Shown: in pieces, positions 1 to 64,000 of the stretch
How positions within the stretch are numbered: position 1 is the stretch's first letter
How the letters are laid out: every line of letters begins with the position of its first letter
Program-made: the position numbers and the translations under genes
Notes under the pieces: model-generated
Seen by the model: only the letters and a program-made list of their open reading frames with translations
What the model was told of the DNA's origin: nothing
Database searches by the model: none
Origin: Nitrospinaceae bacterium
GTDB lineage: Bacteria; Nitrospinota_A; UBA7883; JAJDBK01
Assembly: GCA_029261405.1 (NCBI GenBank)
Contig: JAJDBK010000001.1
Span: forward strand, 1 to 64,000
DNA: 64,000 bases
Reading direction: 5' to 3'

Positions 1-2
1 AG

Positions 3-107
3 TATATCGAAATATTCTATAATCGCCAAAGACGCCACTCGCGCCTTGGCTATCTGTCGCCTGCCGTATTTGCTAAAAAATACGATGAAACACAGGCGGT
101 AGCATGA
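3..107 (+). mobile_element. IS3-family transposase (OrfB), C-terminal fragment cut by the window edge
   Basis: The plus-strand frame from base 3 to the TGA at 105-107 encodes the C-terminal end of an IS3/IS150-type integrase. It shows YIEIFYNRQRRHSRLGYLSP, a signature of the last part of the DDE catalytic domain. The rest of the transposase would lie left of the window. The bases just after the stop (about 112-127, containing gtgtccacta) look like the terminal region of such an element. Whether the element is intact cannot be judged from this edge. Confidence 0.8.
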
Positions 108-132
108 GACGGAAGTGTCCACTATTTACAGG

Positions 133-315
133 ACTGGTCAGTTTGTCTACGTCAGCTCTAAGCGTCTACGTATACTGATGGAGCGCGACCTGTCGGATTT
201 ACAGATTGTAGCTCTGTTCATCGATGGCAAACGTTTTGCCGAGGATGCAATGATGATAGCCATTGGCGTGGCTACAGGCGGGAAGGGAGTATACGTATCC
301 CGGTTGTGGATATGA
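133..315 (+). pseudogene. IS256-family (mutator) transposase fragment
   Basis: The translated block carries LMERDLSDLQIVALFIDGK followed by FAEDAMMIAIGV. This is the conserved region around the first catalytic Asp of IS256 transposases (ALFLDGK.F.ED..vialGV). Only about 60 residues remain, compared with roughly 400 in the family. The frame ends early at a TGA and nothing upstream or downstream completes the protein. It directly abuts the IS3 end, so it is probably an old IS256 copy disrupted by the IS3 insertion. Non-functional. Confidence 0.7.
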
Positions 316-351
316 GCGAAGGAACTGCTGATCAACGAAACGATATCCGGG

Positions 352-1725
352 CTACGACTTTCCATCATCCGGTGTTGTTCTCAGGCGTAGGCGACGCCGT
401 AAAAATCCTGAGAACCAGTCGATTCCGATATTCAGTAGCGCCGTAATCAAAATCAGGAAAAACGCCCGGTCGAACCGCATGTCGGAGAAGGAACTGTCGA
501 TATAAAAACCGAGGGTATGGATCCCCAGAATTCCGAGGATCGCCGTCTCTCTCATGATTATCTCCCACCTGTAAAAGAGAAACGCCATGAAATTAGGGTA
601 AACGGCGGGAAGGGTCTCGAAAGCGTAGAGGTTAAGCCCGGTGGAGCTATCTTGTCGTAGTTCATGTTTCTCCGTCCGTCTCCCGATCAGATGCCCTATG
701 ATCGCTCCGTTGTGCAACGACAATGCCAGGATGGCGGGAATCGCCGATGGACCCCACAACTGCAAAAAGATATAAGCCAGGATATACTCAGGAGTCGAAC
801 GGATGATTACAAGAAAAATATGACCAGCCAGTCGTAACCTTGCGCCGAAAAAGAGGGGTGAGATCAGTGGAAACGTCGCCAGAGCAAAAACACCTGTACA
901 GACTAAAGCGATCATTGTGAGGGGGATGGTTTCGAGGAGGCCGGGATACGCCTGAGTCATTATCAACTTTCGGGTCCATTCCAAAAGCCCCATCATTGTA
1001 GTGAGATCAAAATTCTCCGCCACCCTGACCGGGTGTGGAACTATGTCACTTGCAAAAAACCTGTAGCCATTCTCCCAGTTAATTTCGGCCCCACCCCGCA
1101 TGGCGAACATTGAGACAAAAAGGTAAACCGGCAAAAGCTTCGGACGTACCCACCACCTCATTGAGGCGATTACCAGATAGAACAGAATCAACAGCCCCGA
1201 CACCTCAGAGTAGTTTCCCTGCGCAAAAGCCGATTCGAGATGGTACCCGATTGTGGGAAGACCGACGAACCCCAGCACTGCGCTGGAGCGAAGTCCGCAC
1301 TCGAACCTGTAGAGGGTGTACGAAAGGATATGAGGCATTGAATCTGGCAGACGGGCGTACAAAAGCGCCGATAACCGACTTGTCTCAGGATGCAAAGTTC
1401 GCAAAGGAGCGGTATCCGCCTCTTCTAAAATCTCGGAATAGACTTTGGCAAAAACCCCGGAGTATGGAATGGCGATGGCCAAAAGGGCGGTAACGGGAGT
1501 CAGCCCGAAAATTTGCAGAAATATCAACGCCCAGAAAAGTTCGTGGATCGCTCTTATAAAAGCGCAGAACACTTTTACGGCGCGATGGTGGAAAACGAGC
1601 GTCAGAAAAAATCCGGCAATACTTCCGAACGCCACTCCCAGCAAGGCGAACGCCACGGTATTAAAAAATGTTCCGACCAGGTTTTCTGTGGCGAAAAAGT
1701 CGGGGGTAACTGCGCCTTTGGCCAT
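352..1725 (-). CDS. phnE: PhnE-type ABC permease, two permease domains in tandem
   Basis: Inner-membrane permease of a phosphonate/selenate-class ABC importer. Two copies of the PhnE fold lie in one chain: residues about 1-200 (RFECGLRSSAVLGFVGLPTIG is the coupling loop) and about 250-450 (RWEIIMRETAILGILGIHTLG is the second coupling loop). A tandem protein can replace a PhnE homodimer. It is the last gene of the phnD-phnC-phnE run. The first ATG at 1725 lies inside the first transmembrane helix. The same frame stays open upstream to a CTG at 1860 that overlaps the phnC stop as CTGA, and adds about 45 residues containing the missing hydrophobic start (AFLLLFFADIEI). The true start is therefore probably that CTG, making about 502 aa. 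Function is certain at family level; substrate is not. Confidence 0.85.
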   Translation of the reverse strand: MAKGAVTPDFFATENLVGTFFNTVAFALLGVAFGSIAGFFLTLVFHHRAVKVFCAFIRAIHELFWALIFLQIFGLTPVTALLAIAIPYSGVFAKVYSEILEEADTAPLRTLHPETSRLSALLYARLPDSMPHILSYTLYRFECGLRSSAVLGFVGLPTIGYHLESAFAQGNYSEVSGLLILFYLVIASMRWWVRPKLLPVYLFVSMFAMRGGAEINWENGYRFFASDIVPHPVRVAENFDLTTMMGLLEWTRKLIMTQAYPGLLETIPLTMIALVCTGVFALATFPLISPLFFGARLRLAGHIFLVIIRSTPEYILAYIFLQLWGPSAIPAILALSLHNGAIIGHLIGRRTEKHELRQDSSTGLNLYAFETLPAVYPNFMAFLFYRWEIIMRETAILGILGIHTLGFYIDSSFSDMRFDRAFFLILITALLNIGIDWFSGFLRRRLRLRTTPDDGKS

Positions 1726-1856
1726 CCTGTAAAACTCGCCCCACGGGTCGCTTGTGGTAATCTCGATATCGGCGAAAAAAAGGAGGAGGAACGCAAGCCC
1801 CGCGAACGAAAGGCTTGTACTAAGAAGAGGACGCGACTGCTTCAGTTTATACCGCT

Positions 1857-2507
1857 TCAGTTAAGGTATAGCTTATCGAGATCCGATTTTTTAATCCCCC
1901 TGGTGGGGGTATCGACTACCACCTGGCCATCTTTTAACCCTATTATCCGGTCGGAGTATTCGAGCGCCAGGTCAACGTCGTGCATGGAGAGGACCACGGT
2001 TTCGAAAGTGTCGTTGACGTATTGCAAAACCTCCCGCGACTGATGATCATCCACGGCGGAGACAGGTTCGTCGGCCAGAAGGACGGAGCCGGATCGGTAG
2101 AAGGCCCGACCGATGGCGGTTCTCAGTTTCTGCCCACCAGATAGAGAGCCGACCGGGGTAAAGAGTTTTTCTTCCAGACCCAGCTTGCAGGCTATTTCAC
2201 GGACCGGTTCAACCTCGCCTGCCATAGGATGGATTAGGTTGGCTATATTGTACCAGGTCGGTTTTTCGTTCAGTTTTCCCATGTAGATGTTGTGGAATAC
2301 CGACAGCGATTTCACCAGCCCCCAGTCTTGCGGAATGATGGCGGTGTTCGATCTGTTCTTATCGTACATAAGTTGCAGTAGAGTGGTTTTCCCGGCGCCG
2401 CTCTTCCCGATGAACGAAACCCGCTCCCCCTTTTTTATATGGATCGACACTCCATGCAGAACATCTTTGCCACCGTATCCGGCGGTTACGTTTTGAAGAT
2501 CAAACAT
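1857..2507 (-). CDS. phnC: PhnC-type ABC importer ATPase
   Basis: Cytoplasmic ATPase of the importer formed with the PhnE-like permease and PhnD-like binding protein. Visible motifs in order: Walker A GKSGAGKTT (about 34-42), ABC signature LSGGQKLRTAIGRAF (about 124), Walker B SVLLADEP, and the switch His in MHDVDLALEYSDR. At 216 aa it is slightly shorter than typical PhnC (about 250-260 aa). Its start abuts the phnD stop and its end overlaps the extended phnE reading frame, so the three are one translationally coupled operon. Confidence 0.9.
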   Translation of the reverse strand: MFDLQNVTAGYGGKDVLHGVSIHIKKGERVSFIGKSGAGKTTLLQLMYDKNRSNTAIIPQDWGLVKSLSVFHNIYMGKLNEKPTWYNIANLIHPMAGEVEPVREIACKLGLEEKLFTPVGSLSGGQKLRTAIGRAFYRSGSVLLADEPVSAVDDHQSREVLQYVNDTFETVVLSMHDVDLALEYSDRIIGLKDGQVVVDTPTRGIKKSDLDKLYLN

Positions 2508-3364
2508 CAGTCGAGTAGTCCTATTGATTTGCCGACCTTGAGGATCGGCTCGTAATCGCTGTTCGTAGCTTTCACAAAACTCTTCCGCGGAAAGGAGGCT
2601 AAAAGATCAGGGTCGTTCATATCAAGGAGCGCTTTTTGAACTTTTTGAGTAAAACCATCGCCCCAGGTTTTTGCGACATCGCCACGGATTGTCCACTGGT
2701 AGTCGGGATAGGTAGGGGTTTCCCAGATGATCGAGACTTTCGATTCGTCGATCTTGCCAGCTTTAAGTTCGTTCTCCCATACCTTGAAATTAACTGCGCC
2801 GATGTCGTATGCGCCAGACTGCACAAGGGCAATAGTCCGGGAATGGTCCCCCGAAAATCCGACCCTCGAAAAGACCTCATCAGGCGCTTTATTAAAAAGG
2901 TTTCTGATGTGAAACTCCGGCATAAGCCTTCCTGACGTAGAGCCTTTCGACCCGAAGGTGAAAGTTTTGCCCGCAATCGCTTTTTGTAATTCGTCGGAAG
3001 TTTTGAGTCCCGTTTTGGCGTTGGCTATGAAGTAGGTGACAAAAAACTGGTCTTCGTACCCTTGCGCGATGGCTGACGATCCGGGCGCCAGGTTCCGCGC
3101 TCTGACACCAGAAAGTCCGCCAAACCACGCGAGTTGAACCTGATTGTTTCTGAAGGCGGTGACGGCGGCTGAGTACGATTTTACCGGAACGAACTTTACT
3201 TCAACGCCAAGTTCTTGCGAGAGGTAACTTGCGACTTTATCAAACCTGCTGTGCAGTCTGGTCTCATCTTCGTCCGGTATCGCCGTAAAGGTGAAAGCCG
3301 CACAGTTGGCCATCTCTACACTGAAGGTTGACAAGAGTAGAAATAACGCAAAACCCCTTAACAT
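2507..3364 (-). CDS. phnD: PhnD-family substrate-binding protein, putative selenate-importer type
   Basis: Periplasmic binding protein with an N-terminal signal peptide ending near NCAAFTF. The opening AIPDEDETRLHSRFDKVASY, then VPVKSYSAAVTAFRNNQVQ and LAWFGGLSGVRAR, match the PhnD subfamily commonly annotated as putative selenate ABC transporter binding protein rather than true phosphonate PhnD. This is family knowledge from memory. It is the first gene of the three-gene importer operon and follows a good sigma-54-like promoter at 3412-3427. Substrate could be selenate or selenite, phosphonate or phosphite. No selD or other selenium gene is seen in the window to settle it. Confidence 0.85.
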   Translation of the reverse strand: MLRGFALFLLLSTFSVEMANCAAFTFTAIPDEDETRLHSRFDKVASYLSQELGVEVKFVPVKSYSAAVTAFRNNQVQLAWFGGLSGVRARNLAPGSSAIAQGYEDQFFVTYFIANAKTGLKTSDELQKAIAGKTFTFGSKGSTSGRLMPEFHIRNLFNKAPDEVFSRVGFSGDHSRTIALVQSGAYDIGAVNFKVWENELKAGKIDESKVSIIWETPTYPDYQWTIRGDVAKTWGDGFTQKVQKALLDMNDPDLLASFPRKSFVKATNSDYEPILKVGKSIGLLD

Positions 3365-3411
3365 TTCGGCTCCTTAAAGACTCTGTTGATTCATTAGACT
3401 TGATACAAAGG

Positions 3412-3427
3412 AGCAAGAGTTGAGCCA
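3412..3427 (-). promoter_or_regulatory. Sigma-54-type -24/-12 promoter for the phnDCE-like operon
   Basis: Read on the minus strand the site is TGGCTCAACTCTTGCT. It has the invariant GG and GC separated by ten bases and matches TGGCACG-N4-TTGCW at nearly all positions. The expected transcription start is near 3400, about 35 bases before the phnD ATG. Confidence 0.6.
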
Positions 3428-3566
3428 AACTTAAAATCGGTTGCCGGGGGGGAGTGTAACTTTAATGGTACTTATAGACAAATAAAGTCAAACACTTATC
3501 GCATTGATTTTATTAACTATTCAGTTATTCAATTGATCTATTGAAGAATATTATACGAACAGCTGA

Positions 3567-3588
3567 ACGTTTTGTTATATTAAAACGT
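3567..3588. repeat. Short inverted repeat downstream of the ArsR-rhodanese gene
   Basis: ACGTTTT and AAAACGT are 7-base arms around an 8-base centre. It sits 17 bases past the stop of the ArsR-rhodanese gene. It could be a weak terminator, but no T-run follows, or an ArsR-type operator. Nothing else is recognised in 3428-3604, which is AT-rich. Confidence 0.3.
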
Positions 3589-3604
3589 AAAGAACAACAT
3601 TGGA

Positions 3605-4270
3605 CTAGTCGGACTTCTCAACAGGCAATCCAGCCCGTTTCCACTCTGGAAAACCATCCTCCAGACGCTTGGCGGAAAAACCCCGCTCACGCAAGGAGGC
3701 CACCGCATCAAAAGACAAGAGGCAATACGCGCCACGGCAATAAGCGACAACATCTTTCCCGATGTCGAGACTATCGATTTTCCCTTCCAGAAGTTTGAAG
3801 GGGATGTTGACGGCGCCTGGCAGGTGACCCGCGTTGTACTCCTCCGGGGGGCGAACGTCCAACACAGTCACAAGCCCCTGCTTGACCCGCTCCAGCAGAT
3901 CCTCCGCCCCGACAGGCTCCAGATCGTCTTTTGTCTTGAGGTAGAGATTGATAAGCTGGTCCACCTCGGCAAGGTTTCTCTCGGCTATCTTTCGGACAAG
4001 GTTCATAAGGTCAATAACCGAGTCGTCCGACAGACGGTAATAGACCCGCTGGGCGTCTTTACGGGTAGCGACCAGTCCGGCGTATCGAAGGTTTTGCAGG
4101 TGCTGGGATGTATTGGCGAGAGAGAGACCGGTAAGTTTCGATAACGAATCGACGCTTCTCTCATCCTGGGCGAGGAACTCCAGTAGCTCCAGGCGGTTAG
4201 CGCTTGAGATCGCCTTGCCAATCCTGGCCAACTGTTCGAACAGCTGATGTTTTACACCCGGGCCGGACAT
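3605..4270 (-). CDS. ArsR-family transcriptional regulator fused to a rhodanese domain
   Basis: Residues about 10-90 form an ArsR/SmtB winged helix (RLELLEFLAQDERSVDSLSK, then LANTSQHLQNLRYAGLV). Residues about 120-215 form a rhodanese domain with the active-site loop VAYCRGAYC and the ending GFPEWKRAGLPV. This architecture is a known family thought to sense sulfane sulfur or thiol state through the rhodanese cysteine. The repressor helix lacks obvious ELCVC metal-binding cysteines, which favours thiol or sulfur sensing over metal sensing. It is the last gene of the minus-strand run beginning at the NosZ-like cluster, 15 bases after a TPR gene. The target operator is unknown. Confidence 0.85.
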   Translation of the reverse strand: MSGPGVKHQLFEQLARIGKAISSANRLELLEFLAQDERSVDSLSKLTGLSLANTSQHLQNLRYAGLVATRKDAQRVYYRLSDDSVIDLMNLVRKIAERNLAEVDQLINLYLKTKDDLEPVGAEDLLERVKQGLVTVLDVRPPEEYNAGHLPGAVNIPFKLLEGKIDSLDIGKDVVAYCRGAYCLLSFDAVASLRERGFSAKRLEDGFPEWKRAGLPVEKSD

Positions 4271-4285
4271 ATCGGTTATCAGCTG

Positions 4286-4705
4286 TTACTGGCAGGCGCT
4301 ACGGAAACCTGCGGAACACCCTTTTTTATAATCGGCTTTCGCTTTGTCCATCTCACCCATTATCTCGCTCACCTGACCACGCACATAATAGGCCTCACCG
4401 ATTTTCGGATCGAGGGATATGGCCATGTCAAGATCCTTGACAGCGTTATCGATATCACCCATATCTTTTTTCGCTTTGCCACGCAAGGCGTAACCTTTGG
4501 CGAACTTTGCGTCGAGTTTAATCGCGTCGGAAGAGAGTTTAATGGCCTTGGAATAATCGGCGGAGCCGTAGGCGGATAGAGCTTTGCGATGGATGCTCTC
4601 CGTCTTCTTCGCTGTGTCGTCGCCACCACCCCATGGCAGGTCGAAAGCTATCGAATCTCCCGCAGTGATCCAGATCAAAGTAACCGCAATCAGTAAGACA
4701 CGCAT
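4286..4705 (-). CDS. Secreted TPR-repeat protein
   Basis: 139 aa with a signal peptide ending near DSIAFDLPW, followed by about three tetratricopeptide repeats (ALSAYGSADYSKAIKL, AKGYALRGKAKKDMGDID, EAYYVRGQVSEIMGEMD) and a C-terminal GCSAGFRSACQ. The start is supported by AGGGGG shortly before the ATG. It probably acts as a periplasmic scaffold. It follows the spermidine-synthase-like giant, which also ends in TPRs, by 17 bases. The specific partner is unknown. Confidence 0.7.
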   Translation of the reverse strand: MRVLLIAVTLIWITAGDSIAFDLPWGGGDDTAKKTESIHRKALSAYGSADYSKAIKLSSDAIKLDAKFAKGYALRGKAKKDMGDIDNAVKDLDMAISLDPKIGEAYYVRGQVSEIMGEMDKAKADYKKGCSAGFRSACQ

Positions 4706-4722
4706 TTTTTCCCCCTGTTGAA

Positions 4723-7686
4723 TTATGAATTGCCCAAGCCAGGCATTTCGGTTTTCAATCTCTTCTCTACATCCCTGTACGCCCGAAGAACAAGTACCCT
4801 CTCCTCCGGTGTCGATTTCATTTTCAGCGCATTGCCGTAAAGTTCTTTTGCTCTCACAGGCTCGTCTAATTTTGTATCATACAACCCTGCGAGGTTTACG
4901 ACAGCAAGGAAATAGTTTTTGTCGAGTTTAATGGCCGACTTGAACTGAGTTTCCGCTTCGTCGGTCTTCCCCATTCTGGCGTAAAACATGGCGCGAAGGA
5001 AGTGGTACTGCGGTTCGAAAAGCTTGTCGTCGTCCAGTTTCTCCGTGTCCCCAAGCATAGCGAGGCCGAGATCGATCTTGTCCGCCGAGAGAGCTTTGTA
5101 TATTGTGCTTAAGTTAAGTGAGAGAAGAGCGTATCGAGCGTCCGGGTTGTCGGGGTTTTTCGCAAGGGCCTTATTAAACGCTCCGGCGGCGAGAGCCATC
5201 TTGTTGTCGTTCATAGCGATCCTGCCATCAAGAAAACTTGTCTGCGAATCGAAATAACTTTTAAACCGCTCTTGTTGCTCCTCAGTAAAATAGAAAGAGG
5301 GGGGGGGCTCCCTGAATTCAATAATGCCGGCAAGGTTGCCCCCCTTTACCGACACTCCGCCAACGCCTACCCGTGGCGCCGAAAACTCCACCGTCGGTTT
5401 GTCGTCGATCAAAGGTTCGATACCTTTCACATACTCTTTGAGTTGATCTCGTCCCATCATATAACTTGCGAAGAGTTGGTATGCGTTCCTGATTCCAAGT
5501 TCACCCAGACTCTTCGCCACTTCGGGAAACTCCATCCGCTCCTGAATCGTGTCGAGGCTGACAGGAGTTTCTTCCAGCGACCCGATCATGATAGCGTCCC
5601 ACTTGGTCAACCACATCGACGTATTCGGAAACACCTCGACGAACGAGGCCACAAGCGATTTAAAATCGGCTTCAGAGAGGTGATGCAACGGTATCCACTG
5701 TGAAACAATTCCACCCTTTTTCAAGCGCCTCGCCATCAGTTCGTAATACTCTTTTGTGTAGAGCGAAACAATACCGGCGTTCGATGGAGGTGGTGGTTCG
5801 GAGGTGATGAAATCGAAAAAACGCCTTGTTGTCAGGAGGTAGTTGCGACCGTCCTCTTCGATTATAGTCAGCTTTTCCGAGTTTGCGACTTCAAGGTTGC
5901 CCGCCTGGAAAAAATTGGCCGCCATGAATACCTCCCGTGATATATCCACGGCGGTAACGTTTTCGATTCTGTGGGTTTTAACCGCGCCCGCTGTCGATCC
6001 CGTTCCGAAGCAGATAACAAGAGCGTTCTTCGGGTCGGGATGTAGCAGTAGTGGGATATGGGCCTGCAACCGCTCCAGTTGCAACGCCTCCCTGAACGAT
6101 CCTGCGATCGGATCGCCGTTGATCCACAACCTCTTGAAAGGCCGACGACCCGGTGTCAGATCAGACTCCTGGCTTGAGACCAAAACTGTGGCGGAGGGTC
6201 CTTCCATGTAAAACTCCACGTCACTACCGGCGTCGAGTTTCTGGGTGGAGAGATAATAGACAACATCCGTATTAAGAAGCAGAAGAGCTGATACGGGTAA
6301 GGCCACTATCAGAGTCATCACCGCAAGGGGTGTTCTGGCTTTGAACGAACTTGTAAGAAGAGCGTAGAGACCAGACACAAGGGCGATCCACGCGATGAGA
6401 ATGACTCCCTTGTGAACTCCGATGAGAGGAATAAGGATAAACCCCGCCAAAATGGAGCCTGTAACACTACCTATGATATTTACGGCGTAAACACGACCAA
6501 TCTCGCCACCAGCTCTCTTTACACCTTCGGAAAAACCGGCGGCTATAGGAGGAAAACAACAACCCATAAGAAATGCGCATGGGCCAACGGTCAAGAGTGA
6601 AAACATGACCGCCTGGGCCATCGGCTCCCCACCCGGAATAATAGCGGCAAGAAAACCGCTCTCCCGCATTACGGAGTCGAGAATTCCGATGAGGGTCTCG
6701 TTAAGGGCGAACCCGAAAAGAGAGAAGAGAGCCAATATTCCAACACCCGTCTGGAACAGGGAGAAAAGAACCCTGTTAGAGTCTCTGGTCTTGCCGACAA
6801 ACTTCATCGCTACAGCGCTACCAAAACCGATCCCCAAAAGAAATACGGCAAGAATCAGGGTAAACGCATAAGTGGTGTTATTAAGCAGAAGGATCAGCGT
6901 CCTTGTCCAGAGCAGTTCCAGCGAGAGAGCGCAAAACCCCGACAGACCGTACAGAAACAGAAGTGTCATATCGGGTCTCGGCTGGTCTTTTATTTTTACT
7001 TTTTTTGCCGGAACAGATTTTTCCGATGCAACCTGGAATGCGGGTTCAGCGCCCACAAGCCATGCAACGACACCAAGTAGAATATTCAGCCCGCCGCCGA
7101 TCATCAATGTCGTACTGAGACCGAAAAGCTCGATCATCACAAACCCGGCGGTTATACAACCGACCATAGCGCCCAATGTGTTGACGGCGTAGAGCCATCC
7201 GGCGACTTTACCACCTGCGATTTCCCTGTTCATGGCGAAGAAACGAACCATCGCGGGCAATGTGCCACCCATCAGGGCCGTCGGTATAATCATGGCGGCG
7301 ACCGCCATACCGGCGCGTAACAGAATTATTTCGGGTGTCGCGCCCCCCTCGGAAACGTGTAACGTCACATAGAGGCTTTGCAGGATCGATAGGATAACCG
7401 GGAAGAGCAGTAGATAGACACCTAGCCCTATCTCAAGCGAGGCGTAAAGTCTGACAGGCGAGAACCCCTTGTCGAGCAGACGGCCAAAAAACTCCGAGCC
7501 GATCCCCAGACCCGCCATAAACGCCACTAATACCGCGCTTATGGCATAGACACTGACACCCAGAAACAAGGAGAGCTGTCTGGCCCAGACAATCTCATAA
7601 ACCAGCCCCAACGCGCCTGAAATAAAAAACAGGCCGATCAACGCAAGCTGTTTTGAAACGCCTGCGTTTACGATCTTTTCATTCAA
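4723..7686 (-). CDS. Polytopic spermidine-synthase-like protein with C-terminal TPR domain
   Basis: 987-aa membrane protein of the fused MFS/spermidine-synthase family. Residues about 12-460 hold numerous hydrophobic helices, with the family opening FFISGALGLVYEIVWARQL and later SGFCALSLELLWTRTLILLL. Residues about 490-740 are a spermidine-synthase Rossmann domain (LVICFGTGSTAGA, ENVTAVDISREV, EDGRNYLL, FDFITSEPPPPSNAG). Residues about 810-980 are TPR repeats. The catalytic-site Asp of true SpeE is replaced by SEPP, so polyamine synthesis is doubtful. The family has no settled role. It lies 3' of two beta-propeller genes with almost no gap, so it is probably in the NosZ-cytochrome operon. A paralogue lies at 14617-17367. 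Confidence 0.8.
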   Translation of the reverse strand: MNEKIVNAGVSKQLALIGLFFISGALGLVYEIVWARQLSLFLGVSVYAISAVLVAFMAGLGIGSEFFGRLLDKGFSPVRLYASLEIGLGVYLLLFPVILSILQSLYVTLHVSEGGATPEIILLRAGMAVAAMIIPTALMGGTLPAMVRFFAMNREIAGGKVAGWLYAVNTLGAMVGCITAGFVMIELFGLSTTLMIGGGLNILLGVVAWLVGAEPAFQVASEKSVPAKKVKIKDQPRPDMTLLFLYGLSGFCALSLELLWTRTLILLLNNTTYAFTLILAVFLLGIGFGSAVAMKFVGKTRDSNRVLFSLFQTGVGILALFSLFGFALNETLIGILDSVMRESGFLAAIIPGGEPMAQAVMFSLLTVGPCAFLMGCCFPPIAAGFSEGVKRAGGEIGRVYAVNIIGSVTGSILAGFILIPLIGVHKGVILIAWIALVSGLYALLTSSFKARTPLAVMTLIVALPVSALLLLNTDVVYYLSTQKLDAGSDVEFYMEGPSATVLVSSQESDLTPGRRPFKRLWINGDPIAGSFREALQLERLQAHIPLLLHPDPKNALVICFGTGSTAGAVKTHRIENVTAVDISREVFMAANFFQAGNLEVANSEKLTIIEEDGRNYLLTTRRFFDFITSEPPPPSNAGIVSLYTKEYYELMARRLKKGGIVSQWIPLHHLSEADFKSLVASFVEVFPNTSMWLTKWDAIMIGSLEETPVSLDTIQERMEFPEVAKSLGELGIRNAYQLFASYMMGRDQLKEYVKGIEPLIDDKPTVEFSAPRVGVGGVSVKGGNLAGIIEFREPPPSFYFTEEQQERFKSYFDSQTSFLDGRIAMNDNKMALAAGAFNKALAKNPDNPDARYALLSLNLSTIYKALSADKIDLGLAMLGDTEKLDDDKLFEPQYHFLRAMFYARMGKTDEAETQFKSAIKLDKNYFLAVVNLAGLYDTKLDEPVRAKELYGNALKMKSTPEERVLVLRAYRDVEKRLKTEMPGLGNS

Positions 7687-8724
7687 CTAGAATATCCCTT
7701 CAGGTGGTTTAAAGCGTACTTTAAGAGAGTTTTTGACATCACCTGCTTTTGTAGTATCAAACAAACCTATCTGAGACACTTTCGACTGGGTGAACCATAT
7801 TCTGCCAAGAGGATCGACAGCCAGCGAGTTTGGTTTTGAGTCACCTGTTTTCAGATCAAACGTCTGAAAAATCGCCGCGCCAGGAGTGAAACGTAAAAGA
7901 CGGTTATCGGTGCTTTGCACAAACCAGATATTATCCTTCCGGTCTATAGTCATCTCCTGGGAGCCTTTGTTTTTCGGCAACGAATACTCCCCCACGGTTT
8001 CCCCTTTCACAGGGTCAAACTTTACGAGGAGATGATCCACCATTTTCAGATACCAGATAAACCCTTTGGAGTCCACCACCGTACCCATGGGTGATTGTAT
8101 CTGTTTTGAAATTTTCCATTCAGTAAAGGCGGCTTTGGAAGGATCGAACATTGTGAGCATATTCGCAGACCTTTGAAGAAACCAGATCCTGCCCGATTTA
8201 TCCTCCACCAGATCAAACGGCCCTCCGCTCCTGTGCGGTATTTCGTACTCGGAGAATTTTTTCGTCGTCGGATTAAATTTCACCAAAAGCCCCAGACTCC
8301 AACCCAAGGTCCAGATAGCCCCATCTTTAGCCACCATGATCGAAACAGGTCCGGTCTTGTTGGTGGGCAGAAGATACTCCTCGAAACTTTCTGTTTCAGG
8401 ATCAAACCGTCCAATGGCGTTGGCGTCCTGTTCGCTGAACCACAAAACGCCCTTATGATCTATAGCAAGATCCAGAGCGGAGCTTTTTGTGGATGGTATC
8501 TTGTAATGCTTTAAACCTTTTGAGGCCGGATCGAAACGAACGATCTTGTTGGTGTTGTATTCTATAAACCAGACTATCCCGCCCGGAGCCACGGCGATGG
8601 AGGAGGGAAATACCCCCTTTTCCAGGACAGAATATTCAGTAACCAGGTCATCGCTGGCTACAACCAGATTCGGAGAAAGAAGAATAATCGACCCAAGAAC
8701 TATCAGGATCGCAAAAGTTCGCAT
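7687..8724 (-). CDS. Secreted Vgb-like beta-propeller protein (streptogramin-lyase fold)
   Basis: 345 aa with a cleavable signal peptide (about 1-23, ending LVVASDD) and six or seven repeats of the type GxIWFxExxxNxIxRFDPxT. Examples are GVLWFSEQDANAIGRFDPET and GRIWFTQSKVSQIGLFD. This is the Vgb/NHL-type propeller. The catalytic His/Glu set of true virginiamycin B lyases is not evident, and antibiotic inactivation is unlikely in this context. The gene begins 3 bases after the related 441-aa propeller and ends at the start of the spermidine-synthase-like gene. A periplasmic scaffold or electron-transfer accessory is a reasonable inference only. Confidence 0.75.
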   Translation of the reverse strand: MRTFAILIVLGSIILLSPNLVVASDDLVTEYSVLEKGVFPSSIAVAPGGIVWFIEYNTNKIVRFDPASKGLKHYKIPSTKSSALDLAIDHKGVLWFSEQDANAIGRFDPETESFEEYLLPTNKTGPVSIMVAKDGAIWTLGWSLGLLVKFNPTTKKFSEYEIPHRSGGPFDLVEDKSGRIWFLQRSANMLTMFDPSKAAFTEWKISKQIQSPMGTVVDSKGFIWYLKMVDHLLVKFDPVKGETVGEYSLPKNKGSQEMTIDRKDNIWFVQSTDNRLLRFTPGAAIFQTFDLKTGDSKPNSLAVDPLGRIWFTQSKVSQIGLFDTTKAGDVKNSLKVRFKPPEGIF

Positions 8725-8727
8725 ATG

Positions 8728-10053
8728 TTATCTAGTTCTGAAACGCCTGAACGCCCCATATCCGAGAGCAACGAATACCAGAGCCAACAGCCCCACGATC
8801 ATTGCTTTCCCGCCAAACAACCCACCTTCAGATTTACCTGTGGAACTGTTTTTAGTTTTGCCACGCTCTACCGGTTCTTCATTCGGCCAGCTTTTTGCCA
8901 CTATTTTGGCGAACCGATTCGCATGTCTGCCGCTCTGGGTAAACCAGATATCCCCGGCGGAATCGATAGCCATACTCATCGGTTGGGAATTGGTTGTCGG
9001 AAGGGGGAAGAGCCGCCATCTCAAGCTTGTCGAATCGAACCAACCGGCCTGATTCATCATGCTATCGACCATCCAGATCTTTCCGTCATCGGATATCACA
9101 TGCCCCTGCGGTACGGCATTATAACCGGGCAGGTCCACAACACTCATAATCCCCTGTTCGGTCATCAGAACAGCAAACTGCTGGGCGCGCATAAGGGAGG
9201 CCCAGATCAACTTGTTTTTGTCCATCCGCAATAATGTCGGCTGTGCCAGAGGGGTTATTACCGGGAATTTTTTAAGCTCACCACTATCTGGGTTGTATCT
9301 GCCTATGTAGTTGTTTGAAACCTCGGAAAACCAGACCATATCGTCTGGATCAACGATAATCCCCATGGGACTTGCAACGTCGCTGATCTTTATTTCGATC
9401 ATTTTTTTCTTTGTAAAATCGAGGTAGCCTATGGCGTGAATGTTCTTGGCGGCGAACCAGATTTTCCCCTTTGAATCTTCCGCCAGGTCGTAAGGCTGGG
9501 AGTTGGGAGTATTCATGATGAACTCCGTAAACTCCTCCTTCTCCGGGTCAAACCTTGTGACGGAGTTTCCAAGCTGTTGCACAAACCAGATCATTCCATC
9601 CCTGGCGGCCATTACTACGGTCGGGTTCCCCACGCTGTAGACATTGACAATTTCCTTCGGCGTGGTTCTATTGGATGGGTCATATTCCCATTCCTGGTCG
9701 GGCAGGTCGACGGTCGATGGAATCTTGTACTCCTTGAGTTCGTTTGTGGCGGGATCAAAAACCGCCAGCGCATTGCCGGCCATCTCCGTCACCCAGACTC
9801 GCCCTTTTCCGTCTACGGCGATACCGTAAGGGATTACATATTTGGTCGGCAGGTCATACTCGATGAGGATCGGCTCATTTATCGACTGACGCGGTTCAAT
9901 CTTCGTTACCACCGGTTTGACAATGCCGGATCTTGCGCCAGAATCGTCAGGAGTCTCCGCGTTTACCCTTCCGGTAAACAGCAAAAACGCCACACCCATA
10001 ACAAAGAGTGCGGCGGGGATTATTCGTGATCTACCAGGTGAATGTCGGTTCAT
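8728..10053 (-). CDS. Vgb-like beta-propeller protein with C-terminal membrane anchor
   Basis: 441 aa. The signal peptide spans residues 1-33, ending GRVNAETP. The propeller spans about 55-395, with repeats such as GRVWVTEMAGNALAVFDP, GKIWFAAKNIHAIGYLDF and DMVWFSEVSNNYIGRYNP. The C-terminus has one hydrophobic helix followed by basic residues (LLALVFVALGYGAFRRFRTR), so the propeller should face the periplasm tethered to the membrane. It overlaps the end of the cytochrome b subunit IV gene by 23 bases, which argues for translational coupling with that electron-transfer complex. A lyase function is unlikely. Confidence 0.75.
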   Translation of the reverse strand: MNRHSPGRSRIIPAALFVMGVAFLLFTGRVNAETPDDSGARSGIVKPVVTKIEPRQSINEPILIEYDLPTKYVIPYGIAVDGKGRVWVTEMAGNALAVFDPATNELKEYKIPSTVDLPDQEWEYDPSNRTTPKEIVNVYSVGNPTVVMAARDGMIWFVQQLGNSVTRFDPEKEEFTEFIMNTPNSQPYDLAEDSKGKIWFAAKNIHAIGYLDFTKKKMIEIKISDVASPMGIIVDPDDMVWFSEVSNNYIGRYNPDSGELKKFPVITPLAQPTLLRMDKNKLIWASLMRAQQFAVLMTEQGIMSVVDLPGYNAVPQGHVISDDGKIWMVDSMMNQAGWFDSTSLRWRLFPLPTTNSQPMSMAIDSAGDIWFTQSGRHANRFAKIVAKSWPNEEPVERGKTKNSSTGKSEGGLFGGKAMIVGLLALVFVALGYGAFRRFRTR

Positions 10054-10732
10054 ACATATGCCTCATTTGCCAATTTGCGTCTTTGTAACCACCCACATCG
10101 TCCGCTTCGGCCGTCGAAACCATCTCACCCGCCGAATCCTGACCTGCGGATTTGCCAGCGCGGTACTTGCCCACACCAATCTGCATGGCCCGCTCGACAT
10201 TATAATATTTAGCGACATCAGTAGGAGGTATAGCCATCCTGTATCCCATCGCAGGGTTATGACATGAGTCACATCCGTAGACCTTAGCCTGGTGTCCACT
10301 ACGGTAGACACCAGTAGTCAGGGCAACGGCGAGAATCAGCGCAGGAATGGCGTAGATAAAACTCTTGATAAATCCGCTCTCCATCTCTCTCGTCTTCCTC
10401 AAAAAGGCGCCAAGGAGGGGAATGCGATGAAGAGGAATCTTGTGAAAATAGGGTAACAGAGCGAATATTATTATAAGAAAAATCGGAACAAGCGCCGTAA
10501 GAAACAGGTACTTCTTCATGCTCCCTTTAAAGTACCAGAACGGTATCCAGAAGAGCAGAAATATCCACTCTGGCCCAGGTATGTCCGCGCCTTCGTCCGG
10601 CATCGGAATCTCCAGCGGAGCGTCGTCCGGCACCGGGTATATATCGGCCATGAATGCAACGAAGACAATTACCCCGATCATAATACCGATCAGTGTCAAC
10701 GCTATATGAGGCCACCATTTCCTGGTCTTCAT
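10031..10732 (-). CDS. Cytochrome b6f subunit IV-like protein with C-terminal c-type haem
   Basis: About 233 aa. The N-terminal half matches subunit IV / cytochrome b C-terminal domain, with TM helices and the quinol-oxidation-site region PGPEWIFLLFWIPFWYF, where the usual PEWY reads PEWI. After about residue 150 comes another helix (AIPALILAVALTTGVY), then a periplasmic segment with one c-type haem motif CDSCH and a tail ending MRHMYEPTFTW. The start chosen is the ATG at 10732 because GAGGG sits 7 bases upstream; the longer frame to 10753 begins with TTG before that ribosome site. It pairs with the cytochrome b N-terminal gene at 10786-11421 as a split b6f-like quinol oxidase. Confidence 0.85.
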   Translation of the reverse strand: MKTRKWWPHIALTLIGIMIGVIVFVAFMADIYPVPDDAPLEIPMPDEGADIPGPEWIFLLFWIPFWYFKGSMKKYLFLTALVPIFLIIIFALLPYFHKIPLHRIPLLGAFLRKTREMESGFIKSFIYAIPALILAVALTTGVYRSGHQAKVYGCDSCHNPAMGYRMAIPPTDVAKYYNVERAMQIGVGKYRAGKSAGQDSAGEMVSTAEADDVGGYKDANWQMRHMYEPTFTW

Positions 10733-10785
10733 TCTCTTCCCTCTTTTTCGCAACTACTCATCTGGTTAAGCCCGCATCTCTTTAT

Positions 10786-11421
10786 TCATACCTTTTCCGA
10801 AGGGCCGAGCCGCCTAAAAAGGATAAGGTGAATGACTATCAGCCCGACAATCATCACTGGAAGCAAAATTATGTGCATTGAAAAGTTTCGACCTAATGAA
10901 AACCAGGAGAGAAACGGCCCCTTCAAGAGACCTCCAATACCAGGAATGGTGTCTATCCAGTCGGCCCAGATGATTAGCTCCCAATAACTCCTCCAGTCCC
11001 ACGGCATGATAATACCTGTGATAAGCAGAAGTATAAAGAGAAAGGCAAGCGCCATTCCGGTCCACCAGTTAAGCTCTCTGGGTGGCCTGTAGGCCCTCCT
11101 GGCCAAGACATGAAAGACATGGACTCCCAGAAATACCGTGGCCACAGTGGAACTCCATCTGTGTACGTTGCGGAACAGGGCGCCGAAATCTGTGTTGTTA
11201 GCCATATCCCTGATGCTCTGGTGTGCTAAATCCGGCTCCGGGATATAGTACCAGAGCATATAAAACCCGGTAATAAACTGAATTATTATGCAACCGATGG
11301 TAAGTCCACCAAAATAGTGCCAGAAAGTTACATCATCGGTTATCGGATAGGCGATATGTTTGTTGTAAAACTCCACAACACCTAAGCGATCATCAAGCCA
11401 TTCAATGAAACGTTTCAACAT
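10786..11421 (-). CDS. Cytochrome b6-type subunit
   Basis: 211 aa with four transmembrane helices and both b-haem His pairs. One helix has H-x13-H (NVHRWSSTVATVFLGVHVFH) and another has H-x14-H (SMHIILLPVMIVGLIVIH). The 13/14 spacing is that of b6f/Rieske-type cytochrome b rather than mitochondrial bc1. The GMALAFLFILLLITGIIMPW segment is the conserved Qo-site helix. It starts one base after the lipoprotein gene and is followed by the subunit IV/haem c gene, so the pair forms a split cytochrome b. No Rieske protein is encoded nearby. The NosZ-like protein and propellers in the same run suggest delivery of quinol electrons to periplasmic copper or haem acceptors. Confidence 0.9.
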   Translation of the reverse strand: MLKRFIEWLDDRLGVVEFYNKHIAYPITDDVTFWHYFGGLTIGCIIIQFITGFYMLWYYIPEPDLAHQSIRDMANNTDFGALFRNVHRWSSTVATVFLGVHVFHVLARRAYRPPRELNWWTGMALAFLFILLLITGIIMPWDWRSYWELIIWADWIDTIPGIGGLLKGPFLSWFSLGRNFSMHIILLPVMIVGLIVIHLILFRRLGPSEKV

Positions 11422-11422
11422 A

Positions 11423-11923
11423 TTATTTCCCTGCTACTGGCGTAAGCTTCGCCTCAGGAGAGGCGCTTCTAAAATCATCTTCATTAATTGTTTGCGCAAG
11501 AAAATCGATACGCCATTTCATTTCAGCCTGATCCAGGATCAGATTCATTTGACTCGTTGTCTTAAACGTTCCGCCAAAGAAGGATGGTGTATCAATTTCC
11601 ATTTTGACTATTGCAATATAGTCACCATTCTCGTTCGGCTTGTCTGGTAATTTTGTTTCAGTGATCGTAATTTTTGATTCGCTACTAAAATTCTCGGTCC
11701 ATTTGCGAAAGGTATTCTGGTCGATCCCGCCATCATTACCATCAATCATCTGGAAAGCCTCCTTGTTCGTGAGCTTCCCGCTATCACCCAACAGATCGTA
11801 AAATCGCATTACAACTTTATCGGGTGACATTTCCGGAAATTTCATTTCCTGCTTCTGGGTGCAAGAAACGACCATAAGGGACGACAACGCCATAAATATC
11901 AAGGATAATCGCAAAGAATCCAC
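11423..11923 (-). CDS. Lipoprotein, NTF2-like, cytochrome-b-associated
   Basis: About 166 aa. The lipobox is LMVVSC near residue 21, followed by a soluble domain beginning MSPDKVVMRFYDLLGDSGKL, which resembles NTF2/DUF4878-type lipoproteins. The GTG start at 11923 is preferred because AGAGG lies 8 bases upstream; the longest frame begins at a TTG at 11947. The gene abuts cytochrome b6 and follows the NosZ-like gene after a strong hairpin. A second NTF2-like lipoprotein (31917-32513) accompanies the other cytochrome b. An assembly or docking role is inference. Confidence 0.6.
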   Translation of the reverse strand: MDSLRLSLIFMALSSLMVVSCTQKQEMKFPEMSPDKVVMRFYDLLGDSGKLTNKEAFQMIDGNDGGIDQNTFRKWTENFSSESKITITETKLPDKPNENGDYIAIVKMEIDTPSFFGGTFKTTSQMNLILDQAEMKWRIDFLAQTINEDDFRSASPEAKLTPVAGK

Positions 11924-11982
11924 CAAATCAACCTCTAATTTCAACAATAAATATCAGATAAATCAAGGGGCTGGACGCAGAA

Positions 11983-12010
11983 AGAGACCGGGCCTTTCGA
12001 CCCGGTCTCT
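11983..12010 (-). terminator. Strong hairpin after the NosZ-like gene
   Basis: The arms AGAGACCGGG and CCCGGTCTCT pair perfectly around eight bases. On the minus strand the stem can extend to close a GAAA tetraloop. No T-run follows, so it may be a transcript-stabilising or partially terminating structure that lowers expression of the downstream cytochrome b genes relative to nosZ. Confidence 0.55.
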
Positions 12011-12049
12011 CCCAATTATCCGCGCCTTAGGAAGAGAATCGACATCTGA

Positions 12050-13849
12050 TTAGATGGTCGGCTCTTTACCTTCGTTCAGCGTATTCATCAGCTTGTTGGT
12101 ACCAACAATGAACTCATGCTCGGATGCGGCAAGGTGATCAGCCTGCATCGACATATCATCGTAGTCGCCGACACCGAGGGAGGCTTTTTCGCCACCCTTA
12201 GGATCGACAAAGAACGTACCGCGCATCTCCAAGTGAAGAGGTCCACAGAAATGCTGACAATAGAACTCGAACTCACCGGCTTTATCGGCAACGAACTCGC
12301 CCTGGGCAGACATTCCACGAACACCGATCAACATAGTTCTCTGACCATAATAACCAGCTACAGCAATACCCATCGTAACGTCCGGGTTCTTTGTAAGACC
12401 GGCCGCTTTATCGATATTGGTAAGGATCATCCTGACTTTGTCGCCCTGGTTTACATGAATAAACCTGGGAACATAACCGTAGGAGAAACCTTTGATGTGG
12501 ATAACCTTGACATCGCCATCCTGGGTGATACCAGGTTTGCTGTCGTCTCTGGGAATCCATACCCTGCTGGAGTTGGCCGTGTGGACCGGCTCAAGCTGGG
12601 GGCGCTGTTTGCTGTTAAGACCAGGGCCATCGTCGAAGGAGATGTGAACATCTCCAAGATCATAGCCCTTGGAGAAGAGATCCTCACCTTTACCAGTATT
12701 CCATCTCTGGATGTAGCTGGCGAAGATCATTCTTCCTTCATGCGGCTCGCCGTCAACAGGGATGAGCTTGACCGATTTACCATAGGTAGCGGAGGTCTCA
12801 TCAAGGTCCTGTAACTCGAAGTTAACCGCGAAGACAATACCGGTCGGAGTGAACAGACCGGTGGAGAACTTGTTCTGCGAAGAGTAGTAAGCGTTATCCG
12901 GAGCTATGGCGTTGTGACCGGGTCTGTAGTGAACCGGGAACTCATCCACGAGCTGGAATCTCTGCATATCTACTTTGGAAGTGGAGTCAGACACGAAACA
13001 AGAGATGTAGTCATACTTGCCGAGTGTGTCAAACTGGTTGTGCAGAGGACCGGCGCCGACCGGGATAACCTTGTGAACTTTCAGCTTCTCCACGTCGATG
13101 ATCGACAGGGTGGCGGAAAGCTTGTCACAGGTGCTGACAATACGGTTTGTCGGGCTGACGTTGGTTCCGTGCGGGTTTTTACCGACCGGAATTTCCTTGA
13201 TCAGCTTGAACGGATCCTGGCTGAAAACCATGACCGCAGAGTGGTAGTAGTTACCCGAGAAGACGTATTTGCCGTCTTTACTGGTATCAGGATAATCCGG
13301 TGCGCTAGGCGCAGGCGGGATATCCAGAACGGTGGTGGCTCCGTCAGAGAGGCGCAGTTTCAGCATCTTACCGGTAAGCTCGCCTGTTGCGAACAAGTAT
13401 TTACCGTTAGGAGCCAAAGCGGCGCTGTGATGGATACCGAAAGGTTTCGGCAGAGCGAATACTCTCTCAGCCCAACCAGTCTGAAGGTTTACCTCAGCGA
13501 TAGTATCGGAGCCTTTGTCCGAAACGTAGAGGTATTTACCATCAGGAGTACCGTTGTTGTTACCGGCGTTGGAACCGGAGAACGGAAAGTTGTGAAGATC
13601 AACGCCGCACTTGATGTGGCGATAGGTCCTCATGGACGGGATACCGATGACACCAAGGGCGCCATCAACTCCGCCGGCATCATAAAGAATGGCGTAGTCA
13701 CGTAACGGTGCGTCACTGTCCTGAGGAGCAATGACCATCCAATCACGTTTATCAAAATCAGTCAGAACAGTCTTTTTCGCCTCTGCCGGCACGACGATCA
13801 TAAGAGCGCCAAGAAACGCGGCAAGACTGAAAGTAAGGACTCTTTTCAA
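12050..13849 (-). CDS. nosZ: Divergent Sec-secreted nitrous-oxide-reductase-like (NosZ-like) copper protein
   Basis: Periplasmic protein of about 599 aa: Sec signal peptide (KRVLTFSLAAFLGAL..PAEA, no twin arginine), seven-bladed propeller, C-terminal cupredoxin. NosZ landmarks appear in order: VDLHN (86-87), GIHHSA, NPHGTNVSP, GAGPLHNQF, RPGHN, GEPHEG, then CQHFCGPLHLEM (Cys531, Cys535, His539, Met542). Six of seven CuZ His positions are kept, but the second His of the DxHH motif is Asn. The distal CuA His (normally in DLTHGF) appears replaced, reading GLTKNPDV, and the Trp between the cysteines is His. N2O reduction is therefore not assured. The TTG start at 13849 is chosen because GAGGGGGG lies just upstream, the signal peptide begins there and overlap with the preceding gene disappears. 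No nosDFYL or nosR genes are seen. Confidence 0.75.
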   Translation of the reverse strand: MKRVLTFSLAAFLGALMIVVPAEAKKTVLTDFDKRDWMVIAPQDSDAPLRDYAILYDAGGVDGALGVIGIPSMRTYRHIKCGVDLHNFPFSGSNAGNNNGTPDGKYLYVSDKGSDTIAEVNLQTGWAERVFALPKPFGIHHSAALAPNGKYLFATGELTGKMLKLRLSDGATTVLDIPPAPSAPDYPDTSKDGKYVFSGNYYHSAVMVFSQDPFKLIKEIPVGKNPHGTNVSPTNRIVSTCDKLSATLSIIDVEKLKVHKVIPVGAGPLHNQFDTLGKYDYISCFVSDSTSKVDMQRFQLVDEFPVHYRPGHNAIAPDNAYYSSQNKFSTGLFTPTGIVFAVNFELQDLDETSATYGKSVKLIPVDGEPHEGRMIFASYIQRWNTGKGEDLFSKGYDLGDVHISFDDGPGLNSKQRPQLEPVHTANSSRVWIPRDDSKPGITQDGDVKVIHIKGFSYGYVPRFIHVNQGDKVRMILTNIDKAAGLTKNPDVTMGIAVAGYYGQRTMLIGVRGMSAQGEFVADKAGEFEFYCQHFCGPLHLEMRGTFFVDPKGGEKASLGVGDYDDMSMQADHLAASEHEFIVGTNKLMNTLNEGKEPTI

Positions 13850-13874
13850 GGTATTTAACCCCCCTCTCAAAGGT

Positions 13875-14297
13875 TTATCTCTCATGTTTGTAGAATGCGC
13901 CAGCTTTAGCGTCGGCGGCAAGACGTTTCACCAGATAGTCGTCCCGATCCAGGATATCGATCCTGCGGGCGTTCCACTTTCCGTCTTTGTGCCAGCCGTA
14001 AGCTGCGATCAGGTCACCTTTTTTCAGCTCGGTGAACTTTTTAAAATCTGCGCGTTTTGCAGTCATGACATAGCACTCCGCCAGAAGATCAAGCTTGTAC
14101 GTTTTTGAAGTCTTCTCAAACGCAGTCTTGATTGTAACCTGTCGGTCGCCAAGGCTAGTGATCTCCCCGATCTGCAAAGTGTCCGTTATCGCAGAGCCAT
14201 TACCCAGGACTCCAGCGTCAGCGGTTTTTGCATTTGAGGCGGTGAAGACCAGACCGATCGCCAACAAACAGGCTATCAGAAGATGTCTTTTAATCAC
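13875..14297 (-). CDS. Small secreted protein, DUF5666/OB-like
   Basis: 140 aa beginning with GTG; AGGGGGG lies 7 bases upstream. The signal peptide spans residues 1-28. The mature part reads as a small beta-barrel (LQIGEITSLGDRQVTIKTAF, LKKGDLIAAYGWHKDGKWNARRIDIL), reminiscent of DUF5666 proteins. A single Cys and several His could bind metal, but no defined site is visible. It is the first gene of the NosZ-like cluster, 25 bases before nosZ, and follows a sigma-54-like promoter. A copper-handling or assembly role for the NosZ-like protein is a guess from position. Confidence 0.6.
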   Translation of the reverse strand: MIKRHLLIACLLAIGLVFTASNAKTADAGVLGNGSAITDTLQIGEITSLGDRQVTIKTAFEKTSKTYKLDLLAECYVMTAKRADFKKFTELKKGDLIAAYGWHKDGKWNARRIDILDRDDYLVKRLAADAKAGAFYKHER

Positions 14298-14371
14298 TCG
14301 TTTCCCCCCTTCACATTAATAATTAATAAATAAAACAATTAAACACAGGCATAGCCAACCCCATATGCCGA

Positions 14372-14387
14372 TGCAATCGATATACCA
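14372..14387 (-). promoter_or_regulatory. Sigma-54-type promoter for the NosZ-like cluster
   Basis: On the minus strand the site reads TGGTATATCGATTGCA. GG and GC are separated by ten bases, and the TGG and TTGCA elements are intact. The expected start is near 14360, leaving a leader of about 60 bases before the GTG at 14297. The region 14298-14616 holds no gene. Confidence 0.5.
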
Positions 14388-14585
14388 ACTTTAGAAGCAA
14401 TCAATAGCTGTCATCTACCCCTATAACAAACAAGAAGTTACAGGAAATCAACAGTTCGGAGTCCACTATGACCACTATAATAAGGCAATCGAACCTGAAA
14501 CACAATACTAATTTCTTTCCTTTCAATCTCTTGCAGTTCAAAGCCAGAATAAGCTACAGGAGCGAATATCACATAATCGACTGAA

Positions 14586-14610
14586 CGTTTCATTTCAGTT
14601 TAACGAAACG
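14586..14610. promoter_or_regulatory. Inverted repeat CGTTTC-N13-GAAACG, candidate upstream activator site
   Basis: Six-base arms CGTTTC (14586-14591) and GAAACG (14605-14610) lie about 200 bases upstream of the sigma-54-like promoter at 14372-14387 and just beyond the stop of the preceding gene. The position suits an enhancer-binding protein, but arms this short can occur by chance. Confidence 0.25.
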
Positions 14611-14616
14611 CTTTAT

Positions 14617-17367
14617 TCATTGTTCGGTCAATAACCCTTCGGCTATCTCAGGCTTAAGCTTGGCAAGCTCACTGAACGCTTCGACCGACTTTTGTTTCTG
14701 GCCGAGGAACTGGTACGACTTTGCCAGGTAGAAATGAGCTTCCAGAAGATTGTAATTAATCTTCTTGACCCACTCGAAAAATTTTACCGCCGTAGCAAAG
14801 TCCTGACGATGATAATAGAGGTATCCCAGATCAAAAACCGCTAATCCGAGAAACGGATCACCCGGAACCAGTTTATACGCCTCCTTATAGAGTTTCAGCT
14901 CTTCCGGATAGTTCCTCTTTGCATGTTCTATCTTCCCCTGTAACAGGAACGTCCTGCCGTGGTAATAACGCTCAATGGCCTTATTGATGGTCTCATCCTC
15001 TTCCGTCCCCAGCAGACGCGCATTGAGCTGTTTCCTCCGTTTTTTTATCTCTGTAAAGTTATTCACAGCGTTCATCTTCCGATCCCACAGATATTTTGGC
15101 GCAGTAAACTCCACCACCGGTCGATTATCGGTGTTTACGGGACTCCCTTGCGTGAAATCGAGAATGCCATCGCGGTCCATCACATAGAAACTGAGGAAGG
15201 AGAGTGGATCGGTGTTTTCGATCATGTCTTCTTTCACACCCGGCGCCTCAAGCCTTGCAAGGAGTTTATCGGGAGATATCCTTATGGGGTCCGCCGAGCC
15301 GTAGAGCATTATCGTGGGAAGCTCACTGTTTAAATCCCCGGAAAAGACGAGTGTATATTCAAAAGCGGTGGCAAAAGTTTTCATTACCACTTTGAGGTTT
15401 TCAGGGGAGAGCTGATACATGGGAAGCCACTGGGCCATGGCGCCCCCCTTCTTAAGTTTCGATTTCACATCGAGAAAAAATTCCAGGGCGTAGAGCGACC
15501 CCACTCCCGCGCTATCGGGCTGGAACAGATCAGAAATCACCAGATCGTATTTACGTTTTGAGGCCCGCACATAGTGCCTGCCATCCCAGAATGTAAGGTG
15601 GAACCTCTCGTCGGCGATGATGTTGTGGTTATCTTTTGCGAATAGCGGATGTACGTCGAGAAGGGAGGGTACGATCTCCACACACTCGATCCTGTCAAGC
15701 GGGTGTCTGCCGACAGATCCTGAGGTTATTCCGGCTCCGAGGGAGATAACCAGCGCATCCTTCGCCTCAGGGTGCAACAGCATCGGAATATGCCCGAACC
15801 GGACCGCCACGTCACCCGATGTCGCCAACTGGTAATTATTGACGTGCAGTGTGAGGTTACTGTTTTTCCGGGTCACCTTGACCGATCCCATAACCTCCTC
15901 TTTTGCGAAGACGATCTCCTCGCCGACCGCTACGCCAAGCCCGATATTAACTCCGGTGATCTGCATCGACACAATGACCGCAAGGGTCACCACCGTCGAT
16001 ACTGTGTAGACCCACATGGCCCCTCTCCTTGAGGCGGAGACGAACATGGCCAGAAAACCTGTCAGGAGAGTTATCACCGAAATGACGAAGAGTCCGTTTT
16101 GCAATCCAAGGGAAGGTAGCAGAAAAAATCCAGCCGCAAGTGAGCCGACTATGCCTCCAACGGTCCCAACGGCGTAGACCTTTCCAGCTTGTGTACCGAG
16201 TGACTCGATCGAACCTGTGTAGACCTTGCAAAGTAGCGGGAACGACATGCCCATGAGAACTGTTGCGGGACCGAAGATCGTCGCCATGAGAATAAGCTGG
16301 ATCAGCGCGTCCTTGGATAGATTCATCTCCCCGAAAATGGAGGTCATCGATAATGCCCAGCCGGGCGCGCCGATAAAAGAGATAACGCTGATTACGCCCC
16401 ACACTCCGATCCCGACCTGCGCCAACCCGAAGAGGTGGACCGGGTCCTTGAGTCTGTCGAGCCATTTAGTGAGAATGTGACTGCCGATGGCCATGCCGAG
16501 CAGGAAGACCGCCAGCAGGTTGCTGAACAGATAAACAGTTGATTTGAACGAGACGACAAACGCCCTCGTCCACATTATCTCGAACGCCAGAGCGGAAAAC
16601 CCCGACAGGAGAGCCAGTAGAAGAATCAGTCCCGGATCGGGTTGATACGCCGTTACCTTTTCGCTTATCGACGGTTCGACCCTGAGTTCTTTTTTCCTCT
16701 TCGACTTCTGGCGTGGTGTCGATTTTATTTTTGGAGCTTTGTTTGCTGTCTCAGGAATTTTCGGTATCCAGGCCACTAAACCGGCTACAGCAAGATTCAG
16801 AAGTAGGGCGATCGTAAACGCTCCAAACACACCGAACGAACTGATAAGGAGAAATCCGGTCACGAAACAGCCAACCACAGCTCCGTAGGTGTTGGCGGCG
16901 TAAAGGGCGCTCAAACCCTTACCGAGATTGTCGTAAGTCGTAATGTAGACACGCGCCATTACGGGAACGGTCCCACCCATAAGTGATGTCGGCGCCAACA
17001 AAAGTATGAACAGGATAACGAATCTGATAAACTGCCACTTGCCCGAACCTATCGACTCCACATCCATAAGCGATACGATAGCGCCATCCACGAGTTGGAT
17101 CAGGCATGTAACCAGCACAGCGCTCAACGCAATCATCAGCTCTAACTTGACGTAGGTTTTGATCGGGTCCCTGATCTTGTCAATCCTCGCTCCCCAGTAG
17201 CGGCTTCCCAGAGCCAACCCGGCCAGAAAAGCGGCCACCACCATGGAGGCGGCGTATACGGTGTTTCCGAAAACAAGGGTGAACATGCGAACCCAGACAA
17301 CCTGATAGATAAGGCCTGCGGCTCCTGAGAGGAAAAAACAAGCGAGAAAAATCGACTTCGGGTTCAT
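14617..17367 (-). CDS. Polytopic spermidine-synthase-like protein with C-terminal TPR domain (paralogue)
   Basis: 916 aa with the same architecture as the protein at 4723-7686. About residues 5-460 are membrane helices opening FLSGAAGLIYQVVWVRMFTL and repeating LSGFSALAFEIMWTRAFVV. A basic linker of KRKK type sits near 220. A Rossmann methyltransferase-like domain follows (LVISLGAGITSGSVG, IECVEIVPSLLDV, WDGRHYVRA, YDLVISDLFQP), then TPR-like helices (DFATAVKFFEWVKKI, LLEAHFYLAKSYQFLG). It is the last gene of the sensor operon, 50 bases after the NtrC-like regulator. The domain's Asp of true spermidine synthases is present as DLF, unlike the paralogue. Its role is unknown. Confidence 0.8.
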   Translation of the reverse strand: MNPKSIFLACFFLSGAAGLIYQVVWVRMFTLVFGNTVYAASMVVAAFLAGLALGSRYWGARIDKIRDPIKTYVKLELMIALSAVLVTCLIQLVDGAIVSLMDVESIGSGKWQFIRFVILFILLLAPTSLMGGTVPVMARVYITTYDNLGKGLSALYAANTYGAVVGCFVTGFLLISSFGVFGAFTIALLLNLAVAGLVAWIPKIPETANKAPKIKSTPRQKSKRKKELRVEPSISEKVTAYQPDPGLILLLALLSGFSALAFEIMWTRAFVVSFKSTVYLFSNLLAVFLLGMAIGSHILTKWLDRLKDPVHLFGLAQVGIGVWGVISVISFIGAPGWALSMTSIFGEMNLSKDALIQLILMATIFGPATVLMGMSFPLLCKVYTGSIESLGTQAGKVYAVGTVGGIVGSLAAGFFLLPSLGLQNGLFVISVITLLTGFLAMFVSASRRGAMWVYTVSTVVTLAVIVSMQITGVNIGLGVAVGEEIVFAKEEVMGSVKVTRKNSNLTLHVNNYQLATSGDVAVRFGHIPMLLHPEAKDALVISLGAGITSGSVGRHPLDRIECVEIVPSLLDVHPLFAKDNHNIIADERFHLTFWDGRHYVRASKRKYDLVISDLFQPDSAGVGSLYALEFFLDVKSKLKKGGAMAQWLPMYQLSPENLKVVMKTFATAFEYTLVFSGDLNSELPTIMLYGSADPIRISPDKLLARLEAPGVKEDMIENTDPLSFLSFYVMDRDGILDFTQGSPVNTDNRPVVEFTAPKYLWDRKMNAVNNFTEIKKRRKQLNARLLGTEEDETINKAIERYYHGRTFLLQGKIEHAKRNYPEELKLYKEAYKLVPGDPFLGLAVFDLGYLYYHRQDFATAVKFFEWVKKINYNLLEAHFYLAKSYQFLGQKQKSVEAFSELAKLKPEIAEGLLTEQ

Positions 17368-17417
17368 CGTGAAAACTATCCTTAATTTTACAAATTAGCG
17401 GTTGTTGTTATTGCGGG

Positions 17418-18767
17418 TCATGATCCTTCACCAGAATCCCGCTCATCGTTTGCTAGACCGCCAAGGTTATTTCTTTTTATCATTCTATACAGGGACATTC
17501 GGGCTATCCCGGCCTCCCGGGACGAGCGGGATATGTTCCCCTGGTTTTTCAGTAGCAGGTTTTCGAGATAACTTCTCTCGAAACTTTTAAGCCATATATT
17601 TTTCGCGTCCTTGTACGAAAGATCTTCCATAAGCCCGGTGTTTCTCACCCGCTCCGGCAGGTCGGTCACCTTGATGAAGTCGCCATCGGCCATCGACACC
17701 GCCATTTCTATTACCGAACGCAACTCCCGAACATTTCCGGGCCAATCATAATCCATAAGGCAAAGCAGTGTGTCGTTTCTCAAGGTTTTCCTGACAGCCC
17801 CGGTATTCTCCGCCGACTGGCTCAGAAAAAGATCGCACAAAACCTCCACATCATCGGAACGCTCCCGCAAAGGTGGAATCTTTATGGTGATAACACCCAG
17901 AAGATAATAGAGGCTCTCCCGAAAGGCGCCAGCCATCATAACCGACCTTAAATTCTCACAGGTAGAGGAAATTACCCTCATCTTCGGTTGCCGGCCCCCG
18001 GAATTGTCTCCTCCCGATTCTCTTTTCTCGTGAAGAACCTTGTTAAGCCAGGCCTGGGTCACCATGTCGATCCGGTCGATGTTTGCAAGGTACAATACAC
18101 CACCGTCAGCGGACTCAATGGCTTTCCCGCTCTCCTCGGTAAGGTTTTTGCAATCCACCGTTACGAAAGGGGTGGACGACCCGCCTCCGTGAAGATGTAT
18201 CGCCCAGGCCACGAGCCCTTTTCCGGCGCCAGCCTCCCCCTCTATAAGAACATTCGACTCTGTAACCGCCACCTTTTTCACGAGGTCCGTTATCCGCATT
18301 ATCTCCCGACTCCTTCCGACAAACGAGTGGGAGAAAAAATCGTTCTTCACCTTCGTCCGCAAAGCGATATTCTCCTTGCGAAGTCGGTGTTGAGAGACCG
18401 CTCGGTCTACCGTTATCACCAGTTGATCGGCCGAAAAAGGTTTGGTCAGGTAATCAAAAGCCCCCTCCTTAACCGCCGCCACCACCCCGTCGATAGTGGC
18501 GAATGCGGAGATCATGACTACCGGCAGTTCCGGGAATTCCGCCGTTATCTCCCGCAAGACCTCCATGCCATTTTTTTTTGGCATCATGAAATCTGTCACC
18601 ACAATATCGGGTTTGTGTTTTTTTGCGAGTTCCAGAACATCAACACCGTTTTCCGCTGTAATACATCGATAACCTTCGGAGGTCAGAATCCTGGCGCAAC
18701 TTTCCAGCAGGTCCGGCTCATCATCCACGAGGAGAGCCACCCCCTTACCACCACTGTTTTCCATCAT
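17418..18767 (-). CDS. NtrC-like response regulator with degenerate AAA+ domain
   Basis: 449 aa. The receiver domain (about 8-125) is intact: acidic residues DDEPD, phospho-acceptor Asp in VVTDFMMP, and the K of TKPFS. The central domain (about 145-375) is AAA+-derived and keeps a Walker A-like GEAGAGKG, but the ESELFGHEKGAFTGA segment that contacts sigma-54 is missing. The Walker B FLDE reads YLANID, and the arginine-finger FREDLYYRL reads FRESLYYLLG. A Fis-type HTH ends the protein (GNISRSSREAGIARMSLYRMI). It probably binds DNA under phosphorylation control without ATP-driven sigma-54 activation. It is encoded directly after its likely kinase. Confidence 0.85.
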   Translation of the reverse strand: MMENSGGKGVALLVDDEPDLLESCARILTSEGYRCITAENGVDVLELAKKHKPDIVVTDFMMPKKNGMEVLREITAEFPELPVVMISAFATIDGVVAAVKEGAFDYLTKPFSADQLVITVDRAVSQHRLRKENIALRTKVKNDFFSHSFVGRSREIMRITDLVKKVAVTESNVLIEGEAGAGKGLVAWAIHLHGGGSSTPFVTVDCKNLTEESGKAIESADGGVLYLANIDRIDMVTQAWLNKVLHEKRESGGDNSGGRQPKMRVISSTCENLRSVMMAGAFRESLYYLLGVITIKIPPLRERSDDVEVLCDLFLSQSAENTGAVRKTLRNDTLLCLMDYDWPGNVRELRSVIEMAVSMADGDFIKVTDLPERVRNTGLMEDLSYKDAKNIWLKSFERSYLENLLLKNQGNISRSSREAGIARMSLYRMIKRNNLGGLANDERDSGEGS

Positions 18768-18780
18768 CCCGGGGCAAACC

Positions 18781-20733
18781 TCATATCTTCTTCTCTCCGC
18801 CTCCGATCAGATGGTCGGAGGCGTTTTCAAGGGTTATGGTGAAGAGGGCGCCTTCCCCCGGTACACTTTTCACATCTATCTCCCCTCCGAAATCGCGTAT
18901 CAGCCCGTAACTTATGGAGAGTCCCAGTCCGGTCCCCTCCCCCACTTCCTTGGTGGTGTAGAAAGGTTCAAAGATACGCTCAAGGCTCTCTTTCCCGATG
19001 CCGGGTCCTGTGTCGCGAACGGTCAGCTCCACTCCGCCTCCATCACACTTTCGGGTACTTATCTCCAGAATGTCGCCACTGGCGCACGCCTGATACGAAT
19101 TCTGGACCAGATTGTAGATGACACGCTCCATACCCGAAAGGTTGGCCCATACCTGTGGCAGGTCTGTTTGCAAGACGCTTTTGACCGATATACCCTTGCT
19201 CTTGAGCGGATGTCCTATAAGCGACAATACTGAGCCTATCACCTCGTTAAGATCTACCGCCATCAGTTTGTTATCCCCTTCGCGAGCGAACGTCAACAAC
19301 GACCTGGCGATGGTGGAGATACGGATTGCGTGGTTTTTCACAACCTCGATATCCTTCTCCACAATTTCCATATCCCCCTGTTGCAGAGCCTTTTTAACCA
19401 GGTCCAGCCGCATAACAATAACCGAAATGGGATTGTTGATCTCGTGGGCCACACCTGCGCTTAAAAAACCGAGGGCGGCCAGTTTTTCCGATCTCATCAA
19501 CTGACGCTCCACCTCCTTGATACGGTCGGTACGCTCCGAGACCTTAAGCTCCAGCGACCGGCTGTACTCTTGCAAGTCATCCGCCATTTCGTTATACGCC
19601 AGGGAGAGCGATTTTATCTCGTCTCTGGAGTCGATCCTTATACGGTGGTCAAAATCGTGGTTCTTGAATTTTTCCACCCCCCGACGCAACGTATTTATCG
19701 GAACCGTCAAGGCTCGTGATACAAGGACAGCCACAAGAACCACCAGAATCACGGTGAAGATGGCGCCGATGGCGTACACCCGCTTGATTTCGTAAAGTTT
19801 TTCCGCAAAAAGGGAGCGGGCGTAACGATCGAAAACCACCAGGTACCGTTTTGAATCCCCTTCCTGAAGATGCACGGCGTTGTAGGCCCAAAGGTAGTCG
19901 GGGTGATCGGAGATAACACCCCGTCCTCCCGACAAAAGCTGGTCGGCAAGCTCACGCCCCAGCTCCTTTCTGACATTGACCGCCACCTCTGTTGGAGGGA
20001 TCGTCGCCACACCCGGCTTGACGAACGGATTGTAGATATAATCGCCTTCGTTGGTAACAAGGGCCGCCACCCTCCTCGACTCAAGCGTCATCCGGGTCAG
20101 CCGGTCGAAAAGCTCCGATCCGTTCAGGTCGATATAGACAACACCGCGCGCCACACCGCTACTGTCAAAAACCTTTGTGGCGTGACGCACCAGGGTTACA
20201 GTCGGCAGGTCGAGGCTCGGATGCACACTGCTTCGCATCGGCATAACAGCCACCCCGTCATCAGCCAGCCTTGCGGCGCCGATATAAAACGCTGAGGTAA
20301 GTCTGTTTTTTCTTCCACTGGATGGAGTTGCCACTATCCGGCTTCCGCTCCGGTAGACAATGACAATCTCGTCACCATAATCGTCGAGAAAACCGATACG
20401 CGAATAACCGGGGCGAAGAGATAAAAAACGGATAAAATCTTGTTCCACCATCGATTTGCGGACGGCGGACGGCGGACTCTCATCCCGCACAGAATCGACA
20501 AGAACCTTCAGCGCAAGAGAAGAGCGGACATCGTTGATATCGACCCTGGCGTTGATGAAAGTTCGCTCGATCTCCTTACCCCTTGTGATGGTGTTGATGA
20601 ACACCTCCTTCAAGGTGGCGTCCGTGACCGACATCTCCTTAGCTATGAGGTCGTAGTAACCAAAATATGCGATAGGCGCATAAGCCACCACAAGGAGCGC
20701 CAACGTGAATTTTTTCCAGATACGATCAAACAT
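18781..20733 (-). CDS. Membrane sensor histidine kinase with periplasmic sensing domain
   Basis: 650 aa. TM1 spans about 10-27, a large periplasmic domain of Cache type about 30-315, TM2 about 318-342 (FTVILVVLVAVLVSRAL), then HAMP and a coiled region. HisKA follows with phospho-acceptor His in GVAHEINNPIS (about 430). The HATPase_c domain has N-box NLVQNSYQAC, G1 DTGPGIGKE and G2 GEGTGLGLS. The next gene, 14 bases on, is the NtrC-like regulator, so they form a two-component pair. The upstream gene products (SUMF1-like protein, ABC-type binding protein) are periplasmic and may feed the signal. Confidence 0.9.
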   Translation of the reverse strand: MFDRIWKKFTLALLVVAYAPIAYFGYYDLIAKEMSVTDATLKEVFINTITRGKEIERTFINARVDINDVRSSLALKVLVDSVRDESPPSAVRKSMVEQDFIRFLSLRPGYSRIGFLDDYGDEIVIVYRSGSRIVATPSSGRKNRLTSAFYIGAARLADDGVAVMPMRSSVHPSLDLPTVTLVRHATKVFDSSGVARGVVYIDLNGSELFDRLTRMTLESRRVAALVTNEGDYIYNPFVKPGVATIPPTEVAVNVRKELGRELADQLLSGGRGVISDHPDYLWAYNAVHLQEGDSKRYLVVFDRYARSLFAEKLYEIKRVYAIGAIFTVILVVLVAVLVSRALTVPINTLRRGVEKFKNHDFDHRIRIDSRDEIKSLSLAYNEMADDLQEYSRSLELKVSERTDRIKEVERQLMRSEKLAALGFLSAGVAHEINNPISVIVMRLDLVKKALQQGDMEIVEKDIEVVKNHAIRISTIARSLLTFAREGDNKLMAVDLNEVIGSVLSLIGHPLKSKGISVKSVLQTDLPQVWANLSGMERVIYNLVQNSYQACASGDILEISTRKCDGGGVELTVRDTGPGIGKESLERIFEPFYTTKEVGEGTGLGLSISYGLIRDFGGEIDVKSVPGEGALFTITLENASDHLIGGGEKKI

Positions 20734-20776
20734 TTTTTACTGTGGCGCCAGAAGTCCGCATGGAGCGGCTGTTTAC

Positions 20777-21577
20777 CTAATCAGCGTCCATGGCGCAACG
20801 AAACCCGATTATATGACTAACGGCGACTTTGGCTATATACTCCTTGTAGGCGGCCCGGGCGCTGACGCTAAGGTCGGCCCAGGAACCGCCTTTGACCATG
20901 GCCATGAAGGGCCGTTTCGGATCCATCGAGGCGGTCCACTCCCGGACATTTCCAGCCATACCCGAAACTCCGTATGGGCTTGTGTCGCCTGGAGCGCCTC
21001 CACTTCTGTTCCCTCGGTACGGGTTGCAAACGGCGTCTTCGATAAGTAGCATATCGGATTCAGCTGTGGACGCCTTGTATGGATCGAACTCATTTCCCCA
21101 CGGAAATACCCGACCATCAACTCCACGCGCCGCCTTCTCCCACTCCTCCGCCGTTGGTAACCGTTTACCCGCCCATTGGGCGTAGGCCATTGAGTCGGCC
21201 TGCGAAATATTCAATATGGGGTAATCGGCTGAAGAGGGATCGAACTTGCCGGAATCCCAGTGTTTCGGAGGTTTTTTTCCGGTCGCCTCAATGAACTTCG
21301 CGTACTCTGCGTTTGTAACCTCACGTTTGTCTATATAGAACGCTTTCAGGGTGACTTTCCTTTTCGGAGCCTCGTTTGCAAACGAATAGTTTCCGTAGAG
21401 ACGATGTTTTGCGTAGAGCGACTCCATCTTACTCACCTCGGAATCGTCGCTCCCCATCAGGAATTCACCGGCGGGAATGAGAACCATACCCTCGTCACGT
21501 TCCGCATTCGCTTCGACCTGCACAACAAGCGGGGAGAGAAAGAGGATAAACAGGGCCACCAGTCTTGACGTAACCAT
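20777..21577 (-). CDS. Secreted SUMF1/FGE-fold protein, non-catalytic type
   Basis: About 266 aa with a signal peptide (RLVALFILFLSPLVVQVEANA). The SUMF1/formylglycine-generating-enzyme fold is shown by MVLIPAGEFLMGSDD, FYIDKREVTNAEYAKF, GKRLPTAEEWEKAARG, FPWGNEF, VSGMAGNVREW, KGGSW and IIGFRC. The active-site cysteine pair of real formylglycine-generating enzymes is not present before the final GFRC. No sulfatase is nearby, so a binding or structural role is likely. The ATG at 21577 is chosen because AAGGAG lies just upstream; the longer frame to 21640 would overlap the previous gene. Confidence 0.8.
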   Translation of the reverse strand: MVTSRLVALFILFLSPLVVQVEANAERDEGMVLIPAGEFLMGSDDSEVSKMESLYAKHRLYGNYSFANEAPKRKVTLKAFYIDKREVTNAEYAKFIEATGKKPPKHWDSGKFDPSSADYPILNISQADSMAYAQWAGKRLPTAEEWEKAARGVDGRVFPWGNEFDPYKASTAESDMLLIEDAVCNPYRGNRSGGAPGDTSPYGVSGMAGNVREWTASMDPKRPFMAMVKGGSWADLSVSARAAYKEYIAKVAVSHIIGFRCAMDAD

Positions 21578-21581
21578 TTCG

Positions 21582-22925
21582 TTACTCCTTCCTGGGTGTG
21601 AAAGGATCCTGAACAGTGGTAAATCGGTATTCCGGGCCATTTTTCTTCACTTCAAAGATAAACGGCGCCTTGATCGCTTCGCCAGTCGGGTCCATATCGA
21701 TTATTCCGGTCACGCCCGTAAAGCCTTTGAGCGAAACAAGGGCCGACTTGACATGGCTCGGTCGCATCGATTTTGAATTGCTTATCGCCTCTGCCAGCAT
21801 GTAGTAGGCGTCGTAACTCAAGGCGGCCATTCTGGAGGGCTTGGAGCCGAATCGCTTGCTGTACGCATCGACGAAGGCTTTTATCGCAGGCACAGTTGAA
21901 TCCGCGTCAAAGCCGCTGTAGACAATGGAGCCTTTTGCAAGCTCGCCCAGTTTTGCAAACTCCGGGATCATCAGGTCCTCCGATCCCACAAGCGGGATAT
22001 GAAGCCCCAGAGCGTTTAACTCCCGGACGATCTCTTCGGCCTCCTTACCATCCCCCGTAAAGACTATGGCGTCAGGAATGTTGTTTTTCAGTTTCCTGAT
22101 CTGGCCTGCGATGGAGGTCTCTTCATCCGCCATATTCGTCATCGCCTTCGACCAGAGGAAAAGCTCGTCAGTTATTGTCATGTCAGCGGCGACTATCTCG
22201 GCCTTGAAAGCCGCCGTGAGTTTAATGGAGTAGTCGTTGAGCAGGGAGCTGAAGAGGGCAAACCGTTTCCACTTCTTTTTCTCGCCGAGGTATTCTATAA
22301 GCTGTTTTATACCCTGGTTGTCATTGAGCGTGTTACGAAAGTTGTACGGCCCGGTGTCTCCAAGGCGTCTTCTCGATCCGGCTGAGATCATTATAAGCTG
22401 GCGGTCGTTAAGCGCCTTTGTGGCCGCAAAGCTGACCTCCCCCGTAGCCGCCCCTACGACAGCCAAGACCTCGTGTTTCAGAAAAGCCTCAACACCCGCC
22501 CGGGTACCGGCGATAGAACCTTTGGTATCGAAAATCAGCAGGTCATACTGCTTGTTCCTGATCCCCCCCTTTTCGTTAATCTCGTCTGACGCAAGCTCGG
22601 CGCCGTTGGACGCCTCGGTTCCGTAGTATCCAAGATCACCACCCATAGGGCCGAGAACCCCGATTCTTGTTTGACGAGGCCGCTCAGCCATTATCTCCTT
22701 ATCAGATTTCTCCCCGTAGCCAAGCTCAGGGGCGGCCTTATCGGAATCTTCGGCGTAAGCCGGTCTGACAAAATCAAAAAATCCTGATAGAATAAAGGTT
22801 TTTTGAGAGTTCACTGTGGTAAAGTGACAAGCGATGAGCGCGAGAATCAGGCCAAGCGCGTAACGATGCAAGGTCGGTTGCATCTGATGTGTTAATTTAC
22901 AGCCAGTTTTGTTTGTTGTATTCAT
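21582..22925 (-). CDS. Branched-chain-amino-acid-type (LivJ-like) periplasmic binding protein
   Basis: 447 aa, type I periplasmic binding fold (Peripla_BP_6). The hydrophobic export segment spans about 22-42. The mature domain opens with RIGVLGPMGGDLGYYGTEASN and continues GAELASDEINEKGGI, VVGAATGEVSFAATKALN, VFTGDGKEAEEIVRELN, YDAYYMLAEAI and FTGVTGIIDMDPTGE, all typical of the family. No permease or ATPase genes follow. The next genes are a SUMF1-like protein, a histidine kinase and a regulator, so this may be a solute sensor for the two-component system. The ligand is unknown. Confidence 0.85.
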   Translation of the reverse strand: MNTTNKTGCKLTHQMQPTLHRYALGLILALIACHFTTVNSQKTFILSGFFDFVRPAYAEDSDKAAPELGYGEKSDKEIMAERPRQTRIGVLGPMGGDLGYYGTEASNGAELASDEINEKGGIRNKQYDLLIFDTKGSIAGTRAGVEAFLKHEVLAVVGAATGEVSFAATKALNDRQLIMISAGSRRRLGDTGPYNFRNTLNDNQGIKQLIEYLGEKKKWKRFALFSSLLNDYSIKLTAAFKAEIVAADMTITDELFLWSKAMTNMADEETSIAGQIRKLKNNIPDAIVFTGDGKEAEEIVRELNALGLHIPLVGSEDLMIPEFAKLGELAKGSIVYSGFDADSTVPAIKAFVDAYSKRFGSKPSRMAALSYDAYYMLAEAISNSKSMRPSHVKSALVSLKGFTGVTGIIDMDPTGEAIKAPFIFEVKKNGPEYRFTTVQDPFTPRKE

Positions 22926-22936
22926 CGTAATAGCTC

Positions 22937-22958
22937 TATAATTGCTGGTTAAACCAGC
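22937..22958 (+). promoter_or_regulatory. Putative -10 element with overlapping palindromic operator in the divergent region
   Basis: TATAAT at 22937-22942 is followed by the perfect palindrome GCTGGTT-A-AACCAGC (22944-22958). The site lies between the divergent genes starting at 22925 and 23003, so a protein bound here could control both. A matching -35 (TTGTTG, 22913-22918) is weak. Confidence 0.4.
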
Positions 22959-23002
22959 GGATAATTTTTAACATATGTTCCACATTGGAATGGAGAACAC
23001 CA

Positions 23003-23659
23003 TTGAAAAACATCGGATCCACGACCAGAACAGCTTTTTTCGCCAGCGTCTTTATCGCCACTCTTGCGTGTAACGTTCTCGCTGATTCCGGAGGCTCGGC
23101 CATGGTAACAGTCAAGGGAGGCCCTTTCAAATCGGGCGCCGCGCTTACCAGTGTAGACGTGAAGGAGTTTTCTATCGATATTTACGAAGTGACGGCGGAA
23201 CAGTACGCAAAGTTCGATAAGGAATATGAAGCTACCGTTGGCAGGGAAAAACATCCGGCTACGGAAGTCTCTTATTTCCAGGCCGAAGAGTACTGCAAGT
23301 CTCTCGGCAAAAGACTGCCCACCGACCATGAATGGGAAAAAGCGGCGCGGGGAACAGACGGTTTTATCTACCCGTGGGGAAACGATTTTGTTGACGCCAA
23401 CGCCAATACTCTCGAATCCGAACTGAACAGCACAGCGGAAGTGGGAAGCAGACCAGCCGGCAAAAGCCCATACGGCGTTCACGATATGGCTGGCAACGTA
23501 TGGGAGTGGGTTGATGCGTGGGAAACGGACTCCAAACAGTACAGGCTCACTTTCGGGGGATCCTTTTTCGACGACTCGTCGAAGGCCAAAACCTTCGTAT
23601 CTCTCAAAAGCATCCCGGACGACTCCCACACCTTCATAGGATTTCGGTGCGCGAAATAA
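23003..23659 (+). CDS. Small secreted SUMF1/FGE-fold protein, non-catalytic type
   Basis: About 218 aa with a signal peptide (KNIGSTTRTAFFASVFIA..LADS) and a compact SUMF1 fold: FSIDIYEVTAEQYAKF, GKRLPTDHEWEKAARG, IYPWGNDF, VHDMAGNVWEWVDAW, TFGGSFF, FIGFRCAK. It lacks the catalytic cysteine pair. The TTG at 23003 is chosen because GGAG lies 7 bases upstream and the signal peptide starts there; the ORF can extend to a TTG at 22985. It is divergent from the LivJ-like gene and 19 bases ahead of a lipoprotein gene. Confidence 0.75.
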   Translation: MKNIGSTTRTAFFASVFIATLACNVLADSGGSAMVTVKGGPFKSGAALTSVDVKEFSIDIYEVTAEQYAKFDKEYEATVGREKHPATEVSYFQAEEYCKSLGKRLPTDHEWEKAARGTDGFIYPWGNDFVDANANTLESELNSTAEVGSRPAGKSPYGVHDMAGNVWEWVDAWETDSKQYRLTFGGSFFDDSSKAKTFVSLKSIPDDSHTFIGFRCAK

Positions 23660-23678
23660 GGGAGCGACAGGAAGCGTT

Positions 23679-24110
23679 ATGGGATTGAAAAACCGGTTGG
23701 GCGCCTTGGTCATAACCTTAAGCGTGGTTCCACTTCTCTTCGGATGCTCCGAAGAGAAGAAAACCAACTTCATGGGAAAAAGCCAGGGGCCGCCCCCCTC
23801 CTTCTTTTCGCCGAACGAAGATGATATCGTCGTGGAAGAAGCGTCAGGCTTAAGCTTCGTCAAGGATGTTCTCAATATTACCTTCTCGAAAGATACCAGC
23901 CAGGAAACGGCAAAACGAATCATATCGTCAGTTAACGCTACGATCGTCGGATACGATTATTCCGTCAACTTCTATCAGATCCGCTTTCCCGACACCGACT
24001 TCAAAACGATGCAGAAAATCAAAATGAAAATGCTGGCCGATCACAAGGAGCTGGAACTTGCTACCAGCACTCCTGTATCGGCCAAAAAGAATCCTTATTA
24101 CGCCAGGTAA
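23679..24110 (+). CDS. Lipoprotein with subtilase-prodomain-like fold
   Basis: 143 aa with lipobox LLFGC at about 19-23. The region FVKDVLNITFSKDTSQETAK followed by SVNATIVGYDYSVNFYQIRFP is similar in pattern to N-terminal prodomains of subtilisin/fervidolysin-type proteases (alpha/beta fold, AxIVG turn). No protease is encoded nearby, so it may be a free-standing inhibitor-like or chaperone-like domain. It is co-directional with the SUMF1-like gene 19 bases upstream and convergent with the lipoprotein at 24111, with no spacer. The function is unknown. Confidence 0.55.
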   Translation: MGLKNRLGALVITLSVVPLLFGCSEEKKTNFMGKSQGPPPSFFSPNEDDIVVEEASGLSFVKDVLNITFSKDTSQETAKRIISSVNATIVGYDYSVNFYQIRFPDTDFKTMQKIKMKMLADHKELELATSTPVSAKKNPYYAR

Positions 24111-24449
24111 TCAACCGGCCGGGATCAGCTCCATGCGGCGCAGAGTCATCGGAACCTCTTTTCCCTTGAACTCGATATACCCCTGTAGCTTGGGATTGAC
24201 CTTCATCAGGGCTTCCACCGCTTTTTTCGCATCCTTAAATGGCACTTTTTCCGTATTGGAGACTTCAACAGCTATTACGACAGACTCACCCTGTTGTACA
24301 ACCTCGTATAACGCCCAGTCCGGGTTGATCCCGGAGAATACTTTGGCGTACTCATCCTCAATACCACCCCCACCCGTACAGGATGTCAACGCAATGGTCG
24401 ATGTTAACAAAAGCGCCAGTACAAGAAAGGCCTTTTTTACAACTCTCAT
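24111..24449 (-). CDS. Small lipoprotein of unknown function
   Basis: 112 aa with lipobox IALTSC near residue 24, then a Gly-rich linker and a compact domain (DWALYEVVQQGESVVIAVEVS) ending in LRRMELIPAG. It is the last gene of the run that begins with the Gld-type exporter, 22 bases after a cytochrome c gene. The stops of this gene and its convergent neighbour are adjacent with no room for a conventional terminator. No family recognised. Confidence 0.55.
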   Translation of the reverse strand: MRVVKKAFLVLALLLTSTIALTSCTGGGGIEDEYAKVFSGINPDWALYEVVQQGESVVIAVEVSNTEKVPFKDAKKAVEALMKVNPKLQGYIEFKGKEVPMTLRRMELIPAG

Positions 24450-24471
24450 TTTAATTCATCTCCAATCATTG

Positions 24472-24852
24472 TTATTTACCATTCTCAGCGTCGTTTTTCT
24501 TGAGGAAGGCTATAATATCGCTACGCGCTCCCTCATCCTGCATCGCCTTTAACGTTCTCATGGTTTTCTTGTATTTCGCTTTTAACGCCACAGCTACAGG
24601 ATCGCCACTTCGAATCATCTCCTTGGGATTTTTCAGCCACTTGTTCAACCACTCGTCATCCCGAATTTTGGTGACACCGAGCAATCCAGGACCCGTTTTC
24701 ATGGCGTCCGTCAACCGGTGGCAACCTTTACACCTTTTCTTGAACAACACTTCGCCTCGTTGGGCGTCCTGAGCGTATGCGTTGCCACTCATAACCATAA
24801 TAGAAAAGAGCGCAACCGCAATAGCCTGTAGAGGCTTTTTCTGAAACATCAA
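24472..24852 (-). CDS. Monohaem c-type cytochrome
   Basis: 126 aa with a signal peptide (about 1-27, ending NAYAQDAQ). One haem c motif CKGCH follows GEVLFKKR. GPGLLGVTKIRDDEWLNKWL is a class-I cytochrome c turn, and a Met-containing segment (KKTMRTLKAM) could supply the sixth ligand. Periplasmic soluble electron carrier. It lies 8 bases downstream of an exported protein gene in the exporter run, an odd setting for a respiratory cytochrome. Confidence 0.8.
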   Translation of the reverse strand: MMFQKKPLQAIAVALFSIMVMSGNAYAQDAQRGEVLFKKRCKGCHRLTDAMKTGPGLLGVTKIRDDEWLNKWLKNPKEMIRSGDPVAVALKAKYKKTMRTLKAMQDEGARSDIIAFLKKNDAENGK

Positions 24853-24859
24853 CTATTAC

Positions 24860-25504
24860 CTACTCAATAAATACCGTTCGTAAACCGACACCCAGACTGC
24901 TCCAGGTGATTTTGCCCTTTTTCACGCTGGGCAGATGTTTACTTATAACTTCCTTACTCTCTTTGGTCACGGCGAACTCAACACGGGGGGTCATCGAACC
25001 GCCGGAAGATTCCCGCACATCGATATCTATCATTAACCCCTCCTCCTCCATCCCAAAATGGGTGATCCGCCAGTTCCCCTTGCCGAGGGCCAAAAGATCC
25101 TTCTTGGCGGCCGCCACCGCATCGGCTGAGATGGAGTTTTTGTCCCGATTCTCAAGAAACTTCGTGTAGTTCGCCTCCACGGCGGCTAACAGTCGTTTAT
25201 CGCCGGTATGCTCGCCATACATCATCGAGATAATTCCTGATATGTTGAACAGGAAGTCAGCTTGTTCGGGGGCGGCCTCCGGCGACATGGCGTACCCGAC
25301 CATCTGTTGCACTTCGCCCGGAAACTCCTCGGCCCTAGCTCTGATAAGCTCCTTCATTCCAGCTTCATCCTTCTTGTTGTACGCCTGGATGAAAAGGTTA
25401 CCGACGCTCGGCGCCCCCCCTTCGGCAAAAGCGGAACCAGCGCCTACAAGGCATATCAACGCCAGGGCCAGCGAATATTTAATAAAGTGTCGGTAGCTGT
25501 TCAT
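24860..25504 (-). CDS. Exported protein of unknown function
   Basis: About 214 aa. The signal peptide spans residues 1-27 (ending GAGSAFAEGG). The mature part is helical up to about residue 120 and then beta-rich (LMIDIDVRESSGGSMTPRVEFAVTK). The ATG at 25504 is preferred because GGGGGAAG lies just upstream; a TTG at 25519 would overlap the DUF4340 gene. It sits between DUF4340 and cytochrome c genes in one transcription unit. No family recognised. Confidence 0.55.
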   Translation of the reverse strand: MNSYRHFIKYSLALALICLVGAGSAFAEGGAPSVGNLFIQAYNKKDEAGMKELIRARAEEFPGEVQQMVGYAMSPEAAPEQADFLFNISGIISMMYGEHTGDKRLLAAVEANYTKFLENRDKNSISADAVAAAKKDLLALGKGNWRITHFGMEEEGLMIDIDVRESSGGSMTPRVEFAVTKESKEVISKHLPSVKKGKITWSSLGVGLRTVFIE

Positions 25505-25515
25505 GATCTTCCCCC

Positions 25516-26877
25516 TCAATCAAAATGGGATGTTAATAGCCGTTCAATTTTTCCGTCAAGTTCCATGACCACATTGTCCGAGCCGCTTATGGCGAATACA
25601 TAACCCCTGGGCGTTTTCTTTCCGATGTTAAGATAAACTGGCGCTACGCTTCCTTCCGGCCACACCAGTAATTTAACGGAGGGAGGATCAAGCCCGAACT
25701 TCTTGTCAGTAGGCGGAGATGAACTGTCAAAGTCCTCGATTTTATAACTTACAAGCTCGTTAAGAAACTCGTTTATAATGAGAATGGAGACCATTTCGCC
25801 GCTGGCGTTGTTCTTCCGCCACTCCTTGGCCACATCCTTTACAAAAACATGCGCCTTTTCGCCCTGGTGAATTTCAAACCTCTTAAGGTTGTCCTTATCA
25901 AAAAAGAAAAGCTCTCTGCTACGCAGGTCTTTGGTCTGCCTCGGTATGGCGTGCACCGTATCCTCCTCCAAAAGGAATACGTTATTCCGATCCGACATGG
26001 CGCAGTAGTATCCCCTCTTTTCAGGACTCCGGTTACCCACTGTCAGGGTTACCGCAGGCTCCGGGGCGCCAGCGGTCCAGAAGTGAAGTACGGCCTTCGG
26101 TTTATCGAGGCCATACTGCGAAGGGTCATCTTTTGTCTCGGCGATAAACTCCTTCACCTTGGCGTTGACGAATGTACCGACAAGCTCAAACACCCTCGCG
26201 TTATCCGCAACGGCTTTCACCGGTTTTTCTATCTCCCACTTCGAGGCGCCTGACGCGGGAAGTTTAAGGCGCAACGACAGCTCATCCCGTGTTATGGCAA
26301 GCTGATCGACAGTAACCGGATTGAGGCGCAGAACAGTTTTGTCCCTGAAATAATAGACATCCTTGTTCGCCTCGGATCTGGCTGAAGCCAAAACCCTGTA
26401 GACCGGTTTAGCCCCCTTGAGTCGCGCGAAAGCCACACCCATCGACGCCGCCCGGTCCCCGAAAAGCAGAGTGTACGATTTAAGATCGCTCCCCGTCTGG
26501 AGAGTGACACTTACTGTCGGTTTGTTCAGCCCGAACTCCTTCAAACGCTTGTCGGTCGGCTCAGGGTCCATCACATATTCAGCGTCGTTCCTCGAATCGG
26601 TAACGTAACCCAAAAATTTCTCGACTGCCTCATCCTCGGCTTTCGCTTCAATCGGCTCTACTATCTTCCACCCGGTGTCCCATCGCTCCAGGGCGATCTG
26701 GCTCCCCTCTTTCTTGAGCGTGATACGCAAAATCTCTATCGGATCAAAAGGAAAGAGCCTTGTCTCTTTGTCTTTCCTCTCCTCCTCAAGCCTGGTTTGC
26801 TCGAAGTCGAAAAAGCTGTAACCCCCGATGGCGGTCAGGACAATTATCCAGAGAAATGTCGTTTTGAAATATCTCAT
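25516..26877 (-). CDS. DUF4340 protein associated with Gld-type ABC exporter
   Basis: 453 aa with an N-terminal TM anchor (FLWIIVLTAIGGYSFF) and a periplasmic region of three similar domains, each with the pattern W-x-I-x-x-P and later FGLDxPxxxLxxxxG (KEFGLNKPTVSVTL, QYGLDKPKAVLHF, KFGLDPPSVKLLVW). This is the DUF4340 family, usually encoded beside GldG/GldF-like exporters, as it is here. It probably works with the exporter on the periplasmic face. The exact function is unknown for the family. Confidence 0.8.
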   Translation of the reverse strand: MRYFKTTFLWIIVLTAIGGYSFFDFEQTRLEEERKDKETRLFPFDPIEILRITLKKEGSQIALERWDTGWKIVEPIEAKAEDEAVEKFLGYVTDSRNDAEYVMDPEPTDKRLKEFGLNKPTVSVTLQTGSDLKSYTLLFGDRAASMGVAFARLKGAKPVYRVLASARSEANKDVYYFRDKTVLRLNPVTVDQLAITRDELSLRLKLPASGASKWEIEKPVKAVADNARVFELVGTFVNAKVKEFIAETKDDPSQYGLDKPKAVLHFWTAGAPEPAVTLTVGNRSPEKRGYYCAMSDRNNVFLLEEDTVHAIPRQTKDLRSRELFFFDKDNLKRFEIHQGEKAHVFVKDVAKEWRKNNASGEMVSILIINEFLNELVSYKIEDFDSSSPPTDKKFGLDPPSVKLLVWPEGSVAPVYLNIGKKTPRGYVFAISGSDNVVMELDGKIERLLTSHFD

Positions 26878-26924
26878 TGTTTAAAAGATATTTCTGTTTG
26901 TTCGTTCTATCAACTCCACACCCC

Positions 26925-28490
26925 TCAATTGAACCATCGTCTTCGGCTATATACGCCGATTCCAAGCAGTAACACGGAAGCTGGCACCATCACGACCGGC
27001 ACCCAGAAGATGGCCCGCCCCTGGGTCGCAGTCAGGACCACCGGGGTTATGTCCCTCTTCTTGGCTCGCACCGCAATCAGGTCAGCCTCCTCTGCAAGCC
27101 AGCTTATGGTGTTCAAAAACAGGTCACCGTTACCGGCGAGGTTGATATTGGTATTATTGGCGTAGTCGGAGTCTCCCACAAGAATCATCTTCCCGTATCG
27201 TTGCCTTATGCTCCCCTCCTCGTCCTTCTCCTCGGCTACGGTCACAGTGGTCACCGCCATTACAGGCACAGGACCACGCTTCTCTGTAACCTCGTTATAC
27301 TCAGCGTTCCCCGATTCGAGCTGATCACGATCAAGCTCCGTCCAGCTGTTGGCGCCTGTCATGGCAAGCTGGTACTGCCCCTTCTTCGGGTCTTCGTCAA
27401 TATAGACCGAGTTGGCTATGGAATAATAAGTAGCCAGGGTAAAGTCCTTGGTCATGGGATGTTTCTTGTCGTAGGCGTAGACCACGGGAGTCATCGGGTT
27501 GGCGCCGTACAGTTTGCTCTGCTGGTCAATTACCACGTCGTTTTGCAACTTGAACCCGTAGTTTTCAAGCCAGGTCTTGAATCCGGGAGGATGGCCCGGA
27601 TCGACCGATACCAGCATCGCTCCACCCCGTCTGTAATAACGGTCCAGTTTCTCCAGGCCATCCGGGGTTATCTCCCGCCTCGGGCTTGCCACTACCACAA
27701 CAGACGCATCTTCCGGCACCTCATCCACCCGCATCAAAAAAAGTTCCTTGATCTCGTAGTTCTCGTTAAGGATGGCGTTCCGGGCGGCGCTGTAACCATC
27801 CTTACGGGTGGAGGCGAGATCCTTTTCACCCTCACCCTTGACGAAATAGATATATTTCTGTTTTTTGCGTAACAGCTTGATAAGGCCGTTGGTTATCTTT
27901 GTCTCCCGTTCCGTGCCAACCTTAACCTGCTTTCCAGCGGCCATTAACAGCATGATTCTGTATTCGGAGACCCCATATTTAGAAGCCAGTCCGGGGTTAC
28001 GATCAGGGTCTATAAACCGAAAAGAAAACTTGTCGGAATAGCTGGCGTACTCTTCAAGAAGGTCGCTTGCTTTCTGTTTTTGCTGGGCGTGCATGGTTCC
28101 CGACTCGGAGCGGTAGAAGGCTACAGCCTCCACAGGGGTATCGAGCGCTTGCAAAATTCTGATCGTCTGGGAAGAGAGGGTGAATCGACCGGTCTTCGTA
28201 AGATCGACCCTCTGCTTGTGGGTATGCCCGAGGATAGCCATGAAGATAACCACTCCGGCGAATACGACAATCATGACAACCATGTTGGCGCCATATCTGG
28301 CGCTTTTACCGCCAAGGAGCTTTTTTACCTCCCCGAACTTAACATACAACAAAAAGAGGCCGATCATCAGCCCCACCCACATGAAACCCGCCGATTTCAG
28401 GGACATAATGCCGTCGATGGCGTAAAATCCAAAACCGATGGCCAGAAGCGCCGCTCCTGCGGTAGCGATTATCAACGTCGGTGAAAACAC
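26925..28490 (-). CDS. GldG-like ABC exporter auxiliary protein
   Basis: 521 aa beginning with GTG (GAGGGGG upstream). The N-terminal four-helix membrane part spans about 1-90. The long periplasmic region opens RVDLTKTGRFTLSSQTIRIL, then SYSDKFSFRFIDPDRNPGLA and VVVASPRREITPDGLEKLDRY (the GldG/ABC_transp_aux signature). The C-terminus has a TM segment and basic tail (SVLLLGIGVYSRRRWFN). The GldA/F/G exporters were named for Bacteroidota gliding, but homologues occur widely in non-gliding bacteria. The gene is followed by DUF4340 and preceded by the permease. Confidence 0.85.
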   Translation of the reverse strand: MFSPTLIIATAGAALLAIGFGFYAIDGIMSLKSAGFMWVGLMIGLFLLYVKFGEVKKLLGGKSARYGANMVVMIVVFAGVVIFMAILGHTHKQRVDLTKTGRFTLSSQTIRILQALDTPVEAVAFYRSESGTMHAQQKQKASDLLEEYASYSDKFSFRFIDPDRNPGLASKYGVSEYRIMLLMAAGKQVKVGTERETKITNGLIKLLRKKQKYIYFVKGEGEKDLASTRKDGYSAARNAILNENYEIKELFLMRVDEVPEDASVVVVASPRREITPDGLEKLDRYYRRGGAMLVSVDPGHPPGFKTWLENYGFKLQNDVVIDQQSKLYGANPMTPVVYAYDKKHPMTKDFTLATYYSIANSVYIDEDPKKGQYQLAMTGANSWTELDRDQLESGNAEYNEVTEKRGPVPVMAVTTVTVAEEKDEEGSIRQRYGKMILVGDSDYANNTNINLAGNGDLFLNTISWLAEEADLIAVRAKKRDITPVVLTATQGRAIFWVPVVMVPASVLLLGIGVYSRRRWFN

Positions 28491-28494
28491 TGCT

Positions 28495-29274
28495 TTACCC
28501 CCTCCAACGCTTCGATTCGAGCGAGCGCATACTTAAAAATATGAAAAACAACGTGAACAACAGGTAATAAATCACATCAGAAGTGTCTATCACTCCCTTG
28601 GCGAAGTTTCTGTAGTGGTATGTGAACGATAGATAGTTGAGTACCGCTGACATAGTTTCGCCAGCGGCGCCTGCAGTGAAATTGAGCATATAAAGGATCA
28701 GAAGAGCCGCAAACGAAAGTACAGCGGCTACTATCTGGTTTTCGGTTATCGACGACATGAAAATACCGAGAGCTATGAAACCGCCCCCCATGAGAATAAG
28801 GCCGAAATAACCTGTGATGATAACCCCCCATTCAGGGTCGCCGAACAACTCCACAAGCAGGATCGACGGGAAAGAGAGAGTCAGCATCAGAAAGAATATT
28901 GCCATGCAACCGCCAAACTTCCCCATGATCGCCTCCCCGTCCCGCACAGGGAACGTAAGAAGCAGTTCCATGGTTCCCGTCTTTTTCTCTTCGGAGAAGG
29001 AACGCATGGTCAACATCGGCAACATAATCAGCATAACCACGCTTATGATCCCGAAAAAGGGGCGTATCACAAACTCTGTTACATTAAGCGCGCCATACTG
29101 GGTGGCCATTGTAGGGTCTGTCTGGGCCTGGAAGCTGATGGTGCTAAACGATGCGAATATGTTGTAAAAATAGTAGCCGGTCAAAACGGAGAATATCGTC
29201 ACCACAACAAAAGCCACAGATGAGTTGATATATGACCTGACCTCTTTTAAGAGGATGAAGAGAAAGTTTCTCAT
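28495..29274 (-). CDS. ABC-2 type permease (GldF-like)
   Basis: 259 aa with six hydrophobic helices. Conserved family segments are FLFILLKEVRSYINSSVAFV, IRPFFGIISVVMLIMLPMLTMRSFSEEKKTGTMELLLTFPV (read in parts) and MGGGFIALGIFMSS. It overlaps the ATPase gene by four bases and precedes the GldG-like gene by four bases. It forms the membrane part of the exporter; the exported substrate is unknown. Confidence 0.85.
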   Translation of the reverse strand: MRNFLFILLKEVRSYINSSVAFVVVTIFSVLTGYYFYNIFASFSTISFQAQTDPTMATQYGALNVTEFVIRPFFGIISVVMLIMLPMLTMRSFSEEKKTGTMELLLTFPVRDGEAIMGKFGGCMAIFFLMLTLSFPSILLVELFGDPEWGVIITGYFGLILMGGGFIALGIFMSSITENQIVAAVLSFAALLILYMLNFTAGAAGETMSAVLNYLSFTYHYRNFAKGVIDTSDVIYYLLFTLFFIFLSMRSLESKRWRG

Positions 29275-30218
29275 ACTATGTCTTTCTCCTCGGTAACTAT
29301 CTGTATAAAAATATCTTCAAGGCTCATCCTCATCGGAGTAAGCTCGTGCAAATCCCATTTACCCTCTATCGCCGTCCTGGCGACCAGAGGGGGGCCGTTA
29401 ATGCCTTCGGCGAACTCTACTGTATATTTCGCCCGGTCAACGCCATCGCCGTTCTCCACCAAAATGTTGTTGACCCCCGCGATCCGGCCAAGAGCCGCTT
29501 TAACGTCTTCCGCTACCCCTTCTATTACAGCCTTGACCTTATTGGCCACCCGCAGTTTCTCCGTCAGACTCTCCGGTGTGTCGATCGCCTTGATTCTTCC
29601 CTCGTCGATGATGGCAACCCGACCGCAGATCATGGAGACTTCAGGGAGAATATGACTGCTCAATATGATCGTTCTGTCTTTTCCTAATCCACGAATCAGA
29701 GACCTTATTTCAATAATCTGCTTCGGGTCGAGACCGATGGTCGGCTCGTCGAGGATAAGAACGTCCGGGTCGTTGATCAACGCTTGCGCCAGCCCCACCC
29801 TCTGTCGGTATCCTTTGGAAAGTTCGCCTATGAATTTGTCCGCCTTGTGGGTTAACCCCACCTGTTCCATAATCTTTGCGACCTTCCCCTTTATCTCCCG
29901 ATAAGGAAGCTCCTTCAGGCCAGCGACATACCTTAGATATACCGGAACCAGCATGTCGGTGTAGAGTGGCACAGTTTCGGGAAGGTAACCTATACGCCTT
30001 CGCACGTTTAGCGAGTCTTCGAACACATCGTAACCGGCGACCCTCGCTGTACCCGATGTAGCCGGCATGAAACATGTGAGAATACGCATGGTGGTGGTCT
30101 TTCCAGCCCCGTTCGGCCCTAAAAACCCCAATATCTCCCCCTTTTCAACCTGGAAAGATATATCGTTTATTCCACGCGCCTCACCGTAGGTTTTCGTAAG
30201 GTGTTCAACTTCAATCAC
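29271..30218 (-). CDS. ABC exporter ATPase (GldA-like)
   Basis: 315 aa. Walker A GPNGAGKTTT (about 35-44), Q-loop region RIGYLPETVPLY, signature LSKGYRQRVGLA, Walker B VLILDEPTIGLDP, and the switch His in ILSSHILPE. An accessory C-terminal domain follows (about 220-315). It resembles NosF superficially, but the neighbours (GldF, GldG, DUF4340) identify it as the Gld-type exporter ATPase. It is the first gene of the run; a minus-strand TATAAT is at 30311-30306. Confidence 0.85.
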   Translation of the reverse strand: MIEVEHLTKTYGEARGINDISFQVEKGEILGFLGPNGAGKTTTMRILTCFMPATSGTARVAGYDVFEDSLNVRRRIGYLPETVPLYTDMLVPVYLRYVAGLKELPYREIKGKVAKIMEQVGLTHKADKFIGELSKGYRQRVGLAQALINDPDVLILDEPTIGLDPKQIIEIRSLIRGLGKDRTIILSSHILPEVSMICGRVAIIDEGRIKAIDTPESLTEKLRVANKVKAVIEGVAEDVKAALGRIAGVNNILVENGDGVDRAKYTVEFAEGINGPPLVARTAIEGKWDLHELTPMRMSLEDIFIQIVTEEKDIV

Positions 30219-30344
30219 AAAAAATAAGAACCTCCAGTTGCATCGACTTCATAAAAACTTGCGCATTTAATTTCAGGAATTGTCTCATTCGTGGGACAAC
30301 AAATGATTATAAGCAAAGAGTGTGCGAAATAGTAGACAAAAAAG

Positions 30345-30374
30345 AAAAGCCCCGGCCAAAAGACCGGGGCTTTT
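30345..30374 (-). terminator. Rho-independent terminator of the cytochrome c gene 30397-31524
   Basis: AAAAGCCCCGG (30345-30355) pairs perfectly with CCGGGGCTTTT (30364-30374) around an eight-base loop. In the minus direction it is followed by a run of T residues. It separates the cytochrome from the exporter operon. Confidence 0.9.
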
Positions 30375-30396
30375 GTAAAAACTGACTAAAAGGCGA

Positions 30397-31524
30397 TTAT
30401 TTCTTGTCCATCGCCCAGTCGCCAATTTTGGCGCTGGCATCGGAATCAGAGGTTTTGAGACCTTTTTTCACACCAACCTGCATGGAGGAGAGTCGTCCGC
30501 CACCGATGGAGGAATAACCACCAACCTGCTTGCCACCACGTCCGGCCATCTCACCCGGAAGCTCCAACTCTTCGTTCATATCAGTGAACTCTTCGGAGTC
30601 AGCGGCGTTAGCGGCGGTTACATATTCCGGATCCGCAACATATTTCGGCTTGTCGGCCAATGTGCGGATGAAAGCAACCATGTTCCAGATATCCTGATCC
30701 TGAACGATGTTACCCCAGGGAGGCATAGCTACACCAAGGTTTCTCGCGGCGCCGCCACCCTTGATGACTTTGAAAAGATCAAGGTTGGAGATGAAGTTGG
30801 CGTATTTGCCGTTGGTCAGGTTACGAGGTCTCGGATCCAGCTTGGCCGCTGTGGGGCCATCGCCTTTACCGGTCCAGCCGTGACAGTGCACACAATAGAA
30901 GGAGAACCAGTGAGCGCCCTGATCGGGGTCGGCTCCGGCTACAGGAGTTCCACCGTCATGACGAGGGCGGGTAATGTTGTTCCACTGGTTGACCCACTCG
31001 TTGTAGTCACCACCAAGTTTGGAACCGGAATCGTGCTTACGAAACCACGCTTCTGTAATACCTGATTTCTCACCCCAACCGGAAGCTGTGTCGCCAAGCT
31101 GACCGGTCCATTCGGTTTTGTAACGACCTTTCATCAGACCAGCCAACGGGCTGTTGTTAGCGGAAACGATCTTGCCGCCGCCAAGAGCCTCAGGCAGGTC
31201 AGCGCCGATCTTATCGGGAGCGGAGGCTACCTTGCCAACACCTGTCAGGTAATCAAAGCCTGTGACACCGTAGGTCGAGGCGCCGGAAGCTTTTTTGTTG
31301 GTATCTGTATCAAAAGTCTCAATGTTCGCTTCATCAGCTTCTCGCCCGAAGGACTCTCTGGCTTTTGCCAAGGCTTCATCAGACTGGTCACCAGCTTTTT
31401 TAGCGGCGTCAAGATCCGCTTTCGATTTTTTCGCCGCACTTGCGTCGGTCGGCGCCATTACTGAGACAGCCACAAAAGCTATCGCCAGCAAGCAAAGAAA
31501 CGCTCGTTTAAATGTTAAGCTCAT
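30397..31524 (-). CDS. Large monohaem c-type cytochrome
   Basis: About 375 aa with a signal peptide (about 1-30, ending TDASAAKK). A charged linker leads into an unusual 180-residue N-terminal part. A class-I cytochrome domain follows with CVHCHGW (about 210) and AMPPWGNIVQDQDIWNMVAFI, where Met is the probable sixth ligand. The C-terminal tail is Gly/Ser rich (GGKQVGGYSSIGGG). The start at 31524 is chosen from GGAGGGG just upstream. It is monocistronic, with its own sigma-54-like promoter and a strong terminator. Probably a periplasmic carrier for the adjacent cytochrome complexes. Confidence 0.85.
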   Translation of the reverse strand: MSLTFKRAFLCLLAIAFVAVSVMAPTDASAAKKSKADLDAAKKAGDQSDEALAKARESFGREADEANIETFDTDTNKKASGASTYGVTGFDYLTGVGKVASAPDKIGADLPEALGGGKIVSANNSPLAGLMKGRYKTEWTGQLGDTASGWGEKSGITEAWFRKHDSGSKLGGDYNEWVNQWNNITRPRHDGGTPVAGADPDQGAHWFSFYCVHCHGWTGKGDGPTAAKLDPRPRNLTNGKYANFISNLDLFKVIKGGGAARNLGVAMPPWGNIVQDQDIWNMVAFIRTLADKPKYVADPEYVTAANAADSEEFTDMNEELELPGEMAGRGGKQVGGYSSIGGGRLSSMQVGVKKGLKTSDSDASAKIGDWAMDKK

Positions 31525-31600
31525 TTCCCCTCCAAACATATTATTATGGTTAAACCCATGCCCTTACATAAAGGACACGGTAATCAGCACACCCTGTTAT

Positions 31601-31616
31601 AGCAACTTGCGTACCC
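31601..31616 (-). promoter_or_regulatory. Sigma-54-type promoter for the cytochrome c gene
   Basis: The minus-strand site is GGGTACGCAAGTTGCT: GG-N10-GC spacing with ACG and TTGCT matching the consensus. The expected start is near 31590, about 65 bases before the ATG. Confidence 0.55.
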
Positions 31617-31916
31617 TGCAAGATAGAAAAACAAACCCTTAACCACCCGATTTTCACTGCATCATTCATGTTACACCCGTCGGGTTGGAATGGACGTGTT
31701 TTGTTTGCTAATTTTGATAATTTGAAAAATCAGGATGAAAACGACAATTTTTGTCACCTGAAAAAATTTGGTGTATCAATTGTGTTCCTTGCGAGATGGA
31801 GGCAAGTTGAAATTTAATTTCATCTTATGTGTAATCAATATATCTCATGATCAACATCAGATAGAACGTTTCATTCACTAACAACATGTGACAAACCGCA
31901 CATTGATCTTCTGATA
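31617..31916. other. Gene-free regulatory spacer upstream of the cytochrome c promoter
   Basis: This AT-rich spacer has no coding frame of note. It contains two copies of TCATTCA (31662-31668 and 31871-31877), read as TGAATGA in the promoter direction. It may hold activator sites for the sigma-54-like promoter. Confidence 0.35.
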
Positions 31917-32513
31917 TCATGGCGCAAAGTACTCGACTGAAAGTTCATCAAGGACACACGCGCTGAAATACCACTTTTCATCGTGGGAATAGATCCTGAC
32001 GTTCTTCCCTTGTCGGGTTTTCCGCAATGTGCATTCATACTGGGCAACCTTGATTAATCCATTAGGGTGTTTTGGAGCTTTTTCGGGTGACTCGTAGACG
32101 ATCTTAACTGAAGTGAGTACTGAAGCGGCCTTTTCATACTCGGAGTTTACAGGATCGTCCCCCACTGGCGCAAGATTGTAGGCTTTTCCAACAGTGACGC
32201 TGGCGCCGGGCAGGAAAAAATACTTTTCCCCCCAACGGGTACCCATCGAAAGGGTCGGTTTAATGGCTTCGAATTCCAGTCTGTTCCTTTCGACATTAGC
32301 CGTTACCGCCTCTTTGATCGCCTCTTCGTCGGAACTCCTGATAAACATCTCCTGCCGGATAGTTATTACGTTAAGTTTGTAGATTGTGGCAAAGTCGTTT
32401 TCCTGAACCGCCTTTATATAATCGGCCATTACCTTTTCCGGGTTGCCGACAATCTTGTCCTGGCATGAGATCGACGCTACAAATATCAGAAAGAGAATCG
32501 TTTTATTTAACAT
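31917..32513 (-). CDS. Lipoprotein, NTF2-like, cytochrome-b-associated
   Basis: About 198 aa. Lipobox VASISC at about 12-17, then a domain beginning NPEKVMADYIKAVQENDFATI, the usual opening of NTF2/DUF4878-type lipoproteins. Its longest frame starts with TTG at 32528; the ATG at 32513 fits the signal peptide better. It overlaps the end of the cytochrome b gene by a few bases. It parallels the lipoprotein beside the other cytochrome b (11423-11923). Confidence 0.6.
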   Translation of the reverse strand: MLNKTILFLIFVASISCQDKIVGNPEKVMADYIKAVQENDFATIYKLNVITIRQEMFIRSSDEEAIKEAVTANVERNRLEFEAIKPTLSMGTRWGEKYFFLPGASVTVGKAYNLAPVGDDPVNSEYEKAASVLTSVKIVYESPEKAPKHPNGLIKVAQYECTLRKTRQGKNVRIYSHDEKWYFSACVLDELSVEYFAP

Positions 32514-32517
32514 GAAC

Positions 32518-33663
32518 TCACCATACAACCTGCGGTTGGTACCAGTGTCGAATCATCCACCTGTTGTCGAGTAGCAGTGGATTCCGCTCCGTATCCTTAT
32601 ACGTGACGGGAGGTATTCCCATCCTGTCCCCCATAGCCACGTTATGGCAACTGTTGCATCCCATCCACGGCGAATCGACCGAACTCCAGATTACACCAAA
32701 AGAGATAAAGGCAGACAAGAGTACGCCTGCCCCTACATAAGCCACCCCCATGCTGACCCTTCGCCACCTTGATGTTTTTTCCAGATCTTCTTTTTTCTTC
32801 CGTTTGTTGATAAATGGTAACGCAATGGCGATAAGAAGAAATATGAAGGGTATCCAGAAAAGGAACATCGGCCAATTTCTTGGCGGGTAGTACCAGATAG
32901 GCATAAGCAAAGAGATGAAAAACCATTCAGGCGCTGGAATGTTTACCCCTTCCATCGGCAACGGGATAATTTCCGGGTCTTCCGTTGGGACCGGGTAAAC
33001 CAGACTCATAATCAGTATGGCGATCAACAAAGGAATCGCAAGAACCACGGTTCTTGTCATATAGTCGCTTACCCCCCTCTTTCTCAAGCGACTGAACAGA
33101 TGTATCTCAAGGGCGATAAAAGTCAGGATCGGAAGGATGATGTCGTGAATGATAAAATTTCTGGTTGGCGTATAAGCTGTCATGAAGAAGTTGTAGAGAC
33201 CGTCCCCTACCAGCGGAATATTTTTCAGCCAGTTGTTGAACATCTCCATCATCCAGTAGCCCTTCCACTCCCACGGCAGAATCGTTCCGGTAATCAGGAA
33301 GGCCCATACAAGCAGGGATAGGAATATTCCGGTCTCCCAGTTCCAGACCCTGCCACCCTGATAATCCCGTCTGAAATAAGACCGCCAGAAATGAATGAAC
33401 ACTGCCACACCGAGAAAGAACGCTCCGTATCTGTGGATGTTGCGGGTAATGGCGCCAAGGTATGTCTCGTTGTTGAAATACTGTACTGTCTTGTAGGTGT
33501 CCTTAAGGCTCGGTTCGTAATAGAAAATCATATAAAGGCCGGTTAAGAACTGGGCGATTATCAGGATTAAAGCTAAACCACCGAACATGTGGCGCAGATT
33601 TATCTTCTTCGGTTTGACCCTTGCCCAGACTGAGGACTCTTCTTCTGATTTCTCTTCCTTCAT
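32518..33663 (-). CDS. Cytochrome b (b6 plus subunit IV fused) with C-terminal c-type haem
   Basis: 381 aa. The N-terminal b6 part has b-haem His pairs H-x13-H (NIHRYGAFFLGVAVFIH) and H-x14-H (FIIHDIILPILTFIALEIH). The subunit IV part has NIPAPEWFFISLLMPIWYY, where the usual PEWY reads PEWF. A last helix precedes a periplasmic tail with CNSCHNVAMGDRMGIPP and a final MIRHWYQPQVVW. The tail closely resembles that of the split system at 10031-10732 (CDSCHNPAMGYRMAIPP, MRHMYEPTFTW), so the two are paralogous. It serves as the quinol-oxidising module. No Rieske iron-sulfur protein gene is present. Confidence 0.9.
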   Translation of the reverse strand: MKEEKSEEESSVWARVKPKKINLRHMFGGLALILIIAQFLTGLYMIFYYEPSLKDTYKTVQYFNNETYLGAITRNIHRYGAFFLGVAVFIHFWRSYFRRDYQGGRVWNWETGIFLSLLVWAFLITGTILPWEWKGYWMMEMFNNWLKNIPLVGDGLYNFFMTAYTPTRNFIIHDIILPILTFIALEIHLFSRLRKRGVSDYMTRTVVLAIPLLIAILIMSLVYPVPTEDPEIIPLPMEGVNIPAPEWFFISLLMPIWYYPPRNWPMFLFWIPFIFLLIAIALPFINKRKKKEDLEKTSRWRRVSMGVAYVGAGVLLSAFISFGVIWSSVDSPWMGCNSCHNVAMGDRMGIPPVTYKDTERNPLLLDNRWMIRHWYQPQVVW

Positions 33664-33714
33664 ATTTCACGCTTTTCAAGTTTTAAGGATATTGTTAATG
33701 GGAGATTTTAATAT

Positions 33715-33751
33715 CAACCGACATGTCTTATTTGAACAACCGACAGGTCTT
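33715..33751. promoter_or_regulatory. Tandem 15-bp direct repeats upstream of the cytochrome b gene
   Basis: CAACCGACATGTCTT (33715-33729) and CAACCGACAGGTCTT (33737-33751) differ at one base and start 22 bp apart, two helical turns. They lie 52-88 bp upstream of the ATG at 33663. This is typical of an activator bound as tandem dimers on one helix face. No sigma-54-like site was found here. Confidence 0.5.
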
Positions 33752-33819
33752 TAGATTCCCTATTTCATATATGGATTCAGTTTGCTTCTATATTTTCCTG
33801 CATATACCAATGCAAAAAA

Positions 33820-33859
33820 AACCGCCTGCATGATCTTTTTAAGAATCATACAGGCGGTT
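33820..33859 (-). terminator. Rho-independent terminator of the bd-like respiratory operon
   Basis: AACCGCCTG-c-ATGAT pairs with ATCAT-a-CAGGCGGTT around a loop of about nine bases. On the minus strand the hairpin is followed by seven T residues. It lies 25 bases past the stop of the NTF2-like gene. Confidence 0.85.
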
Positions 33860-33884
33860 GATCTGAATTTAACTTGAGACCACT

Positions 33885-34442
33885 CTAAAAAAGTGGTTGC
33901 ATCGCTTTGTCAAACCAGAGCCTCTTTGTCGGTTTCCCGTAGGTTCCGAGTAGTTTCCAGGAGCCACTTTCATTAACGAGAATGTGATCGCTATTAGTCC
34001 AGTTATCGAGAGTGCGAAGCCCTGAAGCAGTGTCTTTGTTGGAGACACCGAGCAGGAGTCCGGTACACCGAATAATGATTACACCTGTCTTTTCAGAATA
34101 GGTCTCTATTCTCATGTTGTGAACAGTTACCATATCCTTGAAACTCGCAAAAAGTCGTTCCCAGATTTTCCGGGCGTCCGCCTTTTTATGACCTCCGTTC
34201 GTATAGTTCTCGGAGTAGAGAGCCATGAGACCTTCAATGTCCCCATGCTCAATAGCGTACTCCGAGTCCTTGAAAAACTTCGTCACACCATTTAGCACAT
34301 CTTCGCCTACCTCTTTTTGAAGATGAGGCAAAATACCCATTGAATGGTGTTCCGACAATGGCCCCAAAGCGTAGCTCGTCCCGGCGCTGGCAAAAAACAA
34401 GGCCGAGCAAAAAAGCGCTACGCAAAAGAGCCGTCCGGTCAT
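33885..34442 (-). CDS. Exported NTF2/SnoaL-like protein
   Basis: About 185 aa with a signal peptide (MTGRLFCVALFCSALFFASA..SYA). The NTF2-like fold is shown by VTKFFKDSEYAIEHGDIEGLMALYSENYTN (read in parts) and later DHILVNESGSWKLLGTYGKP. The ATG at 34442 fits the signal peptide; the ORF can extend to 34472, overlapping the cytochrome gene. It is the last gene of the bd-like block before the terminator. A structural or assembly role for the complex is inferred from position. Confidence 0.65.
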   Translation of the reverse strand: MTGRLFCVALFCSALFFASAGTSYALGPLSEHHSMGILPHLQKEVGEDVLNGVTKFFKDSEYAIEHGDIEGLMALYSENYTNGGHKKADARKIWERLFASFKDMVTVHNMRIETYSEKTGVIIIRCTGLLLGVSNKDTASGLRTLDNWTNSDHILVNESGSWKLLGTYGKPTKRLWFDKAMQPLF

Positions 34443-34447
34443 AGAAG

Positions 34448-34828
34448 TTATTTCTTCCCCTCGCACTTGCACATACCACGAAGATGCTTAACCATCTCCG
34501 TAATCTCAGCGTCGGTCATGTTGCTTGCGAAAGAGGGCATCTGTGTCGATTTACCGACAGCAACACCGCCTTCCTTGATAGCCTTGAAGACATCAGCGTC
34601 CTTGAGGGCGCTCATGTCTTTAGCGCTGGTATGGTTTCTCGGAGCCACGGCCAAAGCCGGAGCGTTGACCCCTTTGCCTGTTCCTTTTGTGCCGTGGCAC
34701 TGTACGCAGAAAAGATTGTAGTTATCAGCCGCGCTCTCGGCGCTGGCGGAACCTGCCATGCTCAACACGAACCCGAAGCTGAATACAAAGGTGGCGATTA
34801 CAGCCGGGACTATCGTAGTTTTTCTCAT
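34448..34828 (-). CDS. Monohaem c-type cytochrome
   Basis: 126 aa with a signal peptide ending GSASAESA. Haem motif CVQCHGTKGTGKG (about 41). The likely Met ligand is in STQMPSFASNMTDAEI. The C-terminus has an extra Cys pair (MCKCEGKK). Class-I cytochrome c fold. It is encoded 14 bases after a dihaem cytochrome and shares the operon of the bd-like oxidase. Confidence 0.85.
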   Translation of the reverse strand: MRKTTIVPAVIATFVFSFGFVLSMAGSASAESAADNYNLFCVQCHGTKGTGKGVNAPALAVAPRNHTSAKDMSALKDADVFKAIKEGGVAVGKSTQMPSFASNMTDAEITEMVKHLRGMCKCEGKK

Positions 34829-34841
34829 AGTTATAATCCTC

Positions 34842-35528
34842 CTATTTCATGCTGGAGAGAAAGTTGACCATCAGTTGTAACTGAGCGTCGGTAAATTCCC
34901 TCTTTGCCATCCATACTTTTGGATCCCAGTGCTGGGGGTGTTTGATGAAGCTGTACATCCAGTCAGGATTCAGCCTGGCGCCGATACCTGCGAATGTCGG
35001 GCATGAAACCCCACCTTTGCCAGGTTTCCCTTTCTTACCCGGGAACATATGGCAGGCGTCACACGCCTCTTTTTTCTTCATCAGAATCTTGGCGCGGGCT
35101 TTCTTGAACTTGTCCTGCTTGAAAACACCAGCGGCCATGCTTGCATCTGTAAGAGTCATCAGATAATCGGCCACAGCGGCGGCGTCACCGGCGCTTAACT
35201 TAGAGGCGCACTTTGGAAGATCACCTACGATATCCTTGTCACCTTCAGTCTTTATGTTGTTCCGATATACCGTTCCGGCGGGCCGTAGCTGTGTCGGGTT
35301 TTGTATGTAACCGACAAGCCACTCCTTGTTGAACTTGGAACCCGCATAAAAAAGATCAGGCGCTTTTCTTTTCATAACATCGGCTATAGTAGCCGCCGCA
35401 GGTCCAGCCATCTGATGGCAGTCACCACACTTGTTGCTGTCAACCAGGGCTTTACCGTCAGCCAAGGCCTGACCGGTAAACGCCATAGTGAATGCCAACA
35501 AACAACTTAACACTATCAGTCGTTTCAT
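34842..35528 (-). CDS. Dihaem c-type cytochrome
   Basis: 228 aa with a signal peptide ending GQALADGK. Two haem motifs: CGDCHQM (about 34) and CDACHMF (about 157). A repeated W/L-x-x-Y/F-I-x-x-P pattern (KEWLVGYIQNPTQLRP, PDWMYSFIKHPQHWDP) shows two cytochrome c domains of similar build. It ends MVNFLSSMK. Periplasmic. It is part of the bd-like cytochrome operon between the EB_dh-type cytochrome and a monohaem cytochrome. Confidence 0.85.
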   Translation of the reverse strand: MKRLIVLSCLLAFTMAFTGQALADGKALVDSNKCGDCHQMAGPAAATIADVMKRKAPDLFYAGSKFNKEWLVGYIQNPTQLRPAGTVYRNNIKTEGDKDIVGDLPKCASKLSAGDAAAVADYLMTLTDASMAAGVFKQDKFKKARAKILMKKKEACDACHMFPGKKGKPGKGGVSCPTFAGIGARLNPDWMYSFIKHPQHWDPKVWMAKREFTDAQLQLMVNFLSSMK

Positions 35529-35570
35529 TCCTTTTCCCTCCCGTTAACTCATATGAGCGCAGGCAAACGC

Positions 35571-37133
35571 CTACGCCTTGTTTTTCTTGTCGCCTGCAAA
35601 CCTTGAAAAAGCGTATTGTCCGAAGAAGAGCAGGGCAAAAATCATGGCGGGTATAACCACCACATCATTGCTCGGCGCAGGTTTCAGCAATAGCCAGTAC
35701 CAGGTTGTCATTGTATGTTTCGAACCAGCCTCACCATTGGAGCCGTCCCAGTTGGCGAAAGCCACCGGAATATATTTACCGACCACAAACTGCGTATCCT
35801 TCTCAGTGTTCGGTGAGACAAGCGATCTTTTCATCATCACTTTCCAGGTTCCGAACTCGTATGAAGACGACGTGGTGAAACCTATAGATTCAGCGTCACC
35901 CATCTCCCTCTTATGATTGCCCGTTGCAGTCATCAGCATGGAACCTGCCGGATCAGTTGCGCTCTGGCTCTTCCAGTAGAGCATTGAAACCGGGTTTTTT
36001 CCATCACCATGACCAAAATACGGCTTCTCCGAACTTCCCGAAGGAGTTACAGGGGTCTGGATCGCAACAGCGTCATGCCCGAGCGGTCCCCACGCCAAAG
36101 TCCCCGATTTCTCCTCGCCAGGAATCGACTGTGTCCTGTCATCCCACTGGAGAAGGAATGCGATATCCTTGTCGGTAAAGACAGCCTTGACAGAAATCAG
36201 GTCGTTAGCCGGAGTAAAAAACCTCTCCTTTTGGATAATTTGTGGCGCCAGCCGGAAGGTGGTCGCCTCAACTCCATCCCAGACCGCGTCTTTCTCGTCA
36301 GCCGGAATAGCGGGTCGTTGAACACCCTTGATAACTATCTGCCCCTGCGAGACCTGATTCGTCGGATCCGCAAGAGACATTACATAGTTGACCACATGCC
36401 ACCTGTCTTCCACAGAGAGTTTACCGTTGGCGGTAGTCTCCGCCGCAAAAGCAGGCATTGGTGTGTTCGGGATACCGTTAGTGACCCTGGCGAAAAGGTT
36501 CTCCGGGGTTGTTCCAGCGCGAAATGTCCACTGCTTGGTCAAGTTTCGCGGCCATAGTTTCGCGCCGCTCCCCTCTTTCAGTTTCTTCTGGGTGTTTCCC
36601 TTGCCACGCTCACCGTGACACTCGAAACACTTGCCAGCCTCGTACGCCTTGGCGCCCTTGGTGATACTGTCCGGAGTCGAGGGAATCTTCCCGGCCAATG
36701 AAAGCGCCGGTGGATTGTCCATATCCTCGAACATATCGGTAAAGGTCTTGATATACGCCACCAGATCCCATCGCTCCTGCTCAGAAAGCACTTCCTTCCA
36801 GGAGGGCATCGAAGTTCCCGGCATTCCGTTGGAGATCATCACAAAAAGATCTTCATCCCTCGGTATTTCAGCGTCAGGAGGAGAAGTCTTGTACTTGTAG
36901 ACTCCAGCAGAGAAATCCCGGGGTGGAGGCATCATGAACTCTGCGGCGGGGCCATCGGCCTCACCCTCCTCACCATGACACCACCAGCATTTCTTCATGT
37001 AGACCTTGGCGCCATTTTCAACATTGCCAGCGGCTGAAAAAGCGCTGCCACCAACTAGCGCAACAGTGGCTACAGCTAAAACTACCCCCTTCACAAAGGA
37101 AGAGGAAAACGATTTAATTTCCATGACAGTCAT
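35571..37133 (-). CDS. Dihaem cytochrome fused to an ethylbenzene-dehydrogenase-type haem domain
   Basis: 520 aa. Signal peptide about 1-36. First haem motif CWWCHGEEGEADG (about 49) and second CFECHGERGKG (about 169), each with a following Met-containing loop (GMPGTSMPSW, GIPNTPMPAF). Residues about 280-485 resemble the EB_dh/DMSO-dehydrogenase gamma-type haem-binding beta-sandwich (FTDKDIAFLLQWDD, GSKHTMTTWYWLLLKPA). A C-terminal TM anchor follows (VVIPAMIFALLFFGQYAFS). Related domains occur in gamma subunits of type II DMSO-reductase-family enzymes, but no molybdopterin subunit lies in this window. GAGGGGGG supports the ATG at 37133. Confidence 0.8.
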   Translation of the reverse strand: MTVMEIKSFSSSFVKGVVLAVATVALVGGSAFSAAGNVENGAKVYMKKCWWCHGEEGEADGPAAEFMMPPPRDFSAGVYKYKTSPPDAEIPRDEDLFVMISNGMPGTSMPSWKEVLSEQERWDLVAYIKTFTDMFEDMDNPPALSLAGKIPSTPDSITKGAKAYEAGKCFECHGERGKGNTQKKLKEGSGAKLWPRNLTKQWTFRAGTTPENLFARVTNGIPNTPMPAFAAETTANGKLSVEDRWHVVNYVMSLADPTNQVSQGQIVIKGVQRPAIPADEKDAVWDGVEATTFRLAPQIIQKERFFTPANDLISVKAVFTDKDIAFLLQWDDRTQSIPGEEKSGTLAWGPLGHDAVAIQTPVTPSGSSEKPYFGHGDGKNPVSMLYWKSQSATDPAGSMLMTATGNHKREMGDAESIGFTTSSSYEFGTWKVMMKRSLVSPNTEKDTQFVVGKYIPVAFANWDGSNGEAGSKHTMTTWYWLLLKPAPSNDVVVIPAMIFALLFFGQYAFSRFAGDKKNKA

Positions 37134-37148
37134 AAAGTGGTCCCCCCT

Positions 37149-37928
37149 CTAATGGTGTGGCTCTATCACACGCGGTGAGTGACCTGTGTAATCGTACAGA
37201 AAAAGAATAACCTTCCAGACTTCCTCTTCAGAGAGGAACTCGTGCCAGACAGGCATAGCCGATAACCAGGGAGTCGCCTCCGATGGTAGTCCGGGCCCGC
37301 CTGTCCCTATTCGCCAGAAGACAAATGATTCAGAAAGCTGGGCTATCGTTCCAATATCAACGAAGTTAGCCGGAACCGGAGTAAACCCATCCCAGAACGG
37401 CCCTTTGCCAAGCATTCGGTCGCCATGGCAGTAGAAGCAGTTCTTGTAATAGACCTCGCCACCTGCTTTCACATTGGCGGCGAAGTTCTCCTTGTCTTCC
37501 CGTAAAGGGTTTTTCAAAGTACCGATGGAATATGTCTTTCCCCACATCTTCGCATTTGAAGGAGGCGCCGGATGAATCGAGCGTAACTCCACAGGAGCGT
37601 CAAACGTCGGTTTAACATATTGATACGACACCCATGCGCCGAAACAACCAACCAGAACAGCAGATACAAAACGAATGATCTTTCTGTCCGGGTTAAGATA
37701 AATCTCTGCAAACGGCCCTATATTTGCCTTAAAGCCATCATCTGTGAAAGTAAAGATAAGGAGGACACCGACCGCTATGAAAAAGACATACATCTTCATA
37801 ACGCTCGTCGGGATCACCGGCCATGTCCCCTCGTGTAACTGCGATCCCAGGTACGGAACCCCTTCCTTTAAGGCAAAATAAAGGATCAGGATTACCGTCA
37901 ACGGAATCAATGGTCTAAGAATTTTCAT
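37149..37928 (-). CDS. Membrane-anchored monohaem c-type cytochrome
   Basis: 259 aa with three N-terminal hydrophobic helices (about 8-24, 45-62, 85-103), then a periplasmic cytochrome domain with CFYCHGDRMLGKGPF (about 167). A Met-containing C-terminal segment (WLSAMPVWHEFLSEEEVWKVILFLYD) is typical of class-I cytochromes c. It lies between the dihaem cytochrome and the EB_dh-type cytochrome genes. Probably part of a membrane complex with the bd-like subunit. Confidence 0.8.
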   Translation of the reverse strand: MKILRPLIPLTVILILYFALKEGVPYLGSQLHEGTWPVIPTSVMKMYVFFIAVGVLLIFTFTDDGFKANIGPFAEIYLNPDRKIIRFVSAVLVGCFGAWVSYQYVKPTFDAPVELRSIHPAPPSNAKMWGKTYSIGTLKNPLREDKENFAANVKAGGEVYYKNCFYCHGDRMLGKGPFWDGFTPVPANFVDIGTIAQLSESFVFWRIGTGGPGLPSEATPWLSAMPVWHEFLSEEEVWKVILFLYDYTGHSPRVIEPHH

Positions 37929-37951
37929 GCTATCACGTCGTTTCCAGGCTG

Positions 37952-38800
37952 TTATTGGTTCTTGACACCAAGGATCGCATCAGCGATCAGATTAAACTCA
38001 GCAAAGGTCATCCTTGCAGGGTAGTCATCCGGCATGGTGTCCGCATCGAAACCTTCAGCTATAACAGCGTTCGGGTTCATTATTGACTCCAGAACAAACG
38101 CCCTGGCGGAAACGCCCTCTTTTCTGGAACCAGCTGTTGCGGCAAAACCGCCCAGATCCGGCCCCATGTCGCCTCCCTCTTCTATCTCAGGTCCTATATG
38201 GCACATCGTGCATTCAAACTTTATGAACGCCTCGGCGGCTGACTCAGCAAGTTTAATCGTAGCTGGCGCCTCTTCTTCCGGCATAGCCGAAGAATCACCG
38301 CTAGGCAGGGCTACAGTAACTTCTACACCCGCAATCGATTGAAGATAGGCGATTACAGCTCCCATCTCTACGTCACTGAGGCCGATGGCCCCTTTGTCGA
38401 CATTAGGCATGGGACTAACCGTATCGTTGGTACCGGTCTTTCCGAAACCGGCGACAACAAAAGCCGACGTATCGACTAACGATTCGAGGATATACTCTTC
38501 ACCAGTGGTCGCCTTACCCTTATACCTCTCGTCCTTGAGGCGCTCCAGCGCCAAGGAGCCAATCGTATCCAAAAGAGGCGCTCTGCCTCCTACAGGGCTA
38601 TGACAAAGGGTACAGGTTCCTTTCCCGTTAAAAATCTTGTCGCCGATCCCGATATACTGCTCCATCGTGATATCCCCGGAGAGCTTCTCCTCTACAGGAG
38701 GAGCCTCAGGGATAATAAGTGGCAGTCCGTATCTGGTATAGCCCGCGAATCCAAAGATAATAACGAGAGCAAATACAAATATCTTTAAAAGGTCTTTCAT
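37952..38800 (-). CDS. Membrane-anchored dihaem c-type cytochrome
   Basis: 282 aa with an N-terminal uncleaved-looking TM segment (IFVFALVIIFGFAGY). Two haem motifs: CTLCHSPVGG (about 62) and CTMCHIGPEIEEGGD (about 198). Met-containing C-terminal parts are present in both domains (SPMPNVDKGAIGLSDVEMGAVI, DTMPDDYPARMTFAEFN). It is encoded 20 bases after the bd-like subunit and may act as its direct electron donor or acceptor in the periplasm. Confidence 0.85.
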   Translation of the reverse strand: MKDLLKIFVFALVIIFGFAGYTRYGLPLIIPEAPPVEEKLSGDITMEQYIGIGDKIFNGKGTCTLCHSPVGGRAPLLDTIGSLALERLKDERYKGKATTGEEYILESLVDTSAFVVAGFGKTGTNDTVSPMPNVDKGAIGLSDVEMGAVIAYLQSIAGVEVTVALPSGDSSAMPEEEAPATIKLAESAAEAFIKFECTMCHIGPEIEEGGDMGPDLGGFAATAGSRKEGVSARAFVLESIMNPNAVIAEGFDADTMPDDYPARMTFAEFNLIADAILGVKNQ

Positions 38801-38819
38801 AGTTCTTTTCCGCTACGCC

Positions 38820-40742
38820 TCAGTGAGCTTTTTGCTCGGCGCCGACCTTTCCTTTTTTGGAAGCCAGGATCGGCATCCAGAACATAAAGAAGACCAGAGC
38901 CATAAAAATAACTACAATGATCGTCACATGCAACGCCGCAAAAGGAAGCGTTGGTGTAAAGGCTTCCACAGAGTTGTCACGAAATACTGTGTACACATGC
39001 CAGTGTTGCCTGATGGCTGACCGACAGTATCCCATAAGCCCCATAAGCCATGTAAAGGAGATGGCAAGCATGAACAAAGCGTACTGAGACCTCATAGGCA
39101 TCTGGCCCCACTTGGTTTCACTCACCTCCTCGCTCTTCTTGAACATCTTACCGTCAATAATCATCGCCAGAATAATCACAACCGCCGTTGTGCATACCTG
39201 CGGCACTGACAACCCTATCCTGACACTTGCCGGGATAACATAGCTGTAGACACCCAGAATGACGATATTACCCATGGCCGCCGTATAAAGCGCCACCTGA
39301 ATGGCGGTTCCGTTCTTGGCCCAGAATCCATCGCCAACCGCTTTGATGCCGGCTCTGCGGAAAATCTGGAAACTCAGGAACGTAGCGAGTATCAGAGTGT
39401 TAACAGCCGTATTCTTGGCCGCCATTACACCGAACGGCCCTAATACAGGGTGATGTGTTCCGCCTACCTGCGTCACTTCCGTGGAGGTCATGATAAGGGT
39501 ATGCGGAGTGAACCACATGAGAAACGCTATAACAATGACAATACCAAGAGGCTTTATCATGAAATAGTACCTTTTGGCCGCTTCAGTCCTGCCGAGGCTA
39601 CACCAGAGGTAGTAGTTGGCCGAAAGGAAGATTGCGCCGATAAGGACCGCCTGCAGAATGAAGAGCCATGCGAACACGCCTCCCATCAGGGTGATGCCCA
39701 TCTGCTGACTGTAACCGTACACCTCTTTCGTAAGCCAGTAACCGGCAAACGGAAGGGGGAGAAGACCGACCATCGCTACGATGAACGAGGTATACCCCAT
39801 CCAGTCGTAATGCGCCCGATCTTCGGTTGCCTTCGGGTCAACCGTGACAAACTTGTAAGCCGCATAAGCCGCTGTAAGCGATCCGCCGTAAGCGACGTTG
39901 GCGATTACGCGGTGCAGGTTCAGAGGATTCCAGAGCGGACCATTTATGGCCGCCCAGACGTTCCCCAGGAACGCTCCATCATCTCCGATTCCAGAAGGTG
40001 CCATCATAAAAGAGGCCCACGAGTTGGAGACGACCATGAGAGTCATGCCGGCAATGTTCAGACCCAGCCCAAGAGCCAGGTGAACCTTTTTCATCTTCGC
40101 ATTGTCCATGGCGTCCCAGCCATAGTAGTAGGTATATACGAAGAAACTCTCCGCGAAGAAGAGTACGGCGTAGAAAATCATCGTCTTGCCGAAGATGCTT
40201 GTCATGTAGCTCATGAAATCGGGATAACAGACAAACAGCAAGAATGCCAGCAACCCGCCGAAGCTTGCCGCCAGCGAAAAGCCGGTCATCGAGACTTTCA
40301 TGAACTCGTGCGCCATCCGATCGTACCGCTTGTCGCCTGATAGCACACCGATCAACTCGATGGCCCACACGAACATCGGAACACCGAGAACGAACGCCGC
40401 AAAGAACAGATGTAACTGGGCCACATACCAGACCCACATTCTGCTGTTAAAACCGGGAATTAAAGGATAGTCCTTTGTTTCAAGAACCGGGGGAGGAGCC
40501 GGTTTCCACTCATTGGATTCAACCGCTTCGCCTTCGGCTGACTCACCGTCGGCGCCTTCCCCCTCTGTAGCCGCTGGCTCCCCACCAGCCGCGTCTTCAG
40601 CCCAAACATCAGAAACAGAGAAATTCTCCGCTGAAAGTTCGAGTGAACCGGAAAAAGGAAATAGTACCGCCAGCGCAAACGCCACCATGAAAATTTTCAG
40701 GTAACGATTACCGGCTACTGAAGAATTCTTCTTCAAGGCCAT
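38820..40742 (-). CDS. Cytochrome bd-like oxidase subunit I homologue
   Basis: About 640 aa. Hydrophobic leader, acidic linker (about 45-75), then roughly 13-14 TM helices. CydA-like landmarks: VAQLHLFFAAFVLGVPMFVW (first haem His), SNSWASFMMAPSG (cf. NSWMQNP), NLHRVIANVAYGG (second His), and RSAIRQHWHVYTVFRDN, where the GRQPW motif reads IRQHW. Proteins of this type, distant from true CydA and set beside cytochrome c genes instead of cydB, are known in nitrite oxidisers such as Nitrospira and relatives (from memory). Whether it reduces O2 or exchanges electrons between quinone and cytochrome c is unsettled. The ATG at 40742 follows AAAGGCG; the ORF reaches 40760. Confidence 0.8.
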   Translation of the reverse strand: MALKKNSSVAGNRYLKIFMVAFALAVLFPFSGSLELSAENFSVSDVWAEDAAGGEPAATEGEGADGESAEGEAVESNEWKPAPPPVLETKDYPLIPGFNSRMWVWYVAQLHLFFAAFVLGVPMFVWAIELIGVLSGDKRYDRMAHEFMKVSMTGFSLAASFGGLLAFLLFVCYPDFMSYMTSIFGKTMIFYAVLFFAESFFVYTYYYGWDAMDNAKMKKVHLALGLGLNIAGMTLMVVSNSWASFMMAPSGIGDDGAFLGNVWAAINGPLWNPLNLHRVIANVAYGGSLTAAYAAYKFVTVDPKATEDRAHYDWMGYTSFIVAMVGLLPLPFAGYWLTKEVYGYSQQMGITLMGGVFAWLFILQAVLIGAIFLSANYYLWCSLGRTEAAKRYYFMIKPLGIVIVIAFLMWFTPHTLIMTSTEVTQVGGTHHPVLGPFGVMAAKNTAVNTLILATFLSFQIFRRAGIKAVGDGFWAKNGTAIQVALYTAAMGNIVILGVYSYVIPASVRIGLSVPQVCTTAVVIILAMIIDGKMFKKSEEVSETKWGQMPMRSQYALFMLAISFTWLMGLMGYCRSAIRQHWHVYTVFRDNSVEAFTPTLPFAALHVTIIVVIFMALVFFMFWMPILASKKGKVGAEQKAH

Positions 40743-40789
40743 AGAATAAACGCCTTTCATTTTAGATCATGCGCCCCAAAACGCTTTTT

Positions 40790-40906
40790 TTATTCATGAG
40801 AAGGAAACAACTCCAACCCCTGGGCGCTCTGTAGCGTGTAGTCCAGAATGAAAAATAAAACCGAAAAGGCCACGAGTGCGACCAGGAAAGTAACAGCTCT
40901 ACCCAC
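40790..40906 (-). CDS. 38-aa single-helix membrane peptide, possible small oxidase subunit
   Basis: GTG start with GGAGGGGGG nine bases upstream. The product begins with a short basic start (VGR), then one long hydrophobic helix (AVTFLVALVAFSVLFFILD) and a polar tail ending FPSHE. It ends 47 bases before the ATG of the bd-like subunit and lies downstream of the sigma-54-like promoter at 41039-41054, so it is the first gene of the operon. CydX/CydH-type small subunits of bd oxidases have comparable size and topology. No sequence family is recognised. An overlapping frame (MRRGGVNAW..) is less convincing. Confidence 0.55.
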   Translation of the reverse strand: MGRAVTFLVALVAFSVLFFILDYTLQSAQGLELFPSHE

Positions 40907-41038
40907 GCGTTAACTCCCCCCCTCCTCATGTATTCAACGCCAGATGGCATACGACACTTGCGCTGAAAACGTTGATAATATTGGATACTGTAATCTTTCA
41001 CACACCCAAGTGCAATAACAAATCCGATTTAGTACGCT

Positions 41039-41054
41039 CGCAACAATTATGCCT
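41039..41054 (-). promoter_or_regulatory. Sigma-54-type promoter for the bd-like operon
   Basis: The minus-strand site is AGGCATAATTGTTGCG: GG-N10-GC with GGCA and TTGC intact. The expected start is near 41027, giving a leader of about 120 bases before the 38-aa gene. Confidence 0.5.
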
Positions 41055-41458
41055 TAATAACAAAATCCAACAGAAACAATGCGATTCAAGACTATTTATA
41101 TTTGATCTAAACTATCTTTTTGTTCTGTGTAACCACAAAAGGTACGTGATTACACTAGATTGTCATGTGGTAGATCAATCAAATCGCCCGTAAAACATGC
41201 CTCATACGACCAGAAAAACTGGTTGATGAACTTTTGACATGAGCAGGAAGAGTATAACTTCCTATATGGAGAATTGAACGATTACTCCATAATGTCTCAA
41301 CATTTCATTCAACTACTCACTGTTACATAAAACAGCGACACGATATATATCTGGACTTAGTCTTGGCCGCAGAACCAGCACACACAACTGAATAGAATAT
41401 TCATATATAGCCCAAACTATCCGCAATAACCTCTCATCCAGATTATGTATATCGTTCC
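41055..41458. other. 404-bp gene-free region upstream of the bd-like operon with inverted repeats
   Basis: This AT-rich region has no credible ORF. It holds AGGAAG-N7-CTTCCT (41245-41263), TATGGAG-N13-CTCCATA (41265-41291) and a TCATTCA motif at 41305-41311, all 190-270 bases upstream of the sigma-54-like promoter. That distance is typical for enhancer-binding proteins. AT-rich stretches between could host IHF. The 3' end of the kinase gene borders it. Confidence 0.4.
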
Positions 41459-42496
41459 TCAACCGGTCGGGAAGACCAGACTGACCCTGGTTTCACGACC
41501 CGGATCTGATTCAACCTGAACGGAGCCGTTGTGCTGGGCCATTATGCTCCTGACAATCGACAACCCCATGCCTGCGCCAGACTTGCTAGTGGTGAAGAAA
41601 GGATCAAAAATGAATTTTTTCTCTTCAGGCGTAATGCCTTTGCCATTATCCACAACCTCAATTCTGGCCTCAGGCGTCCTGGAGTTGGTAACCCGGGACT
41701 GGATAATCACTTCACTCCCCGGATCGGACGCCTGGATTGCGTTTAGCAGGAGATTAAGAACCGCCTGATGGATCTTCCCCTTGTCTATCAGGACGAGAGT
41801 GGTGTTGTGTTCGATACTCTTTTTAACTTTGATATTACGCTGGGCGCTCTGGACTCGCGCGCTATATATGGCCTGATCGACAGGCGTTACCAGACTGTAT
41901 CGTTTCAGGTTTATCGGGGTTGGTTTTGCATAATCGATAAGTTCGTTAACAATAGTGTCCAGATGCGCCACCTCCTCCTGGGCTATGGAGAAATGCTCCT
42001 CATCCTCCCCTTTCGGTTCAAGGCGATTGCGCAAGATAACAAGGTTCATCTTGACAGAGGAGAGGGGGTTCCTGATTTCGTGAGCGATACCGGTGGCAAG
42101 ACGGCCCAAAGAGGCCAGACGCTCCTCGCTTTCCAGTTTTTTCTGTAGTATCTGTGTCTCCGAGATATCGTGGATGATGCCCATGACCCCAATGACCGAA
42201 CCATCGTCATCTGTGAGGGGAGAAGAGCTGACCGCAACCATGTGCGCCGCGCCACGCTTATCGATAATCTCCATCTCCATTGTCTTGTTTACACCTGTTT
42301 CGGATGTCTCCTGGTAGCTTTTACCCATCGATTTCGTATTCAGGAAATTGAGGAGTGGCTGACCGATTAATTCATCCTTTTCGTAACCCCAACCCTTGAT
42401 ACTGTCATTTATGTATATGAACTTCCCTTCCATATCGGTAGCCCAGATAATGTCGTAGGCGTTGTCGAGTAGCCTTTCGAAAAAATTGCCTTTCAT
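41459..42496 (-). CDS. Cytoplasmic PAS-sensor histidine kinase
   Basis: 345 aa without membrane segments. A PAS domain spans about 8-120 (AYDIIWATDMEGKFIYINDSI, GVMGIIHDISE). HisKA carries phospho-acceptor His in GIAHEIRNPLSSV (about 140). The HATPase_c domain has N-box LNLLLNAIQAS, G1 VDNGKGITPEE, F-box FDPFFTT and G2 SGAGMGLS. It overlaps the methyltransferase-reactivase gene by four bases (ATGA), so it belongs to the C1 operon. The NtrC regulator at 46131-47582 in the same run is its probable partner. A soluble PAS suggests redox, haem or ligand sensing in the cytoplasm. Confidence 0.9.
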   Translation of the reverse strand: MKGNFFERLLDNAYDIIWATDMEGKFIYINDSIKGWGYEKDELIGQPLLNFLNTKSMGKSYQETSETGVNKTMEMEIIDKRGAAHMVAVSSSPLTDDDGSVIGVMGIIHDISETQILQKKLESEERLASLGRLATGIAHEIRNPLSSVKMNLVILRNRLEPKGEDEEHFSIAQEEVAHLDTIVNELIDYAKPTPINLKRYSLVTPVDQAIYSARVQSAQRNIKVKKSIEHNTTLVLIDKGKIHQAVLNLLLNAIQASDPGSEVIIQSRVTNSRTPEARIEVVDNGKGITPEEKKFIFDPFFTTSKSGAGMGLSIVRSIMAQHNGSVQVESDPGRETRVSLVFPTG

Positions 42497-45354
42497 GACG
42501 GAGCCGGAAAAAACATGTTATCGATAAACAGGCTGGAAAAATCGGGATGACCCACCAGATTTACGCTTGTGACAGAATCGGCAAATTTCCGGGCCTCTGC
42601 GCGAGCTTTCGTTGAGAGAAGAACAATTCTGCCGCCTAGCCCTGCGGAATTTTTCAGGAAATGGGTCCTGGCCCATGGGAAGTCCGGAATCATGCCGATT
42701 CTCCTTGCATTAGAGAGGTTAATTGAAAAACCGAAAGAGCCGGTTATATAGATTTTCTTTATCTTTCGGGGATGAACTCCGAGTTCTGTTATCAAGAGAC
42801 TTATCCCCGTCATGAAGGCGGACTTCGCTTTCTGGACCTCTTCAATATCTTTTCTTGATATGACAATGGGAGTAAATGTGGCCGTATCCTGCTTCTCCAC
42901 CAGTACAAAGACATCCCCCTTGGTCTGGGGCCATTTCTCACGGTTTATGAAACCGCCTCTCGTATCGATAATTTCGTGGCGCAAAAACGCGGCTATGATG
43001 TCTATTACACTCGATCCGCACAAACCTACCGGGCTTCCACCACCTGCGGTTGTAAAAGCTGTTTTCCCGTTTTCATCTATGGTTACACTCTCAATAACAC
43101 CCTTTTGATACCTGCTTCCGCTGGTAAAGTGCAAACCTTCAAACGCTGGCCCGGCCGCCACAGACGCGCAGAGCAGTCGATCCTGGTTACCGATCACCAG
43201 TTCACCGTTTGTTCCAATATCAATATAGAGGGAAGACTCGTCGTCAAATTGCATCCCGGTCGCCATAGCCCCGGCCACGATATCAGAGCCTACAAAACCG
43301 CCCATGAGCGGCAGAACCTCCACCCTGCTCCTTTTATGAACGTTCACCTTTTGGCTCGACCGAAGTGATCCAGCGGTAGCGCTGACCCATTCGGTCTCCA
43401 AAGGCGTAAAAGGGTAACGGGAGAGGCTTTCCGGGTTCAATCCGAGGAACAGATGAGTCATCACCGGATTGCCCACCACTATCATGTCGAAAATCTGGTC
43501 ACCGCTGATTCCGAAATCGCGGAAGAAACTCTTGACGAGGCTGTTAATACCTTCTATCAGCTTTTGCTGAAGCGAAGAGAGCGCCTTTGGATCCTCGGCC
43601 AGTCGAGCTACACGACTGATCATGTTCAGCCCCCACTGAGTCTGCGGGTTTTCGATGGAACCGAAACAGATCAGCTTCCGGCTGACAAGATCGTGCACAT
43701 ATGCCGAGATCGTTGTGGTTCCGATATCAACAGCCATACCCAGGACATCTCCAGACCTTGAAAACGCCACCACCTCCTTCCTCTCTTTGTCGATGACTCC
43801 GTTTAAGCCGTTGTTGTTCCCCTCCTTTTTCTGGGTATATTCCTCCATTACAGTCTTGCTGACAGAAAAACCGTTCAGAAAACCTTCTTTATGGAGGCTT
43901 CTCTCAAGGGTAGCGTCCAACTTGACAACTGAAATATTAGGATCGTATCCGTAAGGCTCTATCCCCTCCTCAAGGCTCATTTCAATCGACTCGTCGGGCG
44001 AAAGCGCCTTGTAATGAAAGATTCGGCTGAAATAGGGGATATATATGGATACCGGCTCCACGACCTTGGCCAGACAGGCCAGTCTGTATGCGGGGTCGCC
44101 GGAGAGAACGTTAAGTTGTAGCTCTTCTATCTTGTCTGGAGGGGTAAGAGCGCCCTCTTTTAGCTGTACAACACATTTACCGCAAGATCCGGATCGGTCA
44201 CAGTAGCTCGTAATCGGGGCGTCCGCCAAATGAATGGCGTCGAGCAAAGTGTCTCCTTTTTGAACGTATGCGTCGACTCCGTGAGGCCACAAGGTAACCT
44301 TGACTGGGTTGGTGGATGCTCTTTTCCGTATTTTTGTCGTTTGCGGCTCCATTGCGACCTCGACCAAAGCCCGGATATTCTCAATGGGTGAGTTAAGTGG
44401 CACTTCGCACCCACTGCCGAGAATGAAACGCTCCACAACCTTCGTTTCGGCAAGCAGTGATCTTGCCTCAGCCTTGATCTGCCCGGTGTCGCCTTCGAGG
44501 AACAGGGCTGGTTTGATGTTTCCATTTATCACGGATGCGTTCGTTTTTGCGATGGCTATGTCTATGGGAGTCACATAATCGACGGTGACAATGTCGCACG
44601 CGACCTGCAATGGACCAGAGAAACCTGTCTGCACCGGTCCCGCCACGGAATACCATATCATCGTATTCCGGTCCCGCTCTTTAAGCTCTGCGATGATCAA
44701 CTGAAGGATCGGCTCTTCAAACTCCGCAAAAATTGAAGCGGGTAGAACCGATGGAGATCCTGCAGGGTCAAATATCAATATACCGTCCGCTCCCGCCGTG
44801 ACCAGGGCGGCGGCGAAACTCCGGGTAACCGATGCGCAATACTCGAGCAATACCCTGAATCTGTCGGGGTAATCGACTATCATGTAGAGCATTTTCTCTA
44901 TATCCATGATCCGGGAAGCCAGGGTCATCGGGCCAATGGCATGGGCGAAAACGGGAACCTTCCCCTCTGTGGCCCGACTCATGATCCGGGTCGCCTCGAT
45001 TATTTGCGGCATTCTGCCGGTCGTATGGGGGTCAGGAACAGGATATGTATCGAATGAGATATCCCCCTTGAACGCAGGCTCCACAACATAAGGATAGTTA
45101 TCAGGAGGAAACTCAACCTTGCACCCGACCGCTTCGGCTTCCACGCAAAGATCAGCTATGGCCAGTAGCGCATCGTGCCCTATCTCCCTTTGCGCCTCAA
45201 GTTGAAGTTTAGCTATGGTTGCGCCGGAAGTAACATAATCCCTCGGAGAGACACCCGCCATGGTAGCTGTGACCCCGATCAACTGAGGTATTACAGGGGG
45301 GCGGTCAGTCTCATGGAAATTAATAACCGCTCGTAACCGCTCCGACGAATTCAT
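42493..45354 (-). CDS. UroD-type methyltransferase fused to [2Fe-2S] domain and ASKHA corrinoid reactivase
   Basis: 953 aa, three modules. (1) Residues about 1-340: MtaA/UroD-fold methyltransferase (NFHETDRPPVIPQLIGVTA, FAHAIGPMTLAS, ILGSGCEVPLNSPIENIRAL). (2) About 350-430: [2Fe-2S] ferredoxin with CDRSGSCGKC and a fourth Cys in YRLACL. (3) About 530-945: RACE/ASKHA ATPase (GMAVDIGTTTISAYV, MIVVGNPVMTHLFLGL, LYIDIGTNGEL, AAGPAFEGL). RACE proteins reduce inactive Co(II) corrinoid back to Co(I) using ATP. Here that function is covalently joined to the methyltransferase and preceded by a corrinoid protein gene. The HxC zinc pair usual in MtaA (HICGN-type) reads WYSVAGP; the later Cys is kept. 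The substrate is unknown, but an O- or N-methyl demethylation system is likely. Confidence 0.85.
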   Translation of the reverse strand: MNSSERLRAVINFHETDRPPVIPQLIGVTATMAGVSPRDYVTSGATIAKLQLEAQREIGHDALLAIADLCVEAEAVGCKVEFPPDNYPYVVEPAFKGDISFDTYPVPDPHTTGRMPQIIEATRIMSRATEGKVPVFAHAIGPMTLASRIMDIEKMLYMIVDYPDRFRVLLEYCASVTRSFAAALVTAGADGILIFDPAGSPSVLPASIFAEFEEPILQLIIAELKERDRNTMIWYSVAGPVQTGFSGPLQVACDIVTVDYVTPIDIAIAKTNASVINGNIKPALFLEGDTGQIKAEARSLLAETKVVERFILGSGCEVPLNSPIENIRALVEVAMEPQTTKIRKRASTNPVKVTLWPHGVDAYVQKGDTLLDAIHLADAPITSYCDRSGSCGKCVVQLKEGALTPPDKIEELQLNVLSGDPAYRLACLAKVVEPVSIYIPYFSRIFHYKALSPDESIEMSLEEGIEPYGYDPNISVVKLDATLERSLHKEGFLNGFSVSKTVMEEYTQKKEGNNNGLNGVIDKERKEVVAFSRSGDVLGMAVDIGTTTISAYVHDLVSRKLICFGSIENPQTQWGLNMISRVARLAEDPKALSSLQQKLIEGINSLVKSFFRDFGISGDQIFDMIVVGNPVMTHLFLGLNPESLSRYPFTPLETEWVSATAGSLRSSQKVNVHKRSRVEVLPLMGGFVGSDIVAGAMATGMQFDDESSLYIDIGTNGELVIGNQDRLLCASVAAGPAFEGLHFTSGSRYQKGVIESVTIDENGKTAFTTAGGGSPVGLCGSSVIDIIAAFLRHEIIDTRGGFINREKWPQTKGDVFVLVEKQDTATFTPIVISRKDIEEVQKAKSAFMTGISLLITELGVHPRKIKKIYITGSFGFSINLSNARRIGMIPDFPWARTHFLKNSAGLGGRIVLLSTKARAEARKFADSVTSVNLVGHPDFSSLFIDNMFFPAPS

Positions 45355-45372
45355 GAATCCCCCTGACGGTTT

Positions 45373-46029
45373 CTAAAGTGTGAAGTAGTCGAGGCCGTCG
45401 AAAGCGTCATAAGCCTTGTAATCGATCTTCAGGCTTTCAATACTGCTCTGCTGTACCGCCGCTCCACCACCTACAACCTTAATCTGTCCGTACCCCCTCT
45501 TTACAAGCGATGGCTTGATCTCGCGTATGGGTGGCAGACATACTGTCATCAGACTGGAAACACCGATGAAATCGGCTTTCTCCCTTATCGCCGCATCCAC
45601 AAAAGTGTCAACAGGAACATCCTTGCCGAGGTTCACAACCTTCATATCGTTGAAACGGCATAACGTGGCTACAATATGCTTGCCGAGGTCGTGAACATCA
45701 CCCTGGATCGAACCGATAACCAGGGTTTTGCCTTTCGGGTTCATGCCGAGCGACTCATTTTCGGGAACTATATTGTCCATCGTTTGTTGCAATTGGCGGG
45801 CGAGACATTCATCCACAACTTCCACCATCGCTCTGCTGGCAAGAAGAACGTCGAGCAACTGGAAATTTTCCACAGTACACTTGTTCCGCAAAACCTCCAG
45901 ACCTTTCGACAACGCCTGAACAATATCGGATACTGTGTAAGAATCGTTAAGCAGTTTCTCCGTAAACGCCACAGCTTGTCTGTTTTGGCCATGCTCTACC
46001 AACATCGACAGTTCCTTTAGCGGCTCCAC
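45373..46029 (-). CDS. Methyl-transfer corrinoid (B12-binding) protein
   Basis: 218 aa from the longest GTG start. A helical cap spans about 1-90. The cobalamin-binding Rossmann domain spans about 100-215 and has the lower-ligand motif GDVHDLGKHIVATLCRF (DxHxxG), then VNLGKDVPVDTFV, GVSSLMTVCLPPIRE and VVGGGAAV. This is the MtbC/MtmC/MtaC family, which shuttles methyl groups between a substrate methyltransferase and a second methyltransferase. The ATG at 46005 has AAGGA seven bases upstream and could be the real start (210 aa). It lies 18 bases before the methyltransferase-reactivase fusion and is evidently its corrinoid partner. Confidence 0.9.
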   Translation of the reverse strand: MEPLKELSMLVEHGQNRQAVAFTEKLLNDSYTVSDIVQALSKGLEVLRNKCTVENFQLLDVLLASRAMVEVVDECLARQLQQTMDNIVPENESLGMNPKGKTLVIGSIQGDVHDLGKHIVATLCRFNDMKVVNLGKDVPVDTFVDAAIREKADFIGVSSLMTVCLPPIREIKPSLVKRGYGQIKVVGGGAAVQQSSIESLKIDYKAYDAFDGLDYFTL

Positions 46030-46130
46030 CGGTTTAACCAGGAACGCTCATAGTGGCGACCTTGCCGCGCAACGCGTCATCTCCTGAAAGTTACAGGGTA
46101 AGTCATCTCACACCAATGAACCGGGGCGTT

Positions 46131-47582
46131 TTAATAGGCTGGCGCCGCGACATCTGACATATACGCTGATTTATAGCGTTGCAGGTTGTATTTATTTATT
46201 TTCCGCTCCAGCCGGGGTCGGGTCAGACCAAGAATGTCACACGCTTTCCCTTTATGCCACTTGGTGTGGTCGAGCGCCAAGCTTATCTGTTCTTTTTCAA
46301 CATCATCCAGAGAGCGGGGAGAATAATCGTCACTTCCGCTATCCACAGAAACATATTGACGCTGGGTCGTTTCCTGCGTCTCCGGGCCTTTACTCTCCTG
46401 TTTCATCAAGGAGATAAAACAATCTTTCGTCAGTTTATCGACACTTGTCATGATTACAGCGCTGGTAACCATATTTTCAATCTGACGGACGTTGCCGGTC
46501 CAGGTCTGGGAAACGAGAAAATCGATCGCGTCCTGAGTGATGTAATTTATTTCCTTACCCATTTCCAGGTTATTCTTCCCGATAAAATAGAGAATCAGGG
46601 CGGGAATATCCTCACGCCTGTCGCGTAACGGTGGCAGATGCAGACTGATAACCTTCAGTCTGTAGTAGAGGTCCTCTCGGAACTTGCCCTCCTCAACCAT
46701 TTTGCCCAGATCCTTGTTGGTGGCCGATATTACCCTGCAATTCGTTTTGATGGTCTCCTTGCCCCCAACCATTTCAAACTCCTTTTCCTGCAGGACACGC
46801 AGGAGTTTCGCCTGGATATTGATATCCATTTCACCGATTTCATCCAGAAAGATGGTACCGTTTCTCGCAAGCGCAAACTTCCCCTCTTTCCGGTTTATAG
46901 CGCCGGTGAAAGAGCCTTTTTCATGGCCGAAGAGCTCTGATTCGAGCAGTGTATCGACGATGGCCGAGCAGTTTATAGAGATAAAAGGCTCGTCGCTTTT
47001 GGCGCTACTGTTGTGTATGGCCCTTGCGATAAGCTCCTTACCCGTACCGCTCTCTCCGGTCACATTGACTGTGGTGCGGCTCATCGAAACCATGCCGATG
47101 GTCTTGAACAGCTCTTTCATCATGAGACTCTTGCTGATGAACTGCTGTTTCGAACTTACAATATCCGGTACTTTGACTAACTGTATATCCTCACTCTCCT
47201 GGGAGAAGAGGATATCGCTTCCTTTGGCGACGGCTTTGTCGAGTTCATGGATATCTATAGGTTTATAGATATACTCTCCAACTCCATTCTTGACCGCCAT
47301 AACGGTCGATTCCATATCGGGGAAAGCGGTAATCATTATCGTGAAAAACTTGTCCCCCTTGGTCTTGATCTCTTTGAGTAGCTCCACTCCGTTTGCATCT
47401 GGCAACATGAGGTCCAGAATTACTATGGCCGAAGGTATTCTGTCGAGCGTTTCAACCCCCTCTTTTCCATTATGAAAGGTGGTTACCTCATAACCGATAC
47501 GCTCAAAATGGAGTTTCAGGGTCCGGCATATCGATTTGTCATCATCAATTATCACAATGGGGCCGAGACTCGCAGGTTTCAT
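46131..47582 (-). CDS. NtrC-family sigma-54-dependent response regulator
   Basis: About 483 aa. The receiver has DDDKS, phospho-acceptor Asp in VILDLMLPDANG and the K of YKPIDIH. The AAA+ domain has Walker A GESGTGKE, the sigma-54 contact loop ESELFGHEKGSFTGA, Walker B IFLDEIGEM, arginine finger FREDLYYRL and sensor II. The Fis-type HTH reads KGKACDILGLTRPRLERKI. All parts needed for sigma-54 activation are present. The ATG at 47582 is chosen because GAGG lies seven bases upstream; a TTG at 47609 is the longest frame. It is in the C1 operon, whose own promoter looks sigma-54 dependent, so autoactivation is plausible. Confidence 0.9.
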   Translation of the reverse strand: MKPASLGPIVIIDDDKSICRTLKLHFERIGYEVTTFHNGKEGVETLDRIPSAIVILDLMLPDANGVELLKEIKTKGDKFFTIMITAFPDMESTVMAVKNGVGEYIYKPIDIHELDKAVAKGSDILFSQESEDIQLVKVPDIVSSKQQFISKSLMMKELFKTIGMVSMSRTTVNVTGESGTGKELIARAIHNSSAKSDEPFISINCSAIVDTLLESELFGHEKGSFTGAINRKEGKFALARNGTIFLDEIGEMDINIQAKLLRVLQEKEFEMVGGKETIKTNCRVISATNKDLGKMVEEGKFREDLYYRLKVISLHLPPLRDRREDIPALILYFIGKNNLEMGKEINYITQDAIDFLVSQTWTGNVRQIENMVTSAVIMTSVDKLTKDCFISLMKQESKGPETQETTQRQYVSVDSGSDDYSPRSLDDVEKEQISLALDHTKWHKGKACDILGLTRPRLERKINKYNLQRYKSAYMSDVAAPAY

Positions 47583-47633
47583 ATCATTCATCCTCGCAAC
47601 TATTTCCAATCCTTATCCGCTCCGCCTGGAACG

Positions 47634-47750
47634 TCAATGAGTGAGGCTGTACCAGACAAGCAGAACGACTACTATCAGGTTCATGATGACCCCGAAATGT
47701 ATTCCCCAGTCCAGAAGAGTAAAATTTTTGATATCAGGAACTTTCAGCAT
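47634..47750 (-). CDS. 38-aa single-helix membrane peptide upstream of the NtrC regulator
   Basis: ATG start with AAAAGG about ten bases upstream. The N-terminal part is amphipathic (MLKVPDIKNFTLLDWGIHFG), followed by a hydrophobic helix (VIMNLIVVVLLVWYSL) and TGA. It ends 51 bases before the ATG of the NtrC regulator and lies downstream of a sigma-54-like promoter, so it would be the first gene of the operon. No family recognised. It could be an anchor or inhibitor for the regulator or kinase, or an unrelated leader peptide. Confidence 0.45.
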   Translation of the reverse strand: MLKVPDIKNFTLLDWGIHFGVIMNLIVVVLLVWYSLTH

Positions 47751-47910
47751 ATTGGTAAAACCTTTTCTTGATTTATTTGTAGTCTTACAAGATCCCCCAG
47801 ACTAAGAATAGTGGGGTCATGCAAGAGTTTTCATCTCATTAATCATGGCGCCCCCATCCAGTCTGGTGACCTGTTAGACTCAGGATAATTCTGCTACAAA
47901 GCGTTAAGAG

Positions 47911-47926
47911 AGCAATTAACGTTCCA
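47911..47926 (-). promoter_or_regulatory. Sigma-54-type promoter for the regulator/C1 methyl-transfer operon
   Basis: The minus-strand site is TGGAACGTTAATTGCT, differing from TGGCACG-N4-TTGCT by a single base, with exact GG-N10-GC spacing. The expected start is near 47899. Confidence 0.65.
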
Positions 47927-47970
47927 TCTATTAAACGAGGCGATTATTTCACCCGGAAGTTAACTTCACG

Positions 47971-48034
47971 TTACGATAATAACACATATCATTCAATCGC
48001 GTATCGTAACACACTAATCGTTTCATTCAATCGC
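47971..48034. promoter_or_regulatory. Candidate upstream activator region: inverted and direct repeats
   Basis: TTACGATA (47971-47978) and TATCGTAA (48002-48009) are inverted arms. CATTCAATCGC occurs twice as a perfect 11-bp direct repeat (47990-48000 and 48024-48034), 34 bp apart. The block is 45-110 bases upstream of the sigma-54-like promoter, where an NtrC-type protein would bind. Apart from a weak plus-strand -10 (TATAAT, 48109-48114), nothing else is seen in 47751-48161. Confidence 0.5.
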
Positions 48035-48161
48035 TACGCTTGTGTATTCTCCTGCAACACCTTTTTAGTTAAAACCCGGAAAATAGACAAATGACCCGGG
48101 TTTCGGTTTATAATGGCTCTTGAATCACTTACCTTATTCATCTGGACGGTAGTTTTTTCTC

Positions 48162-48860
48162 ATGAATCATTTTAAATATGTAATCGCGATAGCCATAACC
48201 TGTGTTGCGTTAGGTCTTCTCATAGTTTTCATTCCACAACCTTCCGGCACCAGTGTTGATGAGATAAACCTGGATAATTTTTCCAGAGCGGAGCTGGCCA
48301 AACGCATGGAGACAAGCCGTATAGATACAGTCCGTTACATAGCGGACAAACGTTATGAAGAAGCCATGATGATGATTATATGGCTGATCGACCTGAATCA
48401 TCACGACCAGTTCTCCTACTCCCAGATGGCAAGAATTTTCAATTCTATCGGCGAGGAGTCGTTTCTTGGCGTCTTTTCAAGGGCTGTAAAGAAGAGTCCC
48501 ATACCGGTTCTGGATACCGACAGGTCATTGGGAGCGGTCTACTTTATCGCCGGAAAAAACGAGAAGGCCCAGACACATATCAACCGGTTTTTAAAAGAGA
48601 ACCCGAACGACCTGGCCGCCACATTCTACCTTGGCTCTATTAAAAGGGTCGCCGGTGATTACGACTCGGCGATTCCTCTCTTGAACTCCGTCATTGAGCG
48701 GGAAGAGACCTACTACTTCGCATACATTGAGTTGCAGACCGCTTATGAGAGTATGGGAAACAAGGAGATGTCAGCGAAAATGGCGGAGCTGGCCCTGGAG
48801 AAGAGTCTGTTGGGGGATGGCGCTATCTGTCACGGATTGCCGGACGAAAAAAAGTCCTGA
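48162..48860 (+). CDS. Membrane-anchored TPR protein
   Basis: 232 aa with an N-terminal TM helix (IAIAITCVALGLLIVFI), then periplasmic TPR-like helices (FSYSQMARIFNSIGEESFLG, GAVYFIAGKNEKAQTHINRF, AATFYLGSIKRVAGDYDSAI, FAYIELQTAYESMGNKEMSA). It is divergent from the C1 operon and convergent with a cytochrome c gene. A TATAAT lies about 50 bases upstream of the ATG. TPR anchors of this kind often help assemble c-type cytochromes, but nothing proves it here. Confidence 0.65.
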   Translation: MNHFKYVIAIAITCVALGLLIVFIPQPSGTSVDEINLDNFSRAELAKRMETSRIDTVRYIADKRYEEAMMMIIWLIDLNHHDQFSYSQMARIFNSIGEESFLGVFSRAVKKSPIPVLDTDRSLGAVYFIAGKNEKAQTHINRFLKENPNDLAATFYLGSIKRVAGDYDSAIPLLNSVIEREETYYFAYIELQTAYESMGNKEMSAKMAELALEKSLLGDGAICHGLPDEKKS

Positions 48861-48928
48861 ACCGCCGGGACGCTCTTTCGAACGTCAACCAGGTGGTTCA
48901 GGAATATGGAACTAATAGCTAAGAGAGA

Positions 48929-49249
48929 TTATTTAAAGGACTGTACGTAGTCGTAAATCTCTTGTACTTCCGCTTCGCTGATACCTTTTTGCTTCGGCAT
49001 CTTTTTCGATTTGTATTTCTCCTGTTTGCCCGGATGGTCGTCACGTTTGGAACCGAGCGCTACCTGTTTCTGCCACTCTTCAACCGACCAAGTACTGGTG
49101 AGCAGGTTCGGGCCTACCTTACCTTTACCGGCGTCCGGCATGTTGTGACACATTTTGCATTTCTTGTATTTCGCCGGCATATCTTTAGCCGCCATACCCG
49201 GAACGGCCATGACAAACATTATCGCTATAGCCAGTGCAATAGATCTAAT
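48929..49249 (-). CDS. Small monohaem c-type cytochrome
   Basis: About 106 aa. Signal peptide MIRSIALAIAIMFVMAVPGMAA. Haem motif CKMCHNMPDAGKGKVGPNL. The Met ligand is probably in YKSKKMPKQKGI, with the C-terminal helix AEVQEIYDYVQSFK. Class-I cytochrome c, periplasmic. GGAGGG lies about ten bases upstream of the ATG at 49249, so the longer frame to 49270 is rejected. It is monocistronic with its own sigma-54-like promoter. Probably the soluble carrier between the membrane complexes. Confidence 0.85.
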   Translation of the reverse strand: MRSIALAIAIMFVMAVPGMAAKDMPAKYKKCKMCHNMPDAGKGKVGPNLLTSTWSVEEWQKQVALGSKRDDHPGKQEKYKSKKMPKQKGISEAEVQEIYDYVQSFK

Positions 49250-49333
49250 CATTTCAGCTAATCCCTCCAAGCCTCAAACGTAAATAAAAGGCATTTCCCC
49301 CATTAAGCGAAACGCCGTAACATGAAAAATAAT

Positions 49334-49349
49334 AGCAGATATCGAGCCA
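49334..49349 (-). promoter_or_regulatory. Sigma-54-type promoter for the small cytochrome c gene
   Basis: The minus-strand site is TGGCTCGATATCTGCT, with TGGC, CG and TGCT matching and exact GG-N10-GC spacing. The expected start is near 49322, about 73 bases before the ATG. Confidence 0.6.
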
Positions 49350-49366
49350 AAATCAACGAGGAAATT

Positions 49367-49897
49367 TCATTTTAAATCACCATTGGCTGTATCGAAACCA
49401 CGATAGAGTATTTCGCGGGTCAGTCTGCCCATATGATTATCGAGGATTGTCTGTTCGGCGTTTATAAAATATGTGGTTGGTAGGCCGAATACCTGGAAAT
49501 CCTCTGACGCTTTGCCGTCACTATCGAGCAGGGCGGTAACCGCGTATCCATTCTGCGACAGGAACGATTTGACCACCTCTTTTTTCTCCTGCAGGTTGAT
49601 GGTTATGACTTTAAGGCCGGTATCCTGTTTTGCCCGGTAGAACCGGTCGAGTTCCGGCAGTTCCTCCACACATGGAACACACCAGGTTGCCCAGAAATTT
49701 ATTATCATAGGGTGGCCTTTGAAACTTGCCAGAGAGATATCCTTCCCGTCAACGCTTTTAAGGGTCAGTTGTGGGAGTGGTGTAGGCGCCGGACGGGGCG
49801 GAGCCTCCATCTTCTTCTCCACACAAGCCTGTAAAAAAAGTGTCATCGTAGCCATAATTAGAATGTTACGGACCACAATCCCCGGTTCAAACTGCAT
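49367..49897 (-). CDS. TlpA-like thioredoxin lipoprotein
   Basis: About 176 aa. Hydrophobic leader with lipobox FLQAC, Pro-rich linker, then a thioredoxin domain (LTLKSVDGKDISLASFKGHP, INFWATWCVPCVEELPEL with the CxxC site, FQVFGLPTTYFI with the cis-Pro). Periplasmic, membrane-tethered disulfide reductase of the TlpA/ResA/CcmG type, such as is used to reduce apocytochrome c cysteines. The ATG at 49897 overlaps the preceding gene's stop. It is the last gene of the redox cluster around the CxxxCH cytochrome. Confidence 0.85.
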   Translation of the reverse strand: MQFEPGIVVRNILIMATMTLFLQACVEKKMEAPPRPAPTPLPQLTLKSVDGKDISLASFKGHPMIINFWATWCVPCVEELPELDRFYRAKQDTGLKVITINLQEKKEVVKSFLSQNGYAVTALLDSDGKASEDFQVFGLPTTYFINAEQTILDNHMGRLTREILYRGFDTANGDLK

Positions 49898-49898
49898 T

Positions 49899-50759
49899 TC
49901 AACCCCCATTCCCATATATTTCAGGAGGATAGTCGATAGGAAGCTCCCACCTGAAGACCCGGAGCTTCGATCCTCCAACGTTTTTGACCAACAGTTCAAA
50001 CCATTTGGAGGAACCGTCCAGTACCGGTTTATCCCCCTTTTTGGCGAACCTTACGATAGCTTCGAAATGATGTTTATCGGCGGTCTGGAACCGCAGTTTC
50101 CAGGGGGGAGTGGTCGAAAACTCACCCTTTGAAGACCTGATAGTTGTTTTCTCGTCAAGCTCAATCAGCTCCACCTCCCCTTCATGGACCGAAAAGCCCA
50201 TGATAAAGACGTGATGATCGACGAGATTGTAACCATCCTCCAGTTGTTTCGCCCCGATGGAGGCCAAATACTCAGGGGTGACGTAGGTCACATCGGTATA
50301 GATATCCCCCTCCCCCATATCGTTGCGCCAGACAGCGTGATGTACTCTTTTTCTGGTTTCAAATTCGTAGGCCGACTTGACTGTAGGATAGCTCTGTTCC
50401 AGATATTTTATTATTTCGTCCGCTTCCCTGCCGCTGATAGTGACGTTCTCCTTTACCCGCATCCGTTCTACCACCTGGAACCACCCTGCGGGTGACAACA
50501 CTGCGGTAATCATTGCCGCTTCTCCGTGGCATTGACGATAACACCGTTTCTGATAGATGTAACGAACGTCCTCTTCTGTTATCTTTTCTATATAACCACG
50601 GTTAAAAAGATCGAGACGGAGTGCGCGGACCGCCACATTCATGTCGGCGTTAAGGTCTGAAAATGAGTCGTAGATCAGAAAGGTGAGAGCGACACCGGTT
50701 AGCGTCACTATTAGTATGCCTGACGCAAAAAATATGAATACTTGTTTAAACTTCTTCAA
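49899..50759 (-). CDS. Membrane-anchored cytochrome with unusual CxxxCH haem motif
   Basis: 286 aa with an N-terminal TM (FIFFASGILIVTLTGVALTFLIYD). A cytochrome-like segment IYQKRCYRQCHGEA (about 66-77) has CYRQCH, i.e. three residues between the cysteines instead of two. GWFQVVERMRVKENVTISG follows, as in quinohaemoprotein-type cytochromes c. Residues about 130-280 form a beta-rich domain (VHHAVWRNDMGEGDIYTDVTY, MGFSVHEGEVELIEL). It is encoded within a tight cluster of thioredoxins, a CcdA-like and a CcmH-like protein. Haem attachment at CxxxCH is rare and would need checking; the alternative is a disulfide or metal site. Confidence 0.65.
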   Translation of the reverse strand: MKKFKQVFIFFASGILIVTLTGVALTFLIYDSFSDLNADMNVAVRALRLDLFNRGYIEKITEEDVRYIYQKRCYRQCHGEAAMITAVLSPAGWFQVVERMRVKENVTISGREADEIIKYLEQSYPTVKSAYEFETRKRVHHAVWRNDMGEGDIYTDVTYVTPEYLASIGAKQLEDGYNLVDHHVFIMGFSVHEGEVELIELDEKTTIRSSKGEFSTTPPWKLRFQTADKHHFEAIVRFAKKGDKPVLDGSSKWFELLVKNVGGSKLRVFRWELPIDYPPEIYGNGG

Positions 50760-50767
50760 TTTTTATA

Positions 50768-51526
50768 TCATTCAGCGTTATAAGCGCAACGAAACCCGTA
50801 ATCGTTAAAAATCCTTGAGGGGTAGTCCGCCAGACGTGTGGCCGACCTCACGCTCGCCAGCGGTGTCAGCCAGGAGCCGCCTTTGAGAGTTCGTAGCCCC
50901 CGCGCCTCGTCATACCATGTATCGACCCACTCCCAGACTCCACCAGCCATATCGTAGAGGCCAAAAGGGCTTTTCCCCTCTTCAAGCGTAGCCACGGGAG
51001 CGCCACCACCCAAAAGATTGGCCCCGGACGACTCCTGATCGTAGGAGCCGACGGTAAGCCCCGGTTTTTCACCTGCGGAGTCCATATAGATAACGTTTCG
51101 AGGATAAAAATCATTCCCCCAGGGGAATATCAGGCCTTTTGGCCCACGGGCGGCGTACTCCCACTCCACTTCGGTCGGCAGTCGTCCACCAACAGCTTTA
51201 CAGAACCGGTCAGCGTCGTCCCATTGCACGTTAACCGCCGCATATTTTGTCAGGTTTTGGGGAAACGAATGATCCTTGGCAATACTTTTGTATCGCTCGT
51301 TGGTCACTTCGGTAACGTCGATCAAAAAAGCCTCCACAGCAATCTTTTTTGATGGAGTCTCATCTTTATACCAGTCAGGTTTCGCCCTCGCGTCTCCGAG
51401 CTGGGAGGAGAGAGACTCCATGTCGGTTCCGATCAGAGCGGTCCCCGCCGGAATCAAAACCCGACCTTCGGCGCCAAAGGCTATAACGGGAAAAAGGATG
51501 ACAATAATCCCCGCAATCACCCTCAT
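50768..51526 (-). CDS. Secreted SUMF1/FGE-fold protein, non-catalytic type
   Basis: About 252 aa with a signal peptide (MRVIAGIIVILFPVIAFGAE). SUMF1 landmarks: RVLIPAGTALIGTDM, FLIDVTEVTNERYKS, GRLPTEVEWEYAARG, FPWGNDF, LYDMAGGVWEWVDTWY, TLKGGSW, YGFRCAYNAE. The catalytic Cys pair is absent. The ATG at 51526 overlaps the CcmH-like stop as ATGA; the longer frame to 51661 lies in that gene. It is embedded in the cytochrome redox cluster, so an accessory role in that system is likelier than sulfatase activation. Confidence 0.8.
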   Translation of the reverse strand: MRVIAGIIVILFPVIAFGAEGRVLIPAGTALIGTDMESLSSQLGDARAKPDWYKDETPSKKIAVEAFLIDVTEVTNERYKSIAKDHSFPQNLTKYAAVNVQWDDADRFCKAVGGRLPTEVEWEYAARGPKGLIFPWGNDFYPRNVIYMDSAGEKPGLTVGSYDQESSGANLLGGGAPVATLEEGKSPFGLYDMAGGVWEWVDTWYDEARGLRTLKGGSWLTPLASVRSATRLADYPSRIFNDYGFRCAYNAE

Positions 51527-51966
51527 TTTTTCGTAAGCGATTGCAGTTTTTCCTTTCCCATGACAAGAACCGTATTCAGTAGCGCTGTCCAGACAAGTAC
51601 AATCATGCCGAACAACACCATATCCTTGACAGGATATCCTCCCCGGCTGACCTGGTACCATTTTCCGGCGAACCGCTGGGCTGGTGTGAGTAACGATTCC
51701 GATCCATAACGTTTGTAAAAATAAGCGACTATATCATCTTTAGCCAATCCTGCGGTCAGTTTTTCGCCGATCTGGTTCTTCCATTGCAGGCCGCAACTCA
51801 TGTGGCAGTCTTCTAACACCATGGGACATTCGCAAGGGCAGGCAAGCGAGTGGGAGACACCCATAACCGAGTCTGGCGGCGCATTGACAAGAAAGATATA
51901 CTTGGCGCCCATCACCGAGGATACGACTATAAAAGAGACAAGAAGCAGTACCGACTTAGATGTCAT
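51523..51966 (-). CDS. CcmH/NrfF-like protein with cysteine-rich motif
   Basis: 147 aa. N-terminal TM/signal (VLLLVSFIVVSSVMGAKYIF). A Cys-rich stretch CPCECPMVLEDCHMSCG (about 43-59) stands where CcmH/CycL proteins carry LRCxxC. The CcmH-like helices QIGEKLTAGLAKDDIVAYFY and KRYGSESLLTP follow, then a second TM (MVLFGMIVLVWTALLNTVLV). CcmH reduces or escorts apocytochrome c for haem ligation. The five-Cys variant is unusual. It overlaps the preceding gene by 11 bases and precedes the SUMF1-like gene. Confidence 0.65.
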   Translation of the reverse strand: MTSKSVLLLVSFIVVSSVMGAKYIFLVNAPPDSVMGVSHSLACPCECPMVLEDCHMSCGLQWKNQIGEKLTAGLAKDDIVAYFYKRYGSESLLTPAQRFAGKWYQVSRGGYPVKDMVLFGMIVLVWTALLNTVLVMGKEKLQSLTKK

Positions 51967-52699
51967 CGACAGCGTTACCTTTCCTTCTCCGAAAAAACCA
52001 GAGCAAACCTAAGGTAGCCAGCCCCAACACCAGCATTATCTCCCCGGAATTTTCGCTGAAAAGTGATGGTGTCAGCATTGCCGAATACATTTCGTCCACT
52101 GAAGGTTTGATATCTTTCTTGCTGTAGGAGACCTTAATGAACTTCCGCTCTCCGGCCTTGATATCTTTGAAGATAAATTTGTGGTAATTGAAACCATCCT
52201 TTTTGTAGGTCTCGACAGGTGTGGGAGTGACGGTAAACCTCTCCGACCTGTACGGCTCCTGAATATGCGCCTCCAGGGTTTTTACGCTGTTGGTGGTATC
52301 CAGAGGGAAGGAGAACTCCCGTACAGAGTTTTCGCTCACAGTAAAAGGGGCGTACTGATAGTCGATAAAAAAATCTGAGTATGGAAGCTTGATGTTAAGT
52401 TTTGTATCCTCGGCGCCGTAATCGAGCTTGAAAAGCTGGCAGAAATGATGCCCTCCAGGTGAGAGAGAGCATACATCGGTAAGTTTCGTCACTTCTTTTG
52501 GCAGGGTAAACGAAACACTCTTCGGAAACGCGGTTCGGTCTGCGAATTTCCCCTCCTGGATAACCAGTACCGCAGAAGAGTCGTATTCCGGCATGATAGT
52601 AACCTTCATCCTCCCCACTTCGTAAGGTGGTTTACCATCCGCCATCGCATGACCTGAGAAGAGTAGCGTAACAACAGCGACAAGGGCCAGCGCTCTCAT
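51956..52699 (-). CDS. Periplasmic protein with C-terminal membrane anchor, unknown
   Basis: About 247 aa. Signal peptide MRALALVAVVTLLFSGHAMA, a beta-rich domain with a Cys pair (TDVCSLSPGGHHFCQLFKL, near residue 75-90), then a C-terminal TM and basic tail (IMLVLGLATLGLLWFFRRRK). The start overlaps the CcdA-like stop as ATGA; the 347-aa frame upstream lies inside that gene. A CxnC pair with HH could bind metal or take part in thiol exchange. No family recognised. It belongs to the redox cluster. Confidence 0.65.
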   Translation of the reverse strand: MRALALVAVVTLLFSGHAMADGKPPYEVGRMKVTIMPEYDSSAVLVIQEGKFADRTAFPKSVSFTLPKEVTKLTDVCSLSPGGHHFCQLFKLDYGAEDTKLNIKLPYSDFFIDYQYAPFTVSENSVREFSFPLDTTNSVKTLEAHIQEPYRSERFTVTPTPVETYKKDGFNYHKFIFKDIKAGERKFIKVSYSKKDIKPSVDEMYSAMLTPSLFSENSGEIMLVLGLATLGLLWFFRRRKGNAVDDI

Positions 52700-53406
52700 A
52701 ATCCACCCTGCAACACAGCGGGGACAAAACCACCTACCAGCAAGCTTTTGTAGATCGTCATATTGCCGCTGAGAATAAGGAACGAGAATATCAGCAGAAA
52801 AATCCCGCAGACTACTTTCACCACCGTCCGGAACGATTCGTTTGTAATTCCCGCGCAAAACCATGCGACTACCCATGTAACGGCGCCAACAGCGGTGAAA
52901 ACCCCTACCGAGTAGTAGAATAATAGAAGCCCCCCGTCGAGGAGGTAGTCGGGTGAGCGCGATATCGTATAGATTTGCGTCAGGGTCGGGGTGACACACG
53001 GTTTGTACGCGAAGGCCAAGGCTATACCAAAAGCGAAACCAGTCAGGATTCGCCCGATATAGAACGTGAGTTTATTAAGCCGGAATGTCAGGGCGCCGAT
53101 GAAATGGCAACCGAGAAGTCCGATAAAAACACCGCAAAACTGGTTCATTAAACCGTTGTACTGAAACGCCATTTTACCTATCGACGTGGATGGTAATCCC
53201 ATAATCACAAATATGGCGGTAAAACCGATAACAGGAACCAGCGCTATGGAAGTTATGCTGACAACACATCTCTTCTCAATGTAGCTGTTTATCATGGAGG
53301 TTCCAACAACATAGACCAGGTATCCGGGAATAACCTGCATGAGGCAGAATATCCAGATGGAGAAGAAGGATGAGAGTCCTCCGGTGTACGCTTGAAACGA
53401 TGACAT
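52696..53406 (-). CDS. ccdA: CcdA/DsbD-type transmembrane thiol transporter
   Basis: 236 aa with six TM helices. The two functional cysteines of the CcdA family are visible: CLMQVIPGYLVYVVG near the N-terminus (cf. CVLPLLPGYL) and AYKPCVTPTLTQIY in the middle. CcdA carries electrons from cytoplasmic thioredoxin to periplasmic thioredoxin-like proteins for cytochrome c maturation. It starts directly after a TlpA-like gene, its probable partner. Slightly divergent from classical CcdA. Confidence 0.8.
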   Translation of the reverse strand: MSSFQAYTGGLSSFFSIWIFCLMQVIPGYLVYVVGTSMINSYIEKRCVVSITSIALVPVIGFTAIFVIMGLPSTSIGKMAFQYNGLMNQFCGVFIGLLGCHFIGALTFRLNKLTFYIGRILTGFAFGIALAFAYKPCVTPTLTQIYTISRSPDYLLDGGLLLFYYSVGVFTAVGAVTWVVAWFCAGITNESFRTVVKVVCGIFLLIFSFLILSGNMTIYKSLLVGGFVPAVLQGGL

Positions 53407-54018
53407 TTATTGTATCTGTTCAGCCGGATTAATGGTGGATGGCAATATCGCCTCCAGACCGTCGTTTAACTGTTCATATTTATCTATCCGCCCGACATGA
53501 AACGAACGAATGAGACCTTCGCCATCGACAAAAAGAGTGGTAGGGGTGATGGCCACACCCACCTCACGAGCCACCTTTTCACCCCCCTTTGGGGAAGCGG
53601 GGAAAGGCAGGGCGTGTATTTTCACGAACTCTGCCAGTTTCTCTTCGCTGTCCTGAAGACCAATTCCGAGAATTTGCAGTCCGCGCTCAGAATACTCTGC
53701 AAGCGCCCGTTTGATATGGGGCGCAGAAGCGTGCGAACAGGGACACCAGCCCGCGAAAAAGAAATAGATGGCCGGTTTTCCCGCAAAATCTTTTTCAGTA
53801 GCCTCCCCTCCCCCGGCCAGGGCCAGAGAGAAGAAGGGCATTTTATCTCCGACATGCATTATTTTGTTCGCACGGGTCTCAACGGAATGATTTAACAAAC
53901 CATTTAACAGAATTACCGTAGCAATGAGGTAGATAACCGTGTTCAGCTTTTTCGCTCCATCGCCTGTAGACATGGCGTGGGAGGGGGAGGTGAACGTTTC
54001 GGTATCGCTGTAATACAT
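53407..54018 (-). CDS. TlpA/AhpC-TSA-like thioredoxin with CPCS active site
   Basis: 203 aa with an N-terminal TM (VIYLIATVILLNGLL near 28-45), then a redoxin domain: MPFFSLALAGGGEATEKDF, AIYFFFAGWCPCSHASAPHI, ITPTTLFVDGEG. The active site is C-P-C-S rather than C-x-x-C, which would give different redox behaviour. Periplasmic and membrane-anchored. It is followed immediately by ccdA and preceded by a cytochrome c gene 27 bases away. Confidence 0.75.
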   Translation of the reverse strand: MYYSDTETFTSPSHAMSTGDGAKKLNTVIYLIATVILLNGLLNHSVETRANKIMHVGDKMPFFSLALAGGGEATEKDFAGKPAIYFFFAGWCPCSHASAPHIKRALAEYSERGLQILGIGLQDSEEKLAEFVKIHALPFPASPKGGEKVAREVGVAITPTTLFVDGEGLIRSFHVGRIDKYEQLNDGLEAILPSTINPAEQIQ

Positions 54019-54045
54019 CGGTTCTCTTCTTTTTCCGCTACTTTC

Positions 54046-54627
54046 CTACTTTGCCGCAGGGGCGCCTTGCGGATTGTTTTCCGGTTTGCCGAGATTTTTC
54101 TGGGCGCCCTCAAGTCCCGACATGTGACCTATCTTAAGGTCGTCCCGTTGAGAAAGAGCCCATTCGATTTTTCTCTCCTTGACAGGTGTTTTGTAAAGCT
54201 TTGCCAGCAGATCGTAATGCCCTATAAGGGTAAGCATATCCTGCTCCCGAAAATCTTTCTCCCAGTTGCCTATAACGGCGTTCCACACCTGCACTATGGC
54301 AACGGCCTGATGCTCCGTTATGTTATCGAAGTGGATGTTCGGCTTGGTCTGCTTGAAATTATCTATAAAAGTCTGCATATGAGGAACCACCGCTATGAAC
54401 GGAGGGCCGCATCTTGGGCAGTAGAGTTTTATCCGGTCATCGGAGTGGCACTGCGTGCAGATTCTCCTCGCAAGGTCAAACGCTTCAGCGGGGGAATACT
54501 CCATGTAACCATTTGCCTTCGCTTCGCTCAAGACAAGTTTGTTTATCGGATTTGGAATCCAGAGGAGACCAAGGGTAATCATGGCGAAAGACACAACGCC
54601 AATAACGAATACTACTTTTTTACTCAT
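54046..54627 (-). CDS. Membrane-anchored c-type cytochrome with extra CxxC pair
   Basis: About 193 aa with an N-terminal TM (VVFVIGVVSFAMITLGLLWI). Haem motif ICTQCHSDDRIKLYC, followed by CPRCGPPF, a second Cys pair without His that could be a disulfide or metal site. Helical remainder (FDNITEHQAVAIVQVWNAVIG). The ATG at 54627 is preceded by AGGCG; the frame to 54717 runs over the promoter. It is the first gene of the redox cluster, under a sigma-54-like promoter. Confidence 0.75.
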   Translation of the reverse strand: MSKKVVFVIGVVSFAMITLGLLWIPNPINKLVLSEAKANGYMEYSPAEAFDLARRICTQCHSDDRIKLYCPRCGPPFIAVVPHMQTFIDNFKQTKPNIHFDNITEHQAVAIVQVWNAVIGNWEKDFREQDMLTLIGHYDLLAKLYKTPVKERKIEWALSQRDDLKIGHMSGLEGAQKNLGKPENNPQGAPAAK

Positions 54628-54653
54628 TGTGCGCCTAAACAAGCGGGTTAAAC

Positions 54654-54669
54654 AGCAATTTTCAAGCCA
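54654..54669 (-). promoter_or_regulatory. Sigma-54-type promoter for the cytochrome redox cluster
   Basis: The minus-strand site is TGGCTTGAAAATTGCT: TGGC and TTGCT are intact with GG-N10-GC spacing. The expected start is near 54642, 15 bases before the ATG, a short leader. A TCATTCA motif lies at 54710-54716. Confidence 0.6.
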
Positions 54670-54848
54670 CATCGGAATGAAAACCTGACAATTATGCGGA
54701 TTATCAAAGTCATTCAATACCTGTTAGATGAATTATAATCCAGAATGATTCTAAAAAACAAGACGATCTGAATATACCCGAAATCTTCCGATTGCCTGAA
54801 AGAGCCTGAAGAGCCATAATTTGAGGTTCGTTTAACCTGGAGTGATTT

Positions 54849-55919
54849 ATGGGACCGAAAAATATCTGTTTGACAATCTCCGCCCTCCTGTTGGGGGTGG
54901 CCGCTTTTATATACCTGCAGAACTCTTTTACCGCAACCGAAGAGTTTACGCCGGTCAAAGTCGAAGATACCGGCCAAACCTCAAGCCCGGAGAGCGCCCC
55001 CCCGGAGAAGGTAACAAAACTACCTCAAACTCCGGCGGTAATCGCAGAGATAAACGGCGACCCGATATCGAGCAAAATCTACCTGCGACGACTCTCGGAG
55101 GTGATTAAACAGTTTGAAGGCTCAGGAGGTATCGCCCCGGCGGATTTCGAGGATATCAGGAAAGGCGCTTTGGACGGCTTCCTCAACGAGGAGATTCTGA
55201 TCCGGAGAGCCAAGGCGCAAAACATAAGTGTCGATCCGGCCAAAATTGAAGAGAGTCTGAAAGCGGTAAAGAAAAACGTGGCGGACGAAGGTCAGAATTA
55301 TGACGCCCTTCTTATCGCCAGAAACCAGACTGAAGAGCAATACAAGGCGGAGCTTGCGGACCAGCTCATGATCGAAGCTCTGGTAAAGGCGGAAGTTCTC
55401 TCACAAATCAAGGTGACCGATGAAGATATAAAGAGCTATTACGACTCGAACCATGAGCAGTTCGAGGCGCCTGAGACGGTGAAGGTCGCCCATATACTCG
55501 TGGCGGTCAAGAATGACTCGACCGCGGAAGAGAAAGATAACGCCAAGACGAAAGTTAAACGAATAATCGACCTGATGATAGGTGGCGCCGATTTCGGGGA
55601 GCTTGCGAAAAAAGAGAGCGATGACAAGGCTTCGGCGGTCAATGGGGGGGTAATGGAGTTTTTCCCTAGAGGATTAATGGACCCGGCGTTTGAAAAAGCC
55701 GCTTTTGAGACTCAAGTCGGTAAATACTCCAACGTGGTCCTCTCACACTTCGGTTACCACATCATAAAAGTTCTGGGAAAAAAACCGGCCAGTTTGACAC
55801 CGTTTGATGAGGTAAAAGAGGATATCCACCATCAGTTACTCCGGGACAAAACAAACCTTGCGATGGAGGATTACCTCAAATTCCTCAAAGAGGAGATGAA
55901 ACTGAAGGTTCTTATCTGA
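54849..55919 (+). CDS. PpiC/SurA-type peptidyl-prolyl isomerase
   Basis: 356 aa. Signal/anchor helix (ICLTISALLLGVAAFIYLQ), acidic linker, SurA-N-like chaperone region about 65-195 (VIAEINGDPISSKIYLRRL, ALDGFLNEEILIRRAKAQNI), and a rotamase domain about 210-310 (VKVAHILVAVKND, DFGELAKKESDDKASAVNGG, MEFFPRGLMDPAFEKAAF, HFGYHIIKVLGKK). Periplasmic folding helper for outer-membrane or exported proteins. GGAGTG precedes the ATG; TATAAT at 54734-54739 could be its -10. Divergent from the redox cluster. Confidence 0.9.
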   Translation: MGPKNICLTISALLLGVAAFIYLQNSFTATEEFTPVKVEDTGQTSSPESAPPEKVTKLPQTPAVIAEINGDPISSKIYLRRLSEVIKQFEGSGGIAPADFEDIRKGALDGFLNEEILIRRAKAQNISVDPAKIEESLKAVKKNVADEGQNYDALLIARNQTEEQYKAELADQLMIEALVKAEVLSQIKVTDEDIKSYYDSNHEQFEAPETVKVAHILVAVKNDSTAEEKDNAKTKVKRIIDLMIGGADFGELAKKESDDKASAVNGGVMEFFPRGLMDPAFEKAAFETQVGKYSNVVLSHFGYHIIKVLGKKPASLTPFDEVKEDIHHQLLRDKTNLAMEDYLKFLKEEMKLKVLI

Positions 55920-56023
55920 CCAGAATTATTACGGGGGCCACTCAAGAATCGTCCCCGCAATTCAGCTTTCCCCTATGTGCCATTTTTTGTTAGCATGTTT
56001 CAGAATAACAGGTTGAGGGTATA

Positions 56024-56373
56024 ATGCCGACAGCGGTTTCTTTGTTCTCCGGTTGTGGTGGCTCCGACTTTGGAGCCCACAGGGCTGGCTTCGATATATT
56101 GATGGCCAACGACATACTTCCCTACGCAAGGGATGTGTATGTCGTAAATCTGCCCGAAACTGATTATCAGTTGGGTGATGTGTCGAACATCCGCTCCTTT
56201 CCCAAAGCGGATGTCCTTCTGGGTTGCTATCCATGCCAGGGGTTTAGTCAAGGGGGGGTGCGCGACCCGGCGAGGAAAATTAACTATCTTTACCGAGAGT
56301 TTGACAGGGCTTTGCGACAGATCAAGCCAAAGGCTTTTGTAGTCGAGAATGTTTCTGGAATGCGCCGCTCTAG
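56024..56373 (+). pseudogene. dcm: C5-cytosine DNA methyltransferase, truncated
   Basis: N-terminal part of a Dcm-type methyltransferase. Motif I SLFSGCGGSDFGAHRAGF, motif IV with the catalytic Cys GCYPCQGFSQGG, and motif VI VVENVSGM are present. Homology stops at about 56372, exactly where an inverted-repeat element begins, and the frame ends at 56401. The target-recognition domain and motifs VIII-X are absent and are not found on the far side. GAGGG precedes the ATG. Non-functional as a methyltransferase. No restriction gene is nearby, so probably an orphan methylase. Confidence 0.8.
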
Positions 56374-56571
56374 GAGTCTGTCGGACTTGGGGGTTCGTTA
56401 GCGAGTAGTGCGACTACCCCGGGTGGCCCGGCCACAGCGATAACTGTTTTGAGTCAGATTTATTGCGCTTTTGAGGTGTAATCGCCGTGGTCGCGCCACT
56501 TCGCCGAAAAAGGGCGGAAAATCTGGCCAAAACCGTGCTTTTGTAGCAGAATCCCTAAGTCCGACAGGCTC
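56374..56571 (+). mobile_element. 198-bp MITE-like element with 19-bp terminal inverted repeats
   Basis: The left end GAGTCTGTCGGACTTGGGG (56374-56392) and the reverse complement of the right end, GAGCCTGTCGGACTTAGGG (56553-56571), match at 17 of 19 positions. The interior has no transposase. Such ends resemble those of IS1182/IS5-type elements, so it is probably a non-autonomous derivative. No clear target-site duplication is visible. It interrupts the cytosine methyltransferase gene. The spacer 56572-56754 beyond it shows no recognisable gene. Confidence 0.65.
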
Positions 56572-56754
56572 TTGGCTAATGACCAAAAAAATGCCTGACG
56601 ATCTGGTCCGGTCCATGGAGGCTTGTCTGGAGGCTAAGCCTGAGCTGATCGGCTTATCAGCGTAGTGATTGACCGGCTTTCTCCATTACGCATATTGTTT
56701 TTCATGGTGGTTTCCAGCATATTAATTCTGAATCAGGAGATCGGAAGTATAAAA

Positions 56755-58242
56755 TCAGGTTATTGCATACTTCTTTATTCTGTCTACCAGTTGTTTTCTT
56801 GTCAGGCCGAGTTCGCGGGCCGTTTGCGACCTGTTCCACTGGTTTTGCGAGAGGGCTGTCTTTATCTTGTCTATCTCCATCCGCTCAATCCGGGTGACGA
56901 GATTCTCTGATTCGGCCTCCGCTTCGTCATCAGCCGTAACCGCTGGGGAGGACTCGGTCCTGTTGTTAATGAAGACTTCACCCGGAAGGCTCCCCATGGT
57001 GATGATTCCGTTTATGGAGCACAAAGTGGCGTATTCCAGTGCGTTTTCCAGTTGACGTACGTTCCCGGGCCATCTGCAATTGAGAATAGCCGACCTCGCC
57101 TCTCCATCCAGGGAGATGGCTTCTTTCTCGTAAACGGTGGAGAACCTTGCGATAAAATGCTCCGCAAGCTCCATGATATCCTCCCTCCTCTCCCTTAAAG
57201 GGGGGATATGCACGTTCAGGGTATTTATCCTGTAGTAGAGATCTTCGCGGAATCTACCCGCCTTTATCTCTGTCAGCAGGTCGCAGTTGGTTGCGGAGAT
57301 CACCCTCGCCCTGAGTGGAATGGTCTCGTTCCCCCCTACCCGTTCAAACTCCTTCTCCTGCAACACCCGCAACAGCTTGACCTGCAACGGCGCTGGTATC
57401 TCCGAAATCTCGTCGAGGAAAATCGAGCCATCACCAGCAAATTCAAACCTGCCGATCCGTTTGGCGCCCGCTCCGGTGAAAGCCCCCTTCTCGTGACCGA
57501 AAAGTTCGCTTTCCAGAAGTGTCTCCGCATAAGCGCTACAGTTGACCGCCACGAACGGCTCGTTGCGTCTTCCACTTTCGGAATGAACCATCCTGGCGGA
57601 GATCTCCTTGCCTACGCCTGTCTCGCCGGTTATCAGTATCGAAGCGTCGGAAGGAGCGAAGATACGAAGTTTTTCACGAACCACAGAGAGTTTTTCCGAA
57701 TTGCCAAAAAGCCCCCCCTTGCCCCCCTTCTCCTGAAGAATGCTCCTTAAAAACGTATTCTGGTGTTTAAGATCAAGGGTCTCCTTTACCCGAGTTACGG
57801 CTCTCTCGAAATCATTTTTTCCGAACGGTTTGATAATGAAATCGAAAAGCCCGGCCCGGACAGCGTCAATGGCGGTCTCAAGCTCGGCATAGGCTGTCAT
57901 AATCAGAAAGAAAGTATCCGGGCTGACGGTTTTCAGTTTCCTGACAAGTTCGATTCCGTTAATGACAGGCATTCTGTAATCGCTTAAAACGATATCGAAA
58001 TGGCTCGACCCAAACAGGTCGATGGCCTCCATGGGGGACGTAGTCCCGGTGAAGTCGAGGCAATCGAGTTCCAGGCAGTAATCACGCAATACTTCGAGAA
58101 TCGACTCGTCGTCGTCGATCACCAGGAGCGAATATCTTCGATCCGGAATTTTACTCATAGCTTTCTCATCGTTATCCTTTCCCATGGCATGGAAGTCAGA
58201 TTTTAACCTTAAAGTTGATTTTGGAAAATAAAGAACAGACAA
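56755..58242 (-). CDS. NtrC-family sigma-54-dependent response regulator
   Basis: 495 aa from the longest start; the receiver really begins near residue 38, so the ATG at 58158 or 58185 may be the true start. The receiver has DDDES, phospho-acceptor Asp in VLSDYRMPVING and IKPFG. The AAA+ domain has GETGVGKE, ESELFGHEKGAFTGA, IFLDEISEI and FREDLYYRINTLNVHIPPLRER. HTH: WNRSQTARELGLTRKQLVDRI. A complete sigma-54 activator. No kinase is adjacent; the hybrid kinase at 61140 is nearest. It is divergent from an orphan gene that also has a sigma-54-like promoter. Confidence 0.9.
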   Translation of the reverse strand: MSVLYFPKSTLRLKSDFHAMGKDNDEKAMSKIPDRRYSLLVIDDDESILEVLRDYCLELDCLDFTGTTSPMEAIDLFGSSHFDIVLSDYRMPVINGIELVRKLKTVSPDTFFLIMTAYAELETAIDAVRAGLFDFIIKPFGKNDFERAVTRVKETLDLKHQNTFLRSILQEKGGKGGLFGNSEKLSVVREKLRIFAPSDASILITGETGVGKEISARMVHSESGRRNEPFVAVNCSAYAETLLESELFGHEKGAFTGAGAKRIGRFEFAGDGSIFLDEISEIPAPLQVKLLRVLQEKEFERVGGNETIPLRARVISATNCDLLTEIKAGRFREDLYYRINTLNVHIPPLRERREDIMELAEHFIARFSTVYEKEAISLDGEARSAILNCRWPGNVRQLENALEYATLCSINGIITMGSLPGEVFINNRTESSPAVTADDEAEAESENLVTRIERMEIDKIKTALSQNQWNRSQTARELGLTRKQLVDRIKKYAIT

Positions 58243-58312
58243 CCCGGCGCGCGGAGTTCCAAGTCAGCGCATACCTGGTTGTTTTTCATAGCATTAACAA
58301 TCCCCAGCCATC

Positions 58313-58328
58313 GGGCGCGTTTATTGCT
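58313..58328 (+). promoter_or_regulatory. Sigma-54-type promoter for the orphan gene 58359-58760
   Basis: GGGCGCGTTTATTGCT shows GG-N10-GC with CG and TTGCT intact. The expected start is near 58340, 19 bases ahead of the ATG. It lies in the divergent spacer next to an NtrC-type activator gene. Confidence 0.55.
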
Positions 58329-58358
58329 TGTTTATGTTAAATAACCTGAGCCGGAAAT

Positions 58359-58760
58359 ATGCAACGCGATAAACGACCTGTAACACTGATTGTTAACCGA
58401 TATGGCGGTAGCCTGGAGACTTTACGGTCGAGACTTGACGAATGGAACATCCCTGTGGTTCTCCATAACGGGAACGTTACCATTGGTGAAATTTTCCTCT
58501 CCATAAAGGAGATCGGCTCATGTTCCACACTGATAATAGACTCCAAATCTCTCGACCTGTTAGGTGGCGAAGATCTCGTGGAAAAACTGGGTGAAATACC
58601 GGTTCTGCGAATAAATGTAACCTATCCTGTAATCAGGTACAAAAACGAGCTTATCTTCGATCTGAACAGCCGTTATGAATCGAACCTCTTCGGCCATCTG
58701 CTCTACAACCTCGAAGCGAACTGCGGAGATATGTCTATTCCGAATAACAGTGTCGCATAA
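58359..58760 (+). CDS. Orphan cytoplasmic protein, possible receiver-like fold
   Basis: 133 aa with no signal or TM segment. Alternating beta strands and helices (RPVTLIVNRYGGSLETLRSRL, IPVVLHNGNVTIGEIFLSI, CSTLIIDSKSLDLLGGEDLV, IPVLRINVTYPVI) resemble a flavodoxin/receiver-like fold without a recognisable phospho-Asp pocket. It stands between a divergent NtrC regulator and a chemoreceptor gene. No family is recognised. A pseudo-receiver or adaptor role is a guess. Confidence 0.55.
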   Translation: MQRDKRPVTLIVNRYGGSLETLRSRLDEWNIPVVLHNGNVTIGEIFLSIKEIGSCSTLIIDSKSLDLLGGEDLVEKLGEIPVLRINVTYPVIRYKNELIFDLNSRYESNLFGHLLYNLEANCGDMSIPNNSVA

Positions 58761-58900
58761 TCAGAAAGTCCCTGAATCCTCTGGTTGTTTGAGGTTTTCT
58801 CCAGAAACGCGCTTCATCTGACAGTATACCGTTTCAGGCCAATTCTTTATATAGTTCATTCTGGACAGCGGTACAAGACAGTGTTATCTTCAAATATCAT

Positions 58901-58916
58901 GGGGGCGTAGCTTGCC
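58901..58916 (+). promoter_or_regulatory. Possible sigma-54-type promoter for the chemoreceptor gene
   Basis: GGGGGCGTAGCTTGCC has GG-N10-GC with CG and TTGC intact, but the poly-G makes the -24 box ambiguous. The expected start is about 60 bases before the ATG at 58989. No sigma-28 box was recognised in 58761-58988. Confidence 0.35.
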
Positions 58917-58988
58917 CTGAATAACATTATATTTATTCACAACATACAGAAAACCTTTCCAATACACAGGAAAGCGGGGAGAGTCTCA

Positions 58989-61112
58989 ATGTTCAGTGAT
59001 ACTTCACTCAGGTCGAAGATGTTAAGCGGCTTCGCTTCGATAATACTCTTTGTGGCGATAGCCGGAGGTGTCGGTTATTGGGGAGCAAACGAGCTTGGAA
59101 CGGCGATGACCCAGATCTCCGATGAAGAGGCGCCGATAGTAGACACGGCGATGGAGATGAAAATCACGCTCCTTGAAACCATGGCAAACATCGAAGCGTT
59201 CAGATCCGCCACCAGCGTCAACGCCACAGACGACAAATCGCAGATCGATAGACTTAAACAGGATTTCACGAAGCTTGTGGAGGACTTCGACCGGTTAAAC
59301 GACCTGATTGTTAAGGGCGGAACTTTAAACGGCAAACCATTCCTCGCCACCGACAACAACGCCTTGAAAGCCAAACTTACCGAGGCGGATCGGCTCCATA
59401 ACGAAAGGCTTCAGCCGACCATAACCAAAATCCACGTTTTGGGAGAGTCGCTTCTTTCCATCAAGGAAGCCCGCGACACTGCTATGGTCGGAATGGAAAA
59501 GGCTGTAGATAAAATTCTTGAAATAAGTGAAGAGCTGGAAGGCTCGATAAAGAAAGTGGTAGCGACCAAGCGTAACCAGGGTTTGTTCGAGAGTATAGTC
59601 AATTACGAAAGTCATTGGGCCGACCTTTCCATGGAGATTAAAACCACCATCGTCTCCACCCAGATCACCATGGAGGAGATGGCTCAACAGGCTGATATCA
59701 AGGAATTTGACCATATCCTTTCAGGGTATAAGGCAAAGTTGGCAGAGTTCGACACCTGGATTGGCGCGTTACTTAATGGTGGCGCCACGGACGAGGGCAT
59801 GGTTCCGAAAGTTACCGTATCGGAACTACGAACATTGGTGGAAGGGCTTGATCGTGTGCATGATGGCGAATTCCAGCCTGCGGCCGAGAAGCTGATTGAG
59901 AGCCAGAAAGCCCTGATATCAGGCATGGCCGCCATGAAAGCGGAAGTCGGAAATTTTGAAGAGATCGAACACACCATGGCCGAAATGATCTCCGAAGCTG
60001 AGGAGATGGCCGCAACGGAGATGGGAAACGCAACCGAGAGAGGACGCTCGGCGTGGGATACGGTTATATGGGCGATGATAATAACCATCGCGCTGGCGGT
60101 TTTCGCCGGTATGGTTATCGGGCTTACCGTAACCGGAATGATAACAAAACCGATTAATCTGATCATAGCCGAACTCTCCGAGGGATCGAGCCAGGTGACC
60201 GACGCGTCAGGTCAGATATCAGAGTCGAGCCAGTCGCTTGCCGAAGGCGCCACCGAGCAGGCGGCGTCGATTGAGCAGACCTCCGCATCGCTGGAGGAGA
60301 TGACCTCCATGACACGACAGAACGCCGATAACGCCACCCAGGCGAACACCCTCTCGATGGCCGCACGGAACAAAGCGGAGAAGGGTAGCCTCGCCATGGA
60401 GAATATGATTGACGCGATGAAAGCGATCAACAAGTCTTCCGAGGAGATCAGCAAGATAATCAAGGTGATCGAGGAGATCGCTTTCCAGACGAACCTGCTT
60501 GCGCTAAACGCCGCTGTGGAAGCGGCGCGGGCGGGAGAACATGGCAAGGGTTTCGCCGTGGTGGCAGAGGAGGTCCGCAACCTGGCCCAACGAGCGGGGG
60601 CCGCCGCTCGCGATACTTCAGAACTGATCGAAGACGCCGTAGGGAAAGCCCGTCAGGGTAACGAACTGGCGGAAAACGCAGGTAGCACACTTTCTGAAAT
60701 AGTAGATGGTGTCAAGAAGGTTACTGATCTGGTGGCGCAGATATCGGGCGCATCCACCCAGCAGTCGGAGGGTATTACCCAGATCAACAGCGCAGTGACA
60801 CAAATGGATTCGGTCACTCAGCAAAACGCGAGCAACGCCGAACAAGCGGCCGCGGCGTCTGAGGAACTTAGCGCCCAGGCGTTCAAACTCAATGATGTTG
60901 TCAGCGACCTGAACTGCATAATTCAAGGAAGGCAATCGAACGGCGGTTCGCCAAAATCGGTGTCTCGCCGCAAAACAGTTGCAAAAACCATGATAACAGG
61001 CGGGAACAACCGTGAATACAGGGCAAAACCTCAACCCTCAGCCGTAGCGCATAATAAAAAGCAGAGCCACAATGATGTGATTCCCATGGATGACGATTTT
61101 ATGGAATTCTGA
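58989..61112 (+). CDS. Methyl-accepting chemotaxis protein
   Basis: 707 aa. TM1 about 10-32 ([21 protein letters not shown]), a long helical periplasmic sensing domain to about 355, TM2 about 357-382 ([21 protein letters not shown]), a short HAMP-like linker, then the signalling domain with Q-rich methylation helices ([20 protein letters not shown]) and hairpin tip [20 protein letters not shown]. No C-terminal CheR pentapeptide is obvious (it ends DDDFMEF). GGGGAGAG precedes the ATG. Ligand unknown. It is the only chemotaxis gene in the window. Confidence 0.9.
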
Positions 61113-61139
61113 TCCACATCGACAAGAAACCCCGGTGAC

Positions 61140-63359
61140 GTGTATGTAACGTTACCGGCGAAACCTTCATGCAGTAATCAACCGCTACGACCACATGTCA
61201 GCGGACATGTCCAAACGGGTGAGGAATATTCAGGAGAAAACGGTATCGCTACCACAAATGGCCCTTCCACAGTTAATATGGACAGGGAACGGTTAATCCT
61301 CGAACTTCGTAAAAGCGAAAGAATGTCGAGGATGTTGCGTAACTGTCACCGGGCTATTATCCGTTCAAAGGATGAAAACGATCTGCTCAACAGCGTCTGT
61401 GACATCATCGTCGCAGTTGGTGGTTACACTCTTTGCTGGGTGGCCTTTGCAAATCATGACGAGAAGAAGAGTGTCGTTCCTGTAGCTCAGTCCGGGTTGG
61501 AAGAGAGTTACCTCAAGTCCCTCGACATCAGATGGTCAGACACGGACCTGGGGCGTGGCCCCACCGGAACGGCGCTGAGAAAAGGGATTCCCTCTATAGT
61601 CAACAATATCATTGGGGACTCGAAGTACAGACCGTGGTCAGCGGAAGCGACAAAAAGGGGATTTTCCTCCTCTGCGGCCATCCCTCTGATATCTGGCGGA
61701 GAAATCATCGGAGCCTTGAACGTCTATTCATCCGATCCAAATGCCTTTGACCTGAAAGAGATGGAGCTTTTACAGGACCTGTCAGACGATATGGCTCATG
61801 GGTTGATCGCCTTAAGGACGGTCGAACGGGAAAAGGCTACGACCGAAGAGCGGGATCGGCTTGCAACCGCTATCGAACAATCGACGGAAATGGTTGTTAT
61901 AACAGATGGCAAAGGGGTAATCGAATATGTAAACCCCGCCTTCGAACGGGTTACCGGGTACTCCCGCGAAGAGGTTTTTGGGGAAAATCCAAGAATCCTC
62001 AAGAGCGACAGACACGACCCCTCCTTCTACAGAAGCCTGTGGGACACCATTACCGCAGGACAGGTATGGAGAGGCAGTCTCATCAACAGGAAAAAAAATG
62101 GCGCCATCTATGAGGAAGAGTGTGTCATATCTTCGATAAAGGACCAATCGGGCAGAATTGATGGTTATGTGGCGGTTAAACGGGATGTGACAAACCAAAA
62201 GCTACTCGAGAAAAAAATCAGGCATACACAGAAACTCAACGCCATAGGCACACTGGCCGGAGGAATCGCGCACGATTTCAACAACACCCTTATGCCGGTA
62301 ATAGGCTATGCGGAACTGCTCCAAAACAGTGAAAACCTGACCGAAAAAGGGCAAAAAAGGGTCGAAGAGATTCACAAAGCGGCCATAAGAGCCAAAGAGC
62401 TTATCAGGCGGATCCTGACATTCAGCCGGAAGGGGGAGCAGAGCTTCCGACCGGTAGAACCGTATATCGCGATAAAAGAGGCGCTAAAGCTACTCCGCTC
62501 ATCCCTTCCCTCAACCGTGAAGATAGTGGAGGCTATTGACAGTGGCTCAGGTTCGTTCATGGGAGACCTGGCCCAGACCCACCAGATCATAGTCAATCTT
62601 TGCGCCAACGCCGCTTACGCCATGAGGAAAAACGGGGGGATATTACGCGTAGAGTTAATCGCCGAAAGGCCGGACAAAGAGACCAGACAAAGATACAGGT
62701 CACTACACGATATCGATTATATAACCTTGACTGTAAGCGACACTGGTGTCGGAATCGGGAAAGATATTATTGACCGGATCTTCGAACCTTTCTTCACAAC
62801 CAAGCATGAAGGGGAAAGCTCCGGCATGGGATTATCTGTGGTTCACGGGATCGTGGAAGACCACGACGGACTCGTTACCGTGGAGAGCGAACCTGGCAAA
62901 GGGAGCGTTTTTAAAGTCTACCTGCCGAAACTGACCGTAAAGAAAGGGGAAGAGAAGAGTTACGAGAAGAAAGTTTTCCCGCGTGGCAAGGAGAATGTTC
63001 TGGTGATTGACGACGACGAGACGGTGGCGACAACCATCGAAATCATGCTCGAAAACCTCGGTTACAAGGTGAAAGCTTTCACCCGGGGTAAAAAAGCGCT
63101 GGAGCTTTTTCTGGAAGACCCGTCCGCCTTTGACATAGTCGTAACCGATTCGATCATGCCGGAAATAAATGGTGAAGAGCTGGCCAGGCAGGTTAACTCC
63201 ATAAGGAAAGATCTTCCAATTATATTGATAACCGGGTTAAGCCACGAATCATCCGCAGGTCGTAAAAAGCCACCCGGAGTACGGAAAATCATATACAAAC
63301 CTTTTTCGCCGAGCGAGATCAGCAACGTCATAAGAAATGTCATCGACCACAGGAAATAA
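61140..63359 (+). CDS. Hybrid sensor histidine kinase (GAF-PAS-HisKA-HATPase-REC)
   Basis: 739 aa from a GTG; the first 45 residues look non-domain, and the ATG at 61278 is an alternative start. GAF domain about 65-225 (FSSSAAIPLISGGEIIGALNV), PAS about 245-355 (ATAIEQSTEMVVITDGKGVI, YVAVKRDVTNQ), HisKA with phospho-His in GGIAHDFNNTLMPVIGY (about 380), HATPase_c (LCANAAYAM, DTGVGIGKDI, GMGLSVVHGI), then a C-terminal receiver (NVLVIDDDETVA, phospho-Asp in VVTDSIMPEING, IYKPFSPSE). Cytoplasmic. It follows the chemoreceptor gene by 27 bases. It may phosphorylate the NtrC regulator encoded at 56755. Confidence 0.85.
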   Translation: MYVTLPAKPSCSNQPLRPHVSGHVQTGEEYSGENGIATTNGPSTVNMDRERLILELRKSERMSRMLRNCHRAIIRSKDENDLLNSVCDIIVAVGGYTLCWVAFANHDEKKSVVPVAQSGLEESYLKSLDIRWSDTDLGRGPTGTALRKGIPSIVNNIIGDSKYRPWSAEATKRGFSSSAAIPLISGGEIIGALNVYSSDPNAFDLKEMELLQDLSDDMAHGLIALRTVEREKATTEERDRLATAIEQSTEMVVITDGKGVIEYVNPAFERVTGYSREEVFGENPRILKSDRHDPSFYRSLWDTITAGQVWRGSLINRKKNGAIYEEECVISSIKDQSGRIDGYVAVKRDVTNQKLLEKKIRHTQKLNAIGTLAGGIAHDFNNTLMPVIGYAELLQNSENLTEKGQKRVEEIHKAAIRAKELIRRILTFSRKGEQSFRPVEPYIAIKEALKLLRSSLPSTVKIVEAIDSGSGSFMGDLAQTHQIIVNLCANAAYAMRKNGGILRVELIAERPDKETRQRYRSLHDIDYITLTVSDTGVGIGKDIIDRIFEPFFTTKHEGESSGMGLSVVHGIVEDHDGLVTVESEPGKGSVFKVYLPKLTVKKGEEKSYEKKVFPRGKENVLVIDDDETVATTIEIMLENLGYKVKAFTRGKKALELFLEDPSAFDIVVTDSIMPEINGEELARQVNSIRKDLPIILITGLSHESSAGRKKPPGVRKIIYKPFSPSEISNVIRNVIDHRK

Positions 63360-63392
63360 ACGCCCCTGTGGCCGAATGGAAAAATTCACAAA

Positions 63393-64000
63393 CTACGGTT
63401 TTACCCCTTCGATATTTGCCGACATGATGTAATCGGCGGCCTTACGGTTCGGGTCCCATTTGTTGATGTAATCACGGCTTGCCTCTTTGCCCTCAATACG
63501 GATATCGGTAAACCCCGCTTTGCTTATTATCTTTTTTAGTTCATCAACCGAGAGGGCGCCCGAAACACAAGCGGAGTATAACGAAGGATCATTCCTGATA
63601 TCGACCGGCAATTCGGCTGTGGTTACGATATCGGAGATGGCAAGCCTGCCGCCCGGTCGTAAAACCCGGAACGCTTCGTTGTAGACCCGGCTCTTGTCGG
63701 TCGAGAGGTTTATTACACAGTTGGACATGATAACGTCAGCGACACCATCCGCAACCGGCAGGTTTTCGATCTCCCCCAGTCGAAACTGAACATTAGTATA
63801 ATCGCCCGCCACAGCGTTCTTTCTCGCTTTCGCCAGCATTTCCGCTGTCATATCGACACCTATAACAGTTCCTGTGGCTCCTACCTGCTTGGAGGCGAGG
63901 AAGCAGTCAATACCTGCGCCGGAGCCCAGGTCGATTACAGTTTCGCCTTTTTTGAGGTTTGCTATCGCCTGCGGGTTTCCGCAACCTAATCCAAGGTCGG
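63393..64000 (-). CDS. arsM: ArsM-like arsenite methyltransferase, 5' end beyond the window
   Basis: The minus-strand frame is open to the right edge, giving about 201 residues of the C-terminal part. SAM-binding motif LGLGCGNPQAIANLKKGETV and DLGSGAGIDCFLASKQVG, then VIGVDMTAEMLAKARKNA, VQFRLGEIENLPVADGVADV, the ArsM cysteine in MSNCVINLS, and a second in YSACVSGALSVDEL. These are hallmarks of bacterial ArsM, which methylates As(III). The window ends before the start codon. It is convergent with the hybrid kinase gene, 33 bases apart. Confidence 0.85.
   Translation of the reverse strand, partial: DLGLGCGNPQAIANLKKGETVIDLGSGAGIDCFLASKQVGATGTVIGVDMTAEMLAKARKNAVAGDYTNVQFRLGEIENLPVADGVADVIMSNCVINLSTDKSRVYNEAFRVLRPGGRLAISDIVTTAELPVDIRNDPSLYSACVSGALSVDELKKIISKAGFTDIRIEGKEASRDYINKWDPNRKAADYIMSANIEGVKP

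Follow-up and report, generated by a model that had tools for sequence, protein, structure and literature searches.

A probable clade III (lactonase-type) nitrous-oxide reductase of Nitrospinota with altered copper-site residues

Nitrous oxide (N2O) is a greenhouse gas that is destroyed by nitrous-oxide reductases, and to our knowledge N2O reduction is the sole biological sink step for this gas. The stretch of Nitrospinaceae bacterium DNA that was analysed here (64,000 nucleotides, referred to as the window) contains a nosZ-like gene whose product lacks residues used as copper ligands in canonical NosZ. Is this protein an N2O reductase, and is it of a new class? An earlier note, made from the sequence alone, proposed either a divergent N2O reductase class or an enzyme with another substrate. 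We consider it likely that the protein represents the Nitrospinota branch of the clade III (lactonase-type) N2O reductases, with activity predicted, and N2O reduction at a remodelled copper site is its most likely function. The coordinates of the features discussed are collected in Table 1.

Table 1. Features of the nosZ locus and associated genes in the window, with the evidence for each.
Feature	Coordinates	Strand	Evidence
Vgb-type beta-propeller 2, 345 aa	7687-8724	-	PF24684; cluster 2
Vgb-type beta-propeller 1, 441 aa, C-terminal transmembrane segment	8728-10053	-	PF24684; cluster 2, 29 loci
Subunit IV-like membrane protein, 240 aa, PEW motif, C-terminal CxxCH (heme c) domain	10031-10753	-	Cluster 4, 26 loci; CDSCH motif at 10273
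Cytochrome b6-like subunit, 211 aa, b6 heme-ligand His spacing kept	10786-11421	-	PF00033, 113 bits; cluster 3, 27 loci
Lipoprotein-like protein, 174 aa, directly downstream of nosZ	11423-11947	-	Cluster 1
Clade III-type (lactonase-type) NosZ, seven-bladed propeller and CuA-type cupredoxin	12050-13849	-	NF052460; PF10282/PF18764; AF2 and Foldseek; 47-row alignment
CuA loop CQHFCGPLHLEM, both bridging Cys, His539 and Met542 kept	12224-12259	-	Alignments
M493 at the distal CuA His position (PsNosZ H583)	12371-12373	-	Alignments
H370 (H494 equivalent) and E371	12737-12742	-	Alignments
H140 (H178 equivalent) and H141, additional His	13427-13432	-	Alignments
D84-L-H86-N87, DxHH motif with second His (PsNosZ H130 position) replaced by Asn	13589-13600	-	Alignments
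Secreted protein, 140 aa, directly upstream of nosZ	13875-14297	-	Cluster 6
Gld-type ABC set	25516-30218	-	
DUF4340 protein of the ABC set	25516-26877	-	DUF4340
GldG-like protein of the ABC set	26925-28490	-	PF09822
ABC-2 permease of the ABC set	28495-29274	-	PF12679
ATPase of the ABC set	29271-30218	-	
Cytochrome c, 380 aa, adjoining the ABC set	30397-31539	-	Homologues in 23 loci

The open reading frame is intact, begins with TTG and encodes 599 aa carrying the Sec-type signal sequence LKRVLTFSLAAFLGALMIVVPAEA, in agreement with the Sec secretion proposed earlier. The protein matched NF052460, the NCBIfam model for the clade III lactonase-type nitrous-oxide reductase, with 607.7 bits (E = 1e-182); this is below the equivalog cut-off of 700 bits and leaves the protein outside the equivalog. 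The canonical NosZ models TIGR04244 and TIGR04246, whose cut-off is 625, gave only 126.6 and 169.3 bits, and the matches to PF10282 and PF18764 identify a lactonase-type propeller. The best solved-structure matches by sequence (phmmer) are all N2O reductases, as are the nearest solved folds (Foldseek) of an AF2 model with a pLDDT of 81, so that the alignment with NosZ over propeller and cupredoxin described in the earlier note holds for both sequence and fold. None of the solved-structure matches listed for the protein bears the label 'lactonase-type enzyme', and a viral fold search returned generic propellers only. Full-length homology, the lactonase-type propeller and the CuA cupredoxin place the protein in clade III in the broad sense. 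The dN/dS of the gene relative to its nearest relatives is about 0.07, indicating strong purifying selection. The gene is real, conserved and of a known kind, not an orphan class. A divergent N2O reductase class was thus the right kind of assignment but not a novel one, as the class is the clade III or lactonase-type NosZ that has already been described. N2O reduction is reported for this clade (L-NosZ; He et al. 2025, doi 10.1038/s41586-025-09401-4).

A scan of named genomes yielded 44 loci, from the Nitrospinota branch and from Nitrospirota, Myxococcota and Pseudomonadota. Clade III-type nosZ is present in 16 of 24 Nitrospinota genomes, none of which reaches the 700-bit cut-off of NF052460, and is rare elsewhere (a single case among about 360 additional genomes, and 6 among 395 genomes from one other phylum). 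Many members of the other branch score above 700 bits, with some below at 659-690. Identity to the window protein is 75-88% within the Nitrospinota branch and about 50-59% for the other phyla. The clade III alignment has 47 rows, 43 of them distinct (17 Nitrospinota and 30 others, of which 26 are distinct); of six additional sequences taken from one other phylum, four are identical or near-identical to loci already included. In a tree obtained by a short search without bootstrap, the Nitrospinota proteins form a single clade (SH-aLRT 100) and the window protein groups with the clade III members, apart from canonical NosZ (branch 3.58, SH-aLRT 100). A tblastn search of plasmids found canonical NosZ only and no clade III sequence. 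Four records titled Nitrospirae (L020, L021, L027 and L029) have nosZ genes and neighbourhoods that group with the Nitrospinota branch, and their titles are probably older than the current taxonomy.

A joint alignment with six canonical NosZ and a profile alignment were used to locate the CuZ ligands. H86, H140, H227, H270, H312 and H370 map to P. stutzeri H129, H178, H326, H382, H433 and H494. The P. stutzeri residues follow PMC11573801, the mutant names of the structure matches and the usual numbering of this enzyme. Six of the seven canonical CuZ His of clades I and II are therefore kept. In place of the seventh, the second His of the DxHH motif, the window protein has Asn, as the earlier note had read it, and this His is found in none of the 47 clade III rows: all 17 Nitrospinota proteins carry Asn there, and the 30 other rows (26 distinct) all carry Glu. 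H141 is invariant in the 47 rows and absent from canonical NosZ, and H203 is likewise invariant across clade III and lacking in canonical NosZ. The K454-equivalent Lys, K327, and the Glu of the EPH motif are also invariant in all 47 rows.

The CuA site retains Cys/Cys/His/Met. The CuA residues and the six CuZ His show the same pattern throughout the 47 clade III rows, among them the proteins that score over the equivalog cut-off. The canonical set of two Cys, two His and one Met is incomplete in that the distal His is replaced by Met493, and Met occupies this position in all 47 clade III rows. The absence of this His had been noted previously but was placed at GLTKNPDV; in the joint alignment GLTKN falls within a six-residue insertion and M493 sits in NPDVTMG. 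Two of three alignments (joint and phmmer) put M493 at the H583 position and hhalign puts K487 there. The inter-cysteine Trp has changed, as stated earlier, but the change does not remove a side-chain ligand: in NosZ the Trp binds CuA2 through its backbone carbonyl only (PMC11573801), and it is missing in canonical clade II NosZ too (CTNFC and CTEFC in the joint alignment). The hhalign placement, together with the extra His adjoining the H178 equivalent, might be taken to mean that the protein is an ordinary canonical NosZ whose ligand losses are alignment errors. We regard this as very improbable and already largely refuted, since in the joint alignment every clade III sequence has a residue other than His at both positions, the tree separation is deep and the propeller is of the lactonase type. 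A compensating His at the CuA and CuZ positions, which the earlier note took as the mark of an ordinary NosZ variant, is absent by strict position, with H141 only adjacent to the H178 equivalent. The window protein shares with clades I and II the domain order, six of seven CuZ His and the four CuA residues, and differs from them in the loss of H130 and of the distal CuA His, in its propeller and in its accessory genes.

Judged by the alignments, the altered ligands are a signature of the clade III family and are not peculiar to the window gene. The window protein shares with other L-NosZ the full-length match, propeller type, CuA loop, distal Met, operon, lost DxHH His, H141 and H203; besides its NF052460 score below the cut-off and an identity of 53-59% to the others, it differs in having Asn87/Glu371 instead of Glu87/Asn371 and in the extra 140-aa secreted protein encoded upstream. 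In these alignments Asn87/Glu371 is peculiar to the Nitrospinota branch. Position 371, after the EPH His, is Glu in Nitrospinota and Asn in every other clade III sequence, so that Glu and Asn are swapped reciprocally between two positions that each directly follow a CuZ His. The 47-row alignment contains no intermediate of the exchange, which amounts to a single event on a single branch. Fixed differences between the two branches are confined to six columns (E>N87, I>N313, L>Q325, N>E371, K>R373 and R>H465). Three of the six are ligand-adjacent, an enrichment that is suggestive only (P = 0.0075 for strict columns, P = 0.33 at a 90% threshold). The pattern suggests that an acid near CuZ may be retained in Nitrospinota but supplied from another blade, 371 in place of 87, and H141 is a candidate replacement for the lost His at the H130 position.

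Of the seven CuZ His in P. stutzeri NosZ, H382 is the only one that can be replaced without abolishing metalation (PMC11573801). An Asn at the H130 position may therefore mean that no normal CuZ is formed. Profile searches found neither NosD over the cut-off nor NosL in any of the 24 Nitrospinota genomes; the genome of the window (G000) has a NosD match of 42 bits against a cut-off of 300, and no NosL match. Among 27 clade III genomes (24 of the other branch), NosD is over the cut-off in one and NosL in four. The weak NosD matches (42-93 bits) lie below the cut-off, and such matches also arise in controls such as B. subtilis. The NosZ-like protein of the Nitrospirota 9FT-COMBO-42-15 MAG nzgw271 (PMC11033732) belongs to the same family, and a locus from this MAG (L056) scores 747.6 bits; an AF2 model of the L056 protein that was run without an alignment has a pLDDT of 34 and is uninformative. 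The nzgw271 NosZ-like genes have a lactonase-type propeller and are transcribed in groundwater, and nosDFLYX genes were reported in this MAG (PMC11033732). MAG nzgw271 has Glu87/Asn371 and a NosL that was confirmed by our search, whereas no NosL was found in the genome of the window.

The earlier statement that the gene is without nosDFYL and nosR neighbours is correct for NosD over the cut-off and for NosL, but a set of ABC-2 ATPase, permease and GldG-type genes is conserved with nosZ, as is a quinol-oxidising cytochrome b module (10031-11421). Upstream of nosZ, the Gld-type set and the adjoining cytochrome c keep their order in three other Nitrospinota contigs (G004, G008 and G018). The ATPase of the set has homologues close to clade III nosZ in about 13 loci from other phyla, and the cytochrome c has such homologues in 23 other-branch loci. 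The permease matches PF12679, a family to which NosY also belongs, and the set may be the counterpart of NosFY. Downstream of nosZ, the module from the lipoprotein to the Vgb propellers is kept in 26-33 loci that span Nitrospinota, Nitrospirota, Myxococcota and Pseudomonadota; the lipoprotein occurs in 33 of the examined loci, some 1.1-1.4 kb away from the centre of nosZ. A search of the window for a Rieske motif gave none. The 140-aa secreted protein has no Pfam match and is present at all 16 other Nitrospinota-branch loci and at one Nitrospirota locus (L034). This neighbourhood, common to the window nosZ and other clade III nosZ, also places the gene in the broad family. Two paralogous MFS-spermidine synthase-TPR fusion proteins (4723-7686 and 14617-17367, minus strand) flank the operon, and the pair recurs in Nitrospinota loci.

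One form of the N2O reductase reading, included in it rather than exclusive of it, is that the copper cluster of the enzyme is smaller or poor in sulfide (three Cu, for instance) instead of [4Cu:2S] and is made without NosDFY/L. The family-wide replacement of H130 and the scarcity of NosD and NosL in the 27 clade III genomes are consistent with such a cluster, and H382A PsNosZ contains a stable [3Cu:2S] cluster (PMC11573801). That known three-copper form is inactive, however, and the Gld-type ABC genes may replace NosFY, and we consider a smaller cluster rather unlikely.

The genome of the host provides a context for the substrate. Canonical NosZ was not found in it, and a single cluster encodes cytochrome cd1 NirS (402 bits), NirN-like, NirF-like and NirJ proteins, which makes N2O a plausible host metabolite. 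Beside this cluster are genes for a heme-copper oxidase-family protein, which could be a NO reductase, and a COX2-like subunit. Nothing was found in favour of another substrate, and the NirS gene set fits N2O. Divergent heme-copper oxidase-family proteins are also encoded at L140:14977-16497 and L138:1471-2814, with FWGFGHSSQQ and FWGGGHTLQ motifs, and are candidates for unusual NO reductases.

The protein could instead be a NosZ-fold copper protein that has lost N2O reduction and has another periplasmic redox function, such as CuA-only electron transfer or the reduction of another small molecule. The loss of the H130-position and distal CuA His, the absence of NosD and NosL and the score below the equivalog cut-off would fit such a protein. 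It is nevertheless unlikely, since the remaining CuZ His, K327 and the EPH Glu would not need to be invariant in 47 rows if the cluster site were non-functional. In addition, the Met and the lost H130 are also found in clade III members that score over the cut-off, and N2O reduction is reported for the clade (He et al.); the host also has NirS. An N2O reductase therefore remains the preferred reading, against which stand the score, the Asn at the H130 position and the lack of NosD and NosL, and its activity is a prediction from sequence.

We infer that Sec would carry the Nitrospinota enzyme across the membrane in unfolded form and that copper would be inserted in the periplasm in the absence of NosD or NosL, perhaps with assistance from the Gld-type ABC transporter and the pair of Vgb propellers. 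Quinol would supply electrons, which would travel by way of the cytochrome b6/subunit IV-heme c module to a one-His CuA and then to a CuZ-like cluster, where N2O would be reduced to N2; the 380-aa cytochrome c may also be in this path. The missing H130 position would be compensated by the extra His141 and by a carboxylate, located at position 371 in Nitrospinota and at 87 in the greater part of the family. In the host, N2O reduction would follow NirS as the final step. A more specific proposal is that N2O is reduced at a copper site chemically distinct from CuZ, formed by six His and a carboxylate (perhaps with the extra His) and served by a one-His, two-Met CuA, that the site is built by the Gld-type transporter and Vgb propellers in place of NosD/NosL, and that the carboxylate moved between blades in Nitrospinota to give two natural versions of the site. 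We put this forward as a tentative possibility. If N2O is reduced without a His that is taken to be essential for metalation in P. stutzeri, the textbook model of CuZ chemistry and maturation would be too rigid. The reciprocal Glu/Asn exchange offers a natural pair for asking which residue replaces the lost ligand, and this branch-specific exchange and the alternative accessory module are worth following. Clade III NosZ is common in Nitrospinota yet falls under the annotation cut-off, and surveys may leave it unnamed.

Two further gene clusters are present on the minus strand of the window. The first (34448-40760) is rich in cytochromes and encodes a CydA-like protein of 646 aa, several c-type cytochromes and an NxrC-like subunit of the ethylbenzene dehydrogenase/type II DMSO reductase heme b type; similar sets occur in L145, L041 and L054. 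The NxrC-like and CydA-like genes raised the possibility that the host is a nitrite oxidiser, which was rejected as the genome has no type II DMSO-reductase (molybdopterin) alpha subunit. The second (41459-47609) is a corrinoid methyltransferase set that includes a 953-aa protein in which a MtaA/HemE-like domain, a ferredoxin domain and an AcsV-like corrinoid activator are fused, and the gene for this fusion adjoins those for a corrinoid protein and an NtrC-type two-component pair.
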